A stretch of 44,960 nucleotides of DNA. Origin: an uncultured Burkholderiales bacterium (GTDB lineage Bacteria > Pseudomonadota > Gammaproteobacteria > Burkholderiales > Burkholderiaceae_C). The notes under the pieces were generated by a model. That model worked only from the letters and a program-made list of their open reading frames with translations. It searched no databases and was not told the origin of the DNA. Below, in pieces: positions 1-44,960 of the stretch. Location: assembly GCA_903861115.1 (NCBI GenBank), contig CAIOTD010000097.1, positions 1 to 44,960 on the forward strand. Direction: 5' to 3'. Position numbers and translations under genes: made by a program. Numbering within the stretch: position 1 is the stretch's first letter; every line of letters starts with the position of its first letter.

Positions 1-929
1 GTTTTTAAATAGCATTCCAAATGAGGTTGTTGGGCCAGTGCTTGCAGCACCTTTGGCGCATCCTCACCATTGAGCCTTACCGCGGATGTCGCGCCCTGCC
101 ACTCCCATTTTGCCTTAGGGAAGTCTTTTAGCAATTGACTGACATCGATTGACTTGTCTAAGGGAGTACTGGCCATGCCGTGATCGGACACGATCACGAA
201 GGTGGTCCTATCGATCAACCCCAGTTTTTTTACTTCATTGATCAATTGACCCAAAGTTTGATCGACCTTTGCTACAGCCTGCTTGACCTCTTGGCTATCG
301 GGCCCATATTCGTGACCTGCAGAGTCCACATCTGAGAGATAAAAGGTTGCAAAGTTGGGTCTCAAGGCCTCTCCTCTAGAGAGCCAAGACACCAAAAATT
401 CTAGCCTCTTCTCGTGGGACATCGCATGCTCATACCTGACCCAGTCGTTGGGTCGAGCGCCGTTGATCTCGACCTCAGAGCCAGGCCAAAACATGGCCGA
501 AGCAATGCCGCCTTGGCGCTTGATATTTGACCAAATGGGTGTGACTTCAGACCACCAAAAGGGGTTCTCCACAGCCTGCCTAGATCCCAAGGTGAACAAT
601 TGATTCGTTCTCGAATCGGTCATGGTGTTGTTCACGATGCCGTGGTGATCAGGCGTCAAACCCGTCACCAAGCTCACAAAATTGGGAAACGTGAGTGATG
701 GAAAGGCAGAGATGGAGCCTTTAGAGAGAACCCCCTTGTCTGCCAAAGCCTTCAAATTAGGGGTTACGCCCAAATTGAGATAGGCGGGTTTAAAGCCATC
801 AATACCAACCAACAGAACCAATGGCTTTTGTGCTGAGACTTTCTGTGAAAGACCTGGAACACAAAAGGCAGCAAGACAACAAGCCAATAAAAAGGCCATA
901 TATTGTTTGATTAAAGGATGGATGTTCAT
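1..929 (-). CDS. Nucleotide pyrophosphatase/phosphodiesterase (NPP, alkaline phosphatase superfamily), 3' end outside window
   Basis: About 309 residues are visible; the C-terminus lies beyond the left edge. An N-terminal hydrophobic stretch (residues about 10-28) looks like a signal peptide, so the enzyme probably acts in the periplasm. NPP hallmarks are visible: the first metal Asp in VGIDGFKP (D44), the Thr nucleophile in FPSLTFPNF (T80) followed by LVTGLTPDHHGI, then DVDSAGHEYGP and a SDHGM metal motif. The family hydrolyses phosphodiester or pyrophosphate bonds of nucleotides and some lipid headgroups; the substrate here cannot be told. The ATG lies 17 bp after the stop of the fused TRAP permease on the same strand, so it is probably the last gene of that operon. 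That suggests, by inference, that the enzyme releases or processes something linked to the transported ligand. Confidence 0.88.
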   Translation of the reverse strand, partial: MNIHPLIKQYMAFLLACCLAAFCVPGLSQKVSAQKPLVLLVGIDGFKPAYLNLGVTPNLKALADKGVLSKGSISAFPSLTFPNFVSLVTGLTPDHHGIVNNTMTDSRTNQLFTLGSRQAVENPFWWSEVTPIWSNIKRQGGIASAMFWPGSEVEINGARPNDWVRYEHAMSHEKRLEFLVSWLSRGEALRPNFATFYLSDVDSAGHEYGPDSQEVKQAVAKVDQTLGQLINEVKKLGLIDRTTFVIVSDHGMASTPLDKSIDVSQLLKDFPKAKWEWQGATSAVRLNGEDAPKVLQALAQQPHLECYLK

Positions 930-946
930 GCTTTGTATCCTAGGAG

Positions 947-2737
947 TTAAAGACTTGCCATGTTAAAAAATCCAGGCAAAGCCGTGGCCAAAAGCGGTAT
1001 CCATGAAATGATCACAGTTCCTACAAAGATCGCCAACAAGGCGGGTGCAATTGACATGGCCACTTCTTTCAAGGGTCGATTGAACACGGCAGATGCAAAA
1101 TAAATGTTCATGCCTGCGGGTGGGCATAAAAATCCCATCTCCATATTGGCCAAGAAAATGATTCCAAAATGAACGGGATGAATGTCGTAGGACAGCGCCA
1201 AAGGGAGCAACAAAGGAACCAAAACCACAATGGCAGCATAAATTTCCATCAATGCACCCGCGAAAAACAAAAACACATTGAGCGCCAGTAAAAAGATGTA
1301 TCGATTGTTGGTGATATTTCTAACCCAGTCAATGGCAAGGTCCGGAATGCCCGCATCGATCAAATAATTGGTCATCCCTAAAGCCATGCCCAAAACCAGC
1401 ATGACGCCACCAATGATTTGCGTGCACTTGGTGAGTGCTTGCGTGAGTTGTTTAAAGCTCAACTCTTGATTAAAAAACATTTGTGTGACGAGTGCATAGA
1501 CGGCCGTCATGGCTGCACTCTCTGTCGGCGTGGCAAAACCACTGACCAAGGAGCCAATGGCCACCAGTGGTGTAGCGATCTCCCACTTTGCATTCCACAT
1601 TGCCACTTTTAAAAGGGGCCAGGAAAAAGCGTGTGTCGACTCCAATTCTTTGACGATATTTTCTCCTTTCAAATATCCGCCAAAAATCAGCAAGGCCAGG
1701 ACCATCACCATCGCCGGCACGATCCCAGCCAAAAACATGGCGTTAATGGGAACACGAGCAATGATGGCGTACATGATCAAGGGAACAGATGGCGCCAACA
1801 AAACGCCCAATGCACTTGCACTGGTGACAAGACTGATGCCTTTTTTTTCCGAGTACCCCGTGGCTTTTAGCAAGTTCAACAACAAGCCCCCCAAAGCCAA
1901 AATGGTCACACCACTCCCCCCCGTGAAAGCCGTAAAGCAAGAACACAACACAGTCGTGGCCAACACCGTGCCTTTAACGCCTGACCCAAAGAGAGCCATA
2001 AAGACCTGGCCTAAACGTGTGGCCGAGCCTGTTGAAGCAAAAATCAAACCGGCCAAGGTAAACAAAGGCAAGGCTGGCAGTGAGGGGTTGACCGTGATTT
2101 GATAATGGGACAAGGCCACTGAAGAAAGCGGCAAGCCGTCTTGCCAAAATAGGCCCAAAGCCAATGCAGCGATGATTGAAAAGATGGGTGCGCCCCCAAG
2201 AAACATCACAAGCAAGCACAGTAGCCAGGGCAACATTGACACCACACTCGACTCGAGAAAATCAAAAAGCGCATAACTCAAAACCGTAATGGCAAGAATC
2301 GCTGCGATTTTGACCACCCAATGATTCAAGCCATGTGTGATGATTTGCCAACTTAAGAGTAAAAAACCTAGAGGCATCACCAACTGGAAAAGCCAGATTG
2401 GAATCGAATAGGCCAATATTTGTTGTGCGCTCCTCTCGGTGCTCACAAAGTGCCAAGAAGCCCAACAAAGAAGTCCACAAATCAAAGCACTCAACAGCCT
2501 TGCAGGGTTCTGAAAAGAATGAAAAATCACCCCGATGCTGCTCAAATGCCCGGATCGATAGGCCAGTAAAGCGCCAAACATGGACATCACCAGCCCCAAG
2601 TGCTGAACCAAAATCGGTGCATTGTCGACGCCTTTCCCCAAAAGTGGACGCGCCAAGATCTCCACCACTGGAATGAGAGCCATCAAGAGCAATGCACTGG
2701 ATGCAATCAGCTCATCAAAAAGATCAAAACGTTTCAC
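947..2737 (-). CDS. Fused TRAP transporter permease DctQM
   Basis: A 596-residue polytopic membrane protein. Roughly residues 1-175 correspond to the small DctQ subunit (four predicted helices) and residues 180-596 to the large DctM subunit, with conserved stretches such as FTGGSGVTILALGG, LLAPSVPLIMYA, GFATPTESAA and FLCPPAGMNIYF. Fused QM proteins are known in the TRAP family. TRAP systems drive uptake of organic acids or related solutes with an ion gradient. The start is GTG and overlaps the dctP stop as GTGA, showing translational coupling. It sits third in the operon TatT - DctP - DctQM - phosphodiesterase. The ligand is unknown. Confidence 0.93.
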   Translation of the reverse strand: MKRFDLFDELIASSALLLMALIPVVEILARPLLGKGVDNAPILVQHLGLVMSMFGALLAYRSGHLSSIGVIFHSFQNPARLLSALICGLLCWASWHFVSTERSAQQILAYSIPIWLFQLVMPLGFLLLSWQIITHGLNHWVVKIAAILAITVLSYALFDFLESSVVSMLPWLLCLLVMFLGGAPIFSIIAALALGLFWQDGLPLSSVALSHYQITVNPSLPALPLFTLAGLIFASTGSATRLGQVFMALFGSGVKGTVLATTVLCSCFTAFTGGSGVTILALGGLLLNLLKATGYSEKKGISLVTSASALGVLLAPSVPLIMYAIIARVPINAMFLAGIVPAMVMVLALLIFGGYLKGENIVKELESTHAFSWPLLKVAMWNAKWEIATPLVAIGSLVSGFATPTESAAMTAVYALVTQMFFNQELSFKQLTQALTKCTQIIGGVMLVLGMALGMTNYLIDAGIPDLAIDWVRNITNNRYIFLLALNVFLFFAGALMEIYAAIVVLVPLLLPLALSYDIHPVHFGIIFLANMEMGFLCPPAGMNIYFASAVFNRPLKEVAMSIAPALLAIFVGTVIISWIPLLATALPGFFNMASL

Positions 2738-3753
2738 TTTTGTTTGCCCGCTCTAAAAGCATTCAAATGCTTGAAGACTTCATCAAAGGTCTCGGCCGGC
2801 ACCATCGTGCCTCTGATCTTGGGGTACAAACTTACCGCCAAGTTGTTCCACTCTTTCATTTGCTCAGCATTGGGCTTGTTGACAGTCAGTCCTCTTTTTT
2901 TCATGGCATCGACCGCCTCCTCGACCTCCAATCGTGCTCTGATCCTCAGCTGATCGCCAGCCTTCTCACCAGCCACCCGAACCACCTCTTGTGTGGCGGG
3001 ACTCATCTCATCCCAAGCCTTTTTAGTGATGACCAAAGCACCAACGACAGGCGCCCAATTGATCTCCAGCATGTTACTGGCGGTGTTGTAGATTTGACTG
3101 GCCATGGCAAAGTAAGGGGTTGATGGCACCACGGAGATCATTCCGGTTTGTATGGAGGGCAAAATATCTGTGGTCTCAAGGGGGACAGGCGTATAGCCCA
3201 AACTTTTCATAATTTCTTGCTGCTCAGGCTCTCCACCCCAGGAGAAGAATTTCATTTTTTTGTAGTCGTCTGGCTTGAACGCAGCTTCTTTCGAGAAAAA
3301 TCGCACCCACCCTGCATCCCCCCAAGCCAAAACAACAAAGCCTTTTTCAAGAAATTTTTTCTCCATACCAGGTCGCATTTTTTCCCTCACGTAGTCGACC
3401 TCTTCCCAGTTTTTAAAAAGCAAAGGCATCGACTGGAGTGCGCTGATAGAAGGCTCAATTTCTTTCAGTCCGACGACTGAAAGTAAAGCCCCTTGAAGTT
3501 GTCCTATGCGCATTCGCCTGGCCAACTCGGTCTCACCGCCTTGACTGCCATCGGCATAGACGGTGTATTTCGCGCCGCTGCCCGTGGACCCTTTCCACGC
3601 CTCTGCCACCTCAATGAGTTGACGATAGTACAAGGAGTTCTTAGGGGCCAAGGTCCCGATGCGAAGGGGCTTATCGGCTGCAAACGCTTGAAAGCCACAG
3701 ACCAGGAGAAGCAAGGAAAAGGAGAGACGGACAAACAATTTAAAAGGCATCAT
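2734..3753 (-). CDS. TRAP transporter substrate-binding protein, DctP family
   Basis: A 339-residue protein with a Sec signal peptide (hydrophobic residues about 8-25, likely cleavage after FQAFA). The mature part begins KPLRIGTLAPKNSLYY, the usual opening of DctP/TAXI-like periplasmic receptors. WGDAGWVRFFS near residue 152 holds the Arg expected to contact a carboxylate in this fold. It should bind the ligand in the periplasm and deliver it to DctQM. The start ATG overlaps the TatT stop as ATGA, and its own stop overlaps the permease start. Pairing with TatT places it in the TatP-T branch of TRAP receptors. The ligand cannot be read from the sequence. Confidence 0.92.
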   Translation of the reverse strand: MMPFKLFVRLSFSLLLLVCGFQAFAADKPLRIGTLAPKNSLYYRQLIEVAEAWKGSTGSGAKYTVYADGSQGGETELARRMRIGQLQGALLSVVGLKEIEPSISALQSMPLLFKNWEEVDYVREKMRPGMEKKFLEKGFVVLAWGDAGWVRFFSKEAAFKPDDYKKMKFFSWGGEPEQQEIMKSLGYTPVPLETTDILPSIQTGMISVVPSTPYFAMASQIYNTASNMLEINWAPVVGALVITKKAWDEMSPATQEVVRVAGEKAGDQLRIRARLEVEEAVDAMKKRGLTVNKPNAEQMKEWNNLAVSLYPKIRGTMVPAETFDEVFKHLNAFRAGKQK

Positions 3754-4655
3754 TCACTTTCTATTAAATCTTCTTCATTTTCAAGCAACCAAAGCGCTCG
3801 AAGCTTCATGGTTTCATTCTGCAAACTCGGGCTCTTTTGTGCAATGGAGATCGCTTTGTTGAGCAAGGACTCAAACATCTGCTTGTCTTTTACAGACACA
3901 GCAATGCGCTCAGCCTTGGACACATAAGGACCTGCATTGCGCTCTTTGGCATATTCAATGGCCAAGTCAAAATATTGCTTGGCCTTGAGTTTTGAGCCAT
4001 TGGGATCGGCCCACTCAAAACTCCCCATCAAACTGGCAAGAGAACCTTCTGAATAAGAGGGATTCAAACGCCACGCCAATTGAGCCAAGCGCATGGCCAC
4101 AGGAAAATCAGCAACCAAATCAGGCTGATCTTTGGCAGTCGAAATCCACCCTCCCAAAGAAGCGGCAGACCAATAAAGCAAACCAACATGTGATTGTCCG
4201 ACGGACAAGCCCCTCATCAAATCATCTGTCGATCTGAGTCTGACCTCAAAGCCAGAGAACTTTAATTCAAGTGCTTTCATTGCGTGGCGGTACCCGCGGG
4301 CATACATCTTGGACGCGCGCTCTCTTAAAACCTCCGCGCCCTTGAAATCTCGACCCTCCAGCTTATCCGCCTCAAATGCAATAAAGGCATAAGCGTATTG
4401 AGTAAAGCCTGAACTCACCGACTCCGCCAATTTCAAATTGGCTGGGGAGCTTGACAGTAAATTTTCTGTCAACTTGAGATAAAAAGGACTGGCATCACGC
4501 GCCAAGATCAAGTCCTCCTCTTGATTGTCCTCGGTCACCACAGTCTTAGCGACTTGATCCACCAAGAATGTATTGATTGCGCAGCCAGATAAGGCGCAGT
4601 AGACAAAAAAAGAGCAAACCGAAACGAGTGTTTTACCAAAAAAGTTATTTGACAT
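3750..4655 (-). CDS. TRAP-associated lipoprotein TatT (TPR-like helical protein)
   Basis: The ATG at 4655 is chosen over an in-frame TTG at 4667; it gives 301 residues with a compact lipoprotein signal (lipobox ALSGC, Cys25). The mature protein is almost entirely helical, with repeated alanine-rich helices typical of the TatT family (TRAP-associated TPR protein, first described in Treponema). TatT trimers bind the P subunit and are thought to help hand hydrophobic ligands to it in the periplasm. It is first in the operon and overlaps the downstream dctP by 4 bp. There is no clear Shine-Dalgarno sequence, which leaves the start slightly uncertain. Confidence 0.85.
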   Translation of the reverse strand: MSNNFFGKTLVSVCSFFVYCALSGCAINTFLVDQVAKTVVTEDNQEEDLILARDASPFYLKLTENLLSSSPANLKLAESVSSGFTQYAYAFIAFEADKLEGRDFKGAEVLRERASKMYARGYRHAMKALELKFSGFEVRLRSTDDLMRGLSVGQSHVGLLYWSAASLGGWISTAKDQPDLVADFPVAMRLAQLAWRLNPSYSEGSLASLMGSFEWADPNGSKLKAKQYFDLAIEYAKERNAGPYVSKAERIAVSVKDKQMFESLLNKAISIAQKSPSLQNETMKLRALWLLENEEDLIESE

Positions 4656-4803
4656 TTTTATGACCAATATTTGGCAAACATATTACCCGTTGTAAATTAA
4701 AACTTGATGACACACGGAGCCCACTAAGCCCCAAGCAAATAAAAAAACAAGATCTCTTAAAAAACGAGACGAGCCACTCGTAAGCAATTGACCAATAAAT
4801 TTT

Positions 4804-4843
4804 ACGTCATCAAAAAGCAATAAAAGCAACATGCAAATGAAAT
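4804..4843 (+). promoter_or_regulatory. Weak candidate PHO-box array upstream of the btaA-like gene
   Basis: Four 7-bp units lie exactly 11 bp apart: ACGTCAT, AAGCAAT, GCAACAT and ATGAAAT, separated by A-rich 4-bp spacers. The first matches the PhoB half-site CTGTCAT at five of seven positions; the others match poorly. It sits 54 bp before the btaA-like start. Betaine-lipid genes are PhoB-controlled in some alphaproteobacteria, so the position makes sense, but the match is degenerate and the region is A-rich. Confidence 0.3.
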
Positions 4844-4896
4844 ATTAAAGGTCCACAATTGAAAGATATCTTCACAAACAAGGATTTATTTCTAAC

Positions 4897-6138
4897 ATGA
4901 ACGCCACTCAAAATCCAACGCTCAGTTTAAAGAAGTCAAAGGTACTGCTCAATAACGCAGTCTTTGGACATAAAACAAAGGCCACCCTGAAAGACAAAAT
5001 TTTTGCAATGTGGTTCGATCGCTTGGTTTATACACAAATTTGGGAAGATCCTGTTGTTGACATGAAGGCCTTGCAAATCAAAGAAACGGATCACATGCTC
5101 ACCATTGCGTCCGGTGGCTGCAATGCTTTGTCCTATTTGATGGCCAATCCTGCCAAAATTTCGGTTGTTGACCTCAATCACGCTCACATCGCCTTGAATC
5201 ACCTGAAAATTGCGGCCATCAAAACACTGGAATATCACGAAGATTTCTTCAGGTTTTTTGGAGTTGCCAAGTCAACGAGCAACGTTCGAATCTACAACGC
5301 CATCATCGCACCAGAATTGGATCAAGAAAGTAGAAAATACTGGGAGAGCGGTCCATTTGCATCAAAAAGAATTCAAATGTTTGCTAAAGGATTCTATAAG
5401 TATGGGCTTCTTGGTCAGATCATTGGCATTATCCATGTGGGCGCCAAACTGCATGGCGTCAAACTGTCCGACTTATTGGAACAAAAAACCGTTGAAGATC
5501 AAAAAAATTGGTTTGATCAACACGTTGCAAAGATATTTGATTCAAGACTGATGACAAAAATATGCAGCAGTCCCTACGCGCTTTACAACTTGGGTATTCC
5601 ACCCAGTCAGCACTTGGCCTTGTGTGACAACAAGCCTGAGCAAATGTCTGAAATCTTAAAGCAACGTGCTCGGCAATTGGCCACCGTGGTTCCCATCAAA
5701 GACAACTATTTTGCTTGGCAAGCTTACGCTAGAAAGTACGATGAAACGGGTCAGAGTGCACTTCCACCCTATTTGGTGAAAGAGAACTATGCATTTTTGC
5801 GCGAAAGTGTTCATAAAATATCCATTGAACACAACAACATCCGCGATAAACTGAATCAACTTGGACCTCAGTCCGTTGATATTGTCAACTTGCTGGATGC
5901 GCAAGACTGGATGACGCCTCAAGAGTTAACCGCTGTGTGGACTGCCATCACCCAAGCTGCAAAACCGGGTGCCCGAGTCATCTTTAGAACGGCAGGCTCG
6001 CAGTCCCCTGTTGATGCATGCTTGACCGGTGATTTGGCCCACCGCTGGACCCGTGACGACCAGGTCAGTGACAGCCTAGGCCCACAAGATCGCTCAGGGA
6101 TCTATGGTGCACTGCATTTGTATCGATTAAACGCTTGA
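4897..6138 (+). CDS. btaA: BtaA-like S-adenosylmethionine:diacylglycerol 3-amino-3-carboxypropyltransferase (DUF3419)
   Basis: 413 residues, the usual BtaA length. Family marks include LVYTQIWEDPVVD (about residues 45-57), the glycine-rich SAM loop LTIASGGCNALSYL followed by the acidic SVVDLNHAH, then GLLGQIIGIIHVGAKLHGV and YNLGIPPSQH. BtaA moves the aminocarboxypropyl group of SAM onto diacylglycerol to make homoserine lipid, the first step to betaine lipids that replace phospholipids when phosphate is short. AGGA lies 12 nt before the ATG. The usual partner, the N-methyltransferase BtaB, is not next to it; the next gene is a GNAT-fold protein that overlaps it (TGATG). The final product may therefore differ from the known betaine lipid, which is inference. 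Confidence 0.85.
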   Translation: MNATQNPTLSLKKSKVLLNNAVFGHKTKATLKDKIFAMWFDRLVYTQIWEDPVVDMKALQIKETDHMLTIASGGCNALSYLMANPAKISVVDLNHAHIALNHLKIAAIKTLEYHEDFFRFFGVAKSTSNVRIYNAIIAPELDQESRKYWESGPFASKRIQMFAKGFYKYGLLGQIIGIIHVGAKLHGVKLSDLLEQKTVEDQKNWFDQHVAKIFDSRLMTKICSSPYALYNLGIPPSQHLALCDNKPEQMSEILKQRARQLATVVPIKDNYFAWQAYARKYDETGQSALPPYLVKENYAFLRESVHKISIEHNNIRDKLNQLGPQSVDIVNLLDAQDWMTPQELTAVWTAITQAAKPGARVIFRTAGSQSPVDACLTGDLAHRWTRDDQVSDSLGPQDRSGIYGALHLYRLNA

Positions 6139-7178
6139 TGGCCCAAGCACCCTGGGAGCATTCACTCCAAGAGTGGATGCTCAATGCAGGCGCAGACCTC
6201 GTGAGCGAGTCTGACGCCTTGCCCATCACCATGACACACCAGCATGGACCCGCAGCCAACTGCTACATTACCTCTCCTAAAATTGCATGGTTTGATTACG
6301 CAGTAGATGAAGTTCGCGATCAAAAAGTTTTAAGTCTTGTACTGAAGGCACTCTCTCGCCTTGCCCATTGGGTGGGCCTTGGGCAAAACATCATCGTCGG
6401 CAACTTCCCCATTTCCACCAACGTTTGGAGCAACGCGCAAAACGCTTTGATTGTCAAAGCTTGTCAATCCCACACTCAAAAGGACACAGGCCGATTTATA
6501 TTTGTTCGCAATTTATTGGCTTATCAACACGAACAATTGATCACAGAACTGCAAAGCATGGGCTTTGTGGTTTTGCCTGCTCGGGTCATCTATGAATTCG
6601 ATCTGCGACAAGGCATGAACAGCAAACCCTCACATTTGATGAGAGACTTGAGCGCCCTTAAAAAATCAACGCTTCAAGTGACCCATTGGGCACACATTGA
6701 TGACGAACTCTCCAGTCGTTTTCAGCACCTGTACGATCTGATCTACATTCAAAAACACAGCGTGTACAACGCCATGTACACGCCTGCCTTTTTTAAAGAG
6801 ATGGTCAACTCACAATGGATGACGGCCTTGAGCCTTAAGAACGAAGGGGGCGAAATAGTTGCTTTTGCTCTTCTGCACCAAATTGGTGACACCTTGACCG
6901 TGCCAGCACTGGGTTATATTGAAAGTGAGCATGGTCCAGGGATTTATCGCTTGTTGTTTGCTTCAATTTTCAAACACACATTAGAAAACCGATTGATGCT
7001 CAATTACAGTTCGGGCGCTGGAGACTTCAAGAGAAAGCGCGGCGCCCAAAGTCGACTTGAGTATACTGCGGTCAAAGCGCCCCATTCTTTTTTGAATTGG
7101 AAGGTTCGGTTGATGCGATGGCTAGCGGGAAAAACCAAGCACATGAACGAGCAAGATTTAATTCGACGGGGCGCTTAA
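6138..7178 (+). CDS. GNAT-fold acyl/aminoacyl-transferase (BioF2-like/FemAB-like), coupled to btaA
   Basis: 346 residues from the ATG that overlaps the btaA stop as TGATG. The C-terminal half looks like a GNAT domain of the BioF2-like acetyltransferase type: a strand with GGEIVAFALLHQIGDTLTV, then GPGIYRLLFASIFKHTLE, and the typical FKRKRGAQ segment near the end. The N-terminal half (residues 1-180) is less clear and may be a second, degenerate GNAT-like lobe, as in FemAB proteins. There are no SAM-binding motifs, so it is not a BtaB methyltransferase. Tight coupling with BtaA suggests it modifies the homoserine lipid headgroup or supplies an acyl group, but no function has been shown. Confidence 0.7.
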   Translation: MAQAPWEHSLQEWMLNAGADLVSESDALPITMTHQHGPAANCYITSPKIAWFDYAVDEVRDQKVLSLVLKALSRLAHWVGLGQNIIVGNFPISTNVWSNAQNALIVKACQSHTQKDTGRFIFVRNLLAYQHEQLITELQSMGFVVLPARVIYEFDLRQGMNSKPSHLMRDLSALKKSTLQVTHWAHIDDELSSRFQHLYDLIYIQKHSVYNAMYTPAFFKEMVNSQWMTALSLKNEGGEIVAFALLHQIGDTLTVPALGYIESEHGPGIYRLLFASIFKHTLENRLMLNYSSGAGDFKRKRGAQSRLEYTAVKAPHSFLNWKVRLMRWLAGKTKHMNEQDLIRRGA

Positions 7179-7226
7179 GGTTCAAGCTCACTTTGAGTCA
7201 CTTTTTTTCGCTAAGGGCCCTCGAGC

Positions 7227-8543
7227 ATGCAGAATTATCAATCCCTGATTGGAATTGCGATCATCTTGTTGATCGCCATTGGCGTATCCGAAGACCGATC
7301 CCGCATTGATTACAAAAGCCTTGGCAAAGGTTTGCTTTTTCAATTCGTTTTGGCGCTTGTCCTGCTGAAAGTGCCCTTTATACAAAATTTCCTGGGCTCA
7401 TTGAACCAAAGTGTGCTTGAACTTCAAAAGGCCACTCAGGCCGGCACATCGCTCGTTTTTGGTTACCTGGGCGGTGGCCCCTTGCCCTTTGAGGAGAAGT
7501 CACCTGGCATGTCCTTTATCTTGGGACTTCAGGCTTTGCCAATGATTTTGATCTTCAGTGCATTATCTGCACTGCTCTATTACTGGCGTGTATTACCTTT
7601 GGTGATTGGATGCTTTGCTTGGTTACTGGGTCGGGTCTTGAACGTCACAGGTGCAACGTCCTTTGCCAGCATTGCAACCGTTTTTGTGGGCATCGTTGAA
7701 GCGCCTTTGCTCATCAGGCCCTACCTCACAGGTTTGTCCAAAGCAGAACTCTTTGTGGTCATGAGCACTGGCATGTCCACCATATCTGGCACTGTGCTGG
7801 TCATTTATGCGAGTTTTTTACAAAGCACGGTACCCAATGTGGTGACCCATTTGATCATTGCCTCCTTGATCAGTGCGCCGGGTGCTATCGTGCTCAGTCT
7901 CGTGGCAATCCCCAAAATGCCACTCTTTGAAAGCCCACCCTCCTCCCTCCAGGGCCATGACATTCAAGGCCATGGACTTAGGAGTTACATCAAAGCGTTG
8001 CTTCACACCACAGATGCCCATAAAAAATATCAAAGTACCATGGATGCCATCAGTGACGGCACCTTTCAAGGCATGAAATTATTGGCCAGTGTGATTGCCA
8101 TGTTGATTGTTTTGGTGGCCTTGGTCTCACTGGGTAACAGCATTCTTCAACTCTTTCCCTATTTGGAGAGTTCCCCCCTCACCATTCAGCGCGTTATTGG
8201 TTGGGTCATGCAACCGTTTTCTTGGACGCTTGGCATTGAATGGAAGGACACCCAAATTGCAGGTCAATTGATGGGCACGAAGTTGGTGTTGAACGAGTTC
8301 ATCGCCTACCTCGACCTCTCCAAACTCGACCCCAACGCCATCAGCGAACATTCGAGAGTCCTCTTGACGTATTTGCTTTGTGGGTTTGCCAACTTCGGAA
8401 GCCTTGGCATCGTCATTGCAGGCATTGGTTCCATGGCGCCCGACAGACAAAAGGAGATTGTTCAAATGGGCGCCAAGTCCTTGTTGATCGGGACCTTATC
8501 GACCTGTTTATCTGCAGCAATGATTGGCTTGTTGCTGTTTTAA
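7227..8543 (+). CDS. Concentrative nucleoside transporter (CNT/NupC family)
   Basis: 438 residues with about ten predicted membrane helices. The CNT hallmarks are present: GATSFASIATVFVGIVEAPLLIRPYL around residues 140-170 with the EAPLLIRP motif, the helical hairpin GMSTISGTVLVIYA, and near the C-terminus GTKLVLNEFIAYLDL followed by LLCGFANFGSLGI. The family imports nucleosides with a proton or sodium gradient across the inner membrane. It starts 48 bp after the GNAT gene on the same strand and may share its transcript; a bidirectional terminator follows. The specific nucleoside is not predicted. A nucleoside carrier fits a region rich in phosphatases and phosphodiesterases, which would release nucleosides from nucleotides. 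Confidence 0.93.
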   Translation: MQNYQSLIGIAIILLIAIGVSEDRSRIDYKSLGKGLLFQFVLALVLLKVPFIQNFLGSLNQSVLELQKATQAGTSLVFGYLGGGPLPFEEKSPGMSFILGLQALPMILIFSALSALLYYWRVLPLVIGCFAWLLGRVLNVTGATSFASIATVFVGIVEAPLLIRPYLTGLSKAELFVVMSTGMSTISGTVLVIYASFLQSTVPNVVTHLIIASLISAPGAIVLSLVAIPKMPLFESPPSSLQGHDIQGHGLRSYIKALLHTTDAHKKYQSTMDAISDGTFQGMKLLASVIAMLIVLVALVSLGNSILQLFPYLESSPLTIQRVIGWVMQPFSWTLGIEWKDTQIAGQLMGTKLVLNEFIAYLDLSKLDPNAISEHSRVLLTYLLCGFANFGSLGIVIAGIGSMAPDRQKEIVQMGAKSLLIGTLSTCLSAAMIGLLLF

Positions 8544-8633
8544 CTCTCTTAAAGACAAAAGCGTTCCAAAGGGGTCTTGTCTTGAGCGGCCTGAATGCAA
8601 GAATCTCAAGTGCGCTCAAAACAAGCAGGCCAT

Positions 8634-8687
8634 AAAAAAACCTCCTGCTAGGCGCACAAAGCGCCCAACAGAAGGTTTTTTATTTTT
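8634..8687. terminator. Bidirectional intrinsic terminator between the nucleoside transporter and ilvC
   Basis: A long imperfect hairpin: outer arms AAAAAACCTCCTG and CAGAAGGTTTTTT, inner stem GGCGC/GCGCC around ACAAA. A-rich and T-rich flanks provide a U tract in both directions. It lies between two convergent genes (8543 and 8703), so it can serve both. Confidence 0.85.
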
Positions 8688-8702
8688 TGATCTGATCGAA
8701 AA

Positions 8703-9746
<1,044 letters not shown>

Positions 9747-9751
9747 TTAAT

Positions 9752-10243
9752 TCAAACTCTTAAGATCCGCTCGCCTCTGCCAATACCGCATGGTCCCGTT
9801 CTAACGGTCTCAAGAATTGCGGTGCTGTCAACGGCTTGCAAAAATGCATCGTTCTTGGCTTGGTCACCCGTGAGTTCAAGGGTGTAGCTCTTGTCGGTCA
9901 CATCGATGATGCGACCACGAAAGATATCGGCCATGCGCTTCATTTCCTCGCGCTCTTTGCCCACAGCCCGAACTTTGACAAGCATCAACTCTCGCTCTGT
10001 GTAGGGGCCTTCGGTCAAATCGACCACCTTCACCACCTCAATCAAACGGTTCAGGTGTTTGGTAATTTGCTCAATGACATCGTCCGAACCTGTGGTTTGG
10101 AGGGTCATCCTTGAAAGGCTGGGATCCTCTGTCGGGGCGACCGTCAAAGACTCGATGTTGTAACCCCGAGCTGAGAAGAGTCCAACCACACGTGACAAGG
10201 CACCGGGCTCGTTTTCTAAAAGAACAGAAATAATGTGTTTCAC
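9752..10243 (-). CDS. ilvH: Acetolactate synthase small (regulatory) subunit
   Basis: 163 residues starting at GTG with a strong GAGGAAG ribosome site (10249-10255). The N-terminal ACT domain reads HIISVLLENEPGALSRVVGLFSARGYNIESL, as in IlvH, and a second C-terminal regulatory domain ends in GPCGIGRGERILRV. It activates the catalytic subunit and mediates valine feedback inhibition. It lies between ilvB (111 bp upstream) and ilvC (32 bp downstream). Confidence 0.97.
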   Translation of the reverse strand: MKHIISVLLENEPGALSRVVGLFSARGYNIESLTVAPTEDPSLSRMTLQTTGSDDVIEQITKHLNRLIEVVKVVDLTEGPYTERELMLVKVRAVGKEREEMKRMADIFRGRIIDVTDKSYTLELTGDQAKNDAFLQAVDSTAILETVRTGPCGIGRGERILRV

Positions 10244-10354
10244 AATGGCTTCCTCTTTTTGAGGCCCTTGCCTAAGAATGGGTTATTCATGGGCTTGGCG
10301 ATCAATAGATTCAACAAAAAAAATAATCAATCTTCACACCTTCTCAAGTGTGAA

Positions 10355-12142
10355 TCAAAGATCCTCGCTACCCAACAGCATCTCCGTGATGCCCTTACCG
10401 GCTTGCACCATGGGGAAGACGTTTTCAGTGGGGTCGGTTCTAAAATCCATGAAGACGGTTCTGTCCTTGAGGGCTCTTGCCTCTCGCAGAGCAGGCTCCA
10501 CGTCCTCATGACGCTCAATGAGCATGCCCACATGACCATAGGCTTCAGCCAATTTCACAAAGTCAGGCAACGCATCCATGTAACTGTGACTGTAACGACC
10601 TGAATATTCAATTTCTTGCCATTGGCGCACCATACCAAGATAACGATTGTTCAAAGCCATGATCTTGATGGGCGTGTTGTATTGCAAACAAGTCGAGAGC
10701 TCTTGGATACACATTTGTACCGAACCTTCGCCCGTCACACAAAAGACCTCTGACTCTGGCTTGGCCAATTTGATGCCCATCGCATAAGGAATCCCTACAC
10801 CCATGGTGCCCAAACCGCCCGAATTGATCCACCTTCTGGGCTCGTCAAAGCGGTAATACTGGGCGGCCCACATTTGGTGCTGCCCCACATCCGATGTAAC
10901 GTAAGCATCTGCATCTTTGGTCATGTTCCAAAGGGTTTCAACCACATACTGAGGTTTGATCACAGAGGTGTTCGAGCGATCGTATTTCAAGCAGTCACGC
11001 GAGCGCAAGATCTCCAAACTCTCCCACCAAGCCGCAAGCGACTTGGGGTCAATTTTGTGCGCGCTTTCCTTGACCATTGCAATCATCTCTGTCAACACTT
11101 CCTTGACGTCTCCCACAATGGGCACGTCAACTTTGACACGCTTGGAAATGCTGGAAGGATCGATGTCAATGTGAATGATTTTTCGCTCATTTTGGGCAAA
11201 GTGCTTGGGGTTGCCAATCACTCGATCATCAAAGCGAGCACCGACGGCGAGCAACACGTCACAGTTTTGCATTGCGTTGTTGGCTTCAATGGTGCCATGC
11301 ATGCCCAGCATGCCAAGGAATTTTCTGTCCGATGCGGGATACGCGCCCAAGCCCATGAGTGTGCTCGTACAAGGCACGCCAAGCATGTCCACCAAGGTTC
11401 TTAGCTCATGAGAGGCCTCACTCATCAAAACGCCACCGCCCGTATAGATAAAGGGGCGTTTGGCATTTTGGAGAAGTTGGAGCGCTTTTTTGATTTGTCC
11501 TGAATGACCCTTTTTCACAGGGTTGTAAGACCTCATCTCAATGCTTTCATGGTAACCATGGTACATGGTTTTATTGAAAGAGACATCTTTGGGAATGTCC
11601 ACCACAACAGGACCTGGACGACCTGTTTTGGCAATGTGAAAGGCCTTCTTGAGGGTCACGGCCAAATCTTTGACGTCCTTGACCAAAAAATTGTGCTTAA
11701 CTATGGGGCGTGTAATGCCCACGGTATCGCATTCTTGAAATGCATCCAATCCAATGGCATGCGTCGGCACTTGGCCGGTGATGACCACCAAGGGAATGCT
11801 GTCCATGTAGGCCGTCGCAATCCCTGTGATCGCGTTGGTGACGCCGGGTCCAGAGGTCACCAAGGCAACACCAACATCGCCTGTCGCTCTGGCATAGCCA
11901 TCGGCTGCGTGCACAGCGGCTTGCTCGTGGCGAACCAAGACGTGTTGAATGGTGTTTTGTTTGTAGAGCGCATCGTAAATGTACAAAACGGCACCGCCAG
12001 GGTAGCCCCATACATATTTCACGCCTTCGGCTTGCAGGGCCTTGACCATCACTTCTGAGCCCATCAGCTCGACGGGTGTTTCGTTGTACGCGTGAAGTGG
12101 ATTTGCAGCAACTGCAGTTGCTTGCGATTTATTCGTGTCCAT
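10355..12142 (-). CDS. ilvB: Acetolactate synthase catalytic subunit (biosynthetic)
   Basis: 595 residues with the three thiamine-diphosphate enzyme domains. The catalytic Glu lies in VRHEQAAVHAADGYARATG, the central domain contains VGARFDDRVIGNP, and the cofactor motif region is VTGEGSVQMCIQEL...NNRYLGMVRQWQ. The usual GDG is GEG here, as in other betaproteobacterial IlvB/IlvI proteins as I recall them. It condenses pyruvate units to acetolactate or pyruvate with 2-oxobutyrate. It is the first gene of the ilvBHC operon. An extra N-terminal segment of about 25 residues precedes the conserved GSEVMVKALQAEGV. Confidence 0.97.
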   Translation of the reverse strand: MDTNKSQATAVAANPLHAYNETPVELMGSEVMVKALQAEGVKYVWGYPGGAVLYIYDALYKQNTIQHVLVRHEQAAVHAADGYARATGDVGVALVTSGPGVTNAITGIATAYMDSIPLVVITGQVPTHAIGLDAFQECDTVGITRPIVKHNFLVKDVKDLAVTLKKAFHIAKTGRPGPVVVDIPKDVSFNKTMYHGYHESIEMRSYNPVKKGHSGQIKKALQLLQNAKRPFIYTGGGVLMSEASHELRTLVDMLGVPCTSTLMGLGAYPASDRKFLGMLGMHGTIEANNAMQNCDVLLAVGARFDDRVIGNPKHFAQNERKIIHIDIDPSSISKRVKVDVPIVGDVKEVLTEMIAMVKESAHKIDPKSLAAWWESLEILRSRDCLKYDRSNTSVIKPQYVVETLWNMTKDADAYVTSDVGQHQMWAAQYYRFDEPRRWINSGGLGTMGVGIPYAMGIKLAKPESEVFCVTGEGSVQMCIQELSTCLQYNTPIKIMALNNRYLGMVRQWQEIEYSGRYSHSYMDALPDFVKLAEAYGHVGMLIERHEDVEPALREARALKDRTVFMDFRTDPTENVFPMVQAGKGITEMLLGSEDL

Positions 12143-12298
12143 TTGATTAAACCTTTGTGAATTTCTAACTGAAAAACCTTGGGTGCCTCTTCGTGCATTC
12201 TTATGAAATCACGTCGAGACTTAAGACCTGAGGCCATAGACGTTGATACGTCAAACCCAGACCCGTTTTTTATGTGTTTTTATCGAACACAGCCTGCT

Positions 12299-12328
12299 AT
12301 TATCTCATTTTTTTCGATAGACTGTCAC
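12299..12328 (-). promoter_or_regulatory. Candidate sigma-70 promoter for ilvBHC
   Basis: On the minus strand GTGACA (12323-12328) and GATAAT (12299-12304) are separated by 18 bp. This would give a leader of about 150 nt before the ilvB ATG. No leader peptide rich in Ile, Val or Leu was seen in that leader, so classical attenuation is not supported. Confidence 0.5.
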
Positions 12329-12429
12329 CCTTGGGGCCTAATTATCAGAAATATGGTGTAATTCTGTCTTGAAACGCACGCGATGCTTTTCACGCCCCCT
12401 CATGCACCGAAATTGGACATCTCTCAGCC

Positions 12430-12996
12430 TTGGCCACAGAAAAAGAACTCTCTGACTTTTTAAAAAGCGTTGAAAAACGTGCTTTTAAGCGTTCGATCTA
12501 CCATGTGAGAGACGAGGAAGCGGCGCTTGACATTGTCCAAGACAGCATGATGAAATTGGCTGAGCATTACGCTGAAAAGCCTGCCAATGAACTGCCCATG
12601 CTGTTTCAAAGAATTTTATCGAATACCACATTGGATTGGTTCAGGCGGCAAAAAACCAAAAACGCCCTTTTCTCCAATTTCAACGAATTTGAGTCCGAAT
12701 CGGGCAACGACGAGATGGATTTCCTTGAAATCAAGGCCTCCGAGAGCGAAACGCTCATGAGCGAGAGTGCCGAGCAGAATTTTTCTCACACCCAAAACGT
12801 CCAAGAAATTGAAGAAGAGATAAAAAAACTGCCCGCACGTCAACGAGAAGCCTTCCTTCTGCGTTATTGGGAAGAGCTTGACGTTTCTGAAACAGCTTCG
12901 GCAATGGGTTGCTCGGAGGGAAGTGTAAAAACACATTGCTCCAGAGCCATTCAAGCACTATATTCGGCATTAGCCGCCAAAGGAATCAAGCCATGA
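12430..12996 (+). CDS. ECF-type RNA polymerase sigma factor
   Basis: 188 residues. Region 2 spans about residues 15-80 (EEAALDIVQDSMMKLAEHY ... LSNTTLDWFRRQKTKN) and region 4 about 128-185, with the helix-turn-helix VSETASAMGCSEGSVKTHCSRA. An acidic linker (residues 95-125) separates them. No in-frame ATG exists between the upstream stop at 12370 and the conserved region; the only good choice is TTG at 12430, with a weak ribosome site. The stop overlaps the next gene as ATGA, so the sigma factor and the DUF3619 membrane protein are translationally coupled. That arrangement is usual for sigma/anti-sigma pairs, although DUF3619 is not an established anti-sigma family. Confidence 0.9.
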   Translation: MATEKELSDFLKSVEKRAFKRSIYHVRDEEAALDIVQDSMMKLAEHYAEKPANELPMLFQRILSNTTLDWFRRQKTKNALFSNFNEFESESGNDEMDFLEIKASESETLMSESAEQNFSHTQNVQEIEEEIKKLPARQREAFLLRYWEELDVSETASAMGCSEGSVKTHCSRAIQALYSALAAKGIKP

Positions 12997-13442
12997 CGAC
13001 TGGTTTTAAACAAACTTTCAGCCCTCAAGACGTGTTCGCTAGACAAATTGCCAGCGGATTGGATGCCTCATTGGAGGATTTGCCCCACCACGTGAGTGAA
13101 AGACTGCGTGTGGCCAGACTTCGCGCGTTGACTTTACAAAAGAAACCTGTCCAGCAACCCGTTTTTGCCCCCTCCATCCAAATCCAAAATGGTGTGGCCA
13201 CCCTAAGTGCTGGACCAACGAACAACCATTTTTGGGAAAAATTGGTCTCTCTTTTCCCTTTGCTGGTCCTTTTGCTCGGACTTGTGGTCATTTATGAGTT
13301 CCAAAATGAGCTCCGAGCACGTGAGCTCGCTGATGTTGATCAAGCTTTGTTGCTCGATGAATTGCCACCCGATGCCTACACCGACCCAGGCTTCTTGAAG
13401 TTTTTGAGTGTCCCAAGAGAATCGATCGAAGGCCAGCAATAA
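12993..13442 (+). CDS. DUF3619 family single-span membrane protein, possible anti-sigma partner
   Basis: 149 residues from the ATG overlapping the sigma stop. An N-terminal soluble part (1-80) contains ASLEDLPHHVSERLRVARLRAL, a pattern seen in DUF3619 proteins. One membrane helix covers about residues 84-104, and a short C-terminal part carries the family signature DELPPDAYTDPGFLKFL. With positive charges on the N-terminal side, the N-terminus should be cytoplasmic. Function is unknown; coupling to the sigma gene and the topology (cytoplasmic helix-rich domain, one span, short periplasmic tail) make an anti-sigma role a reasonable guess. Confidence 0.85.
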   Translation: MTTGFKQTFSPQDVFARQIASGLDASLEDLPHHVSERLRVARLRALTLQKKPVQQPVFAPSIQIQNGVATLSAGPTNNHFWEKLVSLFPLLVLLLGLVVIYEFQNELRARELADVDQALLLDELPPDAYTDPGFLKFLSVPRESIEGQQ

Positions 13443-13444
13443 CA

Positions 13445-14284
13445 ATGCGCTTGAGCCTGAATTTTTGCAGCTTTGGAATTTGTCTTTTTAAGACATTCAG
13501 AGGGCCTGCGCTTGGGGCTTTTAAGAATAAAAAGGCCTCTCAATTCGACTCAATAGGGATATTCGGACTTTTCCTGCCTCTGGTGATCCTTGTTCTAGGC
13601 CCCTCCCTCAGCCAGGCCCAATCCCTGAGTGCGGACACCCCTTCTACAAATGCACCCTCAGGCATTGCCCCAGGGTCCATGGTGACTGGCTTGAGCCCCT
13701 CAGCGGCCAACCCAACTTCAGGCAAGACAGAAGCGCCCGCCTCAGACACCAACCTCAACAGCAAGCCGTCTTCGCCCATCGCCAAACCTGTTTCGTCTTC
13801 CCCAAAATGGACCGATTTGACGGGAAAACAGCAATTCGCACTTCGCCCATTGATCGAGTTGTGGCCGGAAATGAGTGAGACCCAAAAACGCAAGTGGTTA
13901 ACGCTTTGCGCCAACTTTTCTGAGCTCAATGCGAAGGACCAAGAAAAACTGCAAGCCAGAATGTCACAGTGGAGCGTGCTGAGCCCTCAGCAAAGGGCAC
14001 AGGCTCGAGTCATCTTTGCGCAGGTTCAACAGTTTGAAGGCGACGAAAGGCTGAACAAATGGCAACAGTACCAAGCCTTGGCCCCAGAAAAAAGAAATGA
14101 ACTCGCTCAAAACTTAAATGTCATGCCCAACAGCGCAGCCATTTCCCCCAAGCCCAAAGCCTTGGGCACAAGCAACACCTTGGCTTATCAGTCCGCTCTC
14201 CAACCCAGCCACCTGAGACTCCAAGCCGATCAAGTGGGCACCAAAACACTTTTGCCCCCGCGGCGAAACAACCCTGCGCCCTGA
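13445..14284 (+). CDS. DUF3106 family exported protein
   Basis: 279 residues, starting 2 bp after the DUF3619 stop. A hydrophobic segment at about residues 38-58 (FGLFLPLVILVLGPSLSQAQ) is the likely export signal, preceded by an unusually long basic N-terminus. A Ser/Pro/Ala-rich linker (60-115) follows. The helical DUF3106 domain (about 118-230) starts WTDLTGKQQFALRPLIELWPEM and contains RKWLTLCANF and LSPQQRAQARVIF. Its role is unknown; the domain recalls small periplasmic helical sensors but no homology is claimed. The annotated C-terminus may be frameshifted: see 14283-14369. Confidence 0.82.
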   Translation: MRLSLNFCSFGICLFKTFRGPALGAFKNKKASQFDSIGIFGLFLPLVILVLGPSLSQAQSLSADTPSTNAPSGIAPGSMVTGLSPSAANPTSGKTEAPASDTNLNSKPSSPIAKPVSSSPKWTDLTGKQQFALRPLIELWPEMSETQKRKWLTLCANFSELNAKDQEKLQARMSQWSVLSPQQRAQARVIFAQVQQFEGDERLNKWQQYQALAPEKRNELAQNLNVMPNSAAISPKPKALGTSNTLAYQSALQPSHLRLQADQVGTKTLLPPRRNNPAP

Positions 14285-14369
14285 TGAAATGCGTCTGCAA
14301 GGGCTTGAAAAACGTGCCTTGCACCGTTTAAAGTACAGCGACGCCCAACTCCACACGCTTACAGCTTAA
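14283..14369 (+). other. Possible frameshifted C-terminal tail of the DUF3106 gene
   Basis: Just after the stop at 14282-14284, another frame continues with protein-like sequence: PDEMRLQGLEKRALHRLK, then YSDAQLHTLTA and a TAA at 14367-14369, 11 bp before the RDD gene. Removing one C from the CCCCC run near 14255 would join it to the upstream frame. It could be an assembly error, a natural frameshift or chance. Confidence 0.4.
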
Positions 14370-14380
14370 AAAACGCTCCC

Positions 14381-14905
14381 ATGACCCCGCAAAATGCCCC
14401 ATCCATCCTGAGGCGAATGGCATGTTTTACCTACGAGGGTATCTTGATCTTTGGCGTCGTGTTCATCTCTGGCTTGGTGTTCACCATCGTGATCGACGCC
14501 CTCATGCCCAGTGCTTCCACTGACCCCATCTCCAAATCCTTGGCCTATCGCTCGGTCTTTCAGGCCTTTATTTTCTGTATTTTGACCACTTACTTTGTTT
14601 ACTTTTGGCGCCGTGGTCAAACCCTAGCGATGAAGACTTGGCACATCCAAGTTCTAGACCTCCAAGGCGAGCATCTCAGCACGTCCATGGCCCTAAAGAG
14701 ATGGATCAGCGCTTGGGTATGGTTCATACCGCCTCTGATGGCTTTGACACCCTTTTCAATGAGCATGGCAGAGCGCGGGGTACTTTGCCTGGGGTGGGTA
14801 TCCATCTGGGCCACTTTGGCACGCTTTCAATCCCACAAACAATTTTGGCACGACGTTTGGTCAAACACCCAATTGGTCGAGCACAGCCCGCCCCCATCTC
14901 AATGA
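14381..14905 (+). CDS. RDD family membrane protein
   Basis: 174 residues with three to four predicted helices (about 22-42, 60-78, 108-125). The start RRMACFTYEGILIFGVVFISG carries the arginine of the RDD motif, and RRGQTLAMKTWHIQVLD is the conserved second signature. The function of most RDD proteins is unknown; some act in ion exchange or as accessory membrane proteins. It ends the sigma / DUF3619 / DUF3106 / RDD group and is probably on the same transcript. Confidence 0.88.
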   Translation: MTPQNAPSILRRMACFTYEGILIFGVVFISGLVFTIVIDALMPSASTDPISKSLAYRSVFQAFIFCILTTYFVYFWRRGQTLAMKTWHIQVLDLQGEHLSTSMALKRWISAWVWFIPPLMALTPFSMSMAERGVLCLGWVSIWATLARFQSHKQFWHDVWSNTQLVEHSPPPSQ

Positions 14906-14964
14906 CCTCAAGGCGTCACGAAGACATCACAAAACTGTCATGGATTTGAGTGAGAATTCTAGGG

Positions 14965-15366
14965 ATGAAGAAAACAGACACCATCAATCCGCAAAAGAAA
15001 AGACGTGGTTTTAGTCGCGTTTACCACGCCTTTGGATTTTCACTGGCGGGACTGAAGGCGGGGTGGTATGAGCCGGCTTTTCAGCAAGAAGCCTGGGTCT
15101 TTATTGTGCTGTTGCCCTGTGCTTTCTTTTTGGGGGCCAATTGGGTTGAAGTGTGCTTGTTGATCGGCACCGTGATTTTGGTCATGGTGGTTGAATTGCT
15201 CAACACCGCTATCGAGTCTGCCATTGACCGACACGGACCCGACTGGCATGAACTCTCCAAAAGAGCAAAAGATTTGGGCTCAGCGGCGGTTTTGCTCAGC
15301 TTGCTGTTTTGCATTGCTGTTTGGATCTGCGCTGTTTGGCAACGCATTGGGCCTCTGACCCCTTGA
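14965..15366 (+). CDS. dgkA: Diacylglycerol kinase
   Basis: 133 residues from the ATG at 14965 (an in-frame GTG at 14950 is the alternative). It has the DgkA fold: amphipathic N-terminal helix with FSRVYHAFGFSLAGLKAGWYEPAF, three membrane helices, and the catalytic signature ELLNTAIESAIDRHG with the conserved Glu and Asn. The kinase phosphorylates diacylglycerol in the inner membrane, returning it to phosphatidate. It lies 59 bp after the RDD gene. Confidence 0.95.
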   Translation: MKKTDTINPQKKRRGFSRVYHAFGFSLAGLKAGWYEPAFQQEAWVFIVLLPCAFFLGANWVEVCLLIGTVILVMVVELLNTAIESAIDRHGPDWHELSKRAKDLGSAAVLLSLLFCIAVWICAVWQRIGPLTP

Positions 15367-15375
15367 GTCAAGGGG
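15359..15375. repeat. Short inverted repeat over the dgkA stop codon
   Basis: CCCCTTGA and TCAAGGGG flank a single G, covering the dgkA stop. It lies in the 31-bp convergent gap between dgkA and the P-II gene. It may stop transcripts or protect mRNA ends, but it lacks a clear T tract. Confidence 0.5.
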
Positions 15376-15397
15376 GGCGAGACCAACCGCTCAACGC

Positions 15398-17430
<2,033 letters not shown>

Positions 17431-17444
17431 ATAAAAATACGGTT

Positions 17445-18632
17445 ATGAATCGATCCAATTATGTCATTGAGGTGCACGATTCGATGTCAACCATCGAAAA
17501 AACCCAATGGAATGCGCTTCTTTTGTCTGATTCTGTCCCGACTCCTTTTTTGCGCTTTGAGTATTTGAATGCCATGCACGAGAGTGCCAGCGCGGTCACC
17601 GAATCGGGTTGGACGTGCAAATACGTCACCCTTCACTTGGACAAACAACTTGTTGGCGCATGTCCACTTTACTTAAAAACCCACTCCTATGGGGAATATG
17701 TGTTTGACTGGGCTTGGGCCCAAGCCTACCAAAGGCATGGCCTGCATTATTATCCCAAGGCCTTGATCGCCTCCCCTTTCAGTCCAGTGCCGGGCAGCAG
17801 ATTATTGGCCCAAGACGAAGAAAAACGACTGCATCTTTTGCAAGCCGTTTTGGACCTGTGCCTGACCTGGGGAGTCTCATCCCTGCACATGCTCTATGCA
17901 AGCGAAGCAGACATGCGTGCGGCCCAGGCGTGCCATATGCTTCAAAGACAAACGATCCAGTTTCACTGGACCAATCGCGACCCACAGGGTCAACCGTTTG
18001 AAAGCTTTGATGCTTTTTTGAGCTCTCTGAATCAAGAGAAAAGAAAGAAAATCAAACAAGAGAGAAAAAAAGTAACTCAAGCACAGGTTGATTTCAAAGC
18101 CTTTGAGGGCCCTGACATCAAGGACGAACACTGGGCGTTCTTTTACCGCTGCTACCAACAGACCTATTTGGAACATGGAAACGCGCCCTACATCACACGG
18201 GCCTTCTTTGAATCCATGCAGCACGAGATGCAAGACAACTGGGTGATGTTCATTGCCCATCGTTTGGGGCAACCCATTGCATGCAGTTTGGTCGCGTTGG
18301 AAAGAAACGAAAAACAACAAGCCGTGGTGGCTTATGGGCGCTATTGGGGCGCACTAGAGAGAGTGGACTGCTTGCACTTTGAGGCTTGTTACTATCAACC
18401 CTTGATTTGGTGCATTGACAAAGGCGTTGAGCGATTTGAAGGGGGCGCACAAGGCGAGCACAAAATGGCTCGCGCGCTCTTGCCCGTTAAAACACACAGT
18501 GCCCATTGGCTTGCTCACCCCTCATTTGCCAAAGCAGTTGATGAGTTCCTCACCCAAGAGGGACAACACATGGACGAATATTTAGAGCACCTTCAAGAAA
18601 GAAATCCATTCAAGACGAGTGGCTTGCTTTGA
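17445..18632 (+). CDS. FemAB-like / GNAT protein (DUF482, PF04339-type)
   Basis: 395 residues. The start resembles the FemAB-like family: a serine-rich beginning, [16 protein letters not shown], then [35 protein letters not shown]-type sequence (about residues 65-105) and [12 protein letters not shown]. The C-terminal GNAT lobe has [25 protein letters not shown] and [18 protein letters not shown]. Proteins of this type are predicted acyl or aminoacyl transferases without a settled substrate in proteobacteria. It is divergent from nadE and convergent with ppk2. It differs in subfamily from the GNAT protein at 6138-7178. Confidence 0.85.
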   Translation: [395 protein letters not shown]

Positions 18633-18702
18633 CGATGGCTTTTTTTTTAGAATGGACCGCTTTGCTTGACTTGTTTTTTAAGCATATAGCAACTTTTAAA
18701 AA

Positions 18703-19626
18703 TTAGTATTTCTCCGGAACAATCATGCCTTGCGGAATAGCATGTCGAATGTAATCGGGATTGCGAACCCGGTCAGGCATCACGATTTCTGGTTGATTGA
18801 CCTCGCTGTATTGAACCTGAGAGAGCAAGTGACTGATGCAATTCAAACGGGCCTTTTTCTTGTCAACCGCTTGCACCACCCACCATGGCGCCTCGGGAAT
18901 ATGGGTTCTCTCAATCATCGTTTCTTTGGCTCTGGTGTAATCTTCCCAACGACGGCGGCTCTCCAAGTCCATGGGACTGAGTTTCCACTGCTTCAAGGGA
19001 TCATGAATGCGACCTAAAAAGCGGGTGTATTGCTCATCATCGGTTATAGAGAACCAGTATTTGATGATTTGAATCCCACTTCGTGTGAGCATCTTTTCAA
19101 ACTCAGGGGCCGATTTGAAGAACTCCTCATAGTCATCGTCAGAGCAAAAACCCATGACCTTCTCCACGCCTGCACGGTTGTACCAACTGCGGTCAAATAA
19201 AACAATCTCTCCCGCAGCGGGAAGATGCGAGACGTAACGCTGAAAGTACCACTGGGTTTTCTCGCGATCATTGGGCGCTGGAAGAGCGGCCACACGACAA
19301 ATGCGGGGGTTGAGTCTTTGGGTTATGCGCTTGATGACACCACCTTTGCCTGCCGCATCACGGCCCTCAAACACAATCACCATGCGGTGCTTGTTGGACA
19401 CCACCCAATCTTGAAGCTTGACCAACTCGCCTTGTAATTTGATCAACTCTCTAAAGTAAAAACGCCTAAAGGCAATGGCCTCGGGTGAACGGGTGTCATC
19501 ATCACCAAACCCGACATCTTCGAATTCGTTTTCAAGCTCCTCATCCAAGCTGTCCATCATGTCGTCTCTTAATCGCTGCAATTGCGAGGAATCAAGCTGT
19601 ATTGGAGTTGCCATTTTGTTAACCAT
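18703..19626 (-). CDS. ppk2: Polyphosphate kinase 2 (class I PPK2)
   Basis: 307 residues with one PPK2 domain. The Walker A loop is FEGRDAAGKGGVIKR (about 86-100), the Walker B motif is FDRSWYNRAGVE (about 144-155), and the lid region contains RFLGRIHDPLKQWKLSPMD. PPK2 class I enzymes phosphorylate nucleoside diphosphates with polyphosphate, or run in reverse. An acidic N-terminal stretch of about 45 residues precedes the domain. The start at 19626 is not sure; a second ATG lies at 19614. A strong PHO-box-like repeat lies 38 bp upstream in the right orientation, so phosphate control is likely. It is divergent from the phosphatase genes. Confidence 0.95.
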   Translation of the reverse strand: MVNKMATPIQLDSSQLQRLRDDMMDSLDEELENEFEDVGFGDDDTRSPEAIAFRRFYFRELIKLQGELVKLQDWVVSNKHRMVIVFEGRDAAGKGGVIKRITQRLNPRICRVAALPAPNDREKTQWYFQRYVSHLPAAGEIVLFDRSWYNRAGVEKVMGFCSDDDYEEFFKSAPEFEKMLTRSGIQIIKYWFSITDDEQYTRFLGRIHDPLKQWKLSPMDLESRRRWEDYTRAKETMIERTHIPEAPWWVVQAVDKKKARLNCISHLLSQVQYSEVNQPEIVMPDRVRNPDYIRHAIPQGMIVPEKY

Positions 19627-19663
19627 TTAATAATTGAAAGTCTTTTGAGCATAAGAAGCTCAA

Positions 19664-19681
19664 ATGACATTTTGATGACAA
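19664..19681 (-). promoter_or_regulatory. PHO box facing ppk2
   Basis: On the minus strand two direct repeats, TTGTCAT and ATGTCAT, are separated by CAAA (11-bp period). Each matches the PhoB half-site CTGTCAT at six of seven positions. It ends 38 bp upstream of the ppk2 ATG. Confidence 0.72.
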
Positions 19682-19714
19682 GATTTTTCACATCAAAAAT
19701 GAAACTCATTGTCT

Positions 19715-19732
19715 GTGTCATTAAATTTACAT
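19715..19732 (+). promoter_or_regulatory. PHO box facing the alkaline phosphatase genes
   Basis: On the plus strand GTGTCAT and TTTACAT are separated by TAAA (11-bp period). The first unit matches CTGTCAT at six of seven positions and the second at four. It lies 44 bp before the start of the first phosphatase gene, where a PhoB site would activate a promoter. Confidence 0.6.
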
Positions 19733-19776
19733 CAAGAAAACTTAAGCTCCGCCTTGTCTATGTTTAAAGGTGAACC

Positions 19777-21249
19777 ATGAAAAAATATTTATCTGCATTG
19801 TTCTCGGTGGCAGCGATCGGCCTTTTAGGCGCTTGCAGCTCAAGCGACAGCCCCCCAAAAAATGTTATCTTCTTCCTTGGTGATGGCATGGGCATCACCG
19901 TTCAAACAGCAGCAAGAATTTACGGCTACGGTGAAGATGGACAACTGACCATGGACACACTTCCTGACACGGCCTTTATCAAGACGTTTTCTCAAGACTA
20001 CCAAGTCACGGACAGTGCACCCTCCATGTCGGCCTACATGACGGGTGTCAAGATGAATCAAGATGTCATCTCGATGTCCTCAGACACAACTTCAGTAAGT
20101 CCAGGCAAAGACTCGACAACTGGCGTGTCTAACTCAGTGAACAACTGCTTATCAACAAACGGTAAACCCGTGCAAACGCTTTTGGAGTTGGCAAAGACAA
20201 AAAACATGGGCACCGGCATTGTCACGACAGCGCGATTAACACATGCGACACCCGCCGCAACTTTCTCTCATGTTTGCAATAGAAACGCTGAATACGACAT
20301 TGCCAGACAGGCCGTTCCTGGAGGCACTGGTTTTAATTCAGCTTTGGGCAATGGCGTAGATGTGATGATGGGTGGCAACAGCAAATACTTCATCCCCTTC
20401 AATGCCTCTGGTTCAGCCCTTGAGAAAGCAGGACGTCCTGATGGCAGAAATTTGATCACAGAAATGAAAGGCCAAGGTTATGCTTTTGCCAATGACCTTT
20501 CAAGCCTCAATGCCGTGTCTATCAACTCGTCAACAAAACTCTTGGCTTTGTTTGACCAAGGTGTGTTGGATGCTTCATTCTCAGGCGGACACATGTCTTA
20601 CGACTTGGACAGAAACCCAGCCGCAGAACCCAGTTTGGCAGAAATGACCACCAAAGCCATGGACATCTTGAGTGCCAAGAAAAACAATGGTTACACGCTG
20701 GTTGTTGAAGGAGGTCGAATTGATCACGCCCTTCACGCCACCAATGCAAAGCGTGCCTTGCAAGACACCATCGCATTTGACAATGCCATTGCCGCTGCCA
20801 TTGCAAAGGTTCGCCAAACTGACCCCAATCTCAGTAACACCTTGATCGTCGTGACGGCTGACCATGACCACACCATGATCATGCAAGGTTACTCCGCGCT
20901 GACAGGGAAAACAACCAAAGAAAGTCCTGGTATTTTGGGCGTTTTAAAACAGTGGCTCACACCCACAACCCCTGCCAAGGACGCTGAGGGCGCAACCTTT
21001 AGCGTATTGGCGTTTGGTAACGGTCCCAACCGTGTCTCTGATAGAACGACCATGACGCCCCTGACCGACGCCATCACCGGCGCTGATAACTACCAACAAG
21101 AAACGGCCATTCGCCTTGCAGGCGAAAGTGAAACACACGGGGGTGGCGATGTGTGGTTGGGTGCCATTGGCATGAACTCCAACCTTTTTAAAGGATCGAT
21201 GGAAAACATTGAGGTTTTCCCATTGATCGTCAAAGCACTCGGTTTATAA
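19777..21249 (+). CDS. PhoA-family alkaline phosphatase, lipoprotein
   Basis: 490 residues. The N-terminus is a lipoprotein signal (LLGAC, Cys20), so the enzyme should be membrane-anchored facing the periplasm or surface. Alkaline phosphatase marks: KNVIFFLGDGMG with the metal Asp (D36), nucleophile Ser80 in QVTDSAPSMSAYMTG, VVEGGRIDHALH, VTADHDHTM and ESETHGGGDVWLG near the end. It removes phosphate from monoesters. AAAGG precedes the ATG. The second phosphatase follows after 20 bp and is clearly a paralogue, sharing most motifs and the same spacing from the start to the catalytic Ser. Confidence 0.95.
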   Translation: MKKYLSALFSVAAIGLLGACSSSDSPPKNVIFFLGDGMGITVQTAARIYGYGEDGQLTMDTLPDTAFIKTFSQDYQVTDSAPSMSAYMTGVKMNQDVISMSSDTTSVSPGKDSTTGVSNSVNNCLSTNGKPVQTLLELAKTKNMGTGIVTTARLTHATPAATFSHVCNRNAEYDIARQAVPGGTGFNSALGNGVDVMMGGNSKYFIPFNASGSALEKAGRPDGRNLITEMKGQGYAFANDLSSLNAVSINSSTKLLALFDQGVLDASFSGGHMSYDLDRNPAAEPSLAEMTTKAMDILSAKKNNGYTLVVEGGRIDHALHATNAKRALQDTIAFDNAIAAAIAKVRQTDPNLSNTLIVVTADHDHTMIMQGYSALTGKTTKESPGILGVLKQWLTPTTPAKDAEGATFSVLAFGNGPNRVSDRTTMTPLTDAITGADNYQQETAIRLAGESETHGGGDVWLGAIGMNSNLFKGSMENIEVFPLIVKALGL

Positions 21250-21269
21250 ATTGATTCCAGGAGAATAAG

Positions 21270-22721
21270 ATGAACAGAAAAATTATTGCGAGCCTCTTGG
21301 CAACAACGATCACAGCATTTTGCATGCAAGCTCAGGCAGCAGGTGAAGCCAAGAATGTGATCTTCTTTTTAGGCGACGGCATGGGCCCTGTGGTGGTCAC
21401 GGCATCACGCATTTACGGCTATGGAGAAGCCGGTAAATTGGCCATGGATACCTTGCCCTATGCGGCAAAGATCAGAACTTACTCGGCCGATGCTCAAACC
21501 ACCGACTCAGCGCCAGGGATGGCGGGCTATATCACTGGCGTTCGCATGAAAAACAATGTGATCTCCATGACACCTGACACGAACCCCACCTCCCCCTCAA
21601 CAGACCCCGCTTTCCCCAAAAGCGGCTCATGGATCAACAACTGCAAAACCGATGGCAGCAACGGAAAGTCAGTCCCTACAATTCTTGAGCAAGCCATCGC
21701 CAAGGGCAAATCCACGGGTGTCGTGAGCACGGCCAGAATCACCCACGCCACACCAGCGGTGAACTATGCACACGTATGCAATCGAAACGCAGAGTATGAA
21801 ATCGCTGCTCAATTGACCCCTGGCAGTAAAAGCTTCAACACGGCTCTTGGTAAGGGCGTTGATGTGATTTTGGGCGGCAACAGCAGATATTTTGTGCCGG
21901 TCAATCCAAGCGGCACGACAGAGCAACAAGCCGGCCGCCCCGATGGCAGTGATCTGGTGGGGCTGATGAAGTCGAGCGGATACACCTATGTGACCAACAA
22001 GAACGAATTGTTGGCAGCACCAGCCACAACAGGCTCCAAACTTTTGGGTCTTTTTGATCAGGCCACAGACGACGTTCACATGAGCTACGAGCTAGACAGG
22101 AATCCTGCAATTGAACCTAGCATTGCTGAGATGACCTCTAAAGCCATTGATGTCTTGTCTAAAAACAGCAATGGCTACTTCTTGATGGTCGAAGGCGGTC
22201 GCATTGACCACGCACTTCACGGCACCAATGCTGCGAGAGCCTTGACCGACACATTGGCTTTTGACAATGCTGTAAAAATGGCGTTGAGCAAAGTCGACCT
22301 CAGCAACACATTGATCATTGTGACAGCCGACCACGATCACACCATGGCCTTCAATGGTTATTCCAAACGTGGCAACAACATGCTTGATGTGGTCACAGGA
22401 ACGGACAACAAACCCGTGCTTGACTCAGACGGTAACGCCTATACCACGCTGGTCTTTGGCCAAAGCCCCAACAGACCCAAGGTGCGCAGCAATGTGACCT
22501 CAGATCAATCTAAGAGCATTGGCACTTACAAAGGCGCAAACGTGTTCAATGACGGCGGCGGTTACTTCCAAGAAGGCGTTGTCAAAGCCAGCGCCGGTGG
22601 CGAGACCCATGGCTCAGGTGACGTGATGCTTTTTGCAACTGGTGCTGCAGCACAAAACTTTAAAGGCACCATGCCAAACATCAACGTTTACAGTATCATC
22701 AAAACTGCTTTTGGACTGTAA
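21270..22721 (+). CDS. PhoA-family alkaline phosphatase, exported paralogue
   Basis: 483 residues with a Sec signal peptide (likely cleavage after MQAQA, residue about 23) and no lipobox Cys, so it should be soluble in the periplasm or released. It has KNVIFFLGDGMG, nucleophile Ser80 in TTDSAPGMAGYITG, VEGGRIDHALH, VTADHDHTM and GGETHGSGDVML. AGGAG lies just before the ATG. It forms a tandem pair with the lipoprotein phosphatase upstream, most likely from a local duplication followed by divergence of the leader. A strong terminator follows. Confidence 0.95.
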   Translation: MNRKIIASLLATTITAFCMQAQAAGEAKNVIFFLGDGMGPVVVTASRIYGYGEAGKLAMDTLPYAAKIRTYSADAQTTDSAPGMAGYITGVRMKNNVISMTPDTNPTSPSTDPAFPKSGSWINNCKTDGSNGKSVPTILEQAIAKGKSTGVVSTARITHATPAVNYAHVCNRNAEYEIAAQLTPGSKSFNTALGKGVDVILGGNSRYFVPVNPSGTTEQQAGRPDGSDLVGLMKSSGYTYVTNKNELLAAPATTGSKLLGLFDQATDDVHMSYELDRNPAIEPSIAEMTSKAIDVLSKNSNGYFLMVEGGRIDHALHGTNAARALTDTLAFDNAVKMALSKVDLSNTLIIVTADHDHTMAFNGYSKRGNNMLDVVTGTDNKPVLDSDGNAYTTLVFGQSPNRPKVRSNVTSDQSKSIGTYKGANVFNDGGGYFQEGVVKASAGGETHGSGDVMLFATGAAAQNFKGTMPNINVYSIIKTAFGL

Positions 22722-22745
22722 TATTTAAACATTGCAATCATTCAT

Positions 22746-22773
22746 AAAAGGTACCTCGCGAGGTACCTTTTTT
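22746..22773 (+). terminator. Intrinsic terminator after the phosphatase pair
   Basis: A perfect palindrome with arms AAAAGGTACCTCG and CGAGGTACCTTTT, leading into a six-T run. It lies 24 bp after the second phosphatase stop and just before the next gene. Confidence 0.9.
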
Positions 22774-22795
22774 CTTAGCCTCCACTAAAACAATC

Positions 22796-23515
22796 ATGAC
22801 CTTTCACATCAAGCCTTGCGTTGTCTTCTTATTCGCTTCAATCATCATGGTTTGCACGTCCTTTGCTCAGCCCAAAGGAGACGGCAAGTTCAATTTTTCA
22901 AAACTTGTGGATCTTGACGTAAAAATGAAAACCGAGACCAAAGTCATCGGTAACGATGGCGTCATCCGGACCACATTTTTAGAAGAACATCTTGTTAGAA
23001 AAGGCTCTGCCGCATGGGTCGAGAGAATCATTCCATCCATCGTACCTGCTAAAAAGAAAAGTAAATCTGGCTCTGACCATGAACATTTCGACCCATTGGA
23101 GGGCGCAAGACTGGTTGAACTCGAAAAAGGACAAATCAGATTGAGCTTTCTTCAACACGATGACAAGGTGCGAGTGGGCATTCCCAAGTCAGAATATCAA
23201 TCGATTGGATTTGACGGCTCTTGGGAGCGGGCATACTACATGATGACACCGCAAGAATACGCCGCCCTGAAGCCTACATCTAGGGCTACAGCAATTGCAA
23301 ACACCCAGTGGTATGAAGGTGACGATAAAGAGAACTATCTAAGGATATTGGTCGACTTCAACAACGCAATTCCTTTGTTGATTGAGAGAGGCAATTTTAT
23401 TGGCACCAGAAGTCACAAAACAACTCTGACACCTCAATCCCTCAAGGACATCCCGAAAGAGTGGAAGGCCATCAACACCTATACACCTAAGGTGTACTCA
23501 GATTTTGTCGATTAG
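22796..23515 (+). CDS. Unknown exported protein in the phosphatase cluster
   Basis: 239 residues, not recognised as any family I know. A signal peptide covers residues about 1-24 (hydrophobic VVFLFASIIMVCTSFA, cleavage before QPKGD). The mature protein is mixed alpha/beta and charged, with a Lys/Ser/His-rich loop (KKKSKSGSDHEHFDP, about 86-100) and YYMMTPQEYAALKPTSRA near 148-165. No catalytic motif or membrane helix is evident after the signal. It starts 22 bp beyond the terminator of the phosphatase pair, with no clear ribosome site. Its place among phosphate-scavenging genes suggests a periplasmic role in the same response, which is inference only. Confidence 0.8.
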   Translation: MTFHIKPCVVFLFASIIMVCTSFAQPKGDGKFNFSKLVDLDVKMKTETKVIGNDGVIRTTFLEEHLVRKGSAAWVERIIPSIVPAKKKSKSGSDHEHFDPLEGARLVELEKGQIRLSFLQHDDKVRVGIPKSEYQSIGFDGSWERAYYMMTPQEYAALKPTSRATAIANTQWYEGDDKENYLRILVDFNNAIPLLIERGNFIGTRSHKTTLTPQSLKDIPKEWKAINTYTPKVYSDFVD

Positions 23516-23620
23516 TACGTGCATCCCAAAAGCTTGCACTAGGAAACTGAGGAATTATTGTCCAACCATTGACGCCAAGCGTTTGATTGAGAGCCAACAG
23601 GGCCTACTAAGCCCATCCCA

Positions 23621-23656
23621 CATGGGCAGCGGGTCGCTTAAGACTCGTTGCCCATG
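23621..23656. repeat. Strong hairpin in the convergent gap
   Basis: Arms CATGGGCAGCGGGTC and GACTCGTTGCCCATG pair over all 15 positions if two G-T wobbles are allowed, with a 6-nt loop. It lies between the unknown exported protein and the PhoD gene, which converge. No T tract follows in either direction. Confidence 0.75.
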
Positions 23657-23680
23657 ACATCACCAACTTCAAATGAATTG

Positions 23681-25294
23681 TCAAGACCCCTTGGGCTCAA
23701 GTGTGATTGACCAAAGGGATCGAGCAGACATGTCTCTCAAATCCACCTTAAGGGCTGATGTCTTGGCATCAATTTGCATGTCGCCAAAGAACTGAAGTCC
23801 CTCTGCTGGAGAGAGATTGACACGAACCGAATCGGGATACTTTTGAAATTTAACCTCAATACCAAATGTGTTATCGGTTTTATTGGGACCAAAGGTGCCT
23901 GAACTCAATGGACCGGACATGAATTCCCAAAAGGGATCAAAGTCCTTGAAAACAGCCGATTTTGGATTGTAATAATGCGCCGCTGTGTAGTGCGTATCTG
24001 CAGTGATCCAAACGGTATTTCTTATTTTTTCTTTCTTGATGAAAGTTAAAAGGTTGGCGATTTCAATCTCTCGACCCAAAACCGGCCCATCTCCATTGGC
24101 CACTGCCTCAAAAGAGGGTCGCCCCTCTTTGTCCAAACCGTCCTCAACTTGAAGTCCAATGGGCATATCTGCAGCGATGATTTTCCAAACGGCTTTAGAG
24201 GCTTTGAGCTCACGCTTTAACCATTCCAGCTGTTTTGCCCCAAGGTACTGCGCGTCTGCAGTCCATATCTGTTGCTTGTTGTGGCCATTGCCCGCGCGGT
24301 AAGTGCGCATATCAATGACAAAAATATCTAGTAAGGGCCCTTGTGAGATCTTTCTGTAAATACGCTGCTCCTCGGTTTGCGTGTGCCAGCGCATGGGGGC
24401 ATATTCCATAAACGCTTTTCTGGCCCGTGCGGTCAAAAGAGGAACGCTTTTTTCAGCATATCGGCTGTCTCCAGAGATGTCTTTGCTGGGCGAGTAATTG
24501 TTCATGACCTCGTGATCATCCCATTGCCAAATTTGTGACACTTCGCTATTTAATCGGCGAACGTTGTGATCCATCATGTTGTAACGATAATTGCCCCGAA
24601 ATTCATTGAGTGTTTCGGCCACCTTGGACTTCTCTTGAGTGACCAAGTTTTTCCAAACCATCCCCTTCAGGGGGCCCTCAGAGATGACGACCTCGGATTG
24701 AATGGGACCATCTGCATATACAGTATCCCCACTGTGTATAAAAAAATCAGGATTTAAAGAACGCATGGCTTCATATGTTTTCATCCCCCCTTGCTCTGGA
24801 TTGATGCCCCAGCCTTGGCCGGCTGTATCGCCAGACCACAAAAAACGAATAGATTTCTTGATCAAACTGGGCGTACGGAAATGCCCAACGATTTCCTCGC
24901 TCATGACACCTGTTCTCAAATCTTCAAACTGAATTTTGTAGAAAATATTCTCTCCCGCTGGCAATCCTGTTAAGTCCAAGCGAGCCGTAAAGTCCGTCTC
25001 CTCAAGTGCGAAAGGTGCTGCAACTTTTCTTGGATGGGTGAATTTTTCAACGGTATCCCATTGCACCCACATTTTGGAGTCTCGATCGCAACGAGACCAC
25101 ACCATGCCAGAACCCCCTGAGGTGTCACCACTTTGAACACCATGGTGCATCTTTGGCCGGGAAGCCTCCAAGCTCACCAATGCGGGTGCTTGGGCAAAAC
25201 TCAAAATCGAGGCCAAAGAACCACTTGCACCAACTGCTAGCGGTGCACTTGATTTCAAAAAAAGGCGACGTGTACGGTTTTGGTCGACGCTCAT
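23681..25294 (-). CDS. phoD: PhoD-family alkaline phosphatase/phosphodiesterase, Tat-exported
   Basis: 537 residues. The N-terminus is a textbook Tat signal (TRRLFLK, residues 8-14). An N-terminal beta domain (about 45-145) starts HHGVQSGDTSGGSGMVWSR. The metallophosphatase domain follows with FLWSGDTAGQGWG, FFIHSGDTVYADG, QIWQWDDHEVMNNY, FVIDMRTYRAGN and NTVWITADTHYTAAHYY, all PhoD hallmarks. PhoD enzymes bind calcium and iron and hydrolyse phosphomono- and diesters outside the cytoplasm. The gene is divergent from ugd, and a degenerate PHO-box array lies between them. With two PhoA types nearby, the cell carries three different exported phosphatases in 6 kb. Confidence 0.95.
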   Translation of the reverse strand: MSVDQNRTRRLFLKSSAPLAVGASGSLASILSFAQAPALVSLEASRPKMHHGVQSGDTSGGSGMVWSRCDRDSKMWVQWDTVEKFTHPRKVAAPFALEETDFTARLDLTGLPAGENIFYKIQFEDLRTGVMSEEIVGHFRTPSLIKKSIRFLWSGDTAGQGWGINPEQGGMKTYEAMRSLNPDFFIHSGDTVYADGPIQSEVVISEGPLKGMVWKNLVTQEKSKVAETLNEFRGNYRYNMMDHNVRRLNSEVSQIWQWDDHEVMNNYSPSKDISGDSRYAEKSVPLLTARARKAFMEYAPMRWHTQTEEQRIYRKISQGPLLDIFVIDMRTYRAGNGHNKQQIWTADAQYLGAKQLEWLKRELKASKAVWKIIAADMPIGLQVEDGLDKEGRPSFEAVANGDGPVLGREIEIANLLTFIKKEKIRNTVWITADTHYTAAHYYNPKSAVFKDFDPFWEFMSGPLSSGTFGPNKTDNTFGIEVKFQKYPDSVRVNLSPAEGLQFFGDMQIDAKTSALKVDLRDMSARSLWSITLEPKGS

Positions 25295-25334
25295 TGGCTA
25301 AGCCCTTAATAAATGTGAAAGATTGACTTTATCG

Positions 25335-25374
25335 GTGATAAATTTCAAACATATTTCATTCATTTTAATAACAA
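25335..25374 (-). promoter_or_regulatory. Degenerate PHO-box array upstream of phoD
   Basis: Minus-strand units TTGTTAT, ATGAATG, ATGTTTG and TTATCAC are spaced exactly 11 bp apart with the spacers TAAA, AAAT and AAAT. The first and last match CTGTCAT/C at five of seven positions. The array begins 41 bp upstream of the phoD ATG. Confidence 0.42.
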
Positions 25375-25389
25375 ATTTCCCCACTTTAA

Positions 25390-25429
25390 AAGTCACCCAA
25401 TATTCACACAAATCACATCAAAAGTTCAT
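25390..25429 (+). promoter_or_regulatory. Degenerate PHO-box array upstream of ugd
   Basis: Plus-strand units AAGTCAC, TATTCAC, ATCACAT and AGTTCAT lie exactly 11 bp apart with A-rich spacers. All end in CAC or CAT, as PhoB half-sites do. The array ends 42 bp before the ugd start. Confidence 0.42.
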
Positions 25430-25471
25430 ACGAAAAAGACATAGTCCTATCCATACCGTTGGAGGATGAGA

Positions 25472-26857
25472 ATGAAAATAACAGTAATTGGAACTGGCTA
25501 TGTGGGGTTGGTAACTGGTGCATGCTTGGCCGAGCTAGGCAACGACGTCATTTGCTATGACATCAATGAAGAAAAAATCAAACTACTCAATGATGGCGTC
25601 AGCCCAATCTTTGAAGATGGACTTGAGAGCATCATCAAGAAAAATCTATCATCCAGTCGACTACATTTTTCGACCAACGTTATCGAAGCCGTGCATCATG
25701 GCAAAGTCATCTTCATTGCCGTAGGAACGCCTACCACACCTTCGGGTGCCGCAGATTTAAGTCAAGTAGAAATCTCAGCCAAGAACATTGGGAAATGGAT
25801 CAATGAGTACAAAGTTATTGTGAACAAATCCACGGTTCCAGTAGGTACAGCCGACAAGGTCAAAGAAATTGTTCAATCACAAATTGATCTCGTCTCAATA
25901 AATGACTCTGACTCAACTCAATTCACAGTGCTGTCGAACCCTGAGTTTTTAAAGGAAGGCTGCGCTGTTGACGACTTCATGCGACCCGATCGAATTATTT
26001 TAGGCATTGATCCAGGGCAAAATGCCAATCAGGCAAAAGACTTGATGAATCGACTCTATGCGCCCTTCAATCGTCACCATGAACGTACATTGATCATGAA
26101 CGTAAGGTCTGCCGAGTTCACCAAGTATGCTTCAAATGCCATGCTTGCTACTCGGATTTCCTTCATGAATGAATTGGCAAATTTAGCAGAAAAAATAAAT
26201 GTTGACATTGAATCGGTTAGGAAAGGTATGGGAGCGGATCCCAGAATTGGCTACAGTTTTCTCTATGCAGGCGTGGGATATGGGGGCTCTTGTTTTCCAA
26301 AAGATATTAAAGCCCTTCAAAATACGGCCAACAACCACGACTTGACGCTAGAAATACTTAAGTCGGTTGAGCACGTTAATGAGCAACAAAAAAAGATCAT
26401 GGTGCAAAAAATATTGAAACGATTCGGATCTGATCTAAAAGGCAACATCTTTGCGGTTTGGGGCCTGGCCTTCAAGCCCAACACGGACGATATGCGAGAA
26501 GCACCAAGTTTAAAAGTCATCAAAGGCCTTTTAGAACATGGGGCTAGATTGAGGGTTTATGACCCGGTTTCAATGCAGGCCGCGCAAAGGGCACTTAGAC
26601 ACGAGCTCGCTGAACAAACCCAACTCTTTGAAAAAATTGAATTCATATCGCATCAGTACAAAGTATTGGAGGGTGCACAAGCCCTAGTAATCGTGACTGA
26701 ATGGAAAGAGTTTAAAAGCCCAGACTTTCATTTGATTCGACAAACCTTGAAGTCGCCTGTGATCTTTGATGGCAGAAATCTCTTTGAACCAGAGGTGATG
26801 CAAGAGAGGCATTTTGAATACCACGGCATAGGTCGACACAACAGTTCAGCAGAGTAA
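25472..26857 (+). CDS. ugd: UDP-glucose 6-dehydrogenase
   Basis: 461 residues from ATG 25472, which has GGAGG six bases upstream; an in-frame ATG at 25466 directly abuts that site and is less likely. The NAD-binding start is KITVIGTGYVGLVTGACLAELG, the central helix carries the catalytic Cys in GVGYGGSCFPKD (Cys274), and the C-terminal UDP-binding domain has WGLAFKPNTDDMREAPS. It oxidises UDP-glucose to UDP-glucuronate. No capsule or LPS genes surround it. Instead it converges with a lipid-type glycosyltransferase and lies among phosphate-starvation genes, which points to glucuronic-acid glycolipids as a likely use (inference). Confidence 0.96.
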   Translation: MKITVIGTGYVGLVTGACLAELGNDVICYDINEEKIKLLNDGVSPIFEDGLESIIKKNLSSSRLHFSTNVIEAVHHGKVIFIAVGTPTTPSGAADLSQVEISAKNIGKWINEYKVIVNKSTVPVGTADKVKEIVQSQIDLVSINDSDSTQFTVLSNPEFLKEGCAVDDFMRPDRIILGIDPGQNANQAKDLMNRLYAPFNRHHERTLIMNVRSAEFTKYASNAMLATRISFMNELANLAEKINVDIESVRKGMGADPRIGYSFLYAGVGYGGSCFPKDIKALQNTANNHDLTLEILKSVEHVNEQQKKIMVQKILKRFGSDLKGNIFAVWGLAFKPNTDDMREAPSLKVIKGLLEHGARLRVYDPVSMQAAQRALRHELAEQTQLFEKIEFISHQYKVLEGAQALVIVTEWKEFKSPDFHLIRQTLKSPVIFDGRNLFEPEVMQERHFEYHGIGRHNSSAE

Positions 26858-26945
26858 AGCGCTATCAATCACATCCCATCAAACCAGGATCGCCAATAGA
26901 GGACACTGATCTCGCAAGTCTGGCACTTGGCAGGGTCCTTACTGT

Positions 26946-26985
26946 TTTGCAGCCTGCTCTCACTCAATTCAAAATAGGCTGCAAA
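26946..26985. repeat. Inverted repeat at the 3' end of the glycosyltransferase gene
   Basis: TTTGCAGCCT and AGGCTGCAAA are perfect 10-bp arms around a 20-bp loop, overlapping the last codons of the GT4 gene in the convergent gap with ugd. It may act as a transcription stop for either gene, but no T tract is present. Confidence 0.45.
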
Positions 26986-27971
26986 GAGCTTAAGAACTGT
27001 TGGCTTGCTTTCTCCCAACTGAAATTCAAGGAGTGTTGGTAGACATCGGTTCGGCTCATTTTCAAAGCAGACATGCAAGCTGCCTTCAGATCTTTGTTCA
27101 ACGCTCCAGACACCTGATCTTGAACGACATCTATGGGGCCAGGCACTGGATAGGCAGCAACAGGGGTTCCACAAGACATGGACTCAAGCATCACCAAGCC
27201 AAATGTATCTGTCACACTGGGAAACACAAATACGTCAGCACTTCGATACAAACTGGCCAGAGTCAAACCGTCTAGGACCCCAAACCATCTTACATCTTGA
27301 TAGGTTTTTTCAAGCCTTGCTCTTTCTGGTCCATCACCGGCTACCCACTTTTCTCCAGGCAAGTCCAGCTTCAAAAATTCATCCACATTTTTCTCTACTG
27401 CCAATCGACCCACATGCAAAAAGACAGGTCTATCAGTGGACTGACGCGACTGCTTGGGACCGATCGGTGTAAAAATTTCTTTATCCACGCCTCGCGTCCA
27501 CAATTTGGGGTTGTTAAAGCCCCTGGAACGCAAGTCCTCAACAATGGCTGGCGTGGGCGTTAAGTTGTAGACCCCTTTATTGTGAAATTTTCGAAGGAGT
27601 GCATACGTCCATGAGGTGGGAATCTTAAATCTTGCGTTAACGTATTCTGGAAAGCGGCTATGGTATGCCGTGGTGAAGGCCCAGCCCTTTTGAATTGCAA
27701 TCCGTCGAGCACTCCAACCCAATGGCCCCTCAGTTGCAATGTGCAAACAGTCAGGTTGAATAGACTCAATGACGCCTTTAACTTCTTTGGTACTCGCGAG
27801 TGCCAATGAGATTTCCGGGTAAGTCGGACAAGGGATCGATTTGAAGTCCAGGGGCGTTAAAAAAACAACCTGATGACCTAGCTTCATCAACTCTCTTTGG
27901 GTCATCTTTAAAGTACGCACAACGCCATTGACCTGTGGCTCCCAGGCATCTGTCACGATCAATATTTTCAT
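26964..27971 (-). CDS. GT4 glycosyltransferase, likely glycolipid synthase (Agt-like)
   Basis: 335 residues from ATG 27971 (an upstream in-frame TTG is less likely). It has the GT-B fold of family GT4: the N-terminal lobe starts KILIVTDAWEPQVNGVVRTL and contains PDCLHIATEGPLGWSARR and TAYHSRFPEYVNAR; the C-terminal lobe has FLHVGRLAVEKNVDEF and the nucleotide-sugar motif FPSVTDTFGLVMLESMSCGTPV. Proteins with this opening include the Agt enzymes that put glucose or glucuronate on diacylglycerol during phosphate starvation, and related SqdX/mannosyl enzymes. The neighbours ugd (UDP-glucuronate supply) and lplT (lipid transport) support a lipid acceptor. The usual Agt partner, PlcP, is not in this window. 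Confidence 0.85.
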   Translation of the reverse strand: MKILIVTDAWEPQVNGVVRTLKMTQRELMKLGHQVVFLTPLDFKSIPCPTYPEISLALASTKEVKGVIESIQPDCLHIATEGPLGWSARRIAIQKGWAFTTAYHSRFPEYVNARFKIPTSWTYALLRKFHNKGVYNLTPTPAIVEDLRSRGFNNPKLWTRGVDKEIFTPIGPKQSRQSTDRPVFLHVGRLAVEKNVDEFLKLDLPGEKWVAGDGPERARLEKTYQDVRWFGVLDGLTLASLYRSADVFVFPSVTDTFGLVMLESMSCGTPVAAYPVPGPIDVVQDQVSGALNKDLKAACMSALKMSRTDVYQHSLNFSWEKASQQFLSSLQPILN

Positions 27972-28024
27972 TTGCAATCCAATTCTATTAATGGGTCAAA
28001 GATGATAAAGACATAAGCCACGGA

Positions 28025-29245
28025 TTACGTTTTTAAATTTCTGCAAAAATAAATGATCAAAAAAATCGCAACCAAAATCAGCAAACCAAAGAGCAACATC
28101 AAAAAATTCAATGACACCCCAAAAGCGAGCAACACGCTGTAGAACAAGGAAATCAGCAAAACACTGCTGTTTTCGCAAAAATTTTGAACCGCTATCGATT
28201 GACCAGTAAACACAATTTTCTTTCCTCTATGCTGCAACAATGCATTAAAGGGGACGATCAAAAGTGCACAGACCAAGCCAATTACAACCATCAAAAACGA
28301 AGCACTCCAAACACCTTGCACCAGACTCATAGCCATCATCATCAAGCCAATCATAAAACCCAATTTTGTCAACTTGATGGCATCTTTGACTTTGATGAAG
28401 GCAGCGGCTAGCATCGCGCCAACCACCATCCCCAAAGCCCCAGTGACTTGAAAATACGATGCCTGTGACAAAGTAAAGCCCAACCTTTCCTGAGTCCATA
28501 CCAGTACAAGTAACTGCATTGTTGAACCAATCCCCCAAAACAAGGTGGTCACACACAATGAAATGCGCCCCAGAGGATCTGACCAAAAAAGTCGCAAACT
28601 GCGAAGAAATTCTTTCAAATGCTCACTGAAATGGTCAGTTTGCTGGATTTTTTTAAATCCAGTCTCTGGTAAAAACCGAGTCAAAACACTAGCCAAGGTC
28701 AGCATTAGAATTAACGTCAAGATGGACAAGTACAAACTGCCTGAGTCCTCCAAAACGACGCTGAACCATTGCGCCCATTTGCTTTGCCTCAAAGACTCAC
28801 TCACCAAAAGCCCTCCCAAGAGGAAGCCAAATATTGACGCCAAGACGGTGCTGACCTCTAGCCACGCATTGGCTTTGACCAAGTGGTTCAATTCCACCAT
28901 CTCTGTCGCCAATCCATACTTAGCCGGCGAGTAGATGGCCGCCCCTAGCCCAGCAAGTAGCAAGCATAAGAAGGGATGGGCACCCAAAAGCAACAGGGTG
29001 CATGCACCAATTTTTAGAACCGTTGCGCCTTGCATCACTCGACGCTTAGGCCGAATGTCAGCAACGTGCCCTACCACAGGCGCAAACAAAACAAATGAAA
29101 CAGTAAAGACCGCTTTCAAGATGGGGACCCACCAAGCAGGGTAGGTCTGCTCTTGTAAAAGAGCGATAACGACCAGAATCAAAGCATTGTCAGAAATGCC
29201 AACAATGAATTGAGTAAAGAGGAGTATAAAAAATTGATAATTCAA
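28025..29245 (-). CDS. lplT: Lysophospholipid transporter LplT (MFS)
   Basis: 406 residues with about twelve helices. It matches LplT at FTQFIVGISDNALILVVIALL, FAPVVGHVADIRPKRRVM, GLGAAIYSPAKYGLATEMVE and LVKANAWLEVSTVLASIFG. LplT flips lysophospholipids across the inner membrane for re-acylation by Aas; no aas gene is adjacent. The start is TTG, because no ATG precedes the first conserved helix. It lies 53 bp upstream of the GT4 gene on the same strand, so the two may be co-transcribed. Confidence 0.92.
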   Translation of the reverse strand: MNYQFFILLFTQFIVGISDNALILVVIALLQEQTYPAWWVPILKAVFTVSFVLFAPVVGHVADIRPKRRVMQGATVLKIGACTLLLLGAHPFLCLLLAGLGAAIYSPAKYGLATEMVELNHLVKANAWLEVSTVLASIFGFLLGGLLVSESLRQSKWAQWFSVVLEDSGSLYLSILTLILMLTLASVLTRFLPETGFKKIQQTDHFSEHLKEFLRSLRLFWSDPLGRISLCVTTLFWGIGSTMQLLVLVWTQERLGFTLSQASYFQVTGALGMVVGAMLAAAFIKVKDAIKLTKLGFMIGLMMMAMSLVQGVWSASFLMVVIGLVCALLIVPFNALLQHRGKKIVFTGQSIAVQNFCENSSVLLISLFYSVLLAFGVSLNFLMLLFGLLILVAIFLIIYFCRNLKT

Positions 29246-29394
29246 GCTTGTTCTGGCTCTCTTTTAAGCAAAAGGAACTAGAACATACTTTTATGACAAA
29301 TAAGTGACTCAACAATGACTTCCCTCAAGAATCCTTACTAACCGGACCTAAAGAAACTAAAATTCAAGAGGCCAGTGGATCTCAATCAGACCGC

Positions 29395-29646
29395 TTAAGC
29401 ATTGAATTCGTTGGCTTGAAATGCCACATCAAACACTTTGGACTTGCCCACATAAAACCGATCAATTCTCCATTCCTTCAATAAAGAAATGGCCAGATCA
29501 AATTCGTCTTGATCCAGTTTGTAAATATCCTTGATCGGGTTGTCCTCCTCTGTCTCGAGCATCAAAATCAATTTGGAATAGATCTTGGACTGCGTGGATT
29601 GAGGGCTGTCTTGGATCATTTTCTTTAACTTCTTGACTGCGCGCAT
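29395..29646 (-). CDS. Small protein of unknown function
   Basis: 83 residues, soluble and charged: RAVKKLKKMIQDSPQ at the start, an acidic middle (LETEEDNPIKDIYKLD) and a C-terminus with LLKEWRIDRFYVGKSK. AAGGTG is well placed before the ATG. No family is recognised with certainty. It stands alone between lplT and the hydrolase, with two adjacent palindromes just upstream. Confidence 0.7.
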   Translation of the reverse strand: MRAVKKLKKMIQDSPQSTQSKIYSKLILMLETEEDNPIKDIYKLDQDEFDLAISLLKEWRIDRFYVGKSKVFDVAFQANEFNA

Positions 29647-29669
29647 ATTTTCACCTTTCTAAGCGACAA

Positions 29670-29697
29670 ACAAACTGTTTGTACCCTTGTAACAAGG
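29670..29697. promoter_or_regulatory. Pair of adjacent 13-bp palindromes
   Basis: ACAAAC-T-GTTTGT (29670-29682) and CCTTGT-A-ACAAGG (29685-29697) are both perfect, each with a one-base centre, and lie 2 bp apart (centres 15 bp apart). They sit 23 bp upstream of the small-protein ATG and about 100 bp from the divergent hydrolase. They could be an operator or a small hairpin in the mRNA leader. Confidence 0.45.
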
Positions 29698-29799
29698 AGC
29701 TACAAAAGCTGAATTTACTTTAACATAAATACATTAAATACCGCAGAGAAAAAAATTCACAGGAAGACCCTTTTCATCAAATGACAGTCATAAATTGAT

Positions 29800-31068
29800 T
29801 TGAAACAATTTACTGCTCCAATCATCGAATACATCCAATCAGTGGACTTATTCATGCCCTCCTCAAAAATCACATTCAAATACCATGAGGTTTTTAACGA
29901 CCAAGTTGTCAGAAAAATTGCATTCGATGAGCTGGGGGATGCGTATGCAGATCATATCTTTTTGTGTCTCCCAGGTTTACTAGAAACGCGCTCAACCTTC
30001 AGTACGTTTTGCCAACTGGTGCATTCACAATTCAACGCTCGGACGATTGCACTTGATTACTGCGGCCGTGGAGATTCAGAGGCTTTGATCTCTCACTCCA
30101 ACTACAAGATGTCAACCTACATCATAGACGTCAATGACCTTTTAAGTCATTATGTTTTGAAAACACATCAAAACGAACAACACACTTTGTATGTGGTTGG
30201 CAGCAGCATGGGCGGTATTCTTGCCATGCATTTGTGCAAAGAACTCAAACATCCCATCAAGGGCATTGTTCTAAATGATATTGGACTGTCATTGAAATGG
30301 TTGTCAATCTACCGTTTATTCAATCAATTCAAACAACCATCCCAATACAAAAGCAACTCTTCTTTGGCCCATTCACTGCGTGTTCACGAAGCCGTTATTT
30401 CACAAATCAAGTCCCCCGCTCACTTCGATCTTGACTACGAATATGACTATCTCGGCATGTACTTCGATTCATTGCTGAAGGCCTTCAACGGCCCCATTTT
30501 GTTGATTCACAGTGACCAAAGTTTGATTTGCCCAAAGGCGACTGTGGCCCAATCAAAAACTCTTTTGCCTCGTCTAGTCACACTCACTTGTCCAGGACAA
30601 TCTCATCCGGTCGCCTGGAGCGATGAAATCTGTTCATGGCTGGCCAAGGGGTTGAATTTGAAACCGATCAATCCTCGAACGACAACTGGAACCCTTCACG
30701 TTCAAAATTTTGAAGGGGGTCTTTCAGTCAGTAGCAAGACAATGTTAAAAGGCCAGGGCATTTCTCTCAAGGACACCCCAGTGCAATGCGAAAAGCGAAA
30801 ATTGCTTGATTTGAATACTCAAGAAACCCCAAATCATGAGACCCCAAAACTCAGGATCAATGCTCAGGCGCAAGAAGAGAAGTTCAAATTGATCACAGAC
30901 ACGACAAGCCCCATAGCTCCATCTGTGATGGAATCATTCTTAATGACATCTAAAAACCACTTGGGCATCAGAGACACAGGGCCCACTCACCCACCCAGCA
31001 GCGAGGGCGGGCTCTTGAGAAAAATACTTCAAAATTTTAGAACTTTTATATTCAAACAAAGACACTAA
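29800..31068 (+). CDS. Alpha/beta hydrolase with a long C-terminal tail
   Basis: 422 residues from TTG 29800; ATG 29854 (404 residues) is the alternative start and neither has a clear ribosome site. The hydrolase domain covers about 25-285: the oxyanion region LCLPGLLETRSTF, ALDYCGRGDSE, the nucleophile elbow GSSMGG (Ser136), the acid Asp239 in LIHSDQSLICP and His269 in GQSHPVAW. The remaining roughly 137 residues are hydrophilic, low in hydrophobic content and probably disordered, ending in a basic RKILQNFRTFIFKQRH helix. No signal peptide is present, so it is cytoplasmic. The substrate is unknown; a (lyso)lipase role would fit the lplT neighbourhood but is only a guess. Confidence 0.82.
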   Translation: MKQFTAPIIEYIQSVDLFMPSSKITFKYHEVFNDQVVRKIAFDELGDAYADHIFLCLPGLLETRSTFSTFCQLVHSQFNARTIALDYCGRGDSEALISHSNYKMSTYIIDVNDLLSHYVLKTHQNEQHTLYVVGSSMGGILAMHLCKELKHPIKGIVLNDIGLSLKWLSIYRLFNQFKQPSQYKSNSSLAHSLRVHEAVISQIKSPAHFDLDYEYDYLGMYFDSLLKAFNGPILLIHSDQSLICPKATVAQSKTLLPRLVTLTCPGQSHPVAWSDEICSWLAKGLNLKPINPRTTTGTLHVQNFEGGLSVSSKTMLKGQGISLKDTPVQCEKRKLLDLNTQETPNHETPKLRINAQAQEEKFKLITDTTSPIAPSVMESFLMTSKNHLGIRDTGPTHPPSSEGGLLRKILQNFRTFIFKQRH

Positions 31069-31154
31069 AGATCTTCGTTCTATTTTTTCTTCAACTTTGA
31101 ACGATCCAACGCCCATGCCTAGATCACTGTTGATGGGTCAAAGTAAAGACAAAT

Positions 31155-31190
31155 GCCCCCCACTGAAAGCCAAAACGCCTGAGTGGGGGC
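31155..31190 (-). terminator. Probable terminator for ppa
   Basis: Arms GCCCCCCACT and AGTGGGGGC flank a 17-nt loop; on the minus strand the stem is followed by a modest T-rich stretch (ATTTGTCTTT). It lies 17 bp after the ppa stop. Confidence 0.55.
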
Positions 31191-31206
31191 GCAAGAAAAC
31201 CAGTGC

Positions 31207-31743
31207 TTATTTTTCTAATTTTTTATAATTGTTCATGCCCTCAAGCACCTCTGCTCTCGCTGCATCGGGACCTTCCCAGCCAATGATTTTGACCCACTTG
31301 CCAACCTCTAAATCTTTGTAATGCTCAAAGAAATGCGCAATGGTCTTGAGTCTCAAAGGGTTCAAGTCCTCGGGCTTTTGCCACTGCGTGTAAATGGACA
31401 AAATCTTGTCGGTGGGTACGGCCAAGACTTTCCCATCCATACCCGCCTCATCTTCCATTTTCAAAATCCCAATGGGGCGACAAGTCACCACCACACCTGG
31501 AATCAAAGGAACAGGGGTGATCACCAACACATCCACCGGATCGCCATCACCACTGATGGTCTGGGGCACATAGCCATAGTTGGTGGGGTAATGCATGGAC
31601 GTGCTCATGAAACGGTCCACAAAAATGGCACCCGTCTCTTTGTCGACCTCGTACTTCACGGGATCCGCATTCATGGGGATCTCAATGATGACGTTAAAAA
31701 AATTAGGGGCTTCTTTGCCTGGTGTGACGTTATCTAAGGACAT
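31207..31743 (-). CDS. ppa: Inorganic pyrophosphatase (soluble, family I)
   Basis: 178 residues from ATG 31743, which begins at the conserved [22 protein letters not shown]; upstream in-frame codons give an unlikely extension. The active-site signature [13 protein letters not shown] and YGYVPQT are present. It hydrolyses cytoplasmic pyrophosphate. It is divergent from hppA, the membrane pyrophosphatase, so two PPi-consuming enzymes share one 254-bp control region. Confidence 0.97.
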
Positions 31744-31882
31744 GGTTCTCTGTTTCTCTAATGAAATTAAACTCAGGATTAACCCGTATTTTAAGCCCAT
31801 CTAAGGGCAAATCTCAAACTAGCGGCTTGATATATCACGTACATTGATCCTCGAATCTGGATTTTTTTACGATTTCCAATCT

Positions 31883-31900
31883 TTTTGATCAGGATCAAAA
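31883..31900. repeat. Palindrome between ppa and hppA
   Basis: TTTTGATC-AG-GATCAAAA is a perfect palindrome with 8-bp arms near the middle of the ppa/hppA intergenic region, 97 bp before hppA. It could be an operator; no regulator is indicated. Confidence 0.4.
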
Positions 31901-31997
31901 GAAAGCGCTGAAATCTTGATTCAATCACCTTTGTTCAAATTGAACTTGCAACGTGCAAGAGATGAAACAAAAATTTTTCACACATTGAGGAGAAATT

Positions 31998-34193
31998 ATG
32001 TACGCCAATTCAGCGCTTCTTTTCGCGCTAGCTTGTGGGGTCATTGCCGTGATCTACGGTTTTTGGGCCCGATCATCAATTTTGGCCATGGATCCTGGCA
32101 ATGCACGGATGCAAGAAATTGCAGCAGCCATTGAACAAGGGGCTGCGGCCTATCTCGCAAGACAGTACAGAACCATTGCCATGGTGGGCGTGGTGTTGAC
32201 CCTTCTGATTGGCATCTTTCTAAGCACCACGACCGCCCTGGGCTTTGTCGTGGGCGCGGTCCTCTCTGGTGCTTGTGGCTTTATCGGCATGAATGTGTCC
32301 GTCAAAGCCAATGTCCGAACAGCCCAAGCAGCAACAGGGGGCATTGCCCCAGCGCTTGATGTTGCGTTCAAAGGCGGCGCCATCACTGGAATGCTGGTGG
32401 TCGGACTTGGCTTGCTTGGCGTGGGCGGCTTTTATTGGTTTTTAGTTGGCACAGGCACCCTGAGCGCAGACCAAAACCTCTCAGAGCTTTTGAATCCTTT
32501 GATTGGCCTGGCCTTTGGCTCATCCCTCATCTCCATTTTTGCAAGACTTGGAGGCGGTATATTTACCAAAGGCGCCGATGTTGGCGCGGACCTGGTGGGC
32601 AAAGTTGAAGCGGGCATTCCTGAGGATGACCCAAGAAACCCAGCGGTGATAGCAGACAATGTCGGAGACAATGTGGGCGACTGTGCAGGCATGGCGGCAG
32701 ACCTCTTTGAAACCTACGCCGTCACATTGATCGCCACCATGCTGTTGGGCGCCCTGGTCGTGACCACTGCACCCACACAAGCGGTCCTCTACCCCTTGGT
32801 TTTGGGCGGCGTATCGATCATAGCGTCCATCATTGGGTGCTTCTTCGTCAAAGCCTCGCCTGGCATGAAAAACGTCATGCCCGCCTTGTACAAGGGCTTG
32901 ATCGTGGCTGGCGTTTTAAGTTTGATTGCATTTGCCTTTGTGACTTGGAACATGATGCCTGATGATGCCATCAAAGCCAGTGGCTCTCGAGTGGCCTTGT
33001 TTGGATCGTGCTTGGTGGGCTTGTTGCTCACAGCCGCTTTGGTTTGGATCACGGAGTACTACACCGGCACCGACTACCCACCCGTTAAGCACGTGGCACA
33101 AGCGTCCACCACTGGACACGCCACCAACATCATCGCGGGCATCGGTGTGTCCATGAAATCAACCGCCTACCCCGTGTTGTCCGTGTGTTTGGCCATCTTG
33201 TCCGCTCACGCTTTGGCAGGCCTGTACGGTGTGGCCATTGCCGCCACCGCCATGCTCAGCATGGCAGGCATCATTGTGGCCCTAGACGCTTATGGCCCCA
33301 TCACCGACAATGCTGGCGGCATTGCTGAAATGGCCGAGTTGCCCTCAAGTGTGCGAGACGTCACAGATCCCCTGGATGCAGTCGGCAACACCACCAAAGC
33401 GGTGACCAAGGGCTATGCCATTGGTTCAGCGGGTTTGGCCGCCTTGGTGCTCTTTGCCGATTACACGCACAAACTCGAGAGTGTGGGTCAAGACATCACC
33501 TTTGATTTATCAGACCCCATGGTGATTGTGGGCCTGTTCATCGGGGGCATGATTCCTTATCTCTTTGGCGCCATGGCCATGGAGGCGGTGGGCCGCTCTG
33601 CAAGCGCTGTGGTCGAAGAGGTTCGCCGGCAATTTAGAGAGATCAAAGGCATCATGGAGGGAACTGCAAAACCCGAGTACGGCCGTGCGGTGGACATGCT
33701 CACCACAGCGGCCATCAAAGAGATGATGATCCCATCCTTGTTGCCCGTGGTCGTTCCCATTTTGGTGGGCTTGATCCTGGGGCCCAAAGCATTGGGCGGG
33801 CTTTTGATGGGCACCATTGTGACGGGCTTGTTTGTGGCCATTTCAATGTGCACGGGTGGAGGCGCCTGGGACAATGCAAAGAAATACATTGAAGACGGCC
33901 ATCATGGCGGCAAAGGCAGCGATGCCCACAAAGCAGCCGTCACAGGTGACACCGTGGGTGACCCCTACAAAGACACCGCAGGTCCAGCCGTCAACCCATT
34001 GATCAAAATCATCAACATTGTGGCACTCTTGTTGGTGCCCCTGTTGCCCATCACGCATGCACCAACTTCCGCAGGCGCGCACGTGGCAACACCACCGGCC
34101 GTGGTTGCACCCGCTGAGCAAGGGACATCAACTATAACTGCACCCCCTGTACCCCCTGCACCCGCTGTAACTGCACAACCTGCAGCCAAGTAA
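31998..34193 (+). CDS. hppA: Proton-translocating membrane pyrophosphatase, K+-independent type
   Basis: 731 residues with about sixteen helices. The substrate loop [37 protein letters not shown] (split around residues 192-228) and the C-terminal [17 protein letters not shown] are hallmark sequences. At the site that separates potassium-dependent (Ala) from potassium-independent (Lys) enzymes it has GNTTKA, Lys467, so it should be the K+-independent proton pump. It stores pyrophosphate energy as proton gradient. A Pro/Ala/Thr-rich tail of about 45 residues follows the last helix, which is unusual. GAGGAG lies just before the ATG; a terminator follows. Confidence 0.97.
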
Positions 34194-34220
34194 AACCAGG
34201 GGTCCGCTTAAAAACCTGGC

Positions 34221-34251
34221 AAAGGAGGTCCAACATGGACCTCCTTTTTTT
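34221..34251 (+). terminator. Intrinsic terminator after hppA
   Basis: AAAGGAGGTCC and GGACCTCCTTT flank AACAT, followed by a T run. It separates hppA from moaA and shows that the moaA start is downstream of it. Confidence 0.92.
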
Positions 34252-34330
34252 AAGCAGCACCCTCAGAAGTCGGCCGGTCAATGTTTGTACCCAGACCGCA
34301 AAGTCAATTAATGGTGCAAAATATAACCCT

Positions 34331-35506
34331 ATGTCCGAACGAATCATTCCATTGCACGACGAGCGAACCCGCCACACTAGACCCTTCGTGCCCACCTCAC
34401 CCATTTTGGCCAAGGGCTTGATCACGGACCAGCTCAAAAGACCCCTAAGAGACTTGCGCATCAGTGTCACTGACCGCTGTAACTTTCGTTGCCAATATTG
34501 CATGCCCAAAGAGGTCTTTGACACCAACTACAAGTACCTCCCGCACGCCGACTTGCTGAGCTTTGAAGAAATAGCACGTTTATCACAAATTTTTGTCAAT
34601 CATGGGGTCAAAAAACTTCGCCTCACGGGTGGCGAGCCTTTGCTCAGAAAAAACATCGAGATCTTGATTGCTCAATTGTCACAGATCAAAACACCCGATG
34701 CCAGCCCCTTGGATTTGACACTCACCACCAATGGCTCCTTGCTCACCAAAAAGGCCCGTGCACTCAAAGACGCGGGCTTAAAGCGCATCACTGTGAGCCT
34801 GGACGCCATGAGCGATAAGGTCTTCAAAATCATGAACGACGTGGACTATCCCGTCCAAGACGTCTTGGCTGGTATTCAAAGTGCACAAAACGTGGGCTTG
34901 GGGCGTGACGCTCAGGGCCATTTCAGTGGCCTCAAAATCAATATGGTGGTCAAACGCGGCACCAATGACCAAGAAATCCTTCCCATGGTCAGGTACTTTC
35001 ATGGCAAAGGCATGTCCTTGAGATTCATTGAGTACATGGATGTGGGCTCCACCAATGGCTGGAAAATGCAAGAGGTCCTGCCGTCTAGCGAGTTGCTTGA
35101 GAGGGTTGGCAAAGAGTTTGACTTACAAGCGCTTGACTCAAGCACAGTTGGCGAGACCGCCAAGCGCTTTGGGTTTAAAAATCAATCGGGACGCCTTGAC
35201 CCCTCCCTGGGTGAGATTGGCGTGATCAGCAGCGTCACGCAAGCCTTTTGTGGCGACTGCAACCGAGCAAGGCTCTCAACCGAGGGGCAACTGTACATGT
35301 GCCTCTTTGCAAGCAAAGGCTTTGATTTAAAGAGTTTGCTGAGAACTCAGGCAAGTGATGAGGACATCACCTCGGCCATTGCCCACCTGTGGGGCCAAAG
35401 GGATGACCGCTACTCTGAACGCAGAGCACTCCAAAACAACGACCTGGACATGCCCCCCAGTCCTTCAGCCCACAAACGCGTTGAGATGAGTTATATCGGT
35501 GGCTGA
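34331..35506 (+). CDS. moaA: GTP 3',8-cyclase (molybdenum cofactor step 1)
   Basis: 391 residues from ATG 34331; the open frame extends upstream through the hppA terminator, which rules out earlier starts. It is a radical SAM enzyme with [10 protein letters not shown] (Cys50, Cys54, Cys57) and a second cluster motif in [21 protein letters not shown]. The C-terminal Gly-Gly (YIGG) needed for activity is present. It converts GTP to the cyclic precursor of molybdopterin. Its end overlaps mobA by 8 bp. Confidence 0.97.
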
Positions 35507-36167
35507 ATTGCACCCTGGCGCCCCACACCACATCAAACCTGAAGACATCAGCGCCATTGTTTTGTGTGGGGGCCAAGGCACTCGAATGGGCGGACAAGAC
35601 AAAGGACTCCAAGTCTTTCAAGGTTTGCCCTTGGCCCAAGGCATTGTGAACAAACTTCAAGCCCAAGTTTTTCATGTGATGATCAATGCCAACAGAAACA
35701 GGGTCGCTTATCAGTCCTTTTGCAAGGACGTTTGGCCAGACGATGAAGACGGGTTTCTTGGGCCCTTGGCGGGCTTTAGGGTCGGTCTAGCGCATTGCCC
35801 CACCCCCTACTTGATGACCGTACCCTGCGACACCCCCTTGATACCCCATGACTTGAGCGCGCGGCTGGCCCAGTCTTTGGCCGACTCAAATGCCGATGTG
35901 GCCATGGTCCGCGCGTTGGAGGCACACAGTGAACATGGCGCCTTCACACTCAGGCCTCAGCCCGTCTTGTCGATGATGAAACGAGAGCTTGGCGCGCATT
36001 TGGACGAACACCTTAAAAAAGGAGGTCGTAAAGTCGAGTCCTGGGCCCAAGAGTTGCACTGCGTTTGGGTTGATTTTGATCAAGCAAGCGATGACTCACA
36101 AGCCTTTTTAAACATCAACACCCTTGATGAACTCCATGCGCTCGAGCGCACTCTCGTCCAGGACTAG
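35499..36167 (+). CDS. mobA: Molybdenum cofactor guanylyltransferase
   Basis: 222 residues starting at GTG inside the moaA end. The nucleotidyltransferase signature is [19 protein letters not shown], followed by [20 protein letters not shown] and the C-terminal [10 protein letters not shown]. It attaches GMP to the molybdenum cofactor to form the guanine dinucleotide used by DMSO-reductase-type enzymes. It sits between moaA and moeA in a likely operon. Confidence 0.95.
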
Positions 36168-36191
36168 AATCAAGCCTCCCGTCTTTTTGAC

Positions 36192-37565
36192 ATGCGACAT
36201 GCTCAACCAACCGCCTCTTCTCAACAGGGTTCTTCGATGAAAAATGCCCAAGACTTGGCACCACCCACGACCCGTTGTGAACCGCAGCCGTTAAGCATTG
36301 CTCAAGCCAGCAGCCTCATTGCAGAGCGTGTTCAAGGGCTTCTTCATGGTTTGGCGCCCCAAGCCATGGACATGGCACTGGACAAGGCCTTTGGGCGCAC
36401 ATTGGCTTCAGACATCATCTCTCCCATTCAAGTGCCCGCTTACACAAACTCTGCCATGGACGGGTTTGCCTTTCGCATGCCCGAGAAACCCCAAGCGATT
36501 GAGAATCCATGCCGCTTTGTGATCGTTGGAGAGAGCCTTGCGGGCAAACCCTTTGAGGGAAACATTCGATTCGATGAGTGCATCAAGATCATGACGGGTG
36601 CCGTGATGCCCAAGGACGTGGACACAGTGGCTCCCTTTGAGAGTGTTCAACTCGAGCCCGGCAAGATGAAGGGCAGCAAACCCACGATAGGTGATGGGGT
36701 TCAGATCGATTGCGCAGGTTTTAACGCAGGGGACAACCGCCGACTCGCTGGAGAAGACATCGCCAAAGGGTCATGCATCCTTCGAAAAGGCCACCGCTTG
36801 CACTCGGCCTCCATGGGCTTGGTTGCAAGCCTTGGTTTTTCTCAAGTTCAAGTTCAATCGGCCTTGAGAGTCGCCCTATTCTCCACCGGCGATGAACTGC
36901 AAAGGCCTGGAGAAACCTTAAAGTCCGGCATGATCTTTGATTCCAACCGATACACCTTAATAGGCTTGCTGCAAGGCCTTGGCTGCGACGTCATTGATTT
37001 AGGAATCGTGCCGGACAACCCCCAGGCACTCAAGCAAACACTCATAAAGGCGACAGAGCTGGCCCATGTCATCCTCACCAGTGGCGGGGTCAGTGACGGC
37101 GATGCCGACTTCACAAAAGCCTTGATGCAAGAATTGGGAGAGGTCTTTTTTTGGAAAATTGCCATGCGCCCTGGCCGACCCTTGGCCTTTGGGAGCCTCT
37201 CAAAGCGTTTGTTCTTTGGTTTACCCGGTAACCCCGTAGCGGTGATGGTGACATTTTTAAGCCTGGTTCGACCCGCCTTGCTCCAGCTCATGGGGCGCGA
37301 AGAAGACGCGGGTCCATTGAGAGCCACAAGCCTGGCCCTTTGCGAGCAACCCATCAAGAAAAAGAAAGGCCGCACCGAGTTTCAAAGAGGGATGACCAGA
37401 CGCAATTCAAAAGGTGAGCTGTGTGTGAGCTTGAGTGGGCACCAAGGCTCGGGCATCTTGAGCTCCATGGTCCAGGGCGACTGCTTGATTGTCTTGGAGC
37501 ATGACCGCGAAGACGTGAGCGCACAGGAATGGGTCACGATTTGGCCCTTGGCAGGACTCATTTAA
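36192..37565 (+). CDS. moeA: Molybdopterin molybdenumtransferase
   Basis: 457 residues from ATG 36192; ATG 36237 (442 residues) is equally possible and closer to the family length. Conserved stretches are VPAYTNSAMDGFAFR, IMTGAVMPKDVDTV, FSTGDELQRPGE, ILTSGGVSDGDADF and FFGLPGNPVAVMVTF. It inserts molybdate into adenylylated molybdopterin. It follows mobA by 24 bp. The moaA-mobA-moeA group makes most of the cofactor pathway; moaC, moaD and moaE are not in the window. Confidence 0.96.
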   Translation: MRHAQPTASSQQGSSMKNAQDLAPPTTRCEPQPLSIAQASSLIAERVQGLLHGLAPQAMDMALDKAFGRTLASDIISPIQVPAYTNSAMDGFAFRMPEKPQAIENPCRFVIVGESLAGKPFEGNIRFDECIKIMTGAVMPKDVDTVAPFESVQLEPGKMKGSKPTIGDGVQIDCAGFNAGDNRRLAGEDIAKGSCILRKGHRLHSASMGLVASLGFSQVQVQSALRVALFSTGDELQRPGETLKSGMIFDSNRYTLIGLLQGLGCDVIDLGIVPDNPQALKQTLIKATELAHVILTSGGVSDGDADFTKALMQELGEVFFWKIAMRPGRPLAFGSLSKRLFFGLPGNPVAVMVTFLSLVRPALLQLMGREEDAGPLRATSLALCEQPIKKKKGRTEFQRGMTRRNSKGELCVSLSGHQGSGILSSMVQGDCLIVLEHDREDVSAQEWVTIWPLAGLI

Positions 37566-37703
37566 GAGCGCAATGCTTCTCTTTTTTTGCAGGCCCATCA
37601 TGGGGCAAAATTGAATGCCGTACTGGCGCACCCCTGCTCAACACGGCATCCTGCACCTGTGCCGCATCTCGCACCGGTGCTTGACCACAAAGAAAAAAAA
37701 CCT

Positions 37704-38156
37704 TTAACTGGCCTCTTGCAAAGCCATCAAGACGCCTTGATTGGCCAACTCATCTGCACGCTCATTGCCCGGGTCACCCGAGTGCCCCTTGACCCAATGC
37801 CAAGTGATATCGTGACCGCTGCCATGCACCAACGCGTCCAACTCTTTCCAAAGTTCAGCGTTTTTCACCGCTTGTTTGGATGCTGTTTTCCAACCCTTTA
37901 ACTTCCAGCCATGGATCCACTCGGTGATGCCTTGCCTCACGTACTGACTGTCAAGGTAAAGACTGATCTTGCAGTTTTCTTTTAAAGACTCCAATGCTTT
38001 GATCACCGCCATCAATTCCATTTTGTTATTGGTCGTCAAGAGCTCCCCGCCATAAAGTACTTTCTCATGGCCCTCAAAGGTCAAGAACGCACCCCAGCCG
38101 CCAGGGCCTGGATTGCCTTTGCAGGCCCCGTCGGTATAAATCACCACATGTTTCAT
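37704..38156 (-). CDS. rnhA: Ribonuclease HI
   Basis: 150 residues with the four catalytic acids in [39 protein letters not shown] and [10 protein letters not shown]. It cuts RNA in RNA-DNA hybrids. The ATG overlaps the upstream methyltransferase stop as ATGA. Confidence 0.97.
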
Positions 38157-38965
38157 TGCTGTTGTTCTCTCGGATTGATTTGTTGCAAAGCTTTGTTTTT
38201 TTCAGCCGCGTGCCTGGACGTTGCACTGGGTTGTGAGATCAAGGCACTGTGCTGAAGGGGGGACTTCCAAGACGCGCCAAGCAATCGCATGCCCCGCACA
38301 CGTTTAACGGCCGTTAAAAAATAAGCCGATCCAAAAATGGGCCACCATCGGTTACCAGCCAACTCCATCCACTGAAGTCTTGAGAGCCACCTTTGCGACT
38401 CAAAGGAGGGTTTGTACACCCCAAATCCGCCCCCCTCAATCTCAAAGCCCAGCAACGTCAACCAGTCCTTCATCCGATGTGGACCCATGAACTCACTGTG
38501 AATGGGCATGAACGTTTTTTTAGAACCCAGCCTTGCATAAAAGCGCTCTCTCATGAGCCTTACCCCCCAAAGTGACCAAGGATTCAAACCACAAATGATC
38601 ACACGCCCCTCTGGCACCAAGACCCGCTCGACCTCCCTGAGCGTGGCATGGGGATCGGGGCATATCTCCAAGGTATGGGGCAATATAATCAAGTCCAAGC
38701 TTTGCTCGGCAAACGGCAGTGCTCTAAAATCAGTACTGAACGAAGTTTTAAGCCCCTCACAATTGGGCAGTGCAAGCCAGCGATGGGGCATGCGGTTGGT
38801 TCTGAGTGCGTCCAACTCCTCCAGGCCCAATTGCAAGGCATGAAAGCCAAACAAATCTCCAACAAGGCCATCCAATTGCTTTTGCTCCCACTCGATCAAG
38901 TATTGACCCGCGGGTGAACTCAACCACGTTTGCCATTCTTTCATCCCACCGATTGATTCACTCAT
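38153..38965 (-). CDS. Class I SAM-dependent methyltransferase (Methyltransf_11 type)
   Basis: 270 residues from ATG 38965; 38944 is an alternative start. The SAM-binding core is partial: FGFHALQLG near the start, then [47 protein letters not shown]. This type is commonly found next to rnhA and gloB in betaproteobacteria, but its substrate is unknown. The chosen ATG overlaps the divergent gloB ATG (CATG), so the two genes have no separate promoter space. Confidence 0.9.
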
Positions 38966-39737
38966 GAAACTTCTTGCTTTACCTGCATTTACGGACAATT
39001 ATTTATGGCTTTGGCACAATGGCAAAGAAGCCCTTGTTGTCGACCCCGGTCAAGCTGCGCCAGTCTTGGAGGCCTTGGCCAATTTGAATCTCTCTTTGAC
39101 TGCCATTTTAGTCACACATCACCACAAAGATCACATTGGTGGCATACAAGAATTGCAGGAAAAAACCAATGCCAGTGTCTTTGGCCCAGAACACAGCCAA
39201 ATGCCCAAGCCCTTTAAGACTGTCAAAGCACACGATCGACTGCAGTTGCTAGGCCAAGAGATTGAAGTGCTTGAGGTCCCTGGCCACACATTGAGCCACT
39301 TGGCTTATCTTGTCCCAAGGACCACCCCCTCTAAAGCTGCGCTCTTGTTTTGTGGCGATACATTGTTCTCAGGAGGATGCGGTAGACTCTTTGAAGGCAC
39401 GCCTCAGCAGATGTTAAACTCGCTCGCACAATTCAAATCCCTAGAAGATGACACGCAAGTGTGCTGTGCCCATGAATACACCTTGTCCAATTTGAAATTC
39501 GCTTTGCACATTGAGCCCCATAACCAAGCCTTGCTGAATTACAACGCACACTGTCAAATGCTCAGAGGACAAAATCTTCCCACCCTGCCGTCCAGCATCG
39601 GCATTGAAAAAGAGATCAATCCCTTTTTAAGAGCCCATCGACCTGAGGTGCAACAATCAGCAAAGCACTTTGATGACCAGGTGTGTGACGAGTTGAGCTG
39701 TTTTGCTGCCCTTAGAGAATGGAAAAACACGTTTTGA
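38964..39737 (+). CDS. gloB: Hydroxyacylglutathione hydrolase (glyoxalase II)
   Basis: 257 residues. The metallo-beta-lactamase metal motif is VTHHHKDHIGG, followed by VPGHTLSHLAYLV, FCGDTLFSGGCGRLFEG and CAHEYTLSNLKFAL, with a short C-terminal glutathione-binding helical region. It hydrolyses S-lactoylglutathione in methylglyoxal detoxification. The mltD gene starts inside its last codons. Confidence 0.96.
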   Translation: MKLLALPAFTDNYLWLWHNGKEALVVDPGQAAPVLEALANLNLSLTAILVTHHHKDHIGGIQELQEKTNASVFGPEHSQMPKPFKTVKAHDRLQLLGQEIEVLEVPGHTLSHLAYLVPRTTPSKAALLFCGDTLFSGGCGRLFEGTPQQMLNSLAQFKSLEDDTQVCCAHEYTLSNLKFALHIEPHNQALLNYNAHCQMLRGQNLPTLPSSIGIEKEINPFLRAHRPEVQQSAKHFDDQVCDELSCFAALREWKNTF

Positions 39738-41317
39738 AATCCCGTTTGATCGCCCGTCTGAGAAACCTTCCTAGACACCAAAATCTTTTCCCATGCCTTA
39801 TCGCCGTGGCTATTTGCTACTTGCTTGGCGCTTGTCAATCCATCCCATTGAACAACAACGACACAAGCGCACTGTCCTCCTCCACGGTCAAAGCGGTTGG
39901 CAGTGCCACAAGCACGCCCTACAGCACGAACAGCGCCAACAGCAACAACACCATGGCCTTGTCGCCATTGACCAGCAAAGCGTTCACCAGCTCCGAGGTC
40001 GCACACCTGCGTCTACCCAACGACATTTGGGAACGCGTGCGAAAGGGCTTTGGCATGCCTGACTTGCAAAGCGACCTCGTGACAGACCGAGAGGTCTGGT
40101 ACAGCGCAAAGCCTGATTATTTGATTCGCATGACAGAGCGCTCCACCAAGTACATGTACTACATTGTGGAGGAGTTGGAGAGAAGGCAAATGCCCACAGA
40201 GCTCGCCTTGCTTCCCTTTGTAGAGTCGGCGTTCAATCCCCAAGCGGTCTCTTCGGCTAGGGCCAGCGGCATGTGGCAATTCATGCCCAAAACCGGTAAA
40301 ACATTTGACTTGAAACAAAATGCCTTTCGAGATGACCGACGCGATGTCATGGCCTCCACCCGAGCGGCCTTGGACTATTTACAAAAGCTCTACACTCAAT
40401 TTGGCGACTGGCATTTGGCCCTGGCTGCCTACAACTGGGGTGAAGGCAATGTGGGCAAAGCCATTGCAAAAAATCAGCGCCTCGGCCTAGGAACCGGTTA
40501 TCTCGAGCTGTCCATGCCCATGGAGACACGCTTTTACGTGCCCAAACTACAAGCGGTCAAGAACATCATCGCCACCCCTCAGAACTACCAAGTCAACTTG
40601 GCCAATATCCCCAACCACCCATATTTTCAATCGGTCCCACTCCTCAGAGACATTGACGTGAGCTTGGTGTCTAAATTGGCTGAAATTCCAGTCGAGGATT
40701 TCAAAGCCCTGAACCCTTCGGCCAACCGACCCGTTTTATTGGCCGCAGGCACACCCCAAATACTGCTGCCGTGGGACAATGCGGAAATTTTTCAAAAGAA
40801 TTACGACAACTTCACGGGCTCCAAGCTCGCCAGTTGGACCGCTTGGATTGCACCTAAAACCCTGAAAGCCTCTGAAGCGGCCAAACAGTTGGGCATCAAA
40901 GAGGAGGAACTCAGGTCTCTCAACAACATCCCACCCAAAATGTTGATCAAAGCAGGCTCTGCGCTGCTCATTCCAAGAGGCGCTCAAAAGGACGAGGATG
41001 TCTCCTTTAACATTGCCGAACAAGGCCAACTTGACTTGTCGCCTGAACAATTTGGCAAAAAAGTGGCCCACAAAATAGGGACCAAAGACACTTGGCAGTC
41101 CCTTGCGCTCAAATACCGCGTGAGCACCAAAGAGATTGCACTTTGGAACGATTTATCGATCAACCAACAACTTAAAGTCGGTCAAACACTCACCCTCTTT
41201 GTCAATGCCAAGGCCTTGCCAAAAAAGAAAGCACCCAGCAAAGTCAGTCCCAGCAAACCCAGTGCCAACGCACATCCTGACTCACCCAGTAAAAAATCTT
41301 CTCACAAGAAATCTTGA
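39719..41317 (+). CDS. mltD: Membrane-bound lytic murein transglycosylase D
   Basis: 532 residues. The lipoprotein signal ends in LLGAC (Cys39). A Ser/Thr/Asn-rich linker (45-90) precedes the SLT domain (about 130-260) with the catalytic Glu169 in LALLPFVESAFNPQA, ASGMWQFMP and LALAAYNWGEGNV. LysM-like segments follow (one around 375-425, one around 445-495), then a Lys/Ser/Pro-rich tail. It cleaves peptidoglycan to anhydromuropeptides from the outer membrane side. The start overlaps gloB by 19 bp. Confidence 0.95.
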   Translation: MEKHVLKSRLIARLRNLPRHQNLFPCLIAVAICYLLGACQSIPLNNNDTSALSSSTVKAVGSATSTPYSTNSANSNNTMALSPLTSKAFTSSEVAHLRLPNDIWERVRKGFGMPDLQSDLVTDREVWYSAKPDYLIRMTERSTKYMYYIVEELERRQMPTELALLPFVESAFNPQAVSSARASGMWQFMPKTGKTFDLKQNAFRDDRRDVMASTRAALDYLQKLYTQFGDWHLALAAYNWGEGNVGKAIAKNQRLGLGTGYLELSMPMETRFYVPKLQAVKNIIATPQNYQVNLANIPNHPYFQSVPLLRDIDVSLVSKLAEIPVEDFKALNPSANRPVLLAAGTPQILLPWDNAEIFQKNYDNFTGSKLASWTAWIAPKTLKASEAAKQLGIKEEELRSLNNIPPKMLIKAGSALLIPRGAQKDEDVSFNIAEQGQLDLSPEQFGKKVAHKIGTKDTWQSLALKYRVSTKEIALWNDLSINQQLKVGQTLTLFVNAKALPKKKAPSKVSPSKPSANAHPDSPSKKSSHKKS

Positions 41318-41373
41318 GGCTTGACCGCTGAAGCACCCAGCAGCGACACCGATGGACCTTGAGCGCCTAAGTG

Positions 41374-41391
41374 AAAGCGCCAACGCTTTTT
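41374..41391 (+). terminator. Intrinsic terminator after mltD
   Basis: AAAGCG and CGCTTT flank CCAA, followed by further T residues. It lies 57 bp after mltD and abuts the recR stop codon. Confidence 0.65.
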
Positions 41392-41986
41392 AGGTGGCCT
41401 TGCGATCGGCCAAGGCGTGCGCAATGGTCCCCAAATCAACGTACTCCAATTCACTGCCCAAGGGCACGCCTCTGGCCAAACGGGTGACGTGAAGGCCGCG
41501 TTTTTGCAAGGCCTTGGAGAGCACATGCGCACTCGCCTCTCCTTCAGCGGTAAAGTTCGTGGCCAAAATCACTTCTTGGACCACCCCGTCACTGGCGCGC
41601 TCGAGCAACATTTTGACACCCAGGTCTTGAGGACCCAGCCCATCCAAAGGACTCAACGCCCCCATCATCACAAAATACAAGCCCTTGTAGGTTTGTGTTC
41701 TCTCAATGGCCGATTGATCAGAGGGCGACTCAACAATGCAAAGTCGTGAGGCATCCCTTTTTTCGTCACTGCAAGTCGCACAGATGTGCTCTTGTGTGAG
41801 CGTGTGGCATTTCTCACAGTGACCCACGTCAATCACCGCTTGACTCAAAGCGTGGGCCAAGACTTGTGCACCCGCGCGGTCATGCTGCAACAAGTGATAG
41901 GCCATGCGCGAGGCAGACTTCACACCGACCCCCGGCAGACGCCTCAAGGCCTGGATCAAAGCCTCCAGGGCATGCAAATCACTCAT
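41390..41986 (-). CDS. recR: Recombination mediator RecR
   Basis: 198 residues: helix-hairpin-helix [17 protein letters not shown], the C4 zinc finger (Cys57, Cys60, Cys69, Cys72) and the Toprim domain starting LCIVESPSD with [14 protein letters not shown]. It works with RecF/RecO in loading RecA on gapped DNA. It is the last gene of the dnaX-ybaB-recR operon, 39 bp after ybaB. Confidence 0.97.
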
Positions 41987-42025
41987 TCTTCAAGACACAA
42001 GAAAAGGGGCTGCAAATATCAACCA

Positions 42026-42358
42026 TCAAAAGGGCAGTTTCATGCCGCCGGGCAGGCCTGGCATGCCCGCCGATAACTTGCCCATCTTCTCTTCAGATGT
42101 TTGTTCCGCCTTTTTGGCGGCATCGTTGAAAGCGGTGGTGATCAAGTCCTCAAGCATCTCGTGATCATCGGCCATCAAGCTGGGATCGATCACCACTTTT
42201 TTAACTTGGTGCTTGCACGTGATGGTGATTTTGACAAGGCCATTGCCCGCCTCGCCCGTGACTTCGATGAACGCCAACTCGTCTTGAGCTTTCTTTAAAT
42301 TGTCTTGCATGGCTTGGGCTTGCTTCATCAAGCCAGCCAATTGTCCTTTGTTAAACAT
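42026..42358 (-). CDS. ybaB: YbaB/EbfC nucleoid-associated protein
   Basis: 110 residues from ATG 42358, beginning [20 protein letters not shown], the family start; the longer open frame upstream overlaps dnaX and is not needed. The core [30 protein letters not shown] is typical. It binds DNA as a dimer. A methionine- and proline-rich tail ([13 protein letters not shown]) ends the protein. It lies 25 bp after dnaX. Confidence 0.96.
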
Positions 42359-42383
42359 GCTACTTTCTCTTTCTTTAAATAAA

Positions 42384-44483
42384 TCAAATGATCTTGATCG
42401 AACCGGCAATAATTTTGGCGTCAAACTCTTGCATCATTTGAATGACAAATGGATCATTCAAAATTTTTGCCTCTGCAATTTGTTGGTTTTCAAAAGCAAT
42501 TTGCGCCAAACGCATGGCCGGGCTGTCTTGCACGGGAGCGAGCTCAAACCGCAGCTCCAAAACATGCCCCAATTGCGCCAAGCCTTTGGTGAGTCGTTCA
42601 ACAGAGTTCACGGTTTTCAAGGACTCACGCTCTATTCGCAACAACCAACTGCCCGCTTCTTTTGCAATCAGTTGGGATTGCAAGGCCAATTCTCTGGCAA
42701 GAGACTGCACCAACTCCGCTTGAATCAATTGTTGCACAACCGACAACCAATAATCCCCTTCTTGGGTCGGTTTCAACTTGGTCTTGAACTGTTCTTTGGG
42801 ATCGATGGTGCCAATGTCCGCATTTTGCGAAGCTTGACGAACCGCCACTTGGAGTGCACCGCTGGGTGGCTCATTGACGATTTGCGCCGGCTCCAAGGCA
42901 GGACGCCTGAAGGCCGACGCAGCGGGTGCCTCAGTGCTTTCATCCTCGGCCCAGCGGTCCACATCGGCGAGCATCTCCGGCACATAGGGCTCATCCAAGT
43001 CGCCATCGCCAGAATTCACTTGGGCTGGAGCGGGCAAACTCGGTTTGGGGCGCTGGACCATGTCTCGAACAGGCAAATTAAAACCCGAACCCGCCAGCGC
43101 TTCGCTGGCGTGGTCAAACCCCTCAAGCGGCTTGTGTGCGGCCTCTATCGAAACAGCACTCGCCGGTGTTTGCACTGTGCGTTGTTCGGCCTCGCGTGAG
43201 ACTTTTTGAGCATTGCCGCCCTCAGCCGTGTTGGTCTGATCGACAACCCACGGAGGCACTGAGGCGGCCACCGGTGATGAAATTGGGGCCTGGACCGTCT
43301 CTATGGGCCTAATTTTTACAGATTCAAGAGTTTTTTTTTGAGCCTCTTGCTCGCCCGCATGGCCTTGAGGGGGCGGTGACGCCCCGCTCTCCTCCTCTTT
43401 AAAGGCCAAAAGCCTTAAAAGAATCATGGTCAAGCCGGCATACTCGTCAGGGGCCAGCCCAATTTCTGAACGCCCCTTTAAACAAATGGAGTAAAGGAGT
43501 TGCGTCTCGTCTTTGGGCATTCGCTCAGACAACGCCTGCGTCCTGGCCACATCGGGATCAATCTCAGTCGCGACTGAGGACTTGGGCGCTGAGAATTGAA
43601 ACACAGCCATGCGCTGGAGCACGTAGGAGATGTCCTCCAAAGCTTGTGAGGCACTCAATCCCTGATCTCGAAGCTGATCACAAATTTGTATCACCTCTTG
43701 CCCATCTCCCCGGGCCAGAGCATCAATCAACCCATACACGTGGTCCTTGTCCACACTTCCAAGCATTTGACGAACCTCTTCGTCCTTGATGTCGGCACCC
43801 GTGTATGCAATGGCTTGATCGGTCAGAGAAAGCGCATCTCGCATCGATCCGCGAGCCGCACGTGCCAAACTGAAAAGAGCACTCTTTTGCGCAACGATGT
43901 TCTCTAAAGCCAAGACATGCTCCAAGTGCTCTAGGATGGTCTCAGGCGCCATCGGGCGCAAATTGAATTGCAAACAACGAGACAACACCGTGACCGGTAC
44001 TTTTTGAGGATCCGTGGTGGCCAAGACAAACTTCAAGTATTCAGGCGGCTCCTCCAGCGTCTTCAATATGGCATTGAATGCGTGATTGCTGAGCATGTGA
44101 ACTTCATCGATCATGAAGACTTTAAAGCGGCCCGTGACGGGTTTGTACACCGCTTGCTCAATGAGGTTTTGCACCTCTTCAACACCGCGGTTAGACGCCG
44201 CGTCAAGTTCTGTGTAATCAACAAAACGGCCAATATCGATGGCCAGGCAGTTTTCACAAACACCGCATGGCAGCGCCGTGATGCCTTTCTCACAATTCAA
44301 TGATTTGGCTAAAATTCTCGAAACCGTGGTCTTGCCCACCCCCCTGGTGCCCGTGAAGAGATAGGCGTGGTGCAAGCGCTGCTGAGTCAATGCATTTGTC
44401 AACGCTTGCACCACATGCGGCTGCCCCACCAATTCGGTGAAGTTCTTTGGGCGGTACTTTCTAGCGAGGACAAGGTAGGACAT
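42384..44483 (-). CDS. dnaX: DNA polymerase III subunits tau/gamma
   Basis: 699 residues. The clamp-loader AAA+ part has Walker A GTRGVGKT (45-52), the zinc cysteines Cys64, Cys73, Cys76 and Cys79, and DEVH (126-129); domain III ends near residue 365. A variable, Pro/Ala-rich linker (about 366-580) follows, then the C-terminal tau domain that binds polymerase alpha and DnaB. At residues 382-385 nine A residues in a row encode Gln-Lys-Lys-Thr (plus-strand 43331-43339); a slip either way gives a stop within a few codons and a gamma-like protein of about 386-388 residues. It is the first gene of dnaX-ybaB-recR. Confidence 0.97.
43331..43339 (-). other. A9 slippage site in dnaX, candidate gamma-subunit signal
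   Basis: Nine A residues on the coding strand, read CAA AAA AAA ACT. In the -1 frame the next codons are AAC TCT TGA; in the +1 frame CTC TTG AAT CTG TAA. A GC-rich hairpin (GGGGCG/CGCCCC) and AGAGG lie just upstream on the mRNA. Thermus dnaX uses a similar A9 run for transcriptional slippage. Confidence 0.6.
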
Positions 44484-44605
44484 GGCGTCATTCTAAAGGG
44501 TCAAAACAGCAAAAGTCTGGCATTTCTACCCTTCTATATAAATATTCAGCACGTCCCTTTGCCCTAGAACTATGAGCGGCTTGAAACCGAGCACTCAAAA
44601 ACTCG

Positions 44606-44611
44606 TACAAT
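44606..44611 (+). promoter_or_regulatory. Candidate -10 element of the SRP RNA promoter
   Basis: TACAAT sits directly before the SRP RNA. A possible -35 (TTGAAA) is at 44581-44586, with a rather long 19-bp spacer. It implies a start at about 44617-44618. Confidence 0.4.
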
Positions 44612-44708
44612 AGTCCCTGACGGGCCTTCCCGCATGGCAAAGCGGCCAACCGGGTCAGGTGGGGAACCAAGCAGCCCTAACTGTGGAGTCAGTGCCGGGG
44701 TCAAGGCT
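44612..44708 (+). ncRNA. ffs: Small SRP RNA (4.5S RNA)
   Basis: About 97 nt fold into the bacterial 4.5S hairpin. The conserved apical part reads GGTCAGGT-GG-GGAA-CC-AAGCAGCC, with the GGAA tetraloop and asymmetric loops needed for Ffh binding, and GTGCCGGGG on the 3' side. The ends pair as AGTC..TGAC with GTCA.GGCT. The usual CC/GG pairs next to the tetraloop are swapped to GG/CC here, keeping the stem. It is divergent from dnaX, as in other Burkholderiales. Exact ends are estimated from pairing. Confidence 0.92.
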
Positions 44709-44811
44709 CGTCTTTTATCACCCTCTCCCCCCCCACTTGAGTGATGCCGTCTCTTGATGCGCCAAAACCCATCAAAGTATTTGATACTCCCATAGCCCAC
44801 CAGTTATTTGC

Positions 44812-44960
44812 ATGATTTCCATTGAACGCATTGACCACATCGGCATTCGTGTCACTGAGCGACAAAGGGCATTGGACTTTTATGCGTTGCTCGGATTTGA
44901 AGTTGAACTTGAGGTGGACTTTGATGCGGTCATTGTGCTTAAAAACACACAAGGCATCGA
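44812..44960 (+). CDS. VOC-family (glyoxalase/dioxygenase superfamily) protein, 5' part only
   Basis: 49 residues are visible before the right edge: ISIERIDHIGIRVTERQ, then RALDFYALLGFEVELEVDFD. This is the first beta-alpha-beta unit of a vicinal oxygen chelate fold, with the metal His in DHIGIRV. Lactoylglutathione lyase-like proteins and dioxygenases share this start, so the reaction cannot be named. Confidence 0.85.
   Translation, partial: MISIERIDHIGIRVTERQRALDFYALLGFEVELEVDFDAVIVLKNTQGI

Follow-up and report, generated by a model that had tools for sequence, protein, structure and literature searches.

The window, the whole 44,960-nucleotide stretch of DNA analysed from an uncultured Burkholderiales bacterium, holds a block of eight genes (18703..29245) that raises the question of whether phosphate scavenging and lipid replacement are bound together in one dedicated unit, as an earlier note had proposed. 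All eight open reading frames named there were found, and profile searches bore out each gene identity except that of unkX, the "unknown exported protein", which lacks any Pfam, NCBIfam or PDB match (Table 1). Gene order in relatives upholds the core of the proposal but divides the eight genes into two modules rather than one unit: the lipid genes recur near plcP, and the full eight-gene order is confined, among the genomes compared, to the window and one relative (L002). The block is real but modular, and we consider it likely to be a PhoB-type island of two modules, one harvesting phosphate and the other lowering the need for it by way of a glycolipid.

Table 1. Genes and regulatory features of the block
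Feature	Position	Strand	Evidence or remark
ppk2, class-I type polyphosphate kinase 2	18703..19626	-	TIGR03707, 372 bits vs cut-off 302; GRDAAGKGG
PHO box TGTCATCAAAATGTCAT, 12/12	19664..19680	-	directed at ppk2; kept in L002, L057, L058
PHO box TGTCATTAAATTTACAT, 11/12	19716..19732	+	directed at phoA1; kept in L002, L057, L058
phoA1, alkaline phosphatase, predicted lipoprotein	19777..21249	+	PF00245; lipobox by eye; catalytic motifs
phoA2, alkaline phosphatase, Sec-type signal	21270..22721	+	PF00245; motifs
hairpin then T-run, between phoA2 and unkX	22746..22771	+	folds in window, L002, L057, L058
unkX, exported protein, unnamed family	22796..23515	+	Sec-type signal by eye; no family match
phoD, PhoD-family phosphatase, Tat-type signal	23681..25294	-	PF09423 and PF16655; RRLFL
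separate PHO site, 11/12, less conserved	25343-25359	+	ugd upstream region
four PHO half-sites, 11-base period	25391..25429	+	directed at ugd; kept in L002, L057
ugd, UDP-glucose 6-dehydrogenase, predicted UDP-glucuronate supply	25466..26857	+	TIGR03026 above cut-off; GGSCFPKD
gt4 clade A, Agt-type glycosyltransferase	26964..27977	-	GT4 domains PF13439, PF00534, PF13692
lplT2, LplT-family MFS lipid transporter, Arg236 to Gln	28025..29245	-	NF008397, 394 bits vs cut-off 297
PHO half-site run	29282..29320	-	directed at lplT-gt4; present also in L002, L072, L056

Two modules joined in one lineage

The genes phoA1, phoA2 and unkX form a conserved triad. Both phosphatases carry the PhoA catalytic motifs TDSA/TADHDH and score under the NF007810 cut-off; tandem phoA pairs occur in 22 of 399 genomes of the order, with a 23rd on a cut contig. 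In every genome examined unkX lies next to phoA: all 18 homologues from the order's other genera are directly 3' of it, 17 of them preceded by the full pair and the remaining one on a cut contig. With export signals judged by eye from the N-termini, this first module would harvest phosphate by means of one lipoprotein and one exported PhoA, with unkX as partner protein; it resembles the E. coli-type PhoA and Pho regulon in its PF00245 domains with catalytic motifs and in its PHO boxes, but has a tandem paralogous PhoA pair and an unnamed exported partner. The hairpin between phoA2 and unkX is not one of the 14 sites that a terminator scan returned, a number expected by chance.

The phoD product, described in the earlier note as Tat-exported, does combine PhoD and PhoD_N domains with an RRLFL signal read by eye, and scores under the NF058638 cut-off. 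This gene, a late addition to the block, would join the phosphate-harvesting module in this lineage: it occupies its position in two of four genomes (the window and L002, but neither G148 nor G137) and is missing at that site in L057 and L058, and in the remaining genus genomes with a close phoD (G122, G124, G147 and G153) none of the other block genes is within 20 kb of it (rows below 50% identity excluded).

The triad and the ugd/gt4/lplT/ppk2 module are joined in one small lineage, comprising the window, L002 and G148, and the arrangement has decayed in G137. G148 keeps ugd-gt4-lplT, with one in-frame stop in the gt4 match and lplT split over contig ends, and its assembly, 96% complete, yielded neither PlcP nor agtB; G137 has phoA1-phoA2-unkX-ppk2 together with an lplT2 remnant containing in-frame stops, and neither ugd nor gt4A was found there. 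Descent of all eight genes from one ancestral operon is rejected on gene order in relatives.

To the idea that these are two independent Pho-regulon units (triad plus ppk2, and ugd-gt4-lplT), merely side by side and coupled only by PhoB control, we give somewhat under an even chance. It is favoured by the narrow distribution of the joint block, by G137, where one module is present and the second is a remnant, and by the 17 of 18 genomes of the order in which the triad is without lipid genes (stretches of 3.8 to 20 kb around the triad); yet G087 (L097) independently has the triad inside a lipid and phosphate cluster (olsB-plcP-agtB-ppk1-sixA-ppx-phoA1-phoA2-unkX-pstS-pstA), the clusters of G163, G165 and G154 contain or adjoin remote PhoA-type genes (29-37% identity), and ppk2 goes with lipid clusters as much as with the triad.

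PHO boxes in three promoter regions

The PHO-box repeats claimed for both divergent promoter regions stood up to a resampling test, in which three sites reach at least 11/12 half-site matches where the null mean is 0.09, and as many as three turned up in 3 of 5000 resamplings. A third PHO-box region, before lplT-gt4, had not been part of the earlier note; with this region, which was joined to the test only after its site had been seen, the count is four sites of at least 11/12 against a null mean of 0.13 (0 of 5000 resamplings). Over the whole window the seven sites of at least 11/12 are at chance level (mean 5.3 in 60 shuffles), and the case therefore depends on the tests restricted to promoters and on those across species. 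Box positions are conserved in 4/4 genomes for the ppk2/phoA1 region and in 3/3 for the ugd region, where the conserved run scores in the window just 10/12 in its first pair and 19/24 over its four half-sites.

Across loci of the genus, a site of at least 11/12 lies upstream of P-cluster genes in 61 of 96 regions, versus 6 of 40 controls. Such a site is present in all nine scored lplT2 upstream regions, that of the G137 remnant included, in none of the 11 scored for plcP and in neither of the two scored for gt4, genes that may sit inside operons; on its own strand phoD has no PHO box in the window or L002 (best 8/12). In other genera a box of at least 11 precedes the lplT-gt4A pair in just one of six cases, and upstream regions of the triad carry weak boxes (5 of 17, one further locus on a cut contig being left out, versus 7 of 340 stretches drawn at random from those loci). 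TGTCAT-like direct repeats of 11-base period, the upstream signature of a Pho regulon, are present in three promoter regions of the block, for which PhoB-type control under phosphate starvation is predicted.

The PlcP-Agt neighbourhood of the genus

In this genus ugd, gt4, lplT and ppk2 are members of the gene neighbourhood for PlcP-Agt lipid replacement. Among genus genomes holding both partners, the distance to plcP is at most 20 kb for ugd in 21/33, for ppk2 in 24/40, for GT4 in 36/43 and for the housekeeping lplT in 1/44 (plcP rows below 35% and ppk2 rows below 40% identity excluded, as were partial matches to PhoA paralogues of 660-720 residues). The corresponding figure for lplT2 is 26/37, with LplT rows at 34-39% identity taken as LplT1, G171:C7 (39%) and G143:C32 (38%, a fragment) placed in LplT2 by judgement from their lipid-cluster position, and the G137 remnant counted as LplT2; without these three it is 25/34. 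The 11 of 37 genomes in which lplT2 and plcP are not within 20 kb of each other include the window's own and some contig breaks, and the presence/absence P value of the two genes weakens to 0.095 among the 30 genomes at least 90% complete, relatives not being independent.

In G122 (L056), ppx-sixA-ppk1-agtB-plcP-olsB-ugd-gt4-lplT-ppk2 occupy about 12 kb, with ppk2 adjoining lplT2. The window's genome has ppk1-agt-plcP-olsB on another contig, G000:C168 (L043), where PlcP adjoins an Agt GT4; that PlcP is so named from its synteny and a match to a Metallophos profile, and it scores under the LpxH cut-offs. Lipid enzymes (OlsB-like, PSD-like, acyltransferase) are recurrent cluster neighbours; in other genera, five of six lplT-gt4A pairs are without plcP in 20-kb stretches.

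Within this neighbourhood gt4A lies at most 20 kb from plcP in 9 of the 11 genomes of the genus that have the two genes, though not in the window's own, and ugd is as close to gt4A in 9 of 12. Because ugd accompanies gt4A in 12/12 genomes but agtB, the plcP-linked agt, in only 9/18, gt4 probably encodes a glucuronosyl-diacylglycerol synthase like P. aeruginosa Agt2; the presence/absence P value of ugd and gt4A weakens to 0.013 among the 30 genomes at least 90% complete, relatives not being independent samples. The ugd link thereby predicts which of the two Agt enzymes makes the anionic lipid. As a separate observation, on which nothing is built here, the EX7E motif has Asp as its first acid in 19/19 clade-A rows and 5/31 agtB rows.

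Members of the GT4 and Ugd families often occur in polysaccharide loci, and gt4 scores under every NCBIfam cut-off listed for it; ugd-gt4-lplT might accordingly serve exopolysaccharide, capsule or lipopolysaccharide uronic acid, with low phosphate switching surface polymers. We regard this as improbable, given that a profile search of ten proteins from the block and its flanks found no polymerase, Wzx/Wzy or further glycosyltransferase, and that in relatives gt4A stands beside plcP among the lipid enzymes. PDB sequence searches returned relatives of PPK2, whose GRDAAGKGG is the Walker motif of that family, and no match for GT4 (E <= 1e-10), lplT or the ORFs at 4897-6138 and 6135-7178.

In the favoured two-module island, the second module would lower the phosphate need. 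PlcP, whose gene on the other contig neighbours those for a second Agt, OlsB, PPK1 and a Pst transporter, would release diacylglycerol, onto which the Agt2-like GT4 of clade A would put glucuronate from the UDP-glucuronate made by Ugd; the product, an anionic glucuronosyl-diacylglycerol, would take the place of phosphatidylglycerol. LplT2, which appears to share a transcript with GT4, would move a lipid across the inner membrane, and PPK2, in its presumed direction, would draw on polyphosphate to make nucleotide triphosphate during phosphate shortage. With phosphate harvest, a phosphorus-free sugar lipid and a lipid mover together, the bacterium could form membranes free of phosphorus.

Glycolipids widely take the place of phospholipids under phosphate stress, and the pathway is already known; the candidate flippase and unkX are the new parts. 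PlcP-Agt renovation in Agrobacterium, SAR11 and other marine bacteria, and P. aeruginosa shares with the present case, as far as the consulted sections of PMC4796936 and PMC8528852 describe it, Pho boxes, PlcP beside Agt, a second separate Agt, and glucuronosyl- and glucosyl-diacylglycerol as expected products. It differs in that here ugd, an LplT paralogue and PPK2 are in the neighbourhood, the Agt2-like gene lies beside phosphatases, and the product is predicted. In P. aeruginosa the plcP-linked Agt1 makes glucosyl-diacylglycerol and the separate Agt2 (PA0842) glucuronosyl-diacylglycerol, both with Pho boxes (PMC8528852, in part); compared by description, Agt2 is likewise a second GT4 apart from plcP with its own PHO box, but neither ugd nor LplT is mentioned in the main text of that paper.

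LplT2 and unkX as new parts

The first gene of the apparent lplT-gt4 operon (47-base gap), lplT2 encodes a distinct subfamily of LplT that is predicted to be Pho-linked. At the position of E. coli Arg236, which we take to be a functionally weighty residue, it has Gln in 34/34 rows, whereas housekeeping LplT1 has Arg in 22/22 (part of the 58 rows in the LplT listing). The 34 rows stand for 33 genomes, with G148 in two pieces and L002 included; of the 38 genus genomes counted, G137, G143, G159, G167, G171 and G175 are outside the alignment, for which the G137 remnant (91 residues) and L006/L035 (148 residues) were too short to be kept. LplT2 and the family rows, ten in the tree from five distinct genomes, form one clade (98/94), so the Gln rows represent one inherited substitution, not 34 events.

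LplT2 could be a lysophospholipid importer of the ordinary kind, switched on to recover lysolipids that arise during phospholipid degradation, and we consider this quite possible without preferring it. It reaches the NF008397 cut-off and, like the transporter of the E. coli LplT-Aas remodelling system, has Lys120 and Asp30 (Asp in all 32 of the 34 rows that reach that column), and D30N abolishes E. coli LplT transport (PMC11416262, in the portion consulted). Set against this are the uniform Gln for Arg, the separate LplT1 of the same genome and a glycosyltransferase as apparent operon partner, and no acyltransferase profile matched among the block's proteins. The PHO-box promoter also differs from the E. 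coli system. In the 9 kb around the genome's own LplT1, no E. coli Aas match was found.

LplT2 may instead flip the new glycolipid. By description, S. aureus YpfP-LtaA likewise pairs a glycosyltransferase with an MFS lipid flippase, but its product is the lipoteichoic-acid anchor (PMC8866510, in part). By term search, the crossing of the inner membrane by replacement glycolipids is not addressed in PMC8528852, PMC4796936, PMC9239053 or PMC6445935: "flippase" is absent from the main texts of the first three, and "flipp" occurs once in the fourth, in the reference list. Within the literature records returned, the sole match for LplT with phosphate starvation concerns S. aureus, and the two matches for PlcP, flippase and Pho are both fungal. 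An LplT paralogue that has a Pho box and a fixed substitution, and apparently shares an operon with a glycosyltransferase, makes the crossing question directly testable.

A bolder and rather unlikely proposal is that LplT2 founds a PhoB-controlled MFS flippase subfamily for the glycolipid of its operon partner and that unkX is a dedicated periplasmic partner of tandem PhoA pairs; if true, LplT2 would fill the place of the transporter missing from the PlcP-Agt pathway, and the loss of a headgroup-side arginine (Arg236 to Gln) would go with a phosphate-free cargo. The same proposal would make unkX, an unannotated family beside phoA, possibly a zinc or folding factor, as its conserved histidines suggest. 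An AlphaFold2 model of unkX from two sequences has a mean pLDDT of 32.6; the alignment of unkX homologues shows a near-invariant His97 within a His-rich stretch and a conserved C-terminal D-x-x-D.

Layout of the block and gene order in relatives

The eight ORFs of the block (ppk2, phoA1, phoA2, unkX, phoD, ugd, gt4 and lplT) and the family identities given to them in an earlier note were borne out by an ORF check and by profile matches. The window is the whole of contig C97 of a 2.79 Mb assembly in 200 contigs. Judged from its sequence, the block appears to be a true Pho island and an extension of the PlcP-Agt pathway already known. To that pathway it would contribute genes for UDP-glucuronate supply and for a distinct LplT paralogue, as well as ppk2 and a triad of two phosphatases and a new exported protein. 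Its surprising parts are the putative flippase subfamily (LplT2) and UnkX; no description of the cluster was seen in the open-licence PMC literature on LplT and phosphate starvation, PlcP and flippases, tandem PhoA in Burkholderiales, or ugd and the Pho box.

The gap between phoA1 and phoA2 is 20 bases and that between phoA2 and unkX 74 bases, the latter containing a hairpin with a T-run that is also present in L002, L057 and L058 (4/4 near genomes compared) and was not listed by a simple terminator scan; this element suggests lower or conditional expression of unkX. lplT lies upstream of gt4 in the same direction, at a distance of 47 bases.

In the near relative L002 (contig CAIZIT010000063.1 of the MAG uncultured Burkholderiales A-1_bin-193) the entire block is conserved together with its flanks, but two others have it in part: genome G148 (locus L057; lplT-gt4-ugd-unkX-phoA2-phoA1-ppk2-femAB-nadE) is devoid of phoD, and genome G137 (locus L058) has unkX-phoA2-phoA1-ppk2, with unkX intact, beside a mere remnant of lplT that carries stops. 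Neither ugd nor a clade A gt4 was found in the 99%-complete G137 assembly, a case of the lipid module having been lost in nature.

Other genomes combine the same genes differently. A single block of about 12 kb in G122 (L056) carries ppx, sixA, ppk1, agtB (the plcP-linked second GT4), plcP, olsB, ugd, gt4, lplT and ppk2; the order is ppk2-olsB-plcP-gt4-ugd in G146 and G169, ugd-gt4-plcP followed by a weak olsB match (29-30%) in G124 and G140, and lplT-ugd-agtB-plcP-olsB in G080 and G152. Contig C168 of the window's own genome reads pstA-pstS-ppx-sixA-ppk1-agtB-plcP-olsB-glmM. In linkage counts over 61 genus genomes, with the housekeeping LplT1 as control, lplT2 was not near plcP in 11 of the 37 genomes having both.

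Coordinates of features in the window and in compared loci
Feature	Sequence	Positions	Strand	Remarks
TRAP transporter with T-component	window	947-4667	-	DctQM fusion, DctP, TAtT
DUF3419 (PF11899) gene and overlapping ORF	window	4897-7178	+	ORF has a GNAT-like match just below cut-off
Hairpin with T-run	window	22746-22771		inside phoA2-unkX gap
Soluble inorganic pyrophosphatase, membrane H+-pyrophosphatase	window	31207-34193		divergent pair just past the island
lplT2 remnant	L058 (G137)	7765-8070		in-frame stops; beside unkX
Recurrent PSD-like/aminotransferase module	L048	6876-11448
olsB-plcP-agt-ppk1-sixA-ppx-phoA1-phoA2-unkX-pstS-pstA	L097 (G087, another genus)	3394-16900		one stretch

Two glycosyltransferases and a second LplT

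In a GT4 tree of 56 rows, clade A (window gt4), clade B (agtB) and clade C are separate, with modest support for A (85/36) and firm support for B and C. ugd is present in 12/12 genomes with a clade A gt4, in 34/41 with a clade A or C GT4, and in 9/18 with agtB. We infer that glucuronosyl transfer would fall to clade A, by the precedent of Agt1 and Agt2 of P. aeruginosa (PMC8528852).

An LplT-family match was obtained in 60 of the 61 genus genomes, many of which have two copies. The window's LplT2 forms a clade with copies located beside clade A gt4 genes in other genera (98/94), where an lplT neighbour accompanies six of nine such genes; the housekeeping copies fall outside this clade and cluster with the LplT of E. 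coli, whose own branch is long. Asp30 and Lys120 are retained in LplT2 wherever a row covers the column. Arg236, which we take to be a functionally important position of the E. coli protein, is replaced by Gln in all 34 LplT2 rows (33 genomes) and in 5/5 distinct copies from other genera, and is Arg in 22/22 housekeeping copies.

Distribution of unkX

unkX was found in three of the 61 genus genomes and, with the window's own counted, in 19 of 399 genomes of the order; the other 18 copies all lie directly 3' of phoA; for 17 of them the complete tandem pair is present, and for one the contig is cut. Tandem phoA pairs, defined by a match to phoA2 at E <= 1e-60, occur in 22 order genomes, 18 with unkX and four with no recognisable copy. 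Seven residues are invariant in an alignment of 22 UnkX sequences, and His97 is conserved in at least 90%; family and structure searches with UnkX gave no match.

PHO boxes and possible outlying genes

PHO boxes were sought with a generic PhoB model that scores 12 positions in a pair of TKTCAY half-sites set at an 11-base period. Seven sites scoring at least 11 were counted across the whole window against a mean of 5.3 in shuffles, so that site counts alone are uninformative. The PHO-box-like repeats reported earlier in both divergent regions nevertheless stood, with three sites against 0.09 expected (3/5000 resamplings reach three); adding the lplT region, picked after the scan, gives four against 0.13 (0/5000). 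Both boxes of the ppk2/phoA1 region are kept in 4/4 genomes and the run in the ugd promoter in 3/3. Scores of at least 11 precede lplT2 in 9/9 scored cases, ugd in 10/11 and the positive control pstS in 3/3; for all genes of the phosphate/lipid cluster the figure is 61/96 upstream regions versus 6/40 for control genes (Fisher 1.4e-7, relatives not being independent). None of 11 plcP upstream regions reached this score, and the phoD strand scored just 8 of 12 in the window and 9 in L002.

Two further gene sets of the window have counterparts near such clusters. DUF3419 is a family that presumably includes the betaine-lipid enzyme BtaA, and the partner ORF in the window is GNAT-like in place of the BtaB methyltransferase; because this pair recurs in or beside the cluster of G122, G124 and G140, it could be a peripheral member of the system; the PHO score upstream of it in the window is just 9 of 12. 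In G152, relatives of the TRAP transporter separate the lipid cluster from ppk2, and the transporter's T-component gene is preceded by an 11-of-12 site in the window and in locus L059. Within the genus, a module comprising a PSD-like decarboxylase, a class-III aminotransferase and an Mpo1-like membrane protein (below cut-off) recurs in these clusters (L048, L059, L060, L063, L065, L068, L071 and L073); some copies include a third GT4 clade, and PHO boxes were present in 8/8 scored regions upstream of the Mpo1-like gene.
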